A stretch of DNA of 64,000 nt, from positions 25,969,379-26,033,378 of the forward strand of contig OX235263.1 in NCBI GenBank assembly GCA_944472135.2. Direction: 5' to 3'. The notes beneath the pieces are model-generated. The model made no database searches, had not been told where the DNA came from, and saw only the letters and a program-made list of their open reading frames with translations. The stretch is from Trichobilharzia regenti. Lineage: Eukaryota; Platyhelminthes; Trematoda; Strigeidida; Schistosomatidae. Below are positions 1-64,000 of this stretch, piece by piece. The position numbers and the translations under genes were made by a program. The stretch's first letter is position 1, and every line of letters starts with the position of its first letter.

Positions 1-429
1 GTGTAATCAGGTCAACTTCTGTCTTAGTCCATCATCCCGGTTCATCAGACAATTGGGATTCCATTTGATATGAAGTACTTCTGATGATGATAGACGTTCT
101 TTGTGATTTCTGAAATTTTTGTGGATTATTTCAATATTAATGTCATATATAAGATAATACATCAGGTGTATAGATTTTGGGGAGAGGCATATAATTGTAA
201 GATTAATAGACGAATGTAAAATGTTACGTAACATGGTGTGAAATTTGATAACATAGAATTTAATATTGTAAAAATTAAGATAAAAAGTATACACATGAAT
301 AATTTTTGGTTTAAAATGTCAAGTAGATCAAGTGGAAAAGATTCAGAATGAGAGTCGTAATAATAATAATAATAATGATAATAATAATAATAATAATCGA
401 AGTAATAACGGAAAAGTACATAGAATAAT
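1..429. other. AT-rich flank, likely 3' remnant of the Penelope-like element
   Basis: No convincing gene is visible. The stretch lies immediately beyond the endonuclease remnant of the minus-strand Penelope-like element and probably includes its 3' region. It is strongly AT-rich and includes a trinucleotide repeat at about 357-405. Short frames on the minus strand are low-complexity translations of AT-rich DNA. Confidence 0.4.
357..405. repeat. (AAT)n microsatellite
   Basis: Runs of AAT units with a few interruptions are read directly from the sequence. A tyrosine-rich minus-strand frame across it is a by-product. Confidence 0.85.
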
Positions 430-644
430 AAAATAAAATAAAATATTTCAATATTGTCAAAATCAATTTCGTGGCCTGATTCCATAACGTGTAGAACTAT
501 GGCTGATTATTTTTCAAGTTTCCTAGTTCAACTGGATTTCTCGGTAGTCGAACAGATGCAGCTCTACGGTGTTCAATGTATATCGCATCAAATTTCAACC
601 ATTTTGTTTTGTAGATACAATTAGATAGAAAATCTTTTGGGATT
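430..644 (-). pseudogene. Penelope-like element, GIY-YIG endonuclease remnant
   Basis: On the minus strand the translation resembles the C-terminal GIY-YIG endonuclease of Penelope-like elements. It has a piece like NCIYKTKW..FDAIYI, then EHRRAAS.RLPRNPVELGN, then after a frame break MESGHEIDFDNIEIF. In intact relatives a YIGQTGR-type segment separates the first piece from the EHxRA piece; here it appears deleted, so the nuclease core is broken. It is the continuation of the RT remnant at 6208-6860, separated from it by the Gypsy insertion. Family call rests on remembered motif patterns. Confidence 0.72.
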
Positions 645-1104
645 TGTGGAGTCCTCGAAAATAAACTTATCCAAATTTTACTGCTATGTAAGAAATGAAC
701 ATATTGTACACTACTTTGTTTTAACCATAAACTCTGTACTTTGACTTTACCTCGGGTTTTGAATAAATATATAGTTCTGACTTCGACTCTCCATCTTCTC
801 CACCGTCTCAACTGCCGTCGATCAATTTTAATCACCTGCTTTCTATCTCAGATTTTTGCAGGAGCACCGTAGTTTCTTCCTACGTACTTTGGTCGACCTC
901 CGGAAACGTCAACATTGGAGAATTAGTACTGGAGCAGTCTTCCCGCAGCGCCTCTGGAGTCCATTACGTTTATTGTGGATTTTGGATCTTTGTAAACCCA
1001 AGTAACGAACTTTAATATATTCTTCCCGTAACTAAACTGATTTGGTATTTTATTTTCTATTTGAATTTGGGTAACTAAGCTAACAGAGTAAAAGGTCCAC
1101 CACA
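645..1104 (+). repeat. 5' LTR of Ty3/Gypsy element
   Basis: The segment starts TGTGGAGTCC and ends CCACCACA, giving the TG...CA termini of an LTR. It is repeated almost base for base at 5746-6207. The four bases before it (GATT, 641-644) recur after the 3' LTR. The two LTRs differ by a few substitutions and single-base indels, so insertion was fairly recent compared with the decayed host element. Confidence 0.95.
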
Positions 1105-1109
1105 ATAAT

Positions 1110-1120
1110 TGGTGAACCCG
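1110..1120 (+). promoter_or_regulatory. Primer binding site (tRNA-Trp type)
   Basis: TGGTGAACCCG lies five bases after the 5' LTR. It matches the complement of the 3' end of tRNA-Trp at 10 of 11 bases (the tRNA would predict TGGTGACCCCG). This fits the primer use reported for CsRn1-type elements. Confidence 0.65.
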
Positions 1121-1290
1121 TTTCGAACCTTTTTTATGGTTAACCCGTTTTCGAACCTTTTTGTTTCGATAGTTAACTCGTTTTGAACATTTTTGTTGCT
1201 ATTTTGGTCTTATAAACTCACATTGCTTTAATTTTTGTTACTACAAGTTTTGCTATTTTGTATATCTCTATACTTATATATTATATAGCA

Positions 1291-2180
1291 ATGGCTCCAT
1301 CTAAACGTACCCCTGTTCCTGAAGAAGGTAATAAAGGAGAAGAGACACTGAACTCTGCTGTTAACGCCTTGCTGGATTTACGACTACCTCAACTTGATCT
1401 GGCTGAACCACGTGTCTGGTTCACAATCATTGAACAGTTGTTTGCAGCTCGAGGTATTACGTCGCAGATTGCCATGTATGGCTGCGAATTAGCAGCAATA
1501 CCCACGGAAGTACTACGAGAGGTTATCGATGTCATAGACAGCAAACCTACAGACTCTCAGTATGACAAACTAAAAGCTGCACTCATCTAGCGGACCACTC
1601 TCTCCGATGAGAAACGCATACAACAACTACTTACTTCGTGTGATCTAGGTACAAAAAAGCCATCTCAACTACTTAGACATATGCGCCAGTTGAATGGATC
1701 ACACAAAGTAGATGAGTTAATTCTACGTCAGATGTTCTTACAACGTTTGCCACAAAACGTTCAGCAAATCCTAACAATATCTTCTAGGACGACAGACCTT
1801 GAAGAATTAGCTAAGATGGCAGACGATATCATGGATGCATTATCAAATAATGGCATAAGTAGCGTGTCTACAGCGGCAGTACCACTAAGCCCTTCCACAT
1901 CTATGAAGGATGCACCAATGTTTTGGTTACTTTCCCAGTTAACATCTCAAATGCAAGACTTATGACTGGAAGTGTCCGAGCTTCAAGCACAACGGAACCA
2001 GTGACATACGGTATCCAAGCAACGGCGATCAAGATCTAGACAACGTTCTAGAACACCGTCTCAAAGCCGTAACATTTGTTGGTATCATAGGAGGTATGGG
2101 CATAATGCCCTGAAGTGTGTTCGACCGTGCATATACAACAGTGGTAACTCAACTCAGGGAAACTCCCCAGCCAGACAGTA
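1291..2180 (+). pseudogene. gag of the Gypsy element (three in-frame stops)
   Basis: The frame starts at ATG 1291 after the primer site. The N-terminal part has the LPQLDL..PRVWFTIIEQLFAARGI pattern of CsRn1-type capsid proteins, followed by a region like ILRQMFLQRLPQNVQQIL. The same frame carries stops at 1588-1590 (TAG), 1963-1965 (TGA) and 2002-2004 (TGA). After these it encodes the nucleocapsid finger at 2077-2130: C-WY-H-9 residues-C-VRP-C. Both TGA codons could have come from CGA by C-to-T change. Protease follows in a different frame (-1), so expression would have needed a frameshift. Confidence 0.85.
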
Positions 2181-5100
2181 ATGGCGATGGTTGTTACTGG
2201 CAATCACCCCAGTCGCCTTTTCGATGTGAGGGATTTGACTACCGGCACATTATTCCTGGTAGATACAGGCGCCGAGGTCAGTGTTATTCCCCCCTCACTA
2301 TCCAGGCGATCAGCCAAAATACCTGGTAAACTTTCACTCCGTGCTGCCAACCAAACCAACATACAGACGTATGGCGAACAGTCAATGATTTTAAACTTAG
2401 GACTACGCCGACGTTTCACATGGATCTTCATAGTAGCTGACGTACGTCACGCTATACTAGGTGCAGACTTCCTAAGTCACTTCAATCTGTTAGTTGATAT
2501 CAGCAAGAAAAAACTGTTGACAATTGCACCCAACTCAAGATCCATGGTATTACATGTGACTACTCTGTTCATAGCATCTGTATAGAGAAGCCGGAGAGTG
2601 AAATGTTCTCTGCTTTATTGACAACGATTTCCTAAAATCCTTAAACCATCATACAACGTCGAAGATATATCTCATACAGTTACGCATAAGATCATCACAA
2701 CAGGACAACCTGTGAAGGCACGTCCACGACGGTTACCACCCGATAAACTAGCAGCAGCTAAGTCGGAATTCGAACATATGATGCAGCTAGGCATCATACG
2801 ACCATCTAACAGTCCATGGTCTTCACCTTTGCATATGGTACCTAAAACTAATCATGACTGGCGACCATGTGGAGATTATCGCGCTTTGAATAACGCTACG
2901 GTCCCAGACCGTTATCCTATACCTCATCTCCACGACTTCTCCTTGACCTTACATGGAAAGACCATTTTTACTAAAGTTGACTTGGTCAGGGCATATCATC
3001 AAATACCAGTCGCTCCAGAAGACATTGCAAAAACAGCAATTATTACGCCTTTTGGATTATTCGAATTCTTGAGAATGCCTTTCGGACTAAAGAATGCTGC
3101 TCAAACATTTCAGCGTTTTATGGACCAAGTTACCCAAGGTCTTGATTTCGTCTTTGTATACATCGACGATGTCTTAATCGCCAGCTCATCGATGGAAGAA
3201 CATATGGAACACTTAAGTCTGTTATTTCAAAGGTTTGAACAATTTGGAGTTGTTATCAATCCAAAGAAATGTATTTTTGGTTCCCCTTCCATTGAATTCT
3301 TAGGACATCGAATAACTGCCGAAGGCATCAGACCTACCGAAGATAAGATAAAAACTATTAAGAACTTTCCCGAACCTGATTCCTTAAAGAAACTTAGACG
3401 TTTTCTCGGGATGTTCAACTTCTACCGACGTTTTATTCCATCATGTGCCTCCATAGTTCAACCACTGACCGACCTACTTAGATGCAATTCGAAGAAATTT
3501 CAGTGGTCTGAAGAAGTAAAAGCAGCATTTAATAATGCAAAAGATGCCTTATCCAACGTTGTAATGTTATCTCACATCAACCCAGAAGCTTCACTCATTT
3601 TATGTACAGATGCATCGCAGGTAGCAGTGGGAGCAGTTTTACAACAAAAGTTCAATAATGACACCACTCCACTTGCTTTCTTCTCCAAGAAATTGGAACC
3701 TGCGCAAACTCGTTACAGCACTTTTGGCAGAGAACTGTTAGCCATCTACCTAGCAGTTAAACATTTCAGCTTCCTACTACAAGGTCGACATTTTACTATC
3801 TTAACCGACCATAAGCCTCTTTGTTATGCTTTCACCACTTCGTTGGACAGACACTCTTCGAGAGAAGCCAGACAACTGGATTATATATCACAATTCTCAA
3901 CAGACATCCAGTTCATCAAAGGAGATTCCAAAATCGTAGCCGATTCTTTGTCTCGATGTGACGTTAATCACCTTCTATCTTCGATAGATATTAGCTTAGA
4001 CAATATAGCCAAGCTGCAGAAAAATGACGCCGAACTTCATACTTGCAGACGAAACTCCTCCCTACAGTTGCAGGATGTACCTATTCCCCTGTCTGATACA
4101 ACTATCGTCTGCGACGTTTCAACGGGCGTTCATAGACCTTTTGTTCCACTAAGTTGTCGAAAACCTTTGTTTGAACATCTACATTCTTGTGTCATCCTGG
4201 AGTGCGTGCTACGGTCAAGTTAATCAGCGAGCGTTTTGTTTGGCCCAAGATGAACTCCGATATTCGGAAATGGGCCCGCCAATGCTTGCAATGTCAAAGA
4301 TCCAAGGTACATCATCATACCGTCACACCTCCAAAACAGTTCAATTTACCGATAAACGATTTCAACACGTTCATATAGATATTATTGGACCATTACCGCC
4401 ATCCAGAGGATTTACTCATATACTTACTGCTATTGATCGATTTACCCGATGGCTATTGCTTGTCCACTCAACGACATATCCGCAGAAAATACCGCTTTGG
4501 TTTTCTTAGATCGTTGGGTGTAAAACTACGGAGTACCAACAACTATTACAACAGACCGAGGAGCTCAATTTCAAATCAGTCTGTTTCGAGAGTTTACGAG
4601 ACTCCTTGGAGTGAACCATATCTCCACTACAGCTTATCATCCTGCAGCGAATGGTCTGGTGGAACGCTTCCATCGACAACTGAAAAGCTCACTAATGGCA
4701 CAAGCTGACTCATCTAAGTGGAGTGAACACCTACCATTAGTTCTTCTCAGTATCCGATCAACTGTCAAAGAAGATTTGGGATAAACACCAGCTCAACTTG
4801 TGTATGGTGCTACCCTCACATTGCCTGGTCAGTTGGTTCCATCTAATGATTCAATTGAAGTAAATATCTCCGACTTCACCAACCGCCTTACCCAGCAAAT
4901 GCTCCAGCTTCGACCAGTAGCCCCTCGCCAATCACTTCAGAAAGCTCAAGTTAATAAGAATCTACTCATTTGCAGATTTGTATTTTTTCGCGTCGATGCC
5001 ATTAGAAAAGGTTTACAACATCCATATGAAGGTCCTTTTCTAGTACTTAAACGCACCGATAAATACTTCACGCTGAACAAATATGGTAAACCGGAGACTG

Positions 5101-5288
5101 TTTCTATCGACCGTCTTAAACCAGCGTACACCGACAGCGAATATGAAACACTACCAACGCCGGCACCAATAAACAATCAGAAAGTCAATGCAACTCCAAC
5201 TCTCCCGCTCTTCACACTTCCCCCTGTACAGACACGCAGTGGACGGCAGATCTGTAAACCTGCCCGCTATGTTCATTTTATTGACTGA
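2181..5288 (+). pseudogene. pol of the Gypsy element (PR-RT-RNaseH-IN), frameshifted
   Basis: The aspartic protease DTGA motif lies at 2262-2273 in a frame that stops at 2583-2585. The same frame reopens and runs 2712-4223 through reverse transcriptase (catalytic YIDD at 3159-3170, [13 protein letters not shown] upstream) and RNase H (TDAS near 3608, TDHKPL near 3810). The integrase is broken: the HHCC finger is in one frame (about 4187-4300), the first catalytic Asp region (HIDIIGPLPP) in another (about 4370-4470), and later the [15 protein letters not shown] segment in a third. The C-terminal part 4800-5288 keeps a GPY/F-type motif (HPYEGPFLVL). The enzyme set is recognisable but could not be translated as one protein. 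Confidence 0.9.
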
Positions 5289-5731
5289 CATAAACGTTAA
5301 CCTCATTTAGACATTCTTCTCATTACTATTGTTGTCGGCATTGATTTCATTATAACCATTAATATTTATTAGTATTATTGTTTGCTGTTCGTTAACTGTA
5401 CTGCAAGCACACGCATTCACCAAGTATATGTATATTTCTATTTATATATGAATTTCACAAATGTTAACGAACATGTCATGGTTTATTATGTACATAAATT
5501 TTTTATTTAAAATTATAACAAGTTTTGATTTTTTTTAAATTCCTGTATGTGCTTGTATGTGCTAAACTTTATACGACACGGATGCATTCCATACATCCTG
5601 ATCTAACTTTGTATCTTTATTGTTGTCGATGTTTTTTTTGTTATCCTTATTGTTGATATTATCCCTTATTTATATTGCTTATATTCATGTAATCGTCCAC
5701 GAGGACAGTACTGATGGTCCTCCGGACCTCT
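5289..5731. other. 3' untranslated part of the Gypsy element
   Basis: T-rich sequence between the end of pol and the polypurine tract. No gene is seen in it. Confidence 0.6.
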
Positions 5732-5742
5732 AAGAGGGGGAG
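5732..5742 (+). promoter_or_regulatory. Polypurine tract
   Basis: AAGAGGGGGAG lies just before the 3' LTR, in the position used to prime plus-strand DNA synthesis. Confidence 0.8.
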
Positions 5743-5745
5743 CCC

Positions 5746-6207
5746 TGTGGAGTCCTCAAAAATAAACTTATCCAAATTTTACTGCTATGTAAGAAATGAA
5801 CATATTGTACACTACTTTGTTTTAACCATAAACTCTGTACTTTGACTTTACCTCGGGTTTTGAATAAATATATAGTTCTGACTTCGACTCTCCATCTTCT
5901 CCACCGTCTCAACTGCCGTCGATCAATTTTAATCACCTGCTTTCTATCTCAGATTTTTGCAGGAGCACCGTAGTTTCTTCCTACGTACTTTGGTCGACCT
6001 CCGGAAACGTCAACATTGGAGAATTAGTACTGGAGCAGTCTTCCCGCAGCGCCTCTGGAGTCCATTACGTTTATTGTGGATTTTTGGATCTTTGTAAACC
6101 CAAGTAACGAAACTTTAATATATTCTTCCCGTAACTAAACTGATTTGGTATTTTATTTTCTATTTGAATTTGGGTAACTAAGCTAACAGAGTAAAAGGTC
6201 CACCACA
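5746..6207 (+). repeat. 3' LTR of Ty3/Gypsy element
   Basis: Starts TGTGGAGTCC and ends CCACCACA; matches the 5' LTR over its length apart from a few differences such as CTCAAAAAT for CTCGAAAAT. GATT follows it at 6208-6211, completing the target duplication. Confidence 0.95.
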
Positions 6208-6860
6208 GATTTGGTCTTTTATATGGACAAGGTTGTTTCGCAGTGTTTCTGATGCTTTGAAGAAAACTCTGATGTCGAGCTTATCAAGTACTTTTCTCAT
6301 ATCATCTGACGTCTCTGATCGATAAGGAATGACAACTGTTGAGGTCCATATTTTCGGAATAGGTTTTCTATCATACTTGATGTCAGTGTTGATTTTGTTG
6401 ATGAAGTTCTTTGGGTAGTTGTTTTACTTGAGAGTCTCAATAATTTTCAAGTATTGGTTTTTGTAGGGATTTTGTTTGATTGCATGGAGGAATTTAAAAA
6501 AAAATAAAGTCTCAATAATGTTTGATATTTTTTTCTTTCTCACCCGTTAACATCAAAGAGTGTGCTTGTCTGAGAAGACTTGAAACAACTGATAGCTTTG
6601 CACTAATGGTGTGTGATGATCCGAAATCGAAATATTTGTTGGAGTGGGTTTTTTTCCTGAATATAGATGTACTAAAATTTCCGTTTTCCCCCCTATTAAA
6701 TAGGCAGTATAGAAATGATAGTTCACTGATGTCTGATTCTGCTCTTGAAGTAAACTGGATGGCGGAAGCTAGATTGTTCAGTTTTCCAAGAATGAACTGT
6801 GTAGATCTCGTTTTATCACTACAAAATTATCATTTACATATCTTAACCATATTTTAGGAG
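6208..6860 (-). pseudogene. Penelope-like element reverse transcriptase remnant
   Basis: Read from 6860 downward on the minus strand. Translation gives the PLE pattern RYVNDNFVVIKRD, where relatives have a YVDD catalytic core, so the first Asp is changed to Asn. It continues with a KKTHSNKYFDFGSSH segment and, nearer 6208, a linker with VVIPYRSETSDDMRKVL and ASETLRNNLVHIKD. Stops and frame changes interrupt it. The linker runs straight into the Gypsy LTR and resumes at 644. Schistosomes are known to carry PLEs (Cercyon in S. mansoni); the exact family was not established. Confidence 0.8.
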
Positions 6861-6887
6861 TGATTATGCATCATCATCGAACAAACC

Positions 6888-8080
6888 ATGGAATGGCAAA
6901 CAAACCTCTACCTCAACTTTATCGACTTTGATAAGGCCTTCGATAGCGCTAACCGCGAAGTAATTTGGAAACTAAGGTGTACCCCAAATATTCATCAACC
7001 TTATTCAACAGCTGCACGACAACGGCACATGTCAAATGATCCACAACGGAAAACTCAGCGAGGCGTTTGGAATAAACACAGGAGTCAGACAAGGGTGCTT
7101 ATTATCACCAATGATATTCCTAATTGTGGCGGACTGAAATATTCGGGAAACGAGAAGACAGGGATGTCCTGGACCGACTGACGCGAAGAACCTAGAAGAC
7201 CTCGTTTGCTCGAGGTGATGATTTATGTTTGATGTCACAAAAAATCGAAGACTAAAAAGCGGAAACCGAAAAACTGACCGAAACAGCAGGTAGTGAAGAC
7301 AAGACTCCAGGTGAAAATAGACAAGATGGAGGTTATGAAAATAACCAACTACCACCACCACCAACACCAACAACAGCAACATCCAGCGTCAATCACCATC
7401 AACGAACGGGATTTGAAAGGGGTTACTTCATTCACTTATCTAGGGAGCATTCTCTCAACAACAGGGAGTGGGAACGGACGAGGATGTCAAATTGAGAACC
7501 GATTAGGCGAGAAAAACATTCATCAACCTGGAACCAATCTGGAAATCTTCGTCACTCAGCCAACATCAACAACAAAATCCAGTCGGATTTTCAATACAAA
7601 CGTCAAGTCAGTCAGTTCTTCTATGCGGATCAGAAACTTGGCGGACAGGTCACAAAGAATATTTCCAACAGTCTGTTGCAGACCTTTATTAACAACTGTC
7701 TTCGCTGGATCTATACTGAAGATCAGATGGCCGGGCCGGAAAGAATCACCAACAAGGAACTATGGGAACAAACAAAACAAGAAACAATCGCCCAACAAAT
7801 ATGCAGGAGAAAGTAGATGGAGATGGATCGGACACTCGCTGAGGAGACCGCTGGGTGACTCGCGCGTCAAGCACTCGAGTGAAACCCGAAAGGGAAGCGG
7901 CGAGTGGGAAATCAGTGCTTGGGTGACATCGAGGAGATGGTGTGAATAGGAGTTGAAAGAGTATGGACTAAAATGGATGTAGGTGAAAAGTACAGCAGAA
8001 AACAGAAGCAAGTGGAGACGTCCATTTGAAGCCCTATGTTCACCGTAGGAACTCGAGGGAACAATAACAATAATAAGACC
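6888..8080 (+). mobile_element. RTE-like non-LTR retrotransposon fragment (outer, left)
   Basis: A plus-strand reverse-transcriptase relic: LYLNFIDFDKAFDSANREVIWKL near 6900, followed by frames from the rest of RT and the C-terminal region (SFTYLGSILSTTGS near 7430, RWRWIGHSLRR near 7815). It ends in an (AAT/AAC)-rich tail near 8055-8080. Several stops and frame changes are present. The part from about 7286 lies in the left palindrome arm and is mirrored at 19720-20513; 6888-7285 has no counterpart there. Its tail ends about 65 bases from the stop codon of the MEG-like gene, which it faces. Confidence 0.75.
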
Positions 8081-8144
8081 TTCACTTCGTAGAGAGTAGC
8101 TTCATAGTTCACGATAAACGTAGTATGACAGTCACTGTCAATTG

Positions 8145-11100
8145 TTATTTAGCCGAATAATTTGACAAACATCTGTCTGTGAAATAGGAAGGATAAAAGT
8201 TGTGGAACATTCTTCCACAAAGCAATGACATGTTTCGAATTACCTTCAGTGCGACTAACCGACAGAAGACTATCACATTCACTTAAATCCGGCTGTTGTC
8301 CGATACCTATTCAAGAAGAAAGAATAATATTGACGGTATTTCGTCGGCTACAATGAACATGGTGTGTTCAGTATTACTGATCACCAGTATTCTGTGATTT
8401 GACTTACGGCTTGGACGGGCTGAAATACACAGACGTCAACACATACAAACATATTACTCGTTTATCATAACATTGGAAATAATGTGTACGTGTAGGTTGT
8501 GAATTTCGCCAACCTGTTGATGAAGTGAAAGTGATTCTTGGTGGGTAAACAATGACTGAAAGATGTTAAGAGGGAGAAACCTGAAGTTTCGAATCTTCAT
8601 AGGAATTGACCATGAGTCCATGAGCTGCTCATCTTCGGATTAGGCGGTATGCACACTGTTCCCAACTAGGTTTCATTTGCTCCCAATTCACCTCTGAACA
8701 CTGTGAGCGGCTGGGCATCAACTATTCAAAACGACGTGCTCATTCACAAAACGATTTTAGTGAGTAGCATCGGAGAGTAATCACCTGTTTTGTTTTTGAC
8801 AGTCTCACAAACAAACCGAGTCCCAACACACTGGCACTGGTTCACAAAGTGACAACAGACGTATACAAAATCACTACTGGATGTCAATTATTGTGTAGTG
8901 ACTGACAAATTCATTCAAATATCCAACAGATAAACACATCTGTCTTCCAGTCACACACCTGCGCTATCAACGATAACTAAGTTAGCATTTAAATACGTTG
9001 ACTTGGCCAGAAGAATGAGAAACCGTAAGCAGAAGTGAAACTAATCTGCCCAACCAATAATATCAGTGCTTACATTGAGATCCATGGATTAATGATTCCT
9101 TCCAGAGAGTTCTACTCTGAGGTATGGAGAAGAAATTCCCTGAATAAAATGCAAAAAGGACAGAATATTTATCGACCAGTAGTTTAAAAATCACGTGTCA
9201 CACTGGTCGAATGGCACAAATTCAATGGATAATTTCATGTTTGTCTCCCCATCTGGGAAATATTAGTGGCCTATAGGTCAGGCTTTTCAGCGAGTAAATC
9301 AACTGAGTCAGTTTTGTCAACATCTTTCGCCATTACGTATCACTGAGCAGAGATTGGATGAAATGCTAGATAGGCTTGTAGTCTCCTATACTGGTTGTAT
9401 CCAAGTGACTGAAAGTGAAATTTGGGATGAGCATCTTAAGCAGCTGAAAGCAGTCTGCCACACTCACACTCATCTTTCAACAGCAGCAGTGTGACACAAC
9501 TCAATTTCATTCACAAATCAGCCTCGACACTTCGCCGATTGAAATGCAAAGCGAACAAGATCAAACAGAATGTGGTATGAATTATGAGGGCGTACTTACC
9601 GTATGCCTGCCGCACCCTATAGATGCTCCGTGAAATGCCTGAGGAAATAAATCAATACGTGACAAATTCGCGATAGACAACAATTGGGATAATAAAAGGC
9701 GATTAATTCTTAACCAGAAGATACCCAAGTTGAATAGGTAGCACTATTCAGACATATTGTTTCAACAACTGAACGTCAGCCTTCACATGTCTGTGTGATA
9801 TTCAGTAGTGGCGTTAATTCAAAGTCTATTTAACGAGAGATTTCAATAGTCTAGTAAATTTTTTTGCAGGTTAAAGATGAACAACAAACATTTCACTTAC
9901 TTCTGTAAATATCCGGTTGGTAGTAGTGTTGAGAAATATTGGATAGACAATTCGCAACTAAAAGAACGATTATTTCTCAATATTGATTAAATTTGTTGAC
10001 TTACACGCAGTGATACTTTTACCCGTTTCTCTGGCCTGTCTTTCCAAGCGGGCTGGAGTGAGAAAGAGACAAACAGTTTGTTGCAAGACACTGGAGACAG
10101 TGTTGTCAATATTGCTCGCTTCTCAAATATTGAAATAAAAGCTGATGAATAAACGGACGGTAGTGTGGCATCACCAGTTCTCTGTCTCCAATGATACCTA
10201 GATATTGATGTTTACACACATTTGAACAGCATTTGACAATTGTTTACTGCATGTTCATGCACAAAGTATTTAACATCCTCCAGCGACTAGTAATGCGAAA
10301 CCGCAGATTCACTTCAAAACACAAAATCTATGTACGAAACACCTCGAAACTGATATTAGTTATATTGTGATTGTCATCGATTTACAGGTTATAAAGCTAC
10401 ATCACACCACTGACATCCTTAGTAGGGAGGGTAAATAGAGGCTGTGAACACTCCACGTTTGTTGAAGGATTATGACAGGGGAGGAAGAGAGGGTTACGTG
10501 TGGAGCTTAGTTATCTTGTAGTTGCAAGTGATACCATTGTGACTAATAAATATCACTAGAAACATCATCCAGGGAATAAACCTCTTTCACTCTGTCATAT
10601 GTCCAACAATCACATTAATTTTCAACTGTACACTACCACTAACACAGAGTTGAAGTAACACGCATACTATTGAGTCGAAGCATCACCGACACAACAAATT
10701 AAGAAATAACATACAAAATTTCACATGGTAAGTAAAATCAGGCTTGTAAAAGCACCTTCCAATGTGTTCACTTCTTCTTCCACAGTGGCTTTCCGATTAT
10801 TGACATCCACTATACTGTCTGTAAAACAATTGCAAATGTTCCACAAATGAATTATTAATGACTATAGAAATCATGGTTAATGTCAAAACTGATCATCAGT
10901 CACTCTGAATTCGTCTACATTCACAAAGGGTTTCAGTGTTACACGCTGAATATGCTTCCATCAATCAACTCAAACGCAGATAATTGCAAATTCGGAGAGA
11001 ATACGATAAATCATTCGACAAATAAAAATGAAAATGAACGTAGACTCTATTACTTCATCAAATGTTAGGCGAATGTATGAAATATTGAAGAACATTGAAT

Positions 11101-13371
11101 AGAATTTGCTTACTTTCAAACATGCTGATGATAATTTCTAAATCATGTATCTCTCGAGCAAGACGATTCGCATCTTCAAAACAAGAAGGCTAAGCGTCAA
11201 TTCATTGCATTAAGCTCGATCGAATGTTATGACTTGTTCAATTTCAAGAATGAGTGACATAGAGAAAATGTGTGCTGGCATGTTTCCCATTTTATGAGAC
11301 TGAACAATACTGGTTGATATGTTCAATGAGTGGCGTATTGAAGAGAATATCCCAGTCGAGAATACGGAACGATACTGCTTGACATATCCTCTCACTCACT
11401 CCAGAAGAAGTAACTTTTGTCCTGCTCGAGAATCCTAGTTCTCAAACCGAATTCAGGGGTTAACTGCCACAGATGCAAACTGACTAGCTTCTCACCACAA
11501 CCACCTACCCAATGTGAATACATTGAGGATTCATCTTTTCACTCTTAGGAAATATGAAATGATGAAGTCGATTCCCGCATATCCACAGCATGCAGACTCC
11601 CAGAGTTCAACGCTATCGTCCTGCTGGACTAGATGAATTTGTTTCACTTGCTGCATTTCTTTGCAGGATTTACATGATGTATCACCACCAGACTATTCGA
11701 TAATAGCCTAAAATTAGCTGACAAACTACCAATTGTGGAGAACAATATTCAAAAGCTTGACATCTATTATGACTAATCACCACCATTGTCTCCAATTTTA
11801 CAAAATTTCGTAATCGATTTCAGCCTAGCACGTTTGTCACACAAATACGACTATTTATTTTGACACCCCATAACTAATCTGTTATTCTACGTTAAAAATG
11901 TATCCGCCACATAACTGGTCTTTATTGTAACGACAACAAATGTTATATTTTATAATTGTAAGAACCTGAAGAGAGATTATTGGAAAGAATATTATTCGTT
12001 CAGATTGACTTTCAATTCATTGTAGAATCCCGAATATTCATTCCTGAGGTGACTGGATATTCGACAAGCAACTTCACATTTCAAAAGAATTTACAAGTCA
12101 GAAACAATCGGATTATAGCAGACTAATGGCAACATGAATGCTTAAATTACTGTTCAATGTGCAATGGCTCACAGTAATTCTGAGTATTTCCAACAGCTTC
12201 TGAAAAGGAGAAATATTTAACAATATTTAATAATAATAATAAATTTAATAATATGCGAAACAGGCGGAACTGACGAAGATATCAAAGCCAGAATCGGAAA
12301 AGCAAGGCAAGCTTTCATTAATCTTAAGTCTGTGTGGAAGTCAACAGCACTCAGCATCAAAAATAAGATCCGGATTTTCAACTCCAATGTAAATGCAGTG
12401 CTACTATACGGATCAGAGACTTGGCGAGTCATAAAGAGCACCTCAAACAAACTTCAAACCTTCATTAACAATTGTCTTCGCACAATACTCAAGATCAGAT
12501 GCCCTGGCAGAAAAGACCAGCAACAGGGATCTCTGGGAGCGAAACAATCAGGAACCGATTATGAAACAAATATGCAGGAAGAAATGAAGATGGATTGGCC
12601 ATACTCTGAGGAAACCATCAAGTGACATCACTAGACAAGCCACCGCTCAAGTGGATCCCGAAAAGGAAGCAGCGAGTTGGTCGTCCAACGGTGACTTGGA
12701 GGAGGTCATGTGAGGAGGAGATGTAAGCATGTGGACAGACTGGAAGCGGGGTGAAAAAGTTGGCAGAAAACAGAAGGAAATGGAGGTGCGCAGCTGAAGA
12801 CCTATGTTCCTCTAGGAACTAAAGGATATAATAATAAATAATGAAGCTTAGCATATTTAATCGCACGAATCACTAGATCAACAGAGAGGGACAGTCGTTC
12901 ATCTATTATTTCGTGGATAGACCACCTAAATACTTGTGCACTCAATCTGCACTGAGTACGTGTTTCAAATTGATGCGACTCAAGATGAGTTTGGAGTCAT
13001 GAAAATGAAATCATCAATGTACACAATTCGTGCAACAGAAACGTATGCAATGTATGCGAGTTCGTGTTATCGGTGTGTGTCAGATAAATGAATAGATTGG
13101 GTTGTCATGCCGTACCTCAAATTCATCAGAAAATGATATTCATATCGACGTCTGATAGATCTGATCGAATCGAGTGGTTCATACATTCACACAAATCACT
13201 GATTATCACATAGTTGTCAGAAGTGAGTTATCTACTTTCAAGGTAGTTTCAAAATATTTAAAGTGCAATATATACACACAACGAAATTAACTGGCACTTA
13301 CCTGTCAGTGGAGATGAATGCAGGAGAAGGAGGAACACAGTGATTTCTAATGATAGGAAAGCGAAAGCCAT
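8145..13371 (-). CDS. Micro-exon-gene-like secreted protein, left copy
   Basis: Mirror image of the gene at 14428-19654; function, domains and caveats are as given there. Exons in transcription order: 13371-13302, 12199-12173, 11173-11114, 10818-10756, 10052-10005, 9957-9901, 9638-9600, 9139-9074, 8721-8692 (weak), 8555-8514, 8419-8408, 8306-8244, 8176-8145. All splice signals and every exonic base I compared are the same as in the right copy, so both would encode the same 202-residue protein. The start codon is at 13371-13369, facing the right copy across 1056 bases. Intron 1 contains an RTE fragment, and another RTE tail starts about 65 bases past the stop codon. Confidence 0.72.
12226..12841 (+). 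mobile_element. RTE-like 3' fragment in intron 1 of left MEG copy
   Basis: A plus-strand fragment, antisense to the MEG, encoding the RTE C-terminal region: SIKNKIRIFNSNVNAVLLYGSETW at about 12350-12420, and LRTILKIRCPGRKDQQ near 12480. It ends in an AATAATAAATAATG tail near 12840. It is 5' truncated, as is usual for target-primed insertion. Its edge lies about 25 bases from exon 2 of the MEG. The identical fragment is in the right arm, so it predates the duplication or was copied by conversion. Confidence 0.8.
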
Positions 13372-13400
13372 GATTATGTGTAATTCCGTGAAATCTGATG

Positions 13401-13408
13401 TATATATA
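13401..13408 (-). promoter_or_regulatory. TATA-like box, left MEG copy
   Basis: TATATATA, 30 bases upstream of the minus-strand ATG at 13371. The mirror site is at 14391-14398. It would imply a very short 5' leader; not tested. Confidence 0.4.
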
Positions 13409-14390
13409 TGAATTTGTATTCTAGAGATTCAAATGAACAAATGAAGGACGCGAAGATATCGGACCATTTCGAGGTGACTCTAGTTTATGTTATGTCCACG
13501 TGGTCATGGCGTGATTATCATTATTAAAAGCAAATTGACCTTTATCAGGGAATGTAGACAGTTTTCTTCAAACAAGGTGTAATTATTCAGACAGAAAAGG
13601 CGAAATTTGGTATTATTTCTTATGAGAATTTCTTCACTGTAATAACTTTTTCTTGTGTTAGCAGAGGGTGGGAACAAGGAATATTGTTTAGAAAGCATTG
13701 CCTTCAGTGTATTGTAGTCATGCGTTATCAATAAGGGCAGTTTATTTGATGGATACATCTGTTACCTTGAATGACTGATTGCTTATATGCTGACGAAATA
13801 TGTGATATTTCTGTGAGAAATATGGTGAGGTGACTGTAAATATCACTGAATTACTTAACACTATGTTGTAAAATGTATAAATACCATGTGTTGTTTTCCT
13901 AATAATTTGTATTACAATATACAGTACCATAAAGCTTCTCACAGTCACAGGCCAGCCTTTTTCTTCGGATGTTTGCGTGGCTCAGTAAATCGGAAGGTAC
14001 CAGAAGCATATAAGCATATTGGCGTACCAGTTGAGTTCATTATAGTCATTAGCGTAATAACAATAATTAGTGGGCGCAAACATAACAAAGTGACTGCGGT
14101 TCTCATACATTTTAATGCAATTATAACACCGACCATCTTCTAACACAAGAATAAGTTATTACAGTGAAGAAATTCTCATATGAAATAATACCAAAATTTA
14201 CCTTTTCTTTCTGAATAATTACACCTTCTTTGAAGAAAATTGTTCACATTCTGTAATAGAGTTCAATTTATTTATAGTAGTGATAATCATGCCAAGAATA
14301 ATTGGACGTAAGTAATTAAAGTTACTTGGAAATGGTCCGATATCTTCGCGTCCTTCATTTGTTCATTTGAATCTCTAGAATACAAATTCA

Positions 14391-14398
14391 TATATATA
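14391..14398 (+). promoter_or_regulatory. TATA-like box, right MEG copy
   Basis: TATATATA, 30 bases upstream of the ATG at 14428; mirrored at 13401-13408. Confidence 0.4.
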
Positions 14399-14427
14399 CA
14401 TCAGATTTCACGGAATTACACATAATC

Positions 14428-17400
14428 ATGGCTTTCGCTTTCCTATCATTAGAAATCACTGTGTTCCTCCTTCTCCTGCATTCATCTCCACTGACAGGTA
14501 AGTGCCAGTTAATTTCGTTGTGTGTATATATTGCACTTTAAATATTTTGAAACTACCTTGAAAGTAGATAACTCACTTCTGACAACTATGTGATAATCAG
14601 TGATTTGTGTGAATGTATGAACCACTCGATTCGATCAGATCTATCAGACGTCGATATGAATATCATTTTCTGATGAATTTGAGGTACGGCATGACAACCC
14701 AATCTATTCATTTATCTGACACACACCGATAACACGAACTCGCATACATTGCATACGTTTCTGTTGCACGAATTGTGTACATTGATGATTTCATTTTCAT
14801 GACTCCAAACTCATCTTGAGTCGCATCAATTTGAAACACGTACTCAGTGCAGATTGAGTGCACAAGTATTTAGGTGGTCTATCCACGAAATAATAGATGA
14901 ACGACTGTCCCTCTCTGTTGATCTAGTGATTCGTGCGATTAAATATGCTAAGCTTCATTATTTATTATTATATCCTTTAGTTCCTAGAGGAACATAGGTC
15001 TTCAGCTGCGCACCTCCATTTCCTTCTGTTTTCTGCCAACTTTTTCACCCCGCTTCCAGTCTGTCCACATGCTTACATCTCCTCCTCACATGACCTCCTC
15101 CAAGTCACCGTTGGACGACCAACTCGCTGCTTCCTTTTCGGGATCCACTTGAGCGGTGGCTTGTCTAGTGATGTCACTTGATGGTTTCCTCAGAGTATGG
15201 CCAATCCATCTTCATTTCTTCCTGCATATTTGTTTCATAATCGGTTCCTGATTGTTTCGCTCCCAGAGATCCCTGTTGCTGGTCTTTTCTGCCAGGGCAT
15301 CTGATCTTGAGTATTGTGCGAAGACAATTGTTAATGAAGGTTTGAAGTTTGTTTGAGGTGCTCTTTATGACTCGCCAAGTCTCTGATCCGTATAGTAGCA
15401 CTGCATTTACATTGGAGTTGAAAATCCGGATCTTATTTTTGATGCTGAGTGCTGTTGACTTCCACACAGACTTAAGATTAATGAAAGCTTGCCTTGCTTT
15501 TCCGATTCTGGCTTTGATATCTTCGTCAGTTCCGCCTGTTTCGCATATTATTAAATTTATTATTATTATTAAATATTGTTAAATATTTCTCCTTTTCAGA
15601 AGCTGTTGGAAATACTCAGAATTACTGTGAGCCATTGCACATTGAACAGTAATTTAAGCATTCATGTTGCCATTAGTCTGCTATAATCCGATTGTTTCTG
15701 ACTTGTAAATTCTTTTGAAATGTGAAGTTGCTTGTCGAATATCCAGTCACCTCAGGAATGAATATTCGGGATTCTACAATGAATTGAAAGTCAATCTGAA
15801 CGAATAATATTCTTTCCAATAATCTCTCTTCAGGTTCTTACAATTATAAAATATAACATTTGTTGTCGTTACAATAAAGACCAGTTATGTGGCGGATACA
15901 TTTTTAACGTAGAATAACAGATTAGTTATGGGGTGTCAAAATAAATAGTCGTATTTGTGTGACAAACGTGCTAGGCTGAAATCGATTACGAAATTTTGTA
16001 AAATTGGAGACAATGGTGGTGATTAGTCATAATAGATGTCAAGCTTTTGAATATTGTTCTCCACAATTGGTAGTTTGTCAGCTAATTTTAGGCTATTATC
16101 GAATAGTCTGGTGGTGATACATCATGTAAATCCTGCAAAGAAATGCAGCAAGTGAAACAAATTCATCTAGTCCAGCAGGACGATAGCGTTGAACTCTGGG
16201 AGTCTGCATGCTGTGGATATGCGGGAATCGACTTCATCATTTCATATTTCCTAAGAGTGAAAAGATGAATCCTCAATGTATTCACATTGGGTAGGTGGTT
16301 GTGGTGAGAAGCTAGTCAGTTTGCATCTGTGGCAGTTAACCCCTGAATTCGGTTTGAGAACTAGGATTCTCGAGCAGGACAAAAGTTACTTCTTCTGGAG
16401 TGAGTGAGAGGATATGTCAAGCAGTATCGTTCCGTATTCTCGACTGGGATATTCTCTTCAATACGCCACTCATTGAACATATCAACCAGTATTGTTCAGT
16501 CTCATAAAATGGGAAACATGCCAGCACACATTTTCTCTATGTCACTCATTCTTGAAATTGAACAAGTCATAACATTCGATCGAGCTTAATGCAATGAATT
16601 GACGCTTAGCCTTCTTGTTTTGAAGATGCGAATCGTCTTGCTCGAGAGATACATGATTTAGAAATTATCATCAGCATGTTTGAAAGTAAGCAAATTCTAT
16701 TCAATGTTCTTCAATATTTCATACATTCGCCTAACATTTGATGAAGTAATAGAGTCTACGTTCATTTTCATTTTTATTTGTCGAATGATTTATCGTATTC
16801 TCTCCGAATTTGCAATTATCTGCGTTTGAGTTGATTGATGGAAGCATATTCAGCGTGTAACACTGAAACCCTTTGTGAATGTAGACGAATTCAGCGTGAC
16901 TGATGATCAGTTTTGACATTAACCATGATTTCTATAGTCATTAATAATTCATTTGTGGAACATTTGCAATTGTTTTACAGACAGTATAGTGGATGTCAAT
17001 AATCGGAAAGCCACTGTGGAAGAAGAAGTGAACACATTGGAAGGTGCTTTTACAAGCCTGATTTTACTTACCATGTGAAATTTTGTATGTTATTTCTTAA
17101 TTTGTTGTGTCGGTGATGCTTCGACTCAATAGTATGCGTGTTACTTCAACTCTGTGTTAGTGGTAGTGTACAGTTGAAAATTAATGTGATTGTTGGACAT
17201 ATGACAGAGTGAAAGAGGTTTATTCCCTGGATGATGTTTCTAGTGATATTTATTAGTCACAATGGTATCACTTGCAACTACAAGATAACTAAGCTCCACA
17301 CGTAACCCTCTCTTCCTCCCCTGTCATAATCCTTCAACAAACGTGGAGTGTTCACAGCCTCTATTTACCCTCCCTACTAAGGATGTCAGTGGTGTGATGT

Positions 17401-19654
17401 AGATTTACAACCAGTAATTCGATGATAGTCACAATATAACTAATATCAGTTTCGAGGTGTTTCGTACATAGATTTTGTGTTTTGAAGTGAATCTGCGGTT
17501 TCGCATTACTAGTCGCTGGAGGATGTTAAATACTTTGTGCATGAACATGCAGTAAACAATTGTCAAATGCTGTTCAAATGTGTGTAAACATCAATATCTA
17601 GGTATCATTGGAGACAGAGAACTGGTGATGCCACACTACCGTCCGTTTATTCATCAGCTTTTATTTCAATATTTGAGAAGCGAGCAATATTGACAACACT
17701 GTCTCCAGTGTCTTGCAACAAACTGTTTGTCTCTTTCTCACTCCAGCCCGCTTGGAAAGACAGGCCAGAGAAACGGGTAAAAGTATCACTGCGTGTAAGT
17801 CAACAAATTTAATCAATATTGAGAAATAATCGTTCTTTTAGTTGCGAATTGTCTATCCAATATTTCTCAACACTACTACCAACCGGATATTTACAGAAGT
17901 AAGTGAAATGTTTGTTGTTCATCTTTAACCTGCAAAAAAATTTACTAGACTATTGAAATCTCTCGTTAAATAGACTTTGAATTAACGCCACTACTGAATA
18001 TCACACAGACATGTGAAGGCTGACGTTCAGTTGTTGAAACAATATGTCTGAATAGTGCTACCTATTCAACTTGGGTATCTTCTGGTTAAGAATTAATCGC
18101 CTTTTATTATCCCAATTGTTGTCTATCGCGAATTTGTCACGTATTGATTTATTTCCTCAGGCATTTCACGGAGCATCTATAGGGTGCGGCAGGCATACGG
18201 TAAGTACGCCCTCATAATTCATACCACATTCTGTTTGATCTTGTTCGCTTTGCATTTCAATCGGCGAAGTGTCGAGGCTGATTTGTGAATGAAATTGAGT
18301 TGTGTCACACTGCTGCTGTTGAAAGATGAGTGTGAGTGTGGCAGACTGCTTTCAGCTGCTTAAGATGCTCATCCCAAATTTCACTTTCAGTCACTTGGAT
18401 ACAACCAGTATAGGAGACTACAAGCCTATCTAGCATTTCATCCAATCTCTGCTCAGTGATACGTAATGGCGAAAGATGTTGACAAAACTGACTCAGTTGA
18501 TTTACTCGCTGAAAAGCCTGACCTATAGGCCACTAATATTTCCCAGATGGGGAGACAAACATGAAATTATCCATTGAATTTGTGCCATTCGACCAGTGTG
18601 ACACGTGATTTTTAAACTACTGGTCGATAAATATTCTGTCCTTTTTGCATTTTATTCAGGGAATTTCTTCTCCATACCTCAGAGTAGAACTCTCTGGAAG
18701 GAATCATTAATCCATGGATCTCAATGTAAGCACTGATATTATTGGTTGGGCAGATTAGTTTCACTTCTGCTTACGGTTTCTCATTCTTCTGGCCAAGTCA
18801 ACGTATTTAAATGCTAACTTAGTTATCGTTGATAGCGCAGGTGTGTGACTGGAAGACAGATGTGTTTATCTGTTGGATATTTGAATGAATTTGTCAGTCA
18901 CTACACAATAATTGACATCCAGTAGTGATTTTGTATACGTCTGTTGTCACTTTGTGAACCAGTGCCAGTGTGTTGGGACTCGGTTTGTTTGTGAGACTGT
19001 CAAAAACAAAACAGGTGATTACTCTCCGATGCTACTCACTAAAATCGTTTTGTGAATGAGCACGTCGTTTTGAATAGTTGATGCCCAGCCGCTCACAGTG
19101 TTCAGAGGTGAATTGGGAGCAAATGAAACCTAGTTGGGAACAGTGTGCATACCGCCTAATCCGAAGATGAGCAGCTCATGGACTCATGGTCAATTCCTAT
19201 GAAGATTCGAAACTTCAGGTTTCTCCCTCTTAACATCTTTCAGTCATTGTTTACCCACCAAGAATCACTTTCACTTCATCAACAGGTTGGCGAAATTCAC
19301 AACCTACACGTACACATTATTTCCAATGTTATGATAAACGAGTAATATGTTTGTATGTGTTGACGTCTGTGTATTTCAGCCCGTCCAAGCCGTAAGTCAA
19401 ATCACAGAATACTGGTGATCAGTAATACTGAACACACCATGTTCATTGTAGCCGACGAAATACCGTCAATATTATTCTTTCTTCTTGAATAGGTATCGGA
19501 CAACAGCCGGATTTAAGTGAATGTGATAGTCTTCTGTCGGTTAGTCGCACTGAAGGTAATTCGAAACATGTCATTGCTTTGTGGAAGAATGTTCCACAAC
19601 TTTTATCCTTCCTATTTCACAGACAGATGTTTGTCAAATTATTCGGCTAAATAA
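14428..19654 (+). CDS. Micro-exon-gene-like secreted protein, right copy
   Basis: Reconstructed from splice signals and phase. Exons (length): 14428-14497 (70), 15600-15626 (27), 16626-16685 (60), 16981-17043 (63), 17747-17794 (48), 17842-17898 (57), 18161-18199 (39), 18660-18725 (66), 19078-19107 (30, weak), 19244-19285 (42), 19380-19391 (12), 19493-19555 (63), 19623-19654 (32, stop). All internal exons are multiples of three and split codons after base 1; donors include GTAAGT after exons 1, 5, 6, 7 and 11, and acceptors mostly have strong pyrimidine tracts. Total 609 bases, 202 residues. Exon 1 encodes a signal peptide (MAFAFLSLEITVFLLLLHSS). Exons 3-5 are charged and heptad-like, suggesting a coiled coil. 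Three cysteines lie in exons 6, 12 and 13. This is the design of schistosome MEGs, whose secreted products vary by exon skipping. No named MEG family was recognised. The exon 4 donor (GTGCTT) is weak, the last exon could start at 19627 with a different stop, and no AATAAA was seen before the RTE tail at 19721. Confidence 0.75.
14958..15573 (-). mobile_element. RTE-like 3' fragment in intron 1 of right MEG copy
   Basis: Exact mirror of the fragment at 12226-12841, here on the minus strand and again antisense to the MEG. Its 5'-truncated edge is about 25 bases from exon 2, whose acceptor tract (TATTTCTCCTTTTCAG) follows directly. Confidence 0.8.
19380..19391 (+). other. 12-base micro-exon of the right MEG copy
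   Basis: CCCGTCCAAGCC sits between an acceptor ending TGTATTTCAG and a donor GTAAGTC. It adds ARPS-type residues without changing phase. It is the shortest exon of the set and the one with the cleanest signals for its size. The mirror is at 8408-8419. Confidence 0.7.
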
Positions 19655-19720
19655 CAATTGACAGTGACTGTCATACTACGTTTATCGTGAACTATGAAGC
19701 TACTCTCTACGAAGTGAAGG

Positions 19721-20530
19721 TCTTATTATTGTTATTGTTCCCTTGAGTTCCTACGGTGAACATAGGGCTTCAAATGGACGTCTCCACTTGCTTCTGTTTT
19801 CTGCTGTACTTTTCACCTGCATCCATTTTAGTCCATACTCTTTCAACTCCTATTCACACCATCTCCTCGATGTCACCCAAGCACTGATTTCCCACTCGCC
19901 GCTTCCCTTTCGGGTTTCACTCGAGTGCTTGACGCGCGAGTCACCCAGCGGTCTCCTCAGCGAGTGTCCGATCCATCTCCATCTACTTTCTCCTGCATAT
20001 TTGTTGGGCGATTGTTTCTTGTTTTGTTTGTTCCCATAGTTCCTTGTTGGTGATTCTTTCCGGCCCGGCCATCTGATCTTCAGTATAGATCCAGCGAAGA
20101 CAGTTGTTAATAAAGGTCTGCAACAGACTGTTGGAAATATTCTTTGTGACCTGTCCGCCAAGTTTCTGATCCGCATAGAAGAACTGACTGACTTGACGTT
20201 TGTATTGAAAATCCGACTGGATTTTGTTGTTGATGTTGGCTGAGTGACGAAGATTTCCAGATTGGTTCCAGGTTGATGAATGTTTTTCTCGCCTAATCGG
20301 TTCTCAATTTGACATCCTCGTCCGTTCCCACTCCCTGTTGTTGAGAGAATGCTCCCTAGATAAGTGAATGAAGTAACCCCTTTCAAATCCCGTTCGTTGA
20401 TGGTGATTGACGCTGGATGTTGCTGTTGTTGGTGTTGGTGGTGGTGGTAGTTGGTTATTTTCATAACCTCCATCTTGTCTCTTTTCACCTGGAGTCTTGT
20501 CTTCATTATCTGCTTCTTCGACCAGTTTGT
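19721..20530 (-). mobile_element. RTE-like fragment (outer, right)
   Basis: Mirror of the RTE tail at 7270-8078. It begins at its 3' tail (TCTTATTATTGTTATTG on the plus strand, about 19721) just after the MEG stop and breaks off around 20530. Past 20513 it is related to the left copy but diverged, so the arm boundary falls inside this element. Confidence 0.75.
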
Positions 20531-20599
20531 CTACTTACTTATAAATACCCTGATAATTCTTCTTTCAGAGAACTTTCCACTGACCGTATTTCTAGGATT

Positions 20600-21130
20600 G
20601 TATTACTGCTAATATTATTGTTCTCTTGTGTTTCAAGTGGGACATAGGGCTTCAGCCGCTCCACATCTCCACTTCCTCCAATTCTTTGCAGTCCTTTTCA
20701 GCTGGCCTCAAGATTGCCTATGGTTTCTCATCAGCCCCCAATATGACCTTCTCAATGTCACTACCCTCAGGGACACTCCCTACTCGTCGATGTCCACTCA
20801 TGTCCTGTCCGAGAGATGGCCTGGTGAGCGATGTAAACCGATGGCCTCCTCAGCGTGTATCTGATGCATCTCCATTTCGTCCAGCGTATTTCTTGATCAG
20901 TAGGTTCCTGGGTGGTTGGTTTGTTCCTCGAGTTTCTTGTCGCTAATTTTCTCTGACCATTTGATTGATCTTCAATATGTAGGTAACGATGCGAGATATT
21001 GATAACCATCCACTGCCTACTGGAAATGCTGTGGCGTATATATATATATATATATTCAGTCTCCTGAGTTGGGTTGAATTGAGAAGTGAACACTGCTTCG
21101 CTCAATATTCCCGTCTTCCGAATAAGCAAT
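20600..21130 (-). mobile_element. RTE-like 3' fragment
   Basis: A third RTE tail on the minus strand. The translation carries the C-terminal pattern EIRWTKWRCIRYTLRRPS, equivalent to the RWRWIGHSLRR segment of the neighbouring fragment, and the plus strand shows the same TATTATTGTTCTC... tail at about 20610. It contains a short (TA)n run at 21037-21053. It adjoins the right end of the palindrome. Confidence 0.65.
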
Positions 21131-21208
21131 GCTTCCTCCCATCCTCATTTGTCCACAAATCACCATGCCTATCCATGATATGTGCTTGCACTTTGCCTTC
21201 CTTTCCAG

Positions 21209-21277
21209 AAATAAACCAATTGACTCAACGGGTAATAAATCTCAGTCATTTGCAACACCTGTCAGTGATAGCTTATG
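21209..21277 (+). other. MEG-like exon (diverged paralogue)
   Basis: 69 bases between a strong acceptor (GCCTTCCTTTCCAG) and donor GTAAGTTG. It is phase 1 at both ends and open, encoding INQLTQRVINLSHLQHLSV and a few more residues. Length multiple of three and phase match the MEG exons in the arms. It is about 250 bases before the next candidate exon, close to the 262-base intron between exons 6 and 7 of the intact gene. Confidence 0.5.
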
Positions 21278-21523
21278 GTAAGTTGAAAAATTTGGAGTCG
21301 AGTATTTTGCAAGGCGCTTCCAACAGTCTAGTATGTCATAAAGGTTGAGTCGGAGGTGAGTTAGCATCTCACACTCAGATTTTTCGCGTACTATGCGGAT
21401 ACTTGTCTCGATGATTAGAAACGATGGACTTACAACTTTTTATCTGTTTTCTCACATGCGGCTGTTTAAGTATACATATCAAGTGGACCTTTTTTGACTA
21501 CAAACTCCATCTTCTCTTTATAG

Positions 21524-21556
21524 AAACCAGATCAATCTATGAGAAAGTTAAGGCGA
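21524..21556 (+). other. MEG-like exon (diverged paralogue of exon 7)
   Basis: Preceded by the acceptor CTTCTCTTTATAG. With the GTATGA donor it is 33 bases, phase 1 at both ends, and encodes TRSIYEKVKA, resembling SRSIYRVRQA of exon 7 (18161-18199). A stronger GTGAGT donor eight bases later would give 41 bases and break the phase rule, so this copy may be decayed. It could be the leftover of an older duplicate on the same strand. Confidence 0.45.
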
Positions 21557-21564
21557 GTATGAGG

Positions 21565-23269
21565 GTGAGTTTATGTACCAGAATCAATCCACACTATCCT
21601 TTTGGCGAAGATCAGTCTACTTATCGTGTAGTCTCTTTCAACACATCTCATGTCCTATTGAATAATGTTGTGTTGGTGTTTAGAGACAAGTAGGTGAGAT
21701 GTTCACATCTAATGAATAACTAAACATTGTGTAGTGAAAATTTCGAGAATCGGTATTATAGTTAGATGGGAAGCTTCGGATTCTTCCAGACTGATTGTTG
21801 TGGTGGTTAATTGGTATGATGCTTTTAACTGAGGTGCTTAATACACGTCTTGCCCACGTTTGAATGCATGAAGGACATGTATGATCCAGCGTATCAACTG
21901 GAGTACAATCGATTCGAGTAATTCAGTCATTTGAGACTGAAAATGTCGAAAATTAGTGGTTGATTCACATTATGAAACGTTCGTCACTCCTTCAGTATCA
22001 TCGTTGATTCTTTTCAAACTACTCGTTCATTCATCATTTTCACATTCTTTTTTCTGTTCCTGAAGGATGAATACCACTCACTGACAGGATATTTACTACC
22101 GTAATCCATGTCTATGTATTCGACTGTCTTCACGAATCATTTGAAGACAACGTGCTTCTTCTTTTCTCTTTCACTTGATTAGACTTTACTAGTGATATGT
22201 AGTCGTAATAATAATAGCAGTAGTAGTAGTGATAATTGTAAAAATAATACTAACAATAACAATAATAATGATATTTTGACATCACTTTGACTTCTCCCTA
22301 CAATGTTCAATAATGGCGGTGTGTGGAAAATGTTATAGTTATATTGGAGGTGACGTGACGGGAAAATTCACCTGTGACTGTAGTTTTCCTCGCATTATAA
22401 CTTAGTCCTGTCTTACAACCATCTCTCATTGTTGGTTTGAACAGAGAAATAACGAACACACTTGCAGGATAATACGAATTCGCTTAGTTTCCTGGATACT
22501 CTTCAAATGCGAACATACTCAACTAAATCAGATTAGAAGTTACAAAATGCATGAACACACTTTTCACGGTGACTTGTAGTCATAGATAGAAAGTTTAGAC
22601 AACACACTTCCGAGGATGATGTGAGTAGACAAATTATTCAGTGTTAAAAGCCTGACTATTTACAGTAGAATTGGACAAGTGAGGGGAGTATAGTCAATAT
22701 TTCTCTTGAAAATAAGGAGTGACTAGAGACAAAATACAAGATCGAAGAACATAGTCAATTTATGCATATTATGAATGAATGGTAGAGTCAAATTATGGCA
22801 AACAAACAATTAAGTGTATTTCGGAACTTACTTGTGAGTTCGACTCAGAGAGTGAAAATCAAAATTAGGTGGAATGTTCCGAGACAGAGCAGAACTCAAA
22901 GCATACAAACAAAGTAGTATTAATCCAACTACTCGCATTACTAAAACTGGAGAACCCAATACAATCGAATAAACCTTTCGGTAACTCCTAATCAAGTCTG
23001 TGAACTAATGGATAAATTAACCAAGGTGATCACACAATTAACAACATGATGACATATTGATAATAAGTAATAACAAAAATGTAGTCAGTCAGTTATTTTG
23101 AGCGTATATGTTTTTAGGGGTAGAGCGATGGTTATATCTTTCTCTCTCCGTTTTCGACATAGAACTTTGTACCGATGTGCAGCAGTTCAAGTCGCCACAC
23201 TCCATGCAGCACACAAAGCAACAGAAGAAGTTAGAAGAAACGCATATTAGGGACAGTAAAAAGAGGTGT
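21565..23269. other. No gene recognised
   Basis: AT-rich sequence with an AAT/AGT/AAC microsatellite at about 22207-22270. A good acceptor-like tract at 22158-22184 leads quickly to a stop and could be a terminal exon relic, but nothing connects it firmly to another exon. Confidence 0.5.
22207..22270. repeat. Imperfect AAT/AGT/AAC trinucleotide repeat
   Basis: Alternating trinucleotide runs are read directly. Confidence 0.75.
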
Positions 23270-26250
23270 GAGACAAAGAAATAGTAATAACGAAGAACAA
23301 GACAGTTTCATTGAAAATCGTAAGTCACAAGGAGTTGGTGCATCTGCGCTGTCATTGAGAAGGATTTTAAGCCATATCACCAATTGTTTCCAACCATTGG
23401 TTTTTACAGTCCCGAAGAAGTCTGCACTTTTCTAAAAGGCTTAAACTAATTGTTGTAGATTTCATTGACTGGTAACATGTTTTGGTTTAACCGCCGCTAG
23501 CTCTTTTCCAGCCTGACCCTATGTCAGCTAACATTGCCCATAGAGTAAGGTGATGACTAGGCATTCGTCACACATGTCCTAACCATCTCAGTCGGTGTAA
23601 TTTCACAGCCTTGACGATCGATTTCTTCTCCTTACCTAGCACTTGACGCCTAACCTCAGTATTGCTCACCTTATTATACTACTTCACACGGGAGATAGAG
23701 CTCAGGCACCTATGATCAAAGACAGCTAATCTTTTCATGTCTTCCACTGTCAATGGCCAGGTCTCACAGCCATAAAGGAGGACGGAGTTGACTCATGAGA
23801 ATTACACCCGCCCTTTGGTCGATAGTCGGATATCACGTCTACGCCAGAGACGACGTAAATTGGCATATGCGAAACTAGCCCTCTGTATCCATGCTGAGAT
23901 TTTGTCAGAGATCAATCCGTTGGGGCTGATGATACTTCCCAAATAAGTGAAGCAGTCAACGTGCTCTACCACTTCACTTCCTATTTCTAATATAGGAGTC
24001 CGAGTAGTCCAGTCCTGTAACATCATCTTACATTTCAGGGGAGCGAATCGCATGCCAAACATTCGTAGATTGCAGCTCAATGTGTTCAGAAGACTCTACA
24101 TTTTGTCAGTGTCCTTGCCTAGAAGGACTATATCGTCTGCATATTCTAAGTCAACTAGATTATTCCCTGCTGGCAAGTCAATCCCTGAGTCGTTGAAGTG
24201 AGTTAGGGTTAAGTCCATCAGTACATCTATGATGAAATTGAATAGAAATGGGGATAATGGGCATCCCTGATGGACACCACCAGTCGTTACCACTTCAGGT
24301 GACAACTCGCCGTAAGCCCTCACCTGGCTGATGGCATGAGTTCGAGTAGAGTGCCGTGATCAGTGAAATGTATTTTCTCATCATTCCCTTTACAGCCAAG
24401 CATCGCGAGAGAACCTCTCGGTTGACAGAATTGAATTCCGCCTTCAGGTCAAAAAATATAATGACTGTTGGACGCCAGTAGGAATGCCTATGTTCTAGAA
24501 TCTGTCGGAGGGTGAAGATATGATCAATACACCCTCTTCTTGGTCTAAAGCCTGCCTGGCTCTCTCGTGTTTGTGCATCCAGAACACCACTTAGTCAACG
24601 CAATATTATTGAGCCTAGGACTTTAGATACTATATAAGTGTTATGTTGCTGCTGCTGAGTGGTTAATAGTAGTTTTCCCCGTCGCCAAATTGTTATGTAC
24701 TCGTCGCCAAATTATTGCTATGTACTGGTCGAGAATTTAATAGTCCTGACGCAAGAAGGCGGAAATCAGAAGACCACTAGGTTTGCGATGATACTTCTAT
24801 TTTCCAAACACAAGGAGACGCAATAAGTGGTATCACACCAAAGTAAGTCACACAAGATTGTGTGAGCGAAATATATATGAATGTCCAGACAAGTGTGTGA
24901 ACAAATCAATAGACAGTCTTAACATGAATGGCTAATTATAATGGAGTGTCGATCCATATATACATAGCAAAATATAGCAGACATGTCAACAACCACACAT
25001 ATAATATGGATATGTCACCAAGCAACGGACTGTCAACAAACACTCATATTATATATAATATAAGGGGAATATACATTGTTAAAGGAGACAGGTTCATCAA
25101 AGTGAAATGGTCACAGACTAAGCGAGCAAACAGAAAGAGAGACCACCATACACATATATATATATATATCAATAAGTCAAGCTAGTCCCTCTGTGATTAT
25201 CACAGGAAGACTTGTCTCCCTTCTTGTATATGGGGATAATCAGTGACTTTCAACAGCCCGACGGGACTTCCTCTGATTCCCAGACGTTGTTTAGTACTTC
25301 CTTTAATGCAGACAGTAAACTGCCTCCAACGTGCTTAAATACCTCTGGAGTTATTCCATCAGGTCCCGCTGCTTTGCCTTGTTTGAGATTGGTGACAGCT
25401 TTAGTTACCTCAGTTAAGGAAGGGGGATCTGTGTCTATATCTCATTCAGGGAGGTGTTGGATGTTCGGCAGGTTGAGCTTGGCTGTAGGCCAGTCAAACT
25501 GCTCCTCATAGTGTCCTTTCCAGCGTTCCAGTCGTCTATCCTGGGAGCTAATTACGGTACCATTTTTATCAGAGATTGTTTCACTTATCATTTGCCTTTT
25601 ACCACCTGTTTCCTTGATAAGCCTAAATAGTTGTCTGGTGTTACCAATCTCCGATGCCTTTTCCATCTCTTTCGCTTTTATCGCCGACCACTGTTCACGG
25701 GCTTTGCGAAGACTTCTTGTTAGTTTTCGTTTGAGTACCTTTCGCTCCTCATCATAATCGGAGCTCGCCGGAATCAGTCGTCTTGCGTCAATCAGTTCGG
25801 ATGAGGCGGTAGAGATCCAATAGCTCTTACTAACTTTTGGTTTTAGCCTATAATCAACTTTTACCGCTGTGTCTGCAGCTAACTGTATGTTGTGCCAGGC
25901 TACCTCAGGGAGGGTCCTGCTGTCAAACTCAGATACTCATTTCGTTATTTCTTCCTTAAATAGGGACTCAGTGTCTCGATCTAGTTGAGGACGTAACTGT
26001 TTCGCTGCCGTCAATTTCTTATGTCTATTTAGTCGTAAGCATAAACGTGCGCGAACCAGAGTGTGATCAGAGTCTACGCACGTGTTTCAGAAGGAGTGAA
26101 ATTCTTCTACTGACCCTCACCAACGATACCCTATCGCTACGTGGTCTATCTGAGTATAACTCAACCCTTCCTCTTACAGTTCATAAACTCTTGCATCCTA
26201 CCTATTCTTCTTTATTGTTCACCCTCAGTTTTTCCTGGTTTGCTTAAAAA
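23270..26250 (-). mobile_element. RTE-like non-LTR retrotransposon, degenerate, split by a solo LTR
   Basis: Minus-strand relic of an endonuclease-RT protein. Near 26080-26000 is the end of the endonuclease (VDSDHTLVRARLCLRL), then the linker (GNTRQLFRLIKETGGKRQ near 25630) and RT start (AAGPDGITPEVFKH near 25360). After the solo LTR come GVHQGCPLSPFLFNFIIDVL near 24270, the catalytic EYADDIVLL near 24140, YLGSIISPNG near 23940, and a C-terminal helical tail to about 23270. Stops and frame changes are scattered through it, and the 5' part is missing. RTE assignment is from sequence style and is not firm. Confidence 0.75.
24639..25171. mobile_element. Solo LTR
   Basis: A 533-base segment begins TGTTATGTTGCTGCTGCTGAG and ends ATATATATATCA (TG...CA). 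It is flanked by ATAAG on both sides (24634-24638 and 25172-25176). It interrupts the RT reading frame of the RTE-like element exactly at these points. This is the footprint left when the two LTRs of a retrotransposon recombine. A (TA)n run lies at its right end. No internal retroviral genes are present, and its sequence differs from the LTRs at 645 and 5746. Confidence 0.85.
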
Positions 26251-27030
26251 GGAATGCTGAAGACGGTCAGTAGGGTGAGTGGTGTCCCAGTGGACCACAT
26301 AGTTAACGTCGTTGTCGATAGGCACCTGACTTCGTGCAATAAATTTGCTAGAGGGATTTTGTCTGATTGGAGCACCCACTTTACCCTCAGCTTCCACCTT
26401 GCATCTCCTCAGGTAGAACAAGAAGTAACTTCAGAAAACTGTATGCTCGCACGTCTAAGTAGAGAAATTCTATGATACCATACTTGGAACGTATTTTATG
26501 TGATGAAAATAGTGTCAGGCAACAATTAACTAACCTTTTTTCATCTAGTAAATAAACATTATCCTCCATACAACCTTCAAGTTTTACTTTGATTATTTCT
26601 ATTATATTTATGGTCCTGTTGCTTCTTTGTTTTACTCTCATAATTGCAAGCACCAACTTATCTCTATGACTGCTGTGATCTTTGTTTTTCCCCTCACCAT
26701 ACCATGTAAAGAGAACATTACATTCAATATTTTAAACATGCTAGGATTTCTATACCACATCGACAATACTGTGTGAAACAAGCCCACGGCAATTTTCACT
26801 TGTATTATTATTATTACCTTAGCTGTTATCATTATTACTATTTACATTTTGTATGCTGCATGTTTCTGACATTACCCTTATTGTAAATGTGGAAGATTAT
26901 TTGTGTGATTAATTTTATTTATAATTTGAGGAAATTAGACGCAATATTGTGATTAAATGCTGAAAATTCCATTCTGTATCACAAGTACTGTTTTTGGAAT
27001 AAAGTAAATCATTATTATTATTAAAGTTGA
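26250..27030. other. No gene; ends in a retrotransposon-like 3' tail
   Basis: AT-rich sequence. At about 26955-27026 a plus-strand tail-like stretch (CTGTTTTTGGAATAAAG followed by ATTATTATTATTA) resembles the 3' ends of the CR1-like elements elsewhere in the window. No coding part is recognisable. Confidence 0.4.
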
Positions 27031-27243
27031 TTGATTCTTTGTGTACCTAACACAGGAATAGTGTTGAGTGACCGCAGAGCCCAGGGGACAACTGCTGGAG
27101 GCCGGTCACACACGGCCTGTATGAACTAGTTTCTGGGATTGGTTCCGTATTAGTAAACTTACTTATTGTTGTACAATTGGAAGGTCGAATTATAGTCAGT
27201 GAAATTGGATTGTCATCCAAATCCCTTTAGAATGTACGATCAA

Positions 27244-27528
27244 TCAGAATATGAGATAACATGGAGTTAGGTAATTCAGTGATGTGTTTGAACTGGCTAT
27301 TAGAATGTCATTCGAGTATGCATAGGCCACGACACTCTGAGTGAAGCGCTGGAAGATTTGGGAATCTTTGCATGAATCAAGGAAGATGTGTGGATTCTCG
27401 AGGAGACAGAAAATCGTGATGACGACAGCATTACAGAAATAAGCAGGATTAATGAAGGCCAGGTGATGAGTGAGCTTATTAAATGTAAGCGTGTCTCCTG
27501 AAGATGTAGTCATGCCCTGAGTCTTCAC
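27244..27528 (-). pseudogene. Gypsy reverse transcriptase relic
   Basis: The minus-strand frame has SQIFQRFTQSVVAYAYSNDI followed by LIASSNTS. It aligns with the AQTFQRF...YIDDILIASS core of Ty3/Gypsy RT, but the YxDD catalytic pair is replaced by SND. Upstream residues (AVVITIF) fit the TAI.TPFG region. It is short and unflanked by other pol parts. Confidence 0.55.
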
Positions 27529-27529
27529 C

Positions 27530-28600
27530 TTTTATTAAGCATCTTTAAACACGTATGAATGACACCTGTTCATTTTCCGTTGTCAGCCAATTATCATTCA
27601 CTCTCTGACCCTCCCAAATGCACACACACCTGTGTGCGTTTACACTGAAAACAGTGTGCGAAATGAGGTTCCAGGCCTCACTGACTATCACAAGGACTTC
27701 AGTCTGTGACGCTATTCTTAAGCATCACATGCACCGATGAAGACCATGGGCTTTTCCACTGACTGGCTATCATCACCTTCTATGTTCATTGTGGATGTCG
27801 GACACCAGTTTACAGGCGTCACCTTAATAGTGAACTACAACAAAGCTAATGTTAGGTGTTGAACGTGTACAGACGCTTGTCAGATTTTATCTTCCCTCTT
27901 TATAGTTGTAGCAATGAAAATATGCAGGGAAGTTCACAGTTATAGTGCAAAACCTCTGCATGTATGAAGAGAGGCTTCTATAGAAAATTTGAAACAATTA
28001 GTCATTTTTATAAGTTTGGATAGTGTTATTAGGAGACGGAGATTATCTGGAACATTTGATGGTTTTGTGCAATAGATTCTGAGCAATCTGATCCTTCACA
28101 CAGTTACTTGTCTGGTGAATTTTTATGAAGACTAGAGGCAAACGAAGAGACACAAATCGATGTGAAGTAATAGAGAATAAGAATGATAAGAAAAATTGAC
28201 ACTGCGTTTGGCCATCAATCTTCTGGAGTTCATCCGTTTTCCTAACAACTTTGGAATATGCTTTATTGACCTAACATGCGGAGTGCGGTTACTCCTCCCT
28301 AAGTTCTCCAGAAGGTGGAGACAACACAATTATTTAACAGATGTATTTTCGAAACTTTGGCCCGATGAATTTGTCTCCTTCCTACACTGGATTTGTGTTT
28401 GACAACGTATGATTCGTTAGTTAACAACTGTTGACTGATTAACGCCTTGTGGCTTTGTTGACAAAAATTGAACATATTACAGATAACGGATCTCTGGTTC
28501 GACTAATCTGAAGCACTGAAGTATTAACACGTCTCCCTCCAACAACAGCGACACCGGAGAGACTCCTCTCACTCTATTAATATTTTCTTATAGTAGTGCA
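27530..28600. other. No gene recognised
   Basis: No domain, RNA or repeat could be supported. Short frames at 28132-28402 overlap on both strands and have no recognisable motif. Confidence 0.45.
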
Positions 28601-28613
28601 GTCGTACCATTCC

Positions 28614-28778
28614 ATGACTTCTCCAGTCACCATCTACACCCTTCTCGGTGTCTTCATACTGTTGTCTGACTTGTGTCAGTTAACTCAGTGCTCTCACCAG
28701 ACAGACACCAACGAGCTGACACTCATCTCACCTGAATTCATATTCCTCACATATCTGGCGAACCTGCATCCTCACTGA
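28614..28778 (+). CDS. Candidate small secreted protein
   Basis: An ATG at 28614 opens a 54-residue frame. It starts with a good signal-peptide pattern: MTSPVTIYTLLGVFILLSDL, then a polar segment with CSHQTDTNE. A long open exon with a signal peptide fits either a tiny secreted protein or exon 1 of a longer gene, but no strong donor site was found inside it. It has no resemblance to exon 1 of the MEG pair. It could be chance. Confidence 0.3.
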   Translation: MTSPVTIYTLLGVFILLSDLCQLTQCSHQTDTNELTLISPEFIFLTYLANLHPH

Positions 28779-28779
28779 A

Positions 28780-31050
28780 ATACATAGACATCCATCGAGC
28801 GAGTAGTGCATCTGCCACATACAATATATTTGTATATTATGCTTTGACTACTCGTCAACAGCAAATCCATGAATTCTATTGGCTTTCTTTTCTGATTGCA
28901 ACGTCCTCATCAACATGAGGTGACAGCCAAGCATCAAAATGCACTGAACTCTCAAATCACATTACTAAGCAATCGTCATGCATATAAGAACAAAGCATAT
29001 GCGTACACAGTATCCGCACAGTGTGATTCCATCATAGAACAAAATTCATTTGACGATACAAGCACGCAGTGATTAATACTGTATCACTGTTTGATTATAT
29101 CACACAGAAAATTCTTCTGTGATCGAATGGTCATGATCCAAGCTTGACTGGCAGAAATGCTTCCTTTAGTTAGAACTGATACACATCAATTGACCAATTT
29201 TGTCGTTGACTAGCTTACATTTATCCTGTTCCATAAGTATCAGTGAGCATGAACGCATGCATGTACACAATCCATAAAGAATCAGAGACACAATTACGCT
29301 GAGGACAAATACGCCATTTCACGAGGATAACCAAGATACAATGGAATTCTCACAATGACTTCTAAGCATTCTCCGTGCTCTGAATATCCCTGAGAATACC
29401 ATCTGAGCAATTTGAAAAGCCTTCAACAATCACCTGACTACAAATTTATATATATATATATATATTAGGTACGTCAAGGTAAATCTCATTACCTTCATTT
29501 CGGTCAGCGTGAGCTAACTTTCTAAATTCTACCAAAGAATACTCATATTGATGCTCAGGTTGTCGCATCATGCTAACACGGAAAAGTATGCTGCACTCCT
29601 GTGACCATGATTGATTACAGCCTCAGCTTAACACCAACAAGTTAGACCACACTAATGAGACATGTGACATCAGCTCTGCACCAAGAAGCTATTTTTATGT
29701 TACTAAGTAGGAGAGATGCTACCTGTGTTTTTAACTAGCTTTCATCACACTGTCAGCTCTGTGTTCATCACAGTCATTCCTTATTTGTAAGACTGTATTC
29801 ATTTAAATTTTATGCCTATGCTGTATCGACATATTGAGTATTTCATTGGTCATGCCGTTGATATGATGTGACACTTATACGCTGCCAAGCTTATTTCTCA
29901 TGGTTGGCATTTGTTGTGGGTATATCAGAAGCCGTGTACTGTTTCTGAACTGCACTAGCCAAGACGATTATATTCACCTTCCAATCCGTTCATGCATCCA
30001 AAAGTCGAGTTGGTATGCTAGCCGCTAAGTGTTTCGATGAAGGAACACTTCACTGTTGTTATTATTATATATTTATTTCTGTCTATGCACGAACACACCA
30101 ACTGTATAGGTATGCATGATTTATCGTTTCAGCTACATAAATTTGATTTATGGTGAATTTACATGGCTGCTGTTCTTTTCAGCTAAAGTCAGTCGGGACA
30201 ATCTGCTAACCCCTCAGTGGATTAGCACACTATTAAATATGGAAATATAGTCTTTGCATTAACAGAACTCAGGCCTTTCCTGGATAGATCACAAATACCC
30301 TGGAAAAATAATAAAGCTTGAGTTCAATTCCCCTGCATAGCTTTGCTGTGTACGGCATTGCATCTTATTCTTGATTCAGAGTCAGATGGTGCACTAATCT
30401 AAAATGAGTAGTATATTCGTACCTTTTTCTCGATAATATCATCGTCGGGTGGCATCACCAGTGAAATGTATCCCATGCAAATGAATATCGGACATAGCCA
30501 TGTGAAATTGTTTGGGTGAAGATAAAGGCTATAGCAATGCATTTTCGCGCACACAATGGGCTTCCGTCTTCATTCCTATAGAGGATTACAAGAGTCTTTT
30601 ATTTTAAAAATAGGAAATATTTCATTAGTCCTAGGTTTCTGAAGTCGAAGAAAGCGGTATTTTCTCACATTATTATGTTTGTATTAATACGTCAAACTGT
30701 TTTGATATTCCAGATGGATTATCACAAAGACAAGCATGTACCGAGAGAAATTATGCATAGAAACTACTTCTCTTTTTGTTTGACAGCCTTGGGGGTTTGA
30801 AATTTGTGAGTGCTTTTGATGTTCAGGTTGTATATTGACTACAGGCAACGGTTAATGTTATAGCATTTATTCCATGAGAAACAGGCCTTTGGTGGAGAAT
30901 AAACCCACAGACACAAGTTAGATATATTTTCATTTTCATCCGTGATGAGGGAAATCCTTCATAACACACCGAAGAAATAATATTATGAACGAGGCACATG
31001 GCTGAACTTTGTGGTGATTACGCCCATTTCGACGATGTTCACAGTTAAAA
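28780..31050. other. No gene recognised
   Basis: AT-rich DNA with a (TA)n run at 29447-29465. No coding or RNA feature could be supported. Confidence 0.45.
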
Positions 31051-31058
31051 TTGTTCAG

Positions 31059-31266
31059 CTGAAGGTGTGATACGAGTGGAATGTCACGAGCCCATAACTA
31101 TATACTGCACCAAGTGGCATCAGCTTATCTCGATATCAACGTCTGCACTGGAACAAGAAGAATACTACGCATTATTCTTCTTAAATGCAACGCCGCTTAC
31201 AATTAGTATCAATTTCTTGTCGAAAAGTAGCTTGCAGGTACATCCTACCACTAATGCATCTGTTAC
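31059..31266 (+). other. Candidate exon of an unknown gene
   Basis: A 208-base open segment lies between AATTGTTCAG and a strong donor GTAAGTTA. It encodes cysteine-containing sequence including IRVECHEPITIYCTKW and ALFFLNATPLTISINFL. It ends with two bases of a codon. The next candidate exon (32021) supplies one base, so the phases agree. The product is not recognised; composition suggests an extracellular or secreted protein. Confidence 0.35.
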
Positions 31267-31484
31267 GTAAGTTATACCGGTCCTAATAATCACTCGCTTC
31301 CAGATCACTTAGGTATTCTGAGCTCCTTAAGGAATTATCTATGGCTAGGAAGAATATGGACGTTCCACTTCTGACTCATATTTTTCAACCACTTATTAGT
31401 AAACGCCTCATCTCGACAGACTTTGTTATTTCCAAGTATTGGTTTTGTTTCATCCGTTGGAGGATTTCATCATGAGCTGACATC

Positions 31485-31575
31485 AGTTCGAGAACCACTG
31501 GAAAACCAACCAGGGAGTACTGGACAGCCGTTTCGTCCCAGTATAGGACTCTTCGTCAGTGCACACCCACCGGTC
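31485..31575 (-). ncRNA. Degenerate hammerhead-ribozyme-like sequence
   Basis: On the minus strand the order CACTG-ACGAAGA-GTCC-loop-GGAC-GAAAC-GGCT-GTC-CAGT matches the schistosome hammerhead plan. Stem I is CACTG with CAGT(A), stem II is GTCC with GGAC, then GAAA C and a GTC cleavage triplet. The core that should read CTGANGA reads ACGAAGA, so two essential bases are changed and it is probably inactive. Hammerheads occur in schistosome SINE-like repeats and in Penelope-like elements; which one this comes from is not clear. Confidence 0.6.
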
Positions 31576-32020
31576 TTTGTTGTGTACAGACTCAAATGCA
31601 TAAGCATATACAGTTACTGCATGCTATTATGCGTGAAGGACCGTTTACGAAAATGAACACGATACTAAGCTTCCTAGAAAATCAATACCAATGCTACAGA
31701 TTTTTTTATAGGAAGCCTAGTCAAAGGAAATAATTTGAGCAGATTGAAAGAAGTGTTACTCCGGTTTCCATAATCACATATTTTAGATGTGTTAGACATC
31801 TATCGAAATTCGGAATGACACCACGACATGAATTTATCATTTGCATAGTGCTACACTTGGCAAGAGAAACAATGTTGTATGTGATAGTCAAGGCCACAGT
31901 AGAGTGCTCCCATGACCACAGAATAAGACAGAAAAGCTAGGCGAATATAAAGTGTTTAACTTTCATATCATCTGCTACTCCCAACGGATTCCACAATGTA
32001 CTTCATTCATTTATTCACAG

Positions 32021-32249
32021 AACTTCAGTAACGTCAGCCAACATGTTCACAGTAATTCATCAGTCCCGAAATAATTATGGCAGTACATTATTATCTGTAC
32101 AGACAGTTACTTGTTGCTATTTTTCATTAAATATACCTCACATCTTGGTTACCACATCATCTCTATTCTATGTCAGTGAAAATAAATCTACTATCAGGAA
32201 GAGACGAAAGACTGAATTATTGGACGTGAAAAAGTGCTTGGTAGCATGA
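32021..32249 (+). other. Candidate exon of an unknown gene
   Basis: Preceded by the acceptor CATTTATTCACAG. It is open for 75 codons to a stop (TGA, 32247-32249) when joined in phase to 31266. It encodes SVQTVTCCYFSLNIPHIL and a basic stretch RKRRKTE near the end. It could be the terminal exon or may splice again. Only phase agreement links it to 31059-31266. Confidence 0.33.
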
Positions 32250-32652
32250 TTCAGAGCAAGTGAAATGGTGGTGAGGCTACTACAGCCCCACTTACCCAAT
32301 TATACCTCTCATGTAAACTTCTTCTTGAATAATATCTTAACACTCGTAAACATATCGTCGACATCACGCTTCAACCAAAATAGTAATGCACTACTTTCGA
32401 ATACACTTACTCTATGACAGAATCATGCCCTACTACAGTTCCAAAGTTCTGTTCTTATACTTCGAATACATACGTTAGGTTTCTCGTCATTGACCCCTAC
32501 ACATTCAGCTACGGCTAGGAAACGTGATCGCATAACTTTAGGTAGACACTTGACTAAAGCCCTTAGAAGTGTTTATTCCCATTAATCGATAGTGTTCCAG
32601 AGCAATTGTACCTACGTAAAGTAAGCTCATATCCTAGGGAATACCGATCTAA

Positions 32653-33153
32653 CATGCCGCACGCCGACCACAAGCATACCGAATGGAACACAAAAATATT
32701 AAAGCAAACGTTATATTTCAATGCAACACCGATGAAGTTTTCCTACATATATGGACTGGCATAGTCCAAAATGAAAGTCTTCGTTTGGGAAGCACCTCCA
32801 ATTATCTCGCCGACAATGTTCAATATCCAAGTCGCAACATATCTAAACTCTTTTGCGTTTCAAGCAAATACAACTGGACGCCCACATTCACGGTTATCCG
32901 GCACCACAAACTCGAACAAAGAGTACCTTTATGGTGATTAGTGAATGAGTTGACTTACTTTCCTCTCTTGTTGTTATTGATGTATGTAAAATCAATTTCT
33001 CCAAATGATTATACAAATCTATTCGGTCGAAAAACATTCGTTAGTGGATTTCGAGTGTATTCGTCCGAATGGAACCCCATCAACCTCCCACCAGATTCAA
33101 ATAACGCAGAGATCTCATTACGACTCAACATTCCTAAGAGTTATACAGATTGA
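32653..33153 (+). pseudogene. Open frame interrupted by one TGA, unknown product
   Basis: One frame is open from 32653 to the stop at 33151-33153, apart from a single TGA at 32935-32937. The first part includes FQCNTDEVFLHIWTGI and SKLFCVSSKYNWTPTF. The part after the TGA starts with a hydrophobic stretch (YFPLLLLLMYV) followed by polar sequence. This length is unusual by chance in AT-rich DNA, so it may be a decayed gene or two exons. No family was recognised. Confidence 0.3.
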
Positions 33154-33154
33154 A

Positions 33155-33890
33155 TTCGCCGTACACTATTTCGCAAGACAATGACAAGTAAATAATAATA
33201 ATCAATTTTCATAAACTAAGCGTATACATGATTAAAAGGCACGATCGAATAAGACTTAAGTGGTCAGTAAATTCAGTTATCATAGTCTACACTTGTTCTG
33301 AGGTTTGAAACACATTGCTGGTGCGAAAAATTCTCATGAAAACTACGTGCATATAGTCCCACTAACTAACTCCTAGTAATCGTGACACTAAATCTACTGC
33401 AGGAATACATTCAATAATACTTTGTTAGTCGTCTCAGGAACCAACGAATAAAAAGAAAGACACACTGGATAAGGGCTCCATAAAATTGTCTCACTGCAAT
33501 CCAACATCTCTCCACCGCCGATTTCTCCTCTGAATATGAACGTATTGTGTTCAGAGGTATACACTGCTGGCGGTTTTAAGGTTCTCGCTTTCTTAAAGTC
33601 CTCTGATGCATTCTTAACTTCCTGTCAGAGGCGGAAACATCATTTTAGCACTATTTCACTAAAACTCCCAACCACATATGTGCTGCTTTCACTCGACATA
33701 TTCGCCTCCGGCAAACTTTTTAAAAAGGCTTTGTTAATGAAGCTCGGACTATAACTGCCACAGTCTGTCGAAACGCAGAATATCACACTACATGACCGCT
33801 AAATATCAACCAAGGGAAATATTACACGTATAACCAAAACTCAAGAAATGCATAGAGACCCATGGGATTGTAGTCATTGATAACCACCGA
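33155..33890. other. No gene recognised
   Basis: A 72-codon frame at 33536-33754 has no recognisable motif or splice context. Nothing else could be supported. Confidence 0.4.
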
Positions 33891-33894
33891 AACG

Positions 33895-34450
33895 GGGTGA
33901 CTCTAAACTATTGCAACCCAAAACGAAACTGCCTAATAAAGGTTTTACCACATGTCTATCGACCAAACGATTGCGTCTGAAGCAGAAGTGCATAATTTCA
34001 AAACGACGTTTATACAGAAATAATGCAACCTTAAACTGTAGCCACATAGGATAACTCCGTTCTGTATGTTCCAAGGAAACCTCCCAGTTTCTCTCAGAAG
34101 TCCTCGTAGTTAGGTTTCACCAATTTCTGTACGCAAATTCGTCGAGGTGACGGTAAATCATCGTGCTTCTTGGTTCGCGCAAGGCTCTGATCCTCCTTTT
34201 CAGGTGACTAGAAGCTTTCGATGGAATTTATGTGGGTCCCATGGGCAGGATTAAAGGAACTGTCTGTATTATTAACCACACTCTGAATATAGTGCAAGCC
34301 TGTTGTCTAAGCAATGCTTGCATACTAAATCTGGATGAGATTTCCCAATCGGACAATTGTGCGCACAAAAAAGGAAGCATTTTTGGGGAAAGCCCGACAA
34401 GAAGTGGGATACCATTTTCAACGAGGGAGATAGATTGCATATAGGCAACA
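33895..34450. mobile_element. Possible older Merlin relic
   Basis: At 33895-33930 the sequence GGTGACTCTAAACTATTGC...CCAAAACGAAAC resembles the 40-base terminal repeat of the Merlin element at 34965. At 34330-34400 a plus-strand frame has SDNCAHKKGSIFGES, like the end of the zinc-finger region of Merlin transposases. A second terminal repeat was not found, so limits are uncertain. Confidence 0.4.
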
Positions 34451-34964
34451 ATAAGGGGATAATGTTTTTGAAGTGGGAAGTATAGAGAAAGAAGGAATTA
34501 TTAGACAATGGGGATGAAATTAAGACTAAAGGGGACATAATGATAGCAAAAACGTGCCAACAATACTAGAAATAAGACGTGTCACCTGGAAGAAAAGGGG
34601 ATTCACTTCAGTGTCTCCCTGATTTTCCCTTTACGTTCCCTTGGGCTTCTCAATGTTGGCGTCCATATTAGCGTTCTGTCGCGCTTTTTGGTTGATCGGA
34701 TTGTTGCATTACTCATGTACAGCATCCATGTACACTACGGAATCATCTGACTGGCTGCTCAAATTCAATAATCTGCTCATTAAGTCGCTTCGTTTTTGGC
34801 TTACAGCTAGCATTGACCTCGGGCGAACTGCAGATCACTGTCCCTAGTTCTGCGATGTTCCAGAAGTAGAAACAGTAAAGAATAGACACCAAATTACGAC
34901 AACCCTGAACAGCCATCCGATTATTCTAGGTGAAAAATGGTACTTAATTCACAGAAAAGTGTAC

Positions 34965-36120
34965 GGTGACTCTAAAGAATAGCGGCCCAAACCGAAACGA
35001 CCTTCGAACAAAAATGTGACCTTGAGCAAGGAATCAGCTGACTGTATCATTTTCGGAAGTAATCATGGATGTTTCCGATTACTGTTTGGATAACGGACTC
35101 ATAGCTTTGTCGAAAATTTGCCAGTGCGGAGGAGTTATGCATATACAAATATAAGCAGAGGCCATTGATGGCTTTGTATACAAATGTATTGAGTGCCGAA
35201 GGATCCTTCGATTTCCTCGAGGAAATCGGTTCGAGATGGTTTGTCGTTGTTTTTTAGTTTACAGATCCCTTAGGAACTTTCCTCTCAAGGTCTAAACTAC
35301 CTTTGGCGAAAATTTTAATGATATGTAACTTCTGGGTCCTGAAAAGAGCAGTCACAGCTACAGCTTATGAAACAGAAAATTCAGAGGTGTCAGCGGTGCA
35401 ATTGTACAACTACTGCAGAGATGTTTCCTCCTGGAAAATGAACACCCTCACTCAAGTTCTCGAGGGAGTCGGCAGCATAGTCCATATTCATGAGACTGCA
35501 CTTATAAAAAGGAAATACAACCGCGGGAGATTACAAGCAAACCAGCAGTGGATACTGGGTATCTACGACATGACACCGCGCAAAGGGTATGTGGAAGCGA
35601 TTCCTAATCGCAGTGCAGCAGTATTAGTGCCTATTAATAAGCGTTTGGTGTTGCCGGGGACGACCATTCATACGGATGAATGGAGCGGATACCGTCAATT
35701 ATCGAATCATGGGTACCTTCATCATGTTGTTAATCATACGGACGGTTTCCGAAAGCCTATGGATGGAACCCACACCAGTTCCAGTGAAAGATTTTGGAGT
35801 CGTCTAGAAAGACGTATAAGAGCGGTTAATGGATCGAGAAATCCCATGATTCACAGTTACCTGGATGAATTTATGTACTGAAACTGGTTTCATATGACTA
35901 TGAAGACTCCCATGAGAAACTGGGAAGTTTTTTTGCAACATATACGCGAACACTATTCTTTGTAACTGTTTATTATGATTGCATTACTTCTATATAAACC
36001 GTTTTTTACAATCATGCGCCTTTCTTTTTGAGCCTTCTCATTGGCCGAAGTTGTCCCTGTCAAGGTCATTTTTGCGTTAAAAGGTCGTTTCGGTTTGGGC
36101 CGCTATTCTTTAGAGTCACC
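34965..36120 (+). mobile_element. Merlin DNA transposon, complete ends, inactive
   Basis: A 1156-base element with near-identical 40-base terminal inverted repeats: 34965-35004 starts GGTGACTCTAAAGAATAGCG, and 36081-36120 is its reverse complement. It is flanked by the 8-base target duplication AAGTGTAC (34957-34964 and 36121-36128). Merlin elements, related to bacterial IS1016, are known from S. mansoni and make 8-9 base duplications. The transposase inside is damaged. Confidence 0.92.
35073..35965 (+). pseudogene. Merlin (IS1016/IS1595-type) transposase
   Basis: An N-terminal zinc-finger region is visible near 35095-35200 (GLIALSKICQCGGVM, then DGFVYKCIEC) but carries stops. The open part 35303-35881 holds the catalytic domain: HIHETALIKRKYNRGRLQAN, where the family has the first catalytic Asp in an EIDE-type motif, so it appears as His; IHTDEWSGYRQL with the second Asp; and SSSERFWSRLERRIR with the Glu. 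It ends in a YLDEFMY segment and a stop, with further remnants after it (MKTPMRNWEVFLQHI). Stops in the N-terminus and the lost Asp make it inactive. Confidence 0.85.
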
Positions 36121-36150
36121 AAGTGTACATATGATATACATGTAATAAAA

Positions 36151-36414
36151 ATGAATCATACAGAGTATATATTTCTAATATGTTGGTTTCTGTTATTTAC
36201 TATTGCCAAAAACACTATTATCGGTGAACTAACTAGCGTTTTACGAAACAATTTCATCACGTTACGAATAACCAACTTTACTCATGTAACAGGCAACCAG
36301 CAGGCACACCGTAATGAAAGCAGAACACCATCTGCACAGGAAAGAGTTTATTCAGCGAGAATGAACTTTTTAAAAAGTGCGGGATACAGTTTTAGGGAAT
36401 TACAGTTTTACTGA
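36151..36414 (+). CDS. Candidate small secreted protein next to Merlin
   Basis: An ATG at 36151, 30 bases after the Merlin right end, opens an 87-residue frame. It begins with a signal-like segment (MNHTEYIFLICWFLLFTIA) followed by a polar basic chain with NFTHVTGNQQAHRNESRTPS. An AATAAA lies at about 36490, about 75 bases after the stop. It has no cysteine after the signal region and no recognised domain. It could be an intronless gene, an exon, or chance. Confidence 0.4.
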   Translation: MNHTEYIFLICWFLLFTIAKNTIIGELTSVLRNNFITLRITNFTHVTGNQQAHRNESRTPSAQERVYSARMNFLKSAGYSFRELQFY

Positions 36415-36682
36415 GCTTCATTCATGTTCAGGTTCTGCAATTCCTCGTCCAAGCAGTTGACTGCCTGGTGTCTTCCTGCAAGTAGAGAAAATAAAACATT
36501 GATTAGTGTTACAATATTAGTTTTGTTTGCCTTACACTCATCCACAGTAACGCAATCCTCAAATATGATATCCAATATCCAATATCGTTTTTACGAGCTA
36601 GTATTAACCAATTTGATTTCTTCGTACTCACTTCTTGATTCTGAGGTATAGGTTCCTAAAGACAAACTTTGGCTGAATTTCT

Positions 36683-39271
36683 TCAATGGCAATCGCATGT
36701 ATTGCTTTCGCCTGAGAGGTTCCTCTGGAAGCTATGCTGTGCTCCAGATAACAAGCTGCTATTTTCCAGATAAGCCATGATGCTTTTCTTGATAATTCTT
36801 TCCAGTGTCTTGATTAAAGTGCTGGTGAGACTGATAGGCCTGTAATTTGAAGGGCTTTGTCTTGATCCTCCTTTGTGTATGGGGTTACTATGGCGTCTTT
36901 CCAATCACGTGGCAACACTCCATTTAGGAGAGATGGCTTGAAGATCGTGGTTAAGGGGCCGGCTATGTGGGCTGATAGCTCTTTGAGAAGCCTTGGATGA
37001 AGATTGTCAGGACCCATTGATTTACCTGCATCTAGTTTTATTAAGAAGTTGAGCACGGTGCCTTGGTCGATGTCAACAGAATCTATCCCGTATTCCTCTG
37101 ATGAAGCCAAAGCTGATCCTACAGGGAGTGATGACTCCTGAGTGGAGACTTGGGAGAAGTAATCCGCCATTGCTTCTCCTTTTTCTTGATCTTCCTCGTT
37201 TGTATCGTTGCCAATAGTCAGTTTTGGGACACCATTGGATGTTTTATTCCTGAAGTTCATGTACGAGAAATTTTTCTTAGGTTGTCTCTTTGCACTCTGA
37301 GCCAGATATGCCTCCAACTTCATCATTGATTGACGGACTTCTACAATGACTTCATTTCTAGCAGTGCTATATAATTATCTGGTTTCAGAAGTCTCAAGTG
37401 TGGCAAACAGGTTCCACTAATTGTGTCTACGTCTGAATAACTTACGAATCTCTCGATTTATCCAAAGGGGGCAAAGTTTTCGACCCTTTGGAACAAATCT
37501 AGGGATGAAACGTTCAGTTACTTAGGCGTAAAGTTGTTTATATTGATTACATGTGGCTTCTACTTGGGAATCTGGGTTGATGTATCAGTTTACTGAGTTT
37601 GCTGCCGAGACGATCGCATTTATATCAGCTTTCCAAACGTTTGGTCGAGCTGAGGTTTTGACCCTTGCTGCCTGTTCAGTGAACTTGAAAGTGAGCACAG
37701 CATGGTCACTTCTTCCTAAAGGAGGAAGACGTTGTATGAGATCCACATCCTCACCGTGTAAGAACACTAGGTCCAGAGTTGACGAGGAGTGCTGTGAGTC
37801 ATAGCGCGTGGGCTTAATGATATGTTGGACTAGGGCTAGCGATATACTAGATTCTAGCAGTTTATGATCAAAGGAGTTGAGTGAAGATGGAGTTGTTGGG
37901 CTCGACCAGTCAATTGTTGGGGCGTTGAAGTCACCGACTACGAGACTTCGACATTTTGAAGTCCAGGAGCCTAGCTTCTCTATTAGGAAGTCGTCTGCAC
38001 TGCAGTCAGGACTGCGGTACACAGCAATGAGGTCAATGTCTTGGCCTATGCATTTAAGTCTGCAGCGTAGAAGTTCGCACGACTCACTTTCGTGGGCGAG
38101 TGCTTCAATACTACGCACGGTTAAGCCTTTCTTGAGGTAGATGACTACGCCCCCTCCTTTGCGGTTTAGTCGGTCTACCCTGTGCACTTCGAAGTTTGGC
38201 AGGTTAACTTCGTTGTCAGTGACATCGGGTGTGAGCCATGTCTCTGTAATAATAATTACATCCGGGTTTCCGGTTTCTGTCATGTTTGCCAGCTCAGTCC
38301 TTTTATTTAACAGGCTGCGGGCGTTTGTGTGGCAGACTGTTAATTCAGATTGGTGCTTCCCCGGCCCACCCACAGAGGTTTCGGGATCATTAAACTGTGA
38401 ACTCGGACAACCCGAAAACCCTTAATCTTAAGGTTCTTCTCACCGTTCCGGCGTCGCTCACTTAATTCGAGTGCCGCAGCCTGTCTTTTGACACGGTCTG
38501 CTAGGCTTAAGTCAGCACGGACATATATCCCTGATCCTTTGAGAATATGAGAGTTGCTTAGAATAGCATCCCTCTCTGCTTTAGAGTTTAGTACGACTTT
38601 GAGGAGACGTACAGGTTCACTTACTGTAGGGTCAGGCTTTTGACCTATTCTGTATACGCTGTGTATAGTAATGCCTGATACTGTTTGTGGCAGTAGCTTG
38701 TCTAAAAGGGGCTTGACCAAGTTAAGGTCATGCTCGAATCTGGTCTTAGGGTCGAGGGCCAGTGACTCCTCCACTTTGTGGAGAATGAGAGACCTGTCAG
38801 AGAGATCGGGTTTGCTTTCCGTGACTTTCTTGCCCTGAGGCGTAAGTGTGTTTCTATCCTTCTTGGGCGGTGTGGCCGAAGTGTTATCCTTATCTCGCTT
38901 TTTGCGAGAGACTACGGTGCGCCATTCGTTGGCGTCCTCCTCGCTAATCTTAATGGGGTTCGTCTGTCTCCTGCTCACCGGTGTGGATGAGGCTTGTTCC
39001 GCCAGTCCCTGGGCGACTGGAGCTGCAGGTTTTCGACCCCTGGCATGCCTCTTCTTCCCGGCAGTCTTTCCATTACTGTCACTGGAGGGCTCATCCAGTA
39101 TCGTGGGCGCGACCTGGGTGTCTGTAATATGGTGGGTGTTCTGTGCTGTAGAGCACTCACTTATTGGCAAGATCGCATCTGGGACATGTGCTGTTTTGTC
39201 AATGACGCTGGTCACGTCATCGTTATCTGAGCAATAGTCGGTATTCTTCTGTGGTGGAGGACGCTTGCAGT
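36683..39271 (-). mobile_element. CR1-like element B (outer, older), 3' part
   Basis: Minus strand. 39271-38340 is the C-terminal part of ORF1 (PVRLLKVVLNSKAERDAIL, GIYVRADLSLADRVKR). It overlaps the start of the ORF2 endonuclease (38373-37585, with TETWLTP, GDFNAP and SDHAVL motifs intact). After stops, the RT start follows at 37326-36814 (GKSMGPDNLHPRLLKELS) and 36904-36683 (NYRPISLTSTLIKTLE). The element stops before the catalytic YADD part near 36680, so its 3' end is missing, the reverse of the usual 5' truncation. Its 5' part lies at 43450-43990. Confidence 0.8.
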
Positions 39272-39319
39272 CCAGATTCAGATTCAGATGATAAGGATAG
39301 AAGGCTCTTGTGGCCTGTG

Positions 39320-42094
39320 TTAATCCTTGCAAAGTATATCTCTGCAGAGATCTAACTTCTCTTTGAAAGCGTTCACCGATGGAGCTGATACTACTGAATC
39401 AGGTAAGGAGTTCCAATCGTTGACCACTCTGTGAGAGAATCTAAATTCTGCACGTATTTTAATCGTCCTTGGTTTGAGCACCTTTTTGCGGTGACCCCGT
39501 AAATGTATCCTAGAAGGGGAGAAAAGGTTAGAAAGGTCAGTTCCTAAATCACCCTTAAGTATACGGTATGCTAAAATTAAGTCGCCTCTCTTCCTTCGGT
39601 ATGATAACGGGAAGAGATTTAAATGCTCCATCCTCTTATCATAAGGAAGGTGTGAGATACCACTAACTAATTTTGTTCCTACTCTCTGTACTCTTTCCAG
39701 AATATGTGCCTCCTTTTTGAAGCATGGACTCGTCGCTTGTATGCAGTATTCTAGATGAGGCCTGACATATGTTGCGTAGAGTATTTGGAACATGCCCTCG
39801 TCTAATCGTTTGAAAGCCCTTCGAATTGCCCATAGCATTCGAAAAGCTTTAGCTGCGGCTGCATTGCAATTTGCAGTTGTTTTCAAATCGTTGCTGACAA
39901 TGATTCCTAGGTCCTTCTGTTCTTTAACATCAGGTAGTTCTGCATCCCCTAGGGAGTACGACGTATAAGACTTCTGACCTAAGTGCATTACCGCGCTTTT
40001 CCTAGCATTCATTTCCAAACTCCATAGGCTTGACCACTCAGCTAATTTATCTAAGTCATTTTGTAGGGCCAACCTATCCTCGTTATTGTTTACAGTTTTC
40101 CATACCTTAATGTCATCTGCAAATAATAATGAAGATGAAGAAAGAATCCCTGGTAATTCGTTAACGTATAATAGGAATAGCAATGGACCTAATACAGTTC
40201 CCTGGGGCACTCCACTGTACACTGCTTTCCATCCTGATAGCACACCATTAACTCTAACCTTCTGCCTTCTATCCATTAAGTAATCTCCAAACCACTCACA
40301 TAGGCATTGGTCTAGTCCGAAACCTTTCAGTTTACTAAGGAGACCTAAGTGGGATACTTTGTCGAACGCCTTGCTAAGATCAATAAAAACCACGTCCAAC
40401 AGATGGTCCCTATCTCTGGCCTCAACCCAGTCTTCCCTAGCCAATAGTAGGTTTGTCAAGCAGGATCGTCCTGGTCGGAATCCATGCTGTTCCACAGCCA
40501 ACAAGCCAAATGTTTCAACATTAGCTAATAGTTGATCCCTTATAATAGTTTCCAGTACCTTTGCAATAATGCATGTCAGACTTACCGGCCTGTAGTTAGA
40601 TACCAATTGCCTATCCCCGTCCTTGAAGATAGGGCTTATAATGGCATCCTTCCAGTCCCTGGGTAGCTTAGCCTGCGTCAGATACATTTGGAAAATCTCC
40701 GTAAGCGGAATATATATTATATCCGCCAAGGAAAGTAACAACTTAGGGTGGAGTCCATCCGGCCCAGGTGATTTACCTGGCTTCAGTTTAGACAGTAGTT
40801 TCAGAACCTTTGTGTGCTCTACCACAATTGAGTGCATCTGAGTGGCGATGGCAGTGACCTCGCCATATCCCTGGGTGGTACTATCAGACGAGAAGACGTC
40901 ACAGAAGTATTCAGAGAGGTTTTCAGCCTTCCCATCGTCTGACTCAGCCGCTTCTCCACTAATGGTTATGAGTGACGGTATACCACTGCTAGTTTTAGTC
41001 CTACGTTTAATATACGAGTAAAACCTTTTTGGGTAATGAACGCAATCTAGTACTAATCGTCTCTCGTACTCTATACGACTCTTGTTAATCGCATACTTAC
41101 AGAGGTTTCGAGTTTTGCGGTAGTCTTTCTGGAAGTTTTCCCTTCCTGTCATAACAAATTGGTCCCATAAGTTCTTTCGCCGTCTTAATAACCTCCTTAT
41201 TTCACTAGTGATCCAAAGAGGTTCATGCGACGGCTTTCGAGGAGTGTACCAAGGTATAAAAGGTGAAGTGACACGATCTAGTGTATTCCTAAATCCTACC
41301 CAAGCTTCCTCGACAGTCTGACTTGTATCAACTGACCAGTCAACCACAGTTGCTGCGTTCCGGATTCCTTGTATATCCGCTTTCCAAATGTTTGGACGAG
41401 CAGATTTTGGCCTGTGCATGAGAGAATGAATCCTAAACGTAAAAGCAATGACTATGTGGTCACTGCTGCCAAGCGGCGGAAGGCACCTAATGTTACCAAC
41501 GTCCTCCTTCTGGTGTGTCAATACCAAGTCTAGAGTAGATGGATCATGTTCAGGGTGATACCGTGTTGGTGCATGCATATGTTGCACGAGTGCACATTCA
41601 AGCACTGTCAATGTGAGCTCCCTATTGAAACAGGTATACAAACTAGTGGAGTTTAATTCCCCCCAATTAATATGTGGAGCATTAAAGTTGCCAACAATCA
41701 GACACCTATTTCTACTACCCCACGCCCTCAAGTGATTTAGAACGAAGTCATCAGCTTGGCTAGCAGGACTTCTGTAGATAACTCCGATCGTTAAAGTGCC
41801 TTTGTTTAAGTTAATGATGCAACTTGCGGCTTCACTGGTGCCGCTGTCATGAGCTTCTGACAACGTTGACCTGATCCCTATGTCATTCCGGATGTAAAGA
41901 GCAACCCCCCCACCTTTCCGACTACTTACTCTGTCTGCTCGTATGCAGATATACCCAGGTATGAGTGGAGTTAAGTCTACACCCACTAACAACCACGTCT
42001 CAGTGATAGCAATTACATCAGGTTGTAGTCTTTCAGATAACTCTCCTAATTCGGCGAGCTTATTCCTAAGACTACATGCGTTCGTATAGCACAC
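39320..42094 (-). CDS. CR1-like ORF2: endonuclease-reverse transcriptase (element A)
   Basis: 924 residues, uninterrupted. The N-terminus is an APE-type endonuclease: NACSLRNK at residues 4-11, AITETWL near 30, GVIYRSPAS near 105, then VGNFNAPHINW near 137 and GSSDHIV near 213. In relatives the fourth motif reads GDFN, so the catalytic Asp is Asn here and DNA nicking is probably lost. RT motifs are intact: GKSPGPDGLHPKLL, NYRPVSLTCIIAKVLE, IDLSKAFDKVSH, SGVPQGTVLGPLLFLLYVNE and LLFADDIKVW. A C-terminal RT tail with YVRPHLEYCIQ and LSYRRKRGDL follows. It starts nine bases after the ORF1 stop. It would act in copying the element's RNA at a nicked chromosomal site. Confidence 0.93.
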   Translation of the reverse strand: MCYTNACSLRNKLAELGELSERLQPDVIAITETWLLVGVDLTPLIPGYICIRADRVSSRKGGGVALYIRNDIGIRSTLSEAHDSGTSEAASCIINLNKGTLTIGVIYRSPASQADDFVLNHLRAWGSRNRCLIVGNFNAPHINWGELNSTSLYTCFNRELTLTVLECALVQHMHAPTRYHPEHDPSTLDLVLTHQKEDVGNIRCLPPLGSSDHIVIAFTFRIHSLMHRPKSARPNIWKADIQGIRNAATVVDWSVDTSQTVEEAWVGFRNTLDRVTSPFIPWYTPRKPSHEPLWITSEIRRLLRRRKNLWDQFVMTGRENFQKDYRKTRNLCKYAINKSRIEYERRLVLDCVHYPKRFYSYIKRRTKTSSGIPSLITISGEAAESDDGKAENLSEYFCDVFSSDSTTQGYGEVTAIATQMHSIVVEHTKVLKLLSKLKPGKSPGPDGLHPKLLLSLADIIYIPLTEIFQMYLTQAKLPRDWKDAIISPIFKDGDRQLVSNYRPVSLTCIIAKVLETIIRDQLLANVETFGLLAVEQHGFRPGRSCLTNLLLAREDWVEARDRDHLLDVVFIDLSKAFDKVSHLGLLSKLKGFGLDQCLCEWFGDYLMDRRQKVRVNGVLSGWKAVYSGVPQGTVLGPLLFLLYVNELPGILSSSSLLFADDIKVWKTVNNNEDRLALQNDLDKLAEWSSLWSLEMNARKSAVMHLGQKSYTSYSLGDAELPDVKEQKDLGIIVSNDLKTTANCNAAAAKAFRMLWAIRRAFKRLDEGMFQILYATYVRPHLEYCIQATSPCFKKEAHILERVQRVGTKLVSGISHLPYDKRMEHLNLFPLSYRRKRGDLILAYRILKGDLGTDLSNLFSPSRIHLRGHRKKVLKPRTIKIRAEFRFSHRVVNDWNSLPDSVVSAPSVNAFKEKLDLCRDILCKD

Positions 42095-42102
42095 CGAAAC
42101 AC

Positions 42103-43191
42103 CTACGTGTTCACCCGGCTTATGAAGAGAAGTCTCGGCAGCATCGGTTTCCGAGACCTCACCACCCGAAAACCCAATAGTTTGAGGTCCTTCTCGCCTT
42201 TCTCTAGCCTGGCCTTTAGTTCAGCCACGGCTTCTCTTCTTTTGATTCTATCTTCCAAAGGCCAATCAGGCCTTATTTTTAGACTTTTGTCGTTGACTTT
42301 GAACGCGTTGTCGAGGATGGTCCTCCTCTCTGTTTTGTTCCCTAAAACTACCTTAAGTAGTCGTCGAGGAGTTCCTGTAGCATCAGGGTTTCGTTTTCCG
42401 ATCCTGATAGCCTTTCGTACGTGTACTCCAGTTGTTTTTTCGGGAAGTATTTCCCGGAATATGGAGCTGATCGCCTTCAGATCATCTGCATGTCGGGTAG
42501 CTGGATCTGTGTTCTTAGATTCCTCCAAGTTCCAGATGATAATACTGTAACTAGAGTCCGTGGGTTTCTGAGTTTCTCTGGAACTAACAGTCGTCGAGAC
42601 CTTGTTGGTAAACTCGGCTACTGTTTCTTTCCTAGTTTTGTTTAGCTTCTTACCTTTCGGCAGCAACCAAGTGGAGTCCGTTTCTCCCACTCTGTTTTCG
42701 CCGCGACTAGAAGCCATTCGTGCACTAGACACGCTGCGCTTTGGCGTTGCTATTTCACAGGCTGGTTTTGCCATGCTGGCACTACTTGCCCTTCTGGATT
42801 TCCGTTGCCTTTTGCGCTTTGCAGCAACAGATGTCTGGGCATTTTGTGCTTCTTTCGCTTCTGAGACTTCAGGAGGTGATGCACCCTGAATCTTACAACT
42901 ATGTCCTGAACCGCCATCCTTGGCGAAGGTTTCTGGTACAGGCTTTTCAACTATGTCTTTCGACAATTTCTTGGACATCAACAGTCCTACTGCCTCTTGG
43001 ATGAGGACATCTAACGGGTTGCTGCAGAATTTGCACAGCCATGGAGATGATGGCTTGCAACATCTCTTATAGGCTACTGGTGTTAAACCAGTGCAAACTT
43101 TGTGGAACCAAAGGCTGCAGTTGTCACACTGCATCCCATCTTCCCCCGGAAAATGGCAGTCCGGTCGACCACAATTGTTAGTTGGGGCCAT
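42103..43191 (-). CDS. CR1-like ORF1 with PHD-like zinc finger (element A)
   Basis: 362 residues. Residues 6-55 form a C4HC3 finger of the PHD/ESAT type found in some CR1 ORF1 proteins: CGRPDC, MQCDNCSLWFHKVC and PWLCKFC. A low-complexity charged middle follows. The C-terminal half (SYSIIIWNLEESKNTD, RRLLKVVLGNKTERRTILD, SLKIRPDWPLEDRIKRREAV) resembles an RNA-binding RRM-like fold and is shared with element B. It probably packages element RNA. Starts at ATG 43191, open to the stop just before ORF2. Confidence 0.85.
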   Translation of the reverse strand: MAPTNNCGRPDCHFPGEDGMQCDNCSLWFHKVCTGLTPVAYKRCCKPSSPWLCKFCSNPLDVLIQEAVGLLMSKKLSKDIVEKPVPETFAKDGGSGHSCKIQGASPPEVSEAKEAQNAQTSVAAKRKRQRKSRRASSASMAKPACEIATPKRSVSSARMASSRGENRVGETDSTWLLPKGKKLNKTRKETVAEFTNKVSTTVSSRETQKPTDSSYSIIIWNLEESKNTDPATRHADDLKAISSIFREILPEKTTGVHVRKAIRIGKRNPDATGTPRRLLKVVLGNKTERRTILDNAFKVNDKSLKIRPDWPLEDRIKRREAVAELKARLEKGEKDLKLLGFRVVRSRKPMLPRLLFISRVNT

Positions 43192-43435
43192 AATTTTAAT
43201 TTGTTACAACTATACAGTTATATATACGTCAAAACAGTGAGGTTAATGCCAAACAAATACACACTTATATATACGTGTGACAGCTAGGTAAATACCGACC
43301 AAAACACAAAATGTGAATAAAACAGACAACACTTGAACTAAATAAATCAGTTAAAGTGAACTAAAAGCTTCTGATGTGGTTTAAACAACAAAAGCAGAAT
43401 TTACTTCACAACGTAAAAAATGCCACTCTCCTTTT

Positions 43436-43990
43436 TCAAAGCGCGCGCCAATGCACAAGGATGAGCTTTAAAGCCCCACTATGAGTAGCTATGGCTTCTG
43501 TAATACGGAGTTTAGTTGTACTACAGCAGTCGTTGCACAAACAGTTCGCTAGAGGTTTGCAGCAGCGTTTGTATGCTGCAGGAGTTAGGTTCGTGCACAT
43601 ACTGTGAAACCATCTCTTGCAGTTATCACACTGCATTCCCTCATCCACTGGAAACTGGCACATAGCCCTTCCTCAGCGGTTTCTTTTTATAGGCATTTTA
43701 TTTAAAACAAACCAGGAAAAGTTAAATACAACTTCAAATATATATATAACCTTTGTAAATCAGTGATAAAAGCTAATGAGTGCACAAAGATGGATATATG
43801 TAGCTATTATGTTATGAGAACACAACTTCCTATAATTAATAGACTCAAATCTGAAACATAAACTAACTTCGATCAGAATAAACTGATTTAAAGTTAAATC
43901 TGTGGACTTTTGAAGCGTATAACACAACAAAAGCCAATTATAAACAAGAGCGTGACAATTAACTCCCTTTTTTAAAGTTCGCGCGGTAGC
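43436..43990 (-). pseudogene. CR1-like element B, 5' end and ORF1 start
   Basis: The minus-strand frame 43663-43436 carries a PHD-like finger (MQCDNCKRWFHSMC, KRCCKPLANCLCNDC) closely related to that of element A. It breaks off where element A begins. 43664-43990 is probably B's 5' leader. The rest of B continues from 39271. Confidence 0.75.
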
Positions 43991-44560
43991 GTTATTGTAG
44001 GTAGCGAAGTAAGATGTAAGATGTTATGTGACTGAGAATCGTGGTTGTTGTGTTTTGGACTAATTTCGCGCATCTGACTGCTATAACCGCATGGATATAG
44101 CGTTTTCCTCATGGTACATTATGATATCTAGAAATCATGGGCACGCTGTCGTTGGTAAATTTATTTTTACTTTTTAAATGACTGCAAACAGTGAGTTGTT
44201 GGAGGTGATAGGATGAGTACCTCTGAACGTCTTTGTGGGGACTAGGGTATATCTAATTTTTTGGAGTAGGAGACGATCATTTTACCAAGAAAGTTCTCAG
44301 AATTTTCGCTATTCGTTATTCGAAGATAACGCTAAGTTGCCCACTAAGGTGGTAGCTATAGGAGATTACCTTCAGCGGAAACTATATTAAGGTAGTTTTA
44401 GGTAATGCGTCATAGAAGTAAGCAGCGTAGGTTAATTGTGTCTAAATGTATTAAGCGTTGTATAACTGATCAAACCATAGTTCTTACGTACGAGTTAGTT
44501 TTATAGATAGTGAATGTACTGTACAAGCGTTTACCTTGATTTGCATACCTAGCTCATAAA
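43990..44560 (+). repeat. Dispersed repeat, copy 1
   Basis: Around 44130-44560 the sequence matches 51215-51670 in the same orientation with many substitutions. Shared blocks include GATAACGCTAAGTTGCCCAC / GACAACGTTAAGTTGCTCAC and TGTATAACTGATCAAACCAT / TGTATAACTGGTCAAATCAT. No reading frame is recognisable; probably an unclassified untranslated part of a retroelement. Confidence 0.6.
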
Positions 44561-45150
44561 CATTATGAGCATACATTTAGGGCCAATACACTGTGATGAA
44601 TTAGTCCGAGATACTTAAAGTCAGACTTGATTTCCATATCACAATTATCAATTTTGCAACGGTCATAGGAATTAACACCTTCACGTAACTTTCTTCTACA
44701 ACGGAAACTGGAAATAACAGTCTGACATTTCGAAGGATTTAGTTTAGGAGCATTTTCCCACTCCTAATAGAGAGCTGTTCATCTTAGTACAGTAAAGTAC
44801 ATTTAACAATATAACACTCAGTTTGAGTTTCAGCAAGCTTATTTAACATAATATCTCTAGTTAATGGGTCGAAAGCAGATGTGTAATCTAGGAAGGTGCA
44901 GCGAATTTAGCCCCATTGTCTATACTGGAGAAAATATTGTGATGCAAGACTGCAGCTGCATCTAAAGTAATTATACTGTGTTTATAGGAGAATTGTTTGG
45001 GATCGTTAGAGGCTTTAAGTGAAGGTTGAAGATTAAGTAAGAGTAACTTTTCCTTAGTTCGTATATACGTCACTTGCATTGAAACCAAGGAAGCAACTAT
45101 TATTAACACTTGTGACACCAGAAACCTCAGCATTTGTGAGAGAATTTATG
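44560..45150 (-). pseudogene. Non-LTR reverse transcriptase relic
   Basis: The minus strand gives LKASNDPKQFSYKHSIITLD followed by AAAVLHHNIFSSID near 45020-44930, a typical RT fingers region (in relatives QFGFKxxxSTLDA). Later comes LNPSKCQTVIS and a KYLGL motif near 44730-44610. The central palm with the catalytic pair is missing or scrambled. Confidence 0.55.
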
Positions 45151-47508
45151 AAAGACTTGTTTAGTGTACACACATGAAATGAATAGGGAATACTGGAGGT
45201 AATTAGGTGCATACAGGCGTAAGTTATTTAATATCCATAAAGTAGATATGCAAATACCGCAGTTGTTTATCATAGAAATGATGGATATTAGATAACATCC
45301 TATGATTTAACGGCATATTAGAAAAAAAATTGTTTCTTAGCTCATTGTCAAGCGAACAGTCTATTCAATGGTGTCACTGCATATTAACAGATTAGTGAAG
45401 TAGCTATCAAGCGTAAGTTACTACATTTAATTGTACCACATACTTGGCGTTTAACAGTATACAGACTTGTAACCAGCTAGATAAGGAGACTTTAGCGTAT
45501 TGAACAGTACAGAATTATTATTCAACTTGCTAAACCTCATTTAGCATTTACAATGTGCTATTGTGTGCAAACAGACACGAAATCCTATTAATGACTAAAG
45601 TAACAGTCTTATAATACTACAGTAAATCTCCGTCCCACTAACTAAGCTTAGCGTTTATTATTCCTAATTCACTTATTACAAAAGCACATAGTATAGCAAC
45701 TAATTGAAAAAGTCCAGAGGAATTACAAATCAAGAGTGTATTAAACATTTGATTAATTTACAAAGGAAAATTCTGATGAAGGGTATTAACGTTAGTTTGA
45801 CCGAATGATGTTTCCGCTGATTTCATATTCAACAACCTCCGTATACCTGAAAAAATAAAGTACATGTAAGATTTAGCACAACATGAAGTTACGAGAGATA
45901 ATTCTACATATTTGCATATACTATGAATACAATGATTTTGTCAATCCTAAGTAATATCTCATGCAGATAAATGTATTTGTAGTCTACAGCTGATATTTAT
46001 GTTGTCGCCGTATACATAAATAGACATCATATGTTTTCCTGTATTTGAGGATTATACGCAAATTTCAAGACAAACTCTGGAACATCCATACTATTGAGGC
46101 GTCATTCTCTCATCAAACTTACTTGCAGATCAAATTCACACTAAATACTTTTACATGAAATGAAGTATTGCAAATGTGTTACTTTGAAATTAATCCACAG
46201 TCTCAGTAATGTCTAGTCCACAAGGTTTTGTGAATCCTACAGAAATCACATTCTCACATTTAGAAGATTATAGGCATCGAATATAAGCTGAACATGCCTC
46301 AACTCTAAACAGCTATGCACAGTGCTAACAACATAGTGAAACACTTCAACTATTGTAAAGTACGCAGACCTGATTTGTTGATGAGGGTAATAATGTCATA
46401 TAATGCAAACCAGAAAATTCAATCGTCATACCCATCTGTACTGCTTTGTGTAAATGGAAATCTCAGGAGAAATTCATCTCCACTATTGGTGATCAAAAAT
46501 ATTGCAGCATTAAGTATACAGCCAGTGGAAATTGTAAAAGAGAATAAATTCATATTAATGATAATAAAGCTGAATAGATTCAGCTCTCATAATCACCACG
46601 ACTCATGCGTATAATCATACCGTGTAATGATTCAGTGCATTAATTGGAACAGCAAGGAAATTTTCACGAGTAATTGCCTTCTCCACTGCATTGTACTTGC
46701 AATAATCGTGACAGTTGTCACGATTAGGAAGGTGGTTAACCACATTCGTTTGTTACCGTATCAGTCAGCTAAGTAGACAATGGCACAATATTAATAAAGT
46801 TGAGGCATTTTGTACATTTAATTCACAAAACCCATAGCACACTGCACCAATCAGTGCCAATATATATGAAATCCACTTAGAAATAACCTCTCAACTTACC
46901 ATAATTCCTGTCCAACCACAGATAGAGTGAAAAGCACATCTAAATGATAACTTAGGTTCCCACAAACGATTCTGATAGCATTTGCAGGTGATTTCCAGGC
47001 ACCGAGAGAATTATTTTGTCAAAAAAGACTATTCTTCACACGACAATAGGCTGTATTGATATCCCGAGATGTGAAGTCTTCATTGAACGATACTATGCCG
47101 AAAGGTGCAGCTTCTACACGGAGTAAACGATTTGTGTAAATGGCATTACCCTCTAACTATCGTATCTTCCTTATTACACCGGTATGTTGATACATTCCGC
47201 CTGAAACACTAATCATTGCAACCCATATGCTAAAAGTGTGTCGCAGTCAGATCACATGAGGCGGACACCAACATAACTAGCCAAAAAATGGGAATTTCCC
47301 TCAATCTAGATAACATGCAATACAATTTTATTAAAAATTATTGGCAAAAAAATTTCCAAGCGGATTTCAACAGTACGTGATAAATAAGTCCAGCGCTGTG
47401 CTGTGTACATTGCTTCCACCTGTGTAAAGTGACCTTATAGGTACCAATACATTAGCTTTCGTTATGTATAACTTGTGTAAGTGAACGATTGTAATTTGCC
47501 TACTCCTT
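45150..47508. other. No gene recognised
   Basis: AT-rich, with one 99-codon frame at 46315-46614 that has no recognisable motif. No RNA gene, repeat or domain was identified. Confidence 0.5.
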
Positions 47509-49644
47509 GTGTCATTTATCCTGTTGATTATGCCAGTTAACTGGAGTCCCTCATGTACTCTCATGTACTGGGGAGAATACTTCACCAATAATAACTTAGA
47601 AGTAATACTAAATACCTTCTACAAGACAATCAGTTCGGTAAGAGACACAATCGCACCCCTGAAATCTGCCCTAAAGACACCAACTATGTTCATAGATCGC
47701 AAAACGCGAATAAAACTAAGGAAACTAAAAAGGAGATTTTATTTATACAAAGAATTTAATGCATTACACCTGATACACGAAATATTTAAAAATCTCGAGG
47801 AGAGACATAAAATGAAAGCACAAGTGGAGGAAAATAAAGCCCTAGAGGGCACCTCTAAAACCCAGGAACTCTGCAAAATCTTGCAAAAACGGCTGAAGAA
47901 GGGTGAAGAAAACAATATCAGTCATTTAGAACACGAAGATATAATTTATGATGATCCCCAGATCATTAGTGAACTCCTGAGTGAGTGGTTCTCCAATAAC
48001 ACCAAAGCACATCCGTCCCCAATTCTCGACATAACCTGCAAAAATAACTACAAGTTAGGTGAAATAAACTTTAATATACAAAATATAGCATCGGCGGTGA
48101 GGACATTAAAAGCTAACAGTAGTTGTGGGATAGACGATATACCATCCGTCATATACAAAAACGGTGGTACGGATATGATTGTATTATTACTTAGAATATT
48201 TAATATCTCACTAGTGACCGAAACCTACCCTGAAACTTGGAAAAACACATATATATCACCTAAGCATAAAGGAGGGGCCAAAACTAGTGCATGTAATTAT
48301 AGGCCTATCAATATAACACCAGTCATATCAAGGATCATGGAGAAAGTAATCAAAGACCAAATGTCAGACTACTTTCTAAAACATAAACTCATCAACCTGT
48401 CACAACACGGATTCCTCAAGAAAAGATCTTGCGTCACTTGCCATATAGACTTTTTCAACGAAGTCACCTATAGAAGAGATAGGAGAGAGCTAGTGATTAT
48501 CCTCTATTTCGATATAAGGAAAGCCTTCGACAGAGTCCCACATAGTCTGTTAGTCGGTAGGCTATGCTCACTGGGGATACGCAACCCCCTCTACAATTGG
48601 ATAAAATCATTTCTGTATGACAGGAATCAGACAACTAAAGTTGTCTCAATGACCTCCAGACCTAGACCAATCAGCAGTGGTGTCATCCAGGGGAGTGTAT
48701 TGGGACCCCTTCTTTTCATAATATACATAAACAGTATATGTGAATGTTTTAGTATAGGCAAGCCAATACTGTATGCAGATGACTTGAAGGTGACATATAC
48801 CTGCACAAATACAGATATCGGCCCAACTATGAACCCCATACATGAAGAATTAGCAAAAATGGATAGATGGTGTGACACGTGTAAACTTGAGTTTAATGTT
48901 GAAAAGTGTGGATGGCTCTGCATAGGCTGTTCCAACCTTGACCTCAACCTAGCAATTCAGGGCCACATAATCCCCAGACTCAAATCTGTACTAGACCTAG
49001 GACTGAAATATTCACACAATCTATCACTTTCAGAGCATATCTCGAATCAAGTGTCGAAATCACGAAGGCTTATTGGTTTCCTACTCAGGAACTTCTACAG
49101 AAACGAGTCCAGAATACTACTGTACAAGGTATGTGTGCGCCCACTCCTAGATTACTGCTCATTCATATTCAGCAGTACACGCATAGAAGACAAACTGAAA
49201 GTAGAAGGAGTACAGAGGTACTTCACGCAAAATGTACTCGGAACCGATAACGGCACAAACTACTCTACCAGATGTGAAATCCTAGGACTAGAAACATTAT
49301 GGTTAAGGCGACTGCGACTAAATCTGTTACTCTTCTATAAGCTTCTTAACCAAATAGTGTATACCCCTGCTAACTATACTCGGCCCTCAGGTAACACAGG
49401 ATACAACCTTAGGCACACTAAAGGTACAGTGGCTATAGAACCATGTAAAACAGCCACCAGGCAAAAGTTTTTCTTGATTAGGTATGCCCAAATATGGAAC
49501 AAACTACCTGAGAAAATACGACTAGCAAGCACATTGGCCTCCTTTGAAAAGGCACTTAATGACACACTAAGTGAGTTTGTAATTGATACCAATGGTAATT
49601 CCCATGTAAGAGTTTCAGAAATCATAGGCCCATTTAATGTATGA
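47509..49644 (+). CDS. CR1-like reverse transcriptase, 5'-truncated but open
   Basis: 711 residues without a stop. RT motifs in order: SSCGIDDIPSVIYKNGG near residue 205, NYRPINITPVISRIMEK near 265, QHGFLKKRSCVT near 308, YFDIRKAFDRVPH near 335, SGVIQGSVLGPLLFIIYIN near 390 and the catalytic ILYADDLKV near 420. After these, VEKCGWLCIG, DLGLKYSHNLSLSEH and CVRPLLDYCSF form the C-terminal part. The endonuclease domain is absent. The first 20 or so codons derive from the tail of another copy (ATGCCAGTTAACTGGAGTCCCTCATGTA resembles the tail at 51060), so the annotated start is not the native one. Confidence 0.82.
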   Translation: MSFILLIMPVNWSPSCTLMYWGEYFTNNNLEVILNTFYKTISSVRDTIAPLKSALKTPTMFIDRKTRIKLRKLKRRFYLYKEFNALHLIHEIFKNLEERHKMKAQVEENKALEGTSKTQELCKILQKRLKKGEENNISHLEHEDIIYDDPQIISELLSEWFSNNTKAHPSPILDITCKNNYKLGEINFNIQNIASAVRTLKANSSCGIDDIPSVIYKNGGTDMIVLLLRIFNISLVTETYPETWKNTYISPKHKGGAKTSACNYRPINITPVISRIMEKVIKDQMSDYFLKHKLINLSQHGFLKKRSCVTCHIDFFNEVTYRRDRRELVIILYFDIRKAFDRVPHSLLVGRLCSLGIRNPLYNWIKSFLYDRNQTTKVVSMTSRPRPISSGVIQGSVLGPLLFIIYINSICECFSIGKPILYADDLKVTYTCTNTDIGPTMNPIHEELAKMDRWCDTCKLEFNVEKCGWLCIGCSNLDLNLAIQGHIIPRLKSVLDLGLKYSHNLSLSEHISNQVSKSRRLIGFLLRNFYRNESRILLYKVCVRPLLDYCSFIFSSTRIEDKLKVEGVQRYFTQNVLGTDNGTNYSTRCEILGLETLWLRRLRLNLLLFYKLLNQIVYTPANYTRPSGNTGYNLRHTKGTVAIEPCKTATRQKFFLIRYAQIWNKLPEKIRLASTLASFEKALNDTLSEFVIDTNGNSHVRVSEIIGPFNV

Positions 49645-50860
49645 ACTCAGAGACTACACCTGTTGTTTGTTTTGTCTCTATTTATAATTCCAGACAAAAA
49701 AGCAGCAGTCATGACAATAACACCCATTCAACCAAGAGTCGTTCAAACTATGTCTACCTGATACAAAGGGCGAACCATAATCAACATACGAATGAAATAT
49801 GAGAAAACAAGGTAGAAACTTACCGCAACACCACATGAAAAGATAAAAGTTACTTGGATATCATATATAATCCACCAACTGGTCTCCTACCCAAAAAGAA
49901 TGCGGCGATGTTTTATCCAAAAAGGCGAGGAAATACATAAACCCACAGCAGCTGTTGTTAACACTCAGTGGGGGTAGGAGCCAACAAAGTAATCCTTTCA
50001 AAGCACATGTATACTTCAAATGGGCACGGAGACTTTGTAGAATACGTCATAATCCAAATCACTGCCTCTACAGCGCAAATAAACCTGGATATCTATGATA
50101 TAACGAAGACATGCTGAAAGCTGCATCTCAGATCAAGTTGACTCATTCCATGGTAATGATCTCCTCCTGCGTGCCTTATTCGACATATTGAATGGAATGG
50201 TTCGCAGTTATTCTGGTACTAGATCGAAAAGAATAAAAAATTCACCGGTTGCTGAATCAAAAATTAATTCCAAACCATTTATCCCATAATCACTCAAATT
50301 CCAGGAACGATCCAATTCTACCATTTAAAGAAGCTGGCGGACACGATGTAAATGAGTATTCATGATCTGAAATAAAGAAGCAACTGGTTTTCAACATTTT
50401 ACTCAACTTACGAGTACAGTCCACCATGTAGACACAAATGGCGCAAATGGGGAATTCTGGAATCGACCTCGGGACCATTTGATGCAGTAAAACAACCCGA
50501 CATGACCTTATCTAATTTTCGCCTCCACGATCAAATTTCTTTCCTGTTATGAAACTACGATAAGACTGCTGAAAAATATAATAAATATATCACTGATCTC
50601 AACATGATACATCAATAAACTTCAAGCCATGGGTGCTGTTCACAACAAAGTTATAAAAGAGAATTGACTTCAAGCTTTATTTTTCCCATATATCTGCATT
50701 ACATTCATGTGATGTCTGGGTTTTTTGTTAATGCGAAGACAATATTTCTATATCTCTTTATGTGCTACACAAACAGACTTTATAGCAGACTGTTCCGACT
50801 GACTCTAATGTCAGAAAGAACAACCAAACTGTAAGTCCATTATACATCAAAATATGTGTA
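49645..50860. other. No gene recognised; probable retroelement 3' region
   Basis: Follows the RT frame and precedes a cluster of tails. No coding frame or RNA feature could be supported. Confidence 0.45.
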
Positions 50861-50869
50861 ATTTATATA

Positions 50870-51135
50870 ATAACTTATCCATGCCTGTACAATAGGTATG
50901 ATCCTGCATAAACAGGAAGGAATATATTATTATTATTAAAACAATATTTATGCATGCCTATACAATTGGTGTACCCTACATAGCTAGGGAAAAAAATGTA
51001 CTTTATTATATTATCTTTACTAAATATGCTTATTAATATTATGTGTAAATAATCGAATTGATGATGCCTGTAAACTGGCGTCCCTCATGTAAAAAATGAG
51101 AATATATATTATTATTATTATTATTACAAAACTAG
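50870..51135 (+). repeat. Three stacked CR1-like 3' tails
   Basis: Three times in 260 bases the same pattern appears: a GCCTGTA(C)AA..GG stem-like motif followed by an ATT-repeat. They are near 50882 (CATGCCTGTACAATAGGTATG), 50954 (CATGCCTATACAATTGGTG) and 51063 (GATGCCTGTAAACTGGCG), each ending in TATTATTATTA or similar. The pattern also occurs at 47525, 54330 and 61415, where it ends elements. Confidence 0.65.
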
Positions 51136-51189
51136 GAATTTATTATTATAATTATTATCATGTGCCTAACTGTTGTAACCCTATGAATA

Positions 51190-51670
51190 TATCTTTCCCT
51201 CTCGGTGAATTACGAATCTTAGTAATTAGAGGCATTCTGTCTTCGGTAGATTTACGCTTACTTTGTAAGTGACTACGAATAGTAAATCATTTGGAGTGTT
51301 GAGGTAATAGGATAAATACCTCTAGACGCTTTCATGGTGACGTGGATATATTTACTTTCTTTGACTAGAAGACGATCCTCTTATCAAGGTCTTCTGTGTG
51401 TCCAAATCTACTTTGTAATTCAAAGACAACGTTAAGTTGCTCACTAAGGTGGCAGCTACAGGAGATTACTTCCAGAGAAACCTATTTTAGGATAGCTACA
51501 TGGCTTTAGACAATGCATCACCGGACTAAGCGTCCTACGTCTAGTATGTGTCGACATACTGAACGCTGTATAACTGGTCAAATCATAGTTCCTACATACA
51601 TTACTAAGTGGTCACATAAATGATGAATTTACTTTGGTATTCACACCTAGCCCGTAGACACTATCCCTAT
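51190..51670 (+). repeat. Dispersed repeat, copy 2
   Basis: Related to 44130-44560, same orientation. It begins close to the end of the stacked tails. Confidence 0.55.
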
Positions 51671-52045
51671 GTGTGATGTACATTTAATCCTGATAAGCTG
51701 TGTGGTGAGTCCTGTAAAACAGGCTACTGGCACGGTTAAAGCAAGGAGGACATGTCAAGCAGGACAAAGTGGCGTCATTAAACTAAGTGTTAGGGAAATT
51801 AGCCCTGTTGCTACGAAGACGCTCCGAACCGATAATTACTATGTACCTTTCTCGACTTTAACTCCACCAGTACCCGGTCGAAAAATATATTGTTTGGCAA
51901 TTAAAGTACAGATCAATACAAGTCTATAAACAAATGTTTACAAATAAATGCAGCGTACTTTCATTCGTATTCTTTCGTCTTCTGTCAAATTGTACATGAC
52001 TGAAGCGTGAGTATTAACGTTATCGCGTGTTAAATTTACCGCGCT
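51670..52045. other. No gene recognised
   Basis: An 86-codon plus-strand frame (51669-51929) has no recognisable domain. Nothing else is seen. Confidence 0.4.
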
Positions 52046-52049
52046 TTGG

Positions 52050-52560
52050 AACTAGGACTGAAATAGTCACATGACTTATCATTTTCCGAACATATCTCAA
52101 AGTCACGCAAACTTATCGGCTTTCTACTCAGGAACTTCTACAGAAATGAGTCCAGAATTCTGTTGTACAAGGTTTGTGTGCGTCCTTTATTTGATTACTG
52201 TTCATTCATGTACAGTAGTATACGCATAGAGGACAAATTTAAAGTCAAGGGAGTGCAAAGTTACTTCACGTAAAAATTACTCGGAACCGAAAATGGTGCG
52301 AACTACTTCACTAGATGTGATACCCTAGGACTAGAAACACTATGCTTAAGGCACCTGAGACTAAACTTAACACTTTACTATAAGCTCCTATAACCACTTA
52401 GTTTTTACCTCTACTAATGGCAGTCGACATTCAGATGACAATGGCCGCAAACTAAGACACACTAAGGGTACAGTATCTATCGAACAATGTAAAACAGCCA
52501 CCAGGCAAAAGTTTTACTTGATTAAGTATGCACAGATATGGAATAAACTACCAATTGACA
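52050..52560 (+). pseudogene. CR1-like RT C-terminal relic
   Basis: The plus strand gives RKLIGFLLRNFYRNESRILL, then YKVCVRPLFDYCSFMYSS, then GLETLCLRHLRLNL. These match the end of the RT at 47509-49644 with several stops and small changes. Confidence 0.7.
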
Positions 52561-52567
52561 TGCGCCA

Positions 52568-53389
52568 ATGGACATAACCGCTCCAGGCACAGAGGCTGGA
52601 GCACCACGGGTTTCTGTCGTTGGAAAAAGACCCCTATCGTCTGCCAGTAATACTGGCCATAGCACTGAGACACACAAAAATACCCAGTCGCACCAGACGA
52701 AACAAAACGGTCTTAAAGGGGATCACAAATGTGCGAGGACCAAGCCTAAGCCCACGGTTAGTAGATCAAATTGTGTAATCCTCTTTAATGTACCAGGCTG
52801 TAGTAGTAGTCTGCTGAAAGACAGGGCCCTACATGATCAGGAACAGTGGTCCATCTTGTGTAGCACACTGGGTTTGAACATCCAACCAGTAAATCTATGC
52901 AGATTGTATAGGGGCACTGCTGCACCTGAAGGCAAACCATCCCCACTGAGGGTAACATTGGGCTCTACGGAGGATGTTGAAAAAGTGTTACTGGCTTCTC
53001 AAGTCCTCTCTATAGGGAGGGCCTGTAACATACGTGTTAAGCCAGACAGGCCGTGGAAGGAAAGACAAATGGTGAGGGAGTTGTCAGAGCTTATTCCTTC
53101 TGCCTCCATGGTTGTGCATGGAATTCCCGAACTGGGAACTGGGAACTCCTGCGAAAAGCATTGTCATGATGTGCAGCAATGGAGATGGTTTGTATCCCAG
53201 ATGGCCCTGGGGAGTTCAGGGGCTGTCTCTATTTATGCACACATATATAATATGTTCGTAAAGATGTACGCGGAGACCTATTGGAAGCACTCATTAAGAA
53301 AGCTAGGGAGATGGAATATGGGGTACGAACATGTCTGGTACCAAGCATATATTTGCGGTAGCCATAATAATCATAGTCTCAGAGCCTAA
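52568..53389 (+). CDS. CR1-like ORF1 (RNA-binding protein), probably partial
   Basis: 273 residues. After a low-complexity basic N-terminus comes an RRM-like region: NCVILFNVPGCSSSL, then VNLCRLYRGTAAPEGKPSPL, RVTLGSTEDVEKVLLASQ and ACNIRVKPDRPWKERQMVRE. This is the pattern of CR1 ORF1 C-terminal halves (compare 42103-43191). The last 70 residues look unrelated, so the frame may run past a break. No ORF2 follows directly. Confidence 0.6.
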   Translation: MDITAPGTEAGAPRVSVVGKRPLSSASNTGHSTETHKNTQSHQTKQNGLKGDHKCARTKPKPTVSRSNCVILFNVPGCSSSLLKDRALHDQEQWSILCSTLGLNIQPVNLCRLYRGTAAPEGKPSPLRVTLGSTEDVEKVLLASQVLSIGRACNIRVKPDRPWKERQMVRELSELIPSASMVVHGIPELGTGNSCEKHCHDVQQWRWFVSQMALGSSGAVSIYAHIYNMFVKMYAETYWKHSLRKLGRWNMGYEHVWYQAYICGSHNNHSLRA

Positions 53390-53749
53390 CATCAAAAAAG
53401 GAGGGAGGGTGGCGTTAGCTGATCAGTAGATATGGTGGTGGTCACTAAGGTGAATCGCCCCATTCTGCAGGAACAGCAATATACAAATTAAAGGCTCGAG
53501 ATATTTCTGATTTTTATGAGGGCTTAGATCTTTATCTTGAAAAAGATAATAGTGAACGCCTTGACAGATAATGCTTCTACCTTTAAATATATACCATTCG
53601 CTCAGCCTATTGTTGAGATGCGACCACGTGGGATCTGCACAGATTTATGGGGCATCTTATGAATTAACTTGCTATCCATTGTCAGATCTTTAAATACCAC
53701 TTCACAATATCTTGTCTCACTTATTTTCTAATAACGTCTTTACTTGATT

Positions 53750-54418
53750 CTCATTATATTCCATTAAACCTAACATTTTATAGCTTTTTATGAATTTCAT
53801 TCGACTTATTCTATTCCTATTCTCTGGAGGGTACGGTTGTGCACCAAATAGAAAAAAAGACATGAAATAAAGACAACTGGCTTGAAAATAATTGTATTAA
53901 AGCCAAAAGTGAACGCATGATAGTATAAAATATATTGGTTTCATTATACATTGCAAATGAACGTTGTCGGCCTAAGGATTAATTACTTCCCCATTCTGTT
54001 TTCTATATAAATGTGTTTATTAATGATATATTTCACTCACTTAATCTATTACACTTTAATGTTTCACCTTAGCACTTTAACTTTTCTAAAACAGCTTCCA
54101 ATCCCTTGTAAAAGTTGTACTTACCTCAATATTGGTTGGTTATCGTATGCCTACAACCACGGGATGAAAACGAAACGAAGTCGATTTTCCCGCTCAACCT
54201 GGAGGACAAATGTACAATTCAATAACTATCCGGCCTGGTTCAGACAATGAGTGTATATATATATCAAATATTTAACTGTTGAAACATTATTAACTTGTAG
54301 ACAATTTAAGATTTGACATTATATCATCCTTGATCGTGCCTGTAAAAATGGCATGCATTTTCATGTAAATTTATGTTTATATGAAAATAAATTATTATTA
54401 TTATTATTATTATTATAG
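53750..54418 (+). repeat. Retroelement 3' region, copy 1
   Basis: Matches 60948-61490 with few differences, except that copy 2 lacks about 125 bases (54003-54128). It ends with the GTGCCTGTAAAAATGGCATG motif near 54335 and an (ATT)n tail at 54392-54416. Confidence 0.8.
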
Positions 54419-54419
54419 A

Positions 54420-57400
54420 CTGCCTCGACCCACTCATCTTATGTCAATTAACACGCCACGTCTGTCAGCTGTCAAGTTCAGCTCCCAAGACCAGTTGACT
54501 ACCGCTCTCCATAGATGGTACGAGACCAAGGACAGGGTCAGCAAACGCATTCGCTGCTGCGAGAGCCGGCCTCGCACCCAAAGGAGAGAACAAAGCGTAG
54601 TTAAAAAAATCCTCAACCCCTAGTCGCACTACAGCGATGCAGCACGGACGATGATAGCCAGTGTCATCCGAGTGCTCCGACTGAACTAGAAGAAAAAAAC
54701 GCCCACAAGCCGGTTCCTGGGGAATCGGCCAACTAGTTCGTAGGATAACTCCTCAACCGATAGCCAATATCAAGTCAATTACCCCCCAATACGGAGAAGT
54801 GGTGAGACTGACTACCAGTTGTCTGTACAGTAATGTGAGAGGACTTAGAGGCAAAATAACTGAACTTAGACACCTACAATCACAACTGAACTCCAAAATC
54901 ATAATACTGACGGAAACCTGGCTAACCCCTATGGTGGCAGACAGAGAAGTCAATATAAATGATATGGTCCTAGTCAGGCGAGATAGGGACCTGAAAGAAG
55001 GAGATGGAGTCGCCATATACGTCGACAAACAGCTCAGATGTGTTCACGCGTTGAACCCTCCCTTCACAGTGCTCCCTGATTCCATATGGTGCCACTTCAT
55101 CGTTGGGTACTGCAAATATCTAGTGGGCAGCATTTATCGATCACCTTCATGTGGAGCAGACCACAACCAGGTACTGCTAAATACAATCTCAGCAACTCAA
55201 GACATGGGTTATGATCAAATTGTCATAGCTGGTGACTTCAATGCCCCATCTCTTAACTTGGTGTCGGGAAAAGCCCATGATAGATTTGATCGAAATCTGC
55301 TGCACACCATCAGGAAGGTTGGATTCACTGAAAATGCCAAGATGGATACTAGATGGGGCCCTGATGGGAAATCTTCTAGACTGGATTGCGTGCTCACTAG
55401 TGACCAGCTACTAGTGGAAAACGTTTAGATCACGACTCCCATAGGTAGTAGTGACCACGCGGTCATAGTATTCGACGTAGTCCTCCGCGAGCGCTTAAAG
55501 TGGGACAATACACAGCCCTATCTGTGTTATAACAAAGCCAACTACACCAAAATGCGAAGACTTCTGTCTGAAGCAAACTGGCCTAAAAGATGGACAGAGC
55601 TAACAGTAGAAGAACACTGGAGACTGGTAAAGGATATCATTCACCAGGCGGTCTGAGACACTGTTCCTTTAGTCACGCCAAAAGCTAGGAAGAAACGTTC
55701 ATGGTTAAAGAGGGGGACACAACGCCTTCTGCGGGCGAAGCGAAAAACCTGGTTTGCGTGGCGACGGTCAAAGAGTCAACCCGAACATGAAGTGTGCCTT
55801 GAACTCAGGAATCGATGTAATATACGAGTCCGGAGCGATAGAAGGACGTTTCAGGGAAACCTCGCCAATAAGCTTCTCGTGAACCCCAAAAGCCTATACA
55901 GGTTTATGTCTGAAAGAAAACCGACCAACCAGGGAGCATGCAATCTAGTGGGTTCTGATGGGAAATCTTTTACTAGTCTTGAAATGGCAGAGACATTCAG
56001 CCTAACCTTTCACAGGCAACTAAACAGTAACGAGGATATTACCCCCACAGAACATCAAGATTACATTGCAAAACCAACGCGCGAAAACCTGCTGGGTACA
56101 TTTCAAATTACCCCGGCTATGGTACTTGTAAAATTGGGAAAGTTGGTTTCGGGAAAGTCTTCAGGTTGTGATGACATCAGACCATCTGTCCTGAAGCAGT
56201 GTTCAGAAGTCTCTGCCAACCCCTAGGTGATCTGTTCCAACACTCCCTTGATGTAGGGAAACTTCCATGTGAATGGAAAGAAGCAATCCTATCCCCTATC
56301 TTCAAGGGTGGTTACCGGCAGCATGCGATCAGTTACAGCCCAGTTGCTCTACTTCCAGTGATATCGAAAATATTGGAAAGTCTCATTGACGACCACATGA
56401 GAAAATACTTCGATGGGACTAACCTTCTTCGCGAAGCACAGCACGGTTTCAGGAGGGGAAGATCCTGCGTGACGAATCTTCTACTAGCTTGTAACGATTG
56501 GTCACTATCCTGGGACGAAAGTGTACCAGCCCGCGTGATCTTTCTCGACTTTGCGAAAGCATTCGACACAGTTCACCATGGTTGGCTCCTTCACAAAATA
56601 AGCAAGGCGGGTGTTTCTGGAGCACTTCTCGCATGGCTGAAAGATTACTTAGGCGAGAGAGAATTCTTCACCAAAGTCAACCGCATCCGATCATCCTGGC
56701 ACACCTCGGCATCAGGGGTTCCTCAGGGTTCTATCCTAGGGCCGTTGATGTTTTTGATTTTTATCAACGACCTGCCCTCCCAACTAAACTGCTCTGCGCT
56801 TCTTTACGCCGACGACGTAAAGATTTGGAGAGCAATAAACTCATCGGAAGACTCAGATAGATTGCAGGCTGACCTGCAAACTCTGGGAAACTGGGCTCTG
56901 GCTAACGGAATGCCTTTCAACCTAAAGAAGTGCAAGGTAGTGCAACTTCATTCCGGCAGATCACAGAGTGTTAATTACACCCTTGGTGGCCAGAACTTGA
57001 GTTATGTTCCATCAGAGCGCGATCTAGGTCTTATTCTAACAGAAAAGCTAGACACCAGTGGAAATTACGCGAGGGACATCACCAAAGCCTACGCAACTTC
57101 ACACTTTATGCATAGGCAGCTGGGAGCTCTTACTTTCGAACTGTTCTTAAGGTTATATAAGACATATGTGAGGCCACATCTTGAGGTGCATAATATCATT
57201 GCACCTCCGCTACTCAAAAGGGATGCTAACATTCCAGAAAGTGTCCAGAGACGAGCGACTAGGTGGGTGATCGGCCTCCGCAACAAATCATATGAGGAAC
57301 GACTAAAGAAATAAGGCCTTTTCACACTTAGTTACCGTAGGCACAGGGGAGATCTCATCACCGTCTACCAGATCTTAAATGACCAGGCCCACCCAAATAA

Positions 57401-57600
57401 AAGCATCCTGCCATTAAGTGATTATAGGCTTCCACGAAGTAACCCGCTAAGAATAGCACACCAGAGACCAAAGACTTGAGTGCGATCACATTTCTTTTCG
57501 CTTCGTGTTTGCCGTCTCTGGAACGCTTTACCGGCGGCCGTGACTACAGCGCCATCTCTGGAGAGCGGAAGCTAGACAATCATGCAGAAATGCAAGGTTT
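54420..57600 (+). mobile_element. CR1-like element with damaged ORF2
   Basis: Starts right at the (ATT)n tail of the previous element. 54430-54620 may be the end of an ORF1 (RIRCCESRPRTQRREQ). ORF2 runs 54799 to about 57590 and is followed by a 3' region. The 5' part is missing. Confidence 0.75.
54799..57590 (+). pseudogene. CR1-like ORF2: endonuclease-RT, several stops
   Basis: Endonuclease part 54799-55428: NVRGLRGK, TETWLTPM, GDFNAPSLNL and, after a TAG at 55426-55428, GSSDHAVIV. Further damage: a TGA at about 55657, a frame change near 56200-56226, a TAA at 57312-57314 and another stop near 57478. RT motifs are otherwise well kept: SGCDDIRPSVLKQCS, QHGFRRGRSCVTNLLL, LDFAKAFDTVHH, SGVPQGSILGPLMFLIFIND and LLYADDVKIW. 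The C-terminal tail includes YVRPHLE and LSYRRHRGDL. All catalytic residues seen are intact. Confidence 0.85.
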
Positions 57601-58784
57601 GTGTCTCAATGGCTTATTCTCATAAAACTTAAAACCACACTGTCAATGGATAAGCGTACAAACTAAATCCCCACGACCTGCTCTGCCTTCTCTCACTCTA
57701 ATTTTTCCTTAGGTCACCTTTAATATTCCACTTATCTCAACCCATATTATCTACACTAAAACCTATTATTACTATTACTATTCTGCTTTTATGACTACAC
57801 AGAATGACAAACGGGAGTTAGGTAAAACTCCGTTCATGGCAGCAATACAGTCCCAACATACTGTACACGACAAACCGCATCTTGACCAATCACCGCACAA
57901 TTCCACTTGAAGTTTACCAGAGCTAAAGCAGTAAAGTGGCTGGATATACTACGCATAAGCTCACTGAAGATCTGAAACCTCTACCTCGCAATCACGAAGC
58001 TAGCTAAAGAAATCACTGGTTTATATGAGCGCGTAATCAGGATATTGGATACTAGACCAGTTTTGAACTTCACAGACCATAACAACAGCTCTGGCCACAT
58101 CCGAGTAATACAGAACAGACTCGATTGTCGTTGACCAAGTCAGCGCGCTCAACTGCCCAAGGAAACTAGATGAGGGAAATCAATGGGTCCTGGTAATCTT
58201 ATTTTGTTGGTGAAATAATCGTCTCTGTTATTATCTTCCATTCGTAGTCTATGGTGACACTTCCTCAATTAACTGACAATATTAGTTACTAATATCACTG
58301 TCGTTATTTAAAAATTTTCTATATGACTTCCCGGTCACTAAAACAACAGCTGTCATCAGTAATCCCGTAATACCGCTTTTATGATGGTTTTTTGATGTGA
58401 CTCGACAAAATTAGATAGCGGCTATTCGAAGGCTTCGTTACTTTTTCGCGTGTTATTCCTCAATTCTGTTTTTTCACTGCATAGGCGACTTTTAATAGGT
58501 CTCTCACGGATAGTAATAAATATTTATTTCTATTCTTTCATAAAATATAACTTTTCCGGCTAAAATTATCCGTTATAGGTAGTGCCCACCTAAGTGCTAC
58601 TGTCATAGCATCTTTGCATTTACAGTATTTGTACAGGGTATCTTACTACTCTATTTCAATATTTTTATCCATATAAACTGTTAATTGCATACAGAACTAG
58701 ACAGTTTAAGTCTTCAACACTCTAAAACAGACCTTACGGACACTGCTCATTCTCTTATATTTAAGAATTTTAACTTTGTTCTAA
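57600..58784. other. 3' region of one element and leader of the next
   Basis: No open gene. The left part probably belongs to the 3' end of the element at 54420. The right part, rich in T and TATTTATT, precedes the ORF1 at 58785 and may be its leader. Confidence 0.45.
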
Positions 58785-59965
58785 ATGCCAATGGTCCAAA
58801 CTAAGCGTCTAACTCCACTGTCTGCTTCAAATCCCAGTAAAAGACACAAACCAAACAGAATAAGTAGGCCTGCAGGAAGTGAGAGAACTACATCCGTTGA
58901 TTTAACAACTAAATACATGTTTGCTGCAGTAGACACGTTAAGTCCGGGCATTAAACTCCCCTCACCTGCTTCCGTAGTCAACAACATCATGGATGGTATA
59001 CATAGTGATACTACATGTAATGATATAGGCTTCATAGACACCTGCAAAGCGTCTTGCGATATGAATCACACGGCAAACATTTCGACTCCTATCACTAATC
59101 CAGTTTTTTGTTCTACACCTAGTTGTGAAGATAAAATCGAAGAACTATTTTCTATCATTAGGGGGCTTGAAGCTAAGATATCAAAACTGGCACTACCTAG
59201 TGAAACTGGCAGTAGTAGTACTTCACCTAGGAAGTTACCACAAACCGCAAACCTGATAAACTACGTTGCAACTAAAATATATCAACGTGTAGTGCGCGAG
59301 AAGAACATGATTGTGTATAATATGCCGGATAATGCGCAAATCGACAGGGTCAAAAGCACTCTTCTGAATGCATGCTCTATGAATAATGTCTCGTGCAGCT
59401 GCCATCGACTAAGGAAGTCTCAGAAATATAAATCTTGCCCACTTGTGTTGAAATTTGACTCGTCCTCTAATGCTGACATCTTTTACAGTAGGCAAACACT
59501 ACTGAAAAATACGCGTTACCATACGACTAAGTTAGCTGTGACAAAACACCGATGAAAAGAATTAATTACATGACTGATTCTAAAACCATGAATCCCAGCT
59601 CCTCTACAACACCCCTGAGCACCCACAATTCTTTCGAGGCAGAGCAAAAGGGTGTGGACCTTTCTATACAAAGCACATTGTATTCGGAAACGAACTTGCG
59701 TGAAAATATAAGGTCGAAAAATAGTTCAGTGTATAACCGTAGACTAAGAAGGAAATCCACCGTAGATCTAGACTCCTCTGATAACGATCCCTGTACCCCG
59801 GTGACTAACTGCGGTACATCACACCCAGTATTCACCAATCCAAGTAGTCTCAATTCCAGGAAGTTGAATAATGGGGCTGTCAGTTCGTCCAGAAAGACAA
59901 TTCAGAAGAAGAGACTAATGTCACACACTAATTCAGATGCTCTCGGTTTGAGAACACGCCTCTAA
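58785..59965 (+). pseudogene. CR1-like ORF1, one frame break
   Basis: 58785-59555 encodes 256 residues with a low-complexity start, a predicted coiled-coil part (EDKIEELFSIIRGLEAKISK) and an RRM-like region (KNMIVYNMPDNAQIDRVKS, CSCHRLRKSQKYKSCPLVLKF). It stops at 59555 and a different frame continues from 59552 to 59965 with a serine-rich basic tail, so a small indel probably split one longer protein. It is a relative of the 558-codon ORF1 at 61592. Confidence 0.65.
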
Positions 59966-60215
59966 GCTGACTCGAATTGTTTCAATTTACGTCACAACTA
60001 TTCGACGCCCTATGATTAGGTACATCAATCTTTTGGTTTATAGTGGTGAGAGGGTTTACTTTATTGGACAGGTAGCTACAAGGTTCGGGTTCTGTTTTAC
60101 GGTTTTATACCTGTCGGTTTTGTGAATATTTGTTTCTGGACAGACGTGTGTTATCAAGCTGTGAGCATCTGAGTTAGTGTGTGACATTAGTCTCCTATTC
60201 TGCATTGTCTTTCTG
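59888..60215. repeat. 70-base inverted repeat
   Basis: 59888-59957 and 60145-60215 are imperfect reverse complements (TCCAGAAAGACAATTCAGAA on one side, TTCTGCATTGTCTTTCTGGA on the other). They encode related peptides on opposite strands, with 187 bases between them. Confidence 0.75.
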
Positions 60216-60235
60216 GACATCATTTCTCTCTGACA

Positions 60236-60947
60236 GGAATCAGACAACTAAAGTTGGCTCAATGACCTCCAGACCTAGACCAATCAGCAGTAGTGTCATA
60301 CAGGGAGTGTATTGCGAGCCCTTCTTTTCATTATATACATAAACAGTGTATGTGAATGTTTTAGTATAGGCAAGCCAATAATGTATACAGATGACTTGAA
60401 GGTGACATATACCTGCGCAAATACAGATATCGGTACAACTATGAACTCCATACATGAAGATGGTGTGACACCTGGAGACTCTAGTTTAATGTGGAAAAGT
60501 GTGGATGGCTCTGCATAGGCTGTTCCAACCTTCGACTTGACCTAGCAATTCAGGGCTACAAAATCCCCAGACTCAAATCAATACTGGACCTAGGACTGAA
60601 ATATTCACACAATCTATCATTTTTCAGAGCATATCCTGAATCAAGTATCGAAATCACGCAGGCTTATCGGTTTCCTACTCAGGAACGTTTACGGAAACGA
60701 ATCCAGAATACTACTGTACAAGGTTTGTGTGCACCCACTCCTAGATTACTGCTCATTCATATTTAGTAGTAGACACATAGAAGACAAACTGAAAGAAGAA
60801 GGAGTACAGAGGTACTTCACGCAAAATGTACTCGGAACAGACAACGGCATAAACTAATCTACCAGATGTGAAATACTGGGACTGGAAACGTTATGGTTAA
60901 GGCGACTGCGACTAAATCTGGAACTCTTCTATAAGCTTCTTAACCAC
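60236..60947 (+). pseudogene. CR1-like RT relic, same family as 47509
   Basis: Matches 48625-49350 closely at DNA level, from CAGGAATCAGACAACTAAAGT to TTCTATAAGCTTCTTAACCAC, with many small indels that scatter the frame. The catalytic YADD becomes YTDD. At 60947 it changes abruptly to the 3' region shared with 53750. Confidence 0.8.
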
Positions 60948-61490
60948 ATTATATTCCATTAAACCTAACATTTTATAGCTCTTTATGAATTTCATTCGAC
61001 TTATTCTATTCCTATTCTCTGGAGGGTACGGTTGTGCACCAAATAGACAAAGAAGCATGAAATAAAGACAACTGGCTTGAAAATAATTGTATTGAAGCCA
61101 GAAGCGGACATCATGATAGTACAAAATATATTGGTTTTATTATACATTGCAAATGAACGTTGTCGGCCTAAGGATTAATTACTTCCGCATTCTGTTTTCA
61201 ATATTGGTTGGTTACCGTATGCCTACAACCACGGGATGAAAACGAAACGAAGTCAGTTTTCCCGCTCAACCTGGAGGACAAATGTACAATTCAATAACCA
61301 TACGGCCTGGTTCAGACAATGAGTGCAATTATATATATGTATCAAATATTTAACTATTGAAACATAACTAACTTGCAGACAATCTAAGATTTGGCATTAT
61401 ACCACACTTGATCGTGCCTGTAAAAATGGCATGAATTTTCATGTAAATTTATATTTATATGAAAATATAAATTGTTATTATTATTAAATT
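60948..61490 (+). repeat. Retroelement 3' region, copy 2
   Basis: Matches 53750-54418 apart from a deletion of about 125 bases. It ends in the GTGCCTGTAAAAATGGCATG motif near 61418 and an ATTATTATT tail at about 61473-61485. Confidence 0.8.
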
Positions 61491-61591
61491 CACTAATTCA
61501 CTCGCCCGGTAAGTTCAAATCTTGTGACGCTTTGGCACGTGTTTTCACTTATATTCATTTATTGGTTACTAATAATTAATCTTTAATAACG

Positions 61592-63268
61592 ATGGTTCAA
61601 AATTCTAAAAAGCGTGTTCGTGTGAACACCATTAAATTAGAAAATGGCACCGGCTCGTCTAATAACACATTACCACCCCATATTATTAGTAGTTCACCCA
61701 ACATAAAAGCCTCGAACATAACTCTGACCCCTGTAATACAGGTGGAAGATGTTCTGTCTGAAAAAGTAGAGCTCTCTTACTTAACGTGCGTAATTAAAGA
61801 GATGCAGCTACAGATAGATGAATTAAAAACGAAATTAAGTTCCCTAGAATGTATACCTGAAACTATCTCACGTATGAAAAAAGAAATGCAGGATCCTACA
61901 ATCCTAAAGCTTTTTAATATGACCTCTAGAATGACTCATACTGACTCAGAAAATGCGAAGGAGTTAGAAAACGCCATCGACTTTCTATCCAGCGAAGTTG
62001 TTAAAAGGCTGGCTTCAAAACAAAACGCAATAGTATATAATGTACCGGATAGTGAGCCCATAAAGTCAGTCCAGCACTCATTGCTGAAGGCTGCAAATCT
62101 ATTGAATGCACCTTGTCAGTGCATTCGCCTAAGCAAAAAAGACCTGAAGTATCCTTGTCCTATACTCTTTAGGTTCGACAGCTACATAACAGCTGAACGA
62201 TTTAAGATGGCCGAAGATCTTCTGGCTACTGCCACTAAATTCAAGACTATCAAAGTAGTCTCGGATAAAACACCAAACCAAAGGCAAGCAACCAAGAACT
62301 CCTTCGACACAAAGTTGACAACACTGAGAAATACATCTGGTATCAGTGCTAAAGAGTCGACGGACACTGAGGCACAGCAAGTCACGTGTATAGTGTTAGG
62401 AGAAAAAACGGCAAGTAAGAGCGACCCAAAACTCAGTAAGAGCAGTGCCACTGGGTGCAGTCTTAGAGTGCACGAGAGCACATCTCGAAAACCTGCTGAC
62501 CTACATGAGGTTGACATAGACGCACAAACTATGGCTGACCAGAAACTACTGGCAGACCACACTCAATCTGGATCCAAGCCAGAGAGTCCCTCAGTAGAAA
62601 CCGCAAAAAAGACCACAAAACCCAGAGTCCCACCCCAGACTTCGACATACCTCCCTCGTAATAAGTCAAATAAGCAGCGTGTCAGTCTAAAAAATGACAA
62701 AGCATGGGTAACGAAGCACATTCCCAAAGACGTCACGCAGCATGTGAGAAGGAATACCCCTTCCCGAACTAGAAGTAACATGCCTAACAACGCACATAAC
62801 TTGGGAATGCAACGTAGAATGGATCCTCGGGATACATGGGGCACTAAACGGGACTCATATAGGCACCATATTAACGAAAATTCTCGTCCAGACTCCCGCA
62901 CTATATATGTTAAACCTCATCAACATAATGAGAACAGGTCGACACTTGATCCCCTCAATAACTTCACTCACGCACGTGACGTGAGCCAATATGCATACGG
63001 CTATGAAAGCCCCATGAGGTACAACTACCAGGGTAGTCTTAACACAGGGTACCCAGGTCCAGCAAACTACAACCCAAATTGCAGGGCAGACCATATATCA
63101 CCAGTAGATGAACGCAGATGCCGACCCATGGATGCTAATAGTCAAAATATGCAACAGGATTATTTTCGGCTGCAGCAAACAATAGCCCCCCTCGCAGCAC
63201 AATTTGTCCAGGGAATAGTAAACACGCTGACAATGTCTCATATGAGGATCCCTCCGAACATAACATAG
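61592..63268 (+). CDS. CR1-like ORF1, full length
   Basis: 558 residues from ATG 61592. Basic low-complexity start; a coiled-coil-like part near residues 55-95 (EVLSEKVELSYLTCVIKEMQ in part, LQIDELKTKLSSLE); an RRM-like part near 130-215 (VKRLASKQNAIVYNVPDSEP, CQCIRLSKKDLKYPCPILF); then a long basic, serine/proline- and asparagine-rich tail, probably for nucleic-acid binding. No zinc finger is visible, unlike element A. ORF2 follows directly, making this the start of an element that runs off the window. Confidence 0.75.
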   Translation: MVQNSKKRVRVNTIKLENGTGSSNNTLPPHIISSSPNIKASNITLTPVIQVEDVLSEKVELSYLTCVIKEMQLQIDELKTKLSSLECIPETISRMKKEMQDPTILKLFNMTSRMTHTDSENAKELENAIDFLSSEVVKRLASKQNAIVYNVPDSEPIKSVQHSLLKAANLLNAPCQCIRLSKKDLKYPCPILFRFDSYITAERFKMAEDLLATATKFKTIKVVSDKTPNQRQATKNSFDTKLTTLRNTSGISAKESTDTEAQQVTCIVLGEKTASKSDPKLSKSSATGCSLRVHESTSRKPADLHEVDIDAQTMADQKLLADHTQSGSKPESPSVETAKKTTKPRVPPQTSTYLPRNKSNKQRVSLKNDKAWVTKHIPKDVTQHVRRNTPSRTRSNMPNNAHNLGMQRRMDPRDTWGTKRDSYRHHINENSRPDSRTIYVKPHQHNENRSTLDPLNNFTHARDVSQYAYGYESPMRYNYQGSLNTGYPGPANYNPNCRADHISPVDERRCRPMDANSQNMQQDYFRLQQTIAPLAAQFVQGIVNTLTMSHMRIPPNIT

Positions 63269-63271
63269 GCA

Positions 63272-64000
63272 ACCAGGAGTTAGGGATAGTAACAAGAAAA
63301 CCTACTAACTATCCCAACAACCCTGGTTTTCTGAAAATTATGCTTTTAAATGCTCGATCTCTCCTTAACAAAATAACTTCCCTTCGCAGCTTGGTATACA
63401 TGGAGCGGCCAACACTGATTCTGGTAACTGAAACTTGGCTTACTATTGATATACCTGACACAAAGCTGATAATTGATAACTAAAACATCCACAGGAATGA
63501 CAGAGTAGACAAGAGAGGAGGCGGCTGTCTAATATATGCCTCTAAATCCACTAACTCCAATACCTTTACAAACCTAACTATCGACAAACTCCCAGAATCC
63601 AAGTGGATAAGCATCCACACGAATGAAAATAACATTCTTGTGGGATGTATATACAGAGCCCCTAACAGCCCTATAACGACTGATACGGTTATCGGAGAAA
63701 TACTAGAGGTTGTACCTAAGCTGGAATTCGACTACAAACTAGTTTGTGGCGATTTCAACCTCCCTGGAGTGAACTGGGATACCTGCACTGGACCGAGAAC
63801 CTACGAGGTGATCCTAGAAGCCATAGATGTAGGAGGATGGAAGCAGTGCGTACGCCTCCCAACACGACACAACAATATTCTCGACTTAATCCTCTGTCAC
63901 AAAATAGAGCCGATCTCGATAGAGGTGAGGGATAAACTCGACAACAGTGACCACAACATACTGTACTGCACCCTACCCTTACAACTAACAACTAAACACA
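63272..64000 (+). pseudogene. CR1-like ORF2 endonuclease, partial, one stop
   Basis: Frame begins soon after the ORF1 stop. Motifs: LLNARSLLNK near 63345, VTETWLTI near 63425, GCIYRAPNSP near 63646, VCGDFNLPGVNWD near 63743 and NSDHNILYC near 63947, the full set of APE-type endonuclease signatures. A TAA at 63481-63483 interrupts it; the rest up to the window edge is open. The RT domain must lie beyond 64000. Confidence 0.8.

Follow-up and report, generated by a model that had tools for sequence, protein, structure and literature searches.

Palindrome and its twin arms

The window, which is the whole stretch of 64,000 nucleotides that was analysed, comes from Trichobilharzia regenti, a bird schistosome (blood fluke). 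It contains a 13-kb palindrome that is real within the assembly, as its twin arms were recovered independently (7268–13485 and 14314–20531). The longest arm-versus-arm alignment (7268–13672 against 14129–20531) has 6,405 columns and 99.13% identity. The first-pass annotation had placed the arms on a mirror sum of 27,799 without an indel, and this is borne out: over 7286–13466, 6,169 of the 6,181 positions agree and indels are absent. The palindrome contains the following features.

7268–13672, minus strand: left arm with inner margin, copy P1L, with A-type lineage flanks (arm alignment; upstream identity to S24L and S25L)
14129–20531, plus strand: right arm with inner margin, copy P1R, with B-type lineage flanks (arm alignment; upstream identity to P2, P3 and P4)
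7294–13470, no strand: near-identical core, left arm (mirror 14329–20505)
13372–14427, no strand: intergenic spacer between the two ATGs, including both upstream regions
13842–13843, no strand: approximate junction of the A-type (472 bp) and B-type (586 bp) upstream regions, with an overlap of about 2 bp, judged by eye
10371–10396, no strand: 26-bp intronic island with six differences (mirror 17403–17428), where the left copy has the array (S24L) alleles
7471–8074, plus strand: retroelement remnant in the left arm, presumably RTE-like (mirror copy 19725–20328, minus strand)
12266–12842, plus strand: another retroelement remnant, lying in the first intron of the left copy, overlapped by an open frame in which Pfam DUF6451 was found (mirror copy 14957–15533, minus strand)

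The core has 10 mismatches in 6,177 bp (0.16%) and no indels. Six of these mismatches are packed into the 26-bp island, an arrangement that none of 100,000 random placements of 10 sites reproduced. At both core ends the match drops sharply. At the inner end, 8 of 19 positions are mismatched, followed by a 2-nt shift and a stretch with 30 of 183 mismatched, whereas at the outer end 6 of 23 positions are mismatched. Compared with the 10 mismatches of the core, this gives a Fisher p of 3e-39 for the inner margin (30/183) and of 1e-11 for the outer margin (6/23). An ungapped count of the inner margin (134 of 202 mismatched) is an artefact of the 2-nt shift, and the shifted count was used instead.

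Predicted gene in each arm

Each arm contains a predicted 12-exon gene encoding 192 amino acids with a hydrophobic start. The model is identical in P1L and P1R, with no differences between the arms in the predicted exons. The twin gene in divergent orientation with many symmetric phase-1 exons, as first annotated, is thus recovered; the earlier count of 13 exons is revised to 12, with two further weak candidates (9 and 30 nt). Ten internal exons of 12–66 nt, all divisible by three, make up 82% of the 580-nt coding sequence, and the introns measure 47–1,102 bp. The exons of the right copy are listed below (all plus strand), with the positions in the left copy in brackets.

14428–14497: exon 1, signal-peptide-like start (13302–13371)
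15600–15626: exon 2, 27 nt, unsure in its mapping to other copies (12173–12199)
16626–16685: exon 3, 60 nt, most diverged of seven exons compared (11114–11173)
16981–17043: exon 4, 63 nt (10756–10818)
17747–17794: exon 5, 48 nt (10005–10052)
17842–17898: exon 6, 57 nt (9901–9957)
18161–18199: exon 7, 39 nt (9600–9638)
18660–18725: exon 8, 66 nt, 65 nt in P2R and P3R (9074–9139)
19244–19285: exon 9, 42 nt, uncertain; of 21 other copies, 5 have an AG acceptor (8514–8555)
19380–19391: exon 10, 12 nt (8408–8419)
19493–19555: exon 11, 63 nt, least diverged of seven exons compared (8244–8306)
19623–19655: terminal exon, frame end and stop (8144–8176)

The exon chain scored 64.9, compared with a maximum of 29.6 in 200 shuffles, which were scored in phase 1 only, and of 36.8 in 96 scans of other parts of the window, which covered 16 overlapping places on both strands in three phases. 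The two other phases of the gene strand gave chain scores of 40.0 and 35.8, with some exons in common. Most splice sites of the predicted gene are kept in diverged paralogs. Checked against six paralogs, the 42-nt exon and the 30-nt candidate are doubtful, and the latter has no steady donor among paralogs. Exon 2 does not map reliably to other copies by automatic means, and in copies P5–P7 of the C4 cluster the frames were judged only up to exon 2. The N-terminus is hydrophobic on the Kyte–Doolittle scale, and the family product is probably secreted.

Protein searches with the whole protein and with a 113-residue query found no relatives at E 1 or 10; these searches required shared 5-residue words, so distant relatives may escape them. 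For the predicted protein, Pfam, NCBIfam and PDB gave weak matches only; those from Pfam and NCBIfam all fell short of the curated cut-offs, as did the weak Pfam matches of three paralogs.

Micro-exon genes of schistosomes

Schistosome micro-exon genes (MEGs) are multicopy and fast-changing. The claim that the palindrome holds a MEG pair stands in part. It agrees with a loose definition (exons up to 81 bp; 10–20 short exons, mostly divisible by three, with longer introns between), as ten internal exons of 12–66 nt were found, one of them doubtful. It does not agree with the strict definition given in the available text of PMC5825161, in which about 80% of the coding sequence lies in symmetric exons of 6–36 bp: here, internal exons of 36 nt or less hold 6.7% of the 580 nt. 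Unlike MEGs, the predicted protein lacks the N-terminal motifs described in the accessible part of PMC10526429 (two pattern searches for the motif after the signal peptide were both empty), and the protein search found no sequence relation to a known MEG family at E 1 or 10. In other respects the genes are alike, as far as the available portions of PMC10526429 and PMC4350168 describe MEGs: the first exon is hydrophobic, the 12 exons include many short internal ones whose lengths are multiples of three, copies are multiple and partly clustered, retroelements lie nearby and the protein changes fast.

The aphid bicycle genes, according to the accessible text of PMC9168663, also have many small internal exons of one phase, are putatively secreted and have diverged beyond sequence search. 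These are insect genes, and the parallel is structural alone, without evidence of common descent.

Gene family across the genome

Genome searches gave a family of 59 merged entries, one of them a split gene, from manually compiled probe matches (40 of 41 from one search and all 40 from two further searches). Stretches that were read contain 30 of the 59 entries; the other 29, which were located only, include every entry on C1 and C58, 8 of the 13 on C3 and 5 of the 6 on C261. The stretches read contain 31 copies that match the exon-1 probe (81.4–100% identity) and ten head-to-head pairs, with about 1.06–6.3 kb from ATG to ATG. Some copies are broken, by frame or exon length (P2R, P3R and S24L) or by a deletion of about 1.58 kb (S25L). 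Contig C415, which is 99.80% identical to the chromosome contig over 10 kb, is probably the other haplotype. It has B flanks on both sides, and the junction of A-type and B-type DNA is present in the chromosome contig only.

Several copies that are about 76–86% alike retain the splice sites and open frames. Divergence was compared in 7 of 15 copies with nine exons of reference length, the rest being near-duplicates or, in S26L, containing stops. In all 21 pairs the 60-nt exon has diverged more than the introns beside it, by a factor of 2.6, whereas the C-terminal 63-nt exon has 0.72-fold the differences of introns; the pairs are not independent, and the contrast is perhaps widened by aligning flanks with gaps and exons without. 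Over the nine exons of the seven copies dN/dS is 0.99, with one codon skipped for a stop in the 66-nt exon of S32L.

Lineage-marked flanks and the probable conversion tract

The 472 bp upstream of the left copy are 100% identical to the tandem neighbours S24L and S25L, and the 586 bp upstream of the right copy are 98.8–99.0% identical to copies P2, P3 and P4. Left and right upstream regions share 81.8% identity over −300 to −100, that is, about 18% differs, whereas the gene bodies differ by 0.16%. In two intervals beyond the outer edge (+6100 to about +6400), P1L is 100% identical to S25L and P1R is 100% identical to P4R on contig C415. Judged by these flanks, the arms are of different lineages, the left with the upstream and outer flank of the tandem array and the right with those of a second lineage.

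Between the flanks, P1L and P1R are 100% identical over +100 to +2300. Over this range P1R differs from P2R by 0–4%, and from P4R by 1.5–2.5% (+100 to +500) and 9.6% (+1100 to +1300), the part between being absent from P4R. In the island, P1L has the S24L allele at six of six sites; P1R has the P2R and P4R allele at six of six and that of P3, S26L and S27R at five of six. At the four core differences outside the island, the P1L state is private once, common only to its duplicate S25L twice, and common to S25L, P2R and P3 once. In the P1 palindrome a homogenised tract is bordered on each side by margins that are homologous but diverged. Flanks about 18% apart around bodies 0.16% apart, with an island of array alleles, point to gene conversion from right to left. 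The earlier proposal that conversion made the arms alike gains support from the flanking DNA, which is lineage-specific on either side of the tract, and from the retained island.

The accompanying proposal, that the inverted layout maintains the pair, is not supported. Where the tandem copy S25L can be aligned, it resembles the left arm no less closely, and P1L is nearer to S25L (99.86%) than to P1R (99.21%). Both S24L and S25L share their 5′ part with P1L and P1R, which means that the inverted layout is not needed to share that part. In the C4 cluster, arms are no closer within one palindrome (99.64–99.79%, three pairs) than to the arms of neighbouring palindromes (99.19–99.83%); this comparison is without P8L, which does not align over its full length (64–71% to its own group). 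In P3, the two arms resemble each other more than they resemble other copies. Among the informative columns of six C2 copies, 106 unite P3L and P3R, and 13 unite P1L and P1R alone.

Origin of the pair

A recent inverted duplication of one copy, in which conversion is absent and the arms are alike through youth, would account for the small arm difference and the absence of indels, and the P3 arms, with 7 mismatches over 9,647 bp, could be such a case. For P1 this is now disfavoured and seems very unlikely, as lineage-specific flanks differ on both sides of the alike tract, the margins are homologous yet diverged, where a fresh duplicate would carry its margins along, and the island retains array alleles. 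It is also quite unlikely that the assembly joined tandem or palindromic family copies, of one or two haplotypes, near 13,842 and that the pair is absent from the worm. Many near-identical copies exist, and the probable haplotig C415 differs in structure and begins inside its own left arm, both of which would suit such an error. Against it, the 10 substitutions between the arms, six of them in the island, and the absence of indels show that a single stretch was not simply used for both; P1R and C415 differ by 0.6–2.5% in intervals of −500 to +500, and elsewhere in the same assembly there are palindromes whose spacers differ.

The family may also consist mainly of decaying copies carried by retroelement-rich duplications, with the exon signal a functionless relic. 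Broken copies and the retroelement remnants inside the arms agree with this, and a dN/dS near 1 would fit neutral decay in part of the family too. The opposite departures of the 60-nt and C-terminal 63-nt exons from introns, together with the persisting splice sites and frames, mean that decay alone would not suffice, and we regard this explanation as unlikely.

The locus is instead probably a head-to-head pair, formed by break-and-join and then right-to-left conversion, from a large and fast-changing family of MEG-like genes that probably encode secreted proteins. The break-and-join, overlapping by about 2 bp, would have set a tandem-array copy with A-type flanks back to back with a B-type copy. 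Gene conversion would then have replaced about 6.2 kb of the left copy by sequence of the right copy, beginning some 100 bp before the ATG and running beyond the 3′ end, but sparing the 26-bp remnant and the A-type upstream region. The outcome would be two genes with different upstream DNA and the same predicted protein.

Comparison with other systems and implications

The layout had been thought undescribed, but the general head-to-head arrangement is known from Drosophila Hsp70 and Amylase pairs, which are under ectopic gene conversion (PMC3924832, from the accessible text, as for what follows on these pairs). In these pairs too, linked copies form a palindrome and their bodies have been homogenised, and the flanking regions of Amylase appear to evolve independently. 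Unlike those pairs, the palindrome described here has flanks of two lineages, homogenised introns, fast-changing gene parts and further family palindromes in the genome. In mammalian sex-chromosome palindromes, inverted repeats also have genes inside and conversion between arms (available part of PMC6790999); the present case is from another phylum. We found no account in the open-access literature searched of schistosome MEG copies that form repeated palindromes or trade sequence through conversion. The gene-bearing palindromes of mammalian sex chromosomes are larger.

The analysis brings to light a large gene family without a relative in two protein searches. The predicted gene may be expressed and may have a role at the host interface. 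More tentatively, and with considerable doubt, recurrent head-to-head palindromes may be a working part of variation in a host-facing protein family: conversion would shuttle coding variants between copies with distinct upstream regions, placing the same variant under another control, and tandem arrays would keep supplying diverged donors. If true, this would provide a concrete route for the parasite to spread and shuffle secreted-protein variants, along with a measurable case of it in which flanks mark the lineages, the tract is bounded and an island has kept its alleles.

Palindrome and junction of two lineages

The window contains a palindrome that is a real feature of the assembly. An independent arm search recovered its two arms, each with one gene copy of the window pair (P1):

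7268–13485, minus strand: left arm, copy P1L
14314–20531, plus strand: right arm, copy P1R

The first-pass annotation described two indel-free arms on a mirror sum of 27,799, and arm alignment bears this out, with 6,169 of 6,181 positions identical over 7286–13466 and no indels. The near-identical core (7294–13470, mirrored at 14329–20505) has 10 mismatches in 6,177 positions, six of which lie in a 26-bp intronic island (10371–10396). Its margins are alike yet diverged, with 8/19 mismatches and then 30/183 after a 2-nt shift on the inner side, and 6/23 on the outer side. Past these margins, mirror identity between the two sides does not exceed chance level.

The 472 bp upstream of P1L are 100% identical to the tandem neighbours S24L (C2:25948269) and S25L (C2:25964720), copies in the same orientation on the window's contig (lineage A). 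The 586 bp upstream of P1R show 98.8–99.0% identity to P2, P3 and P4, other head-to-head pairs of the gene family (lineage B; suffixes L and R denote single copies). As these two lengths fill the whole intergenic space, the join is placed near 13842/13843, where the A and B sources overlap by ~2 bp (by eye). Beyond it, S24L and S25L are identical at 228/228 bases, and either matches the left arm at 22%. The A and B upstream regions share 81.8% identity from −300 to −100 relative to the gene start. Since the upstream DNA of the two sides matches different lineages, the window pair unites two lineages, A and B, head to head at this point.

Probable gene conversion and the inverted layout

The proposal that the arms are kept alike through conversion is backed in P1 by the lineage-marked flanks and the island alleles. 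Despite their differing upstream lineages, the P1L and P1R gene bodies are 99.84% identical, and 100% identical from +100 to +2300; P1R and P4R differ by 1.5–2.5% at +100 to +500 and by 9.6% at +1100 to +1300 (the part between is missing in P4R). In two windows past the outer edge, P1L equals S25L and P1R equals P4R, both at 100%. At the six island sites, the left copy has the S24L state at 6/6; the right copy has that of P2R and P4R at 6/6 and that of P3, S26L and S27R (the last two being further family copies) at 5/6. Among the four core differences outside the island, the P1L state is private at one, common only to S25L at two, and common to S25L, P2R and P3 at one; P1R agrees with P4R at each of the ten core differences. 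A right-to-left conversion tract with one skipped patch would leave this allele pattern. S24L is itself a mosaic, since between −300 and ~+1,900 it shares 99.5–100% identity with the left arm and thereafter 76–100% patchwise, and S25L is a near-identical duplicate of P1L without ~15895–17471. Together, these comparisons give good internal evidence for conversion between two head-to-head lineages.

That the inverted arrangement upholds this sameness as a general rule was not supported. On contig C4, arms of one palindrome differ at 12–17 sites (three pairs) versus 10–42 between palindromes, so that arms are no closer within a palindrome, and informative columns conflict. Tandem copies also carry the common 5' part. 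P1L is 99.86% identical to S25L versus 99.21% to P1R, a value that includes 300 bp upstream. Among six C2 copies (without S24L and S25L), informative columns group the P3 arms together 106 times, the P1 arms alone 13 times, the P1 arms with P4R 78 times and with P2R 22 times.

Contig C415 is likely the second haplotype of the locus, because it matches window 39064–49063 over 10,000 bp without gaps (99.80% identity) and its right arm plus 930 bp beyond follows window 15579–21462 at 99.58%. Another palindrome, with B-type flanks on both sides and a 482-bp spacer, is found there (C415:1-10000 and C415:30001-40000; L013, L035). Its difference from the window pair is probably a structural difference between haplotypes.

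Mobile elements and other window features

Retroelement remnants are present in both arms. A reverse-transcriptase piece adjoins the left arm directly on its left (E 0.0022, below the Pfam cut-off), which suggests that the outer edge of this arm sits inside a retroelement. Transposable elements have been proposed as linked to MEG (schistosome micro-exon gene) duplication (PMC4350168). A LINE protein at 39320–42220 is 99% identical to a protein of Trichobilharzia regenti, a member of Schistosomatidae, in an alignment covering 62% of the searched region; the second match is from Schistosoma bovis (53%).

The window holds several further features:

645–6207: LTR retrotransposon, direct repeats 645–1104 and 5746–6207 (99.35% over 462 columns), open frame 2622–4223 with Pfam RT and RNase H
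23877–23954: Rfam mir-3492 match (48.4 bits versus a cut-off of 44) that overlaps with the remnant of a retroelement (23682–23933); probably a repeat rather than a microRNA gene
27258–27506: ~250 bp with ~90% identity to DNA near the P2, P3 and P4 spacers
31517–31562, minus strand: Type I hammerhead ribozyme (37.7 bits, cut-off 34)
35258–35881: open frame with an ISXO2-like (DDE_Tnp_IS1595) transposase domain

The family across the genome

In the 954 Mb assembly (548 contigs), where the window occupies C2:25969379-26033378, probes for intron 1, exon 1 and the 3' end matched at least 41, 40 and 40 places, respectively (best 40 of 74 candidates scored per probe). Merging 120/121 probe rows from these best matches by position gave 59 entries, of which at least one is a single gene split in two (C2:26315162 and 26315687), single-probe entries may hide more splits, and small contigs may represent other haplotypes. 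The exon-1 probe found 31 copies in the window and the stretches fetched, among them 10 head-to-head pairs. Their ATG-to-ATG distance is ~1,057 bp in P1, 1,719 bp in P2, P3 and P4, and 4.1–6.3 kb in P5–P10. Inverted arms are 99.83% identical over 1,763 bp in P2 (where the left arm ends). Those of P3 reach 99.93% across 9,647 bp or more, those of P4, which lie at the end of a contig, 97.9% across 2,458 bp, and those of P5–P10 98.5–99.6%. Two small contigs bear pairs, C415 (P4) and C383 (P9–P10). On C4:69107300-69215600 (L014–L021), four successive family palindromes occupy ~110 kb, with arm identity of 99.15–99.55% within palindromes. C261:26668-115085 carries six 3'-end matches on one strand in ~17–18 kb steps, a tandem array of the family. 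The gene family is large, MEG-like and probably undescribed. The open-access literature searched yielded no account of MEG palindromes; in its layout, P1 behaves like the Hsp70 and Amylase pairs of Drosophila (PMC3924832).

Predicted gene and exon divergence

The plus strand of the right arm carries a phase-1 exon chain that opens with the ATG at 14428 and closes with a stop within 19623–19655; an equivalent chain sits on the minus strand of the left arm, with no predicted exon differing between the arms. Internal exons of 27, 60, 63, 48, 57, 39, 66, 42, 12 and 63 nt contribute to a predicted 192-aa product with a hydrophobic N-terminus. In a search for the best series of in-frame exons, each of a length divisible by three, the gene scored 64.9. 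The highest scores for comparison were 29.6 across 200 shuffles, 9.2 for the opposite strand and 36.8 elsewhere in the window (96 scans), while the two other phases of the gene's own strand gave 40.0 and 35.8; the best chain also took in two weak additional exons (9 and 30 nt). Among 21 other copies, the 57-, 39- and C-terminal 63-nt exons keep their AG/GT borders wherever these exons are present, and the 60-, 63- (exon 4), 48-, 66- and 12-nt exons do so in all copies except 1–2; the 42-nt exon has an AG acceptor in 5/21. P2R, P3R and S24L have a frameshift or changed exon length. The twin genes had been taken for MEGs: the structural likeness stands in a loose sense, and the strict definition does not apply.

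Exons were compared with their introns in 21 non-independent pairs from seven copies, with flanks aligned with gaps. In the 60-nt exon, 43.4% of sites differ, versus 16.8% in the flanking introns (exon higher in 21/21 pairs); for exon 4 the values are 26.6% and 14.4% (20/21). Divergence also exceeded that of the introns for the 48-nt (18/21), 57-nt (15/21), 39-nt (13/21) and 66-nt (12/21) exons. The C-terminal 63-nt exon differs at 11.5% versus 15.9% (exon higher in 7/21). Mean dN/dS over non-independent pairs was 0.99 for nine exons, 1.05 for the variable group and 0.57 for the C-terminal exon. From this pattern of exon-versus-intron divergence and dN/dS, we read the middle of the gene as being under diversifying change and its end as being under constraint.
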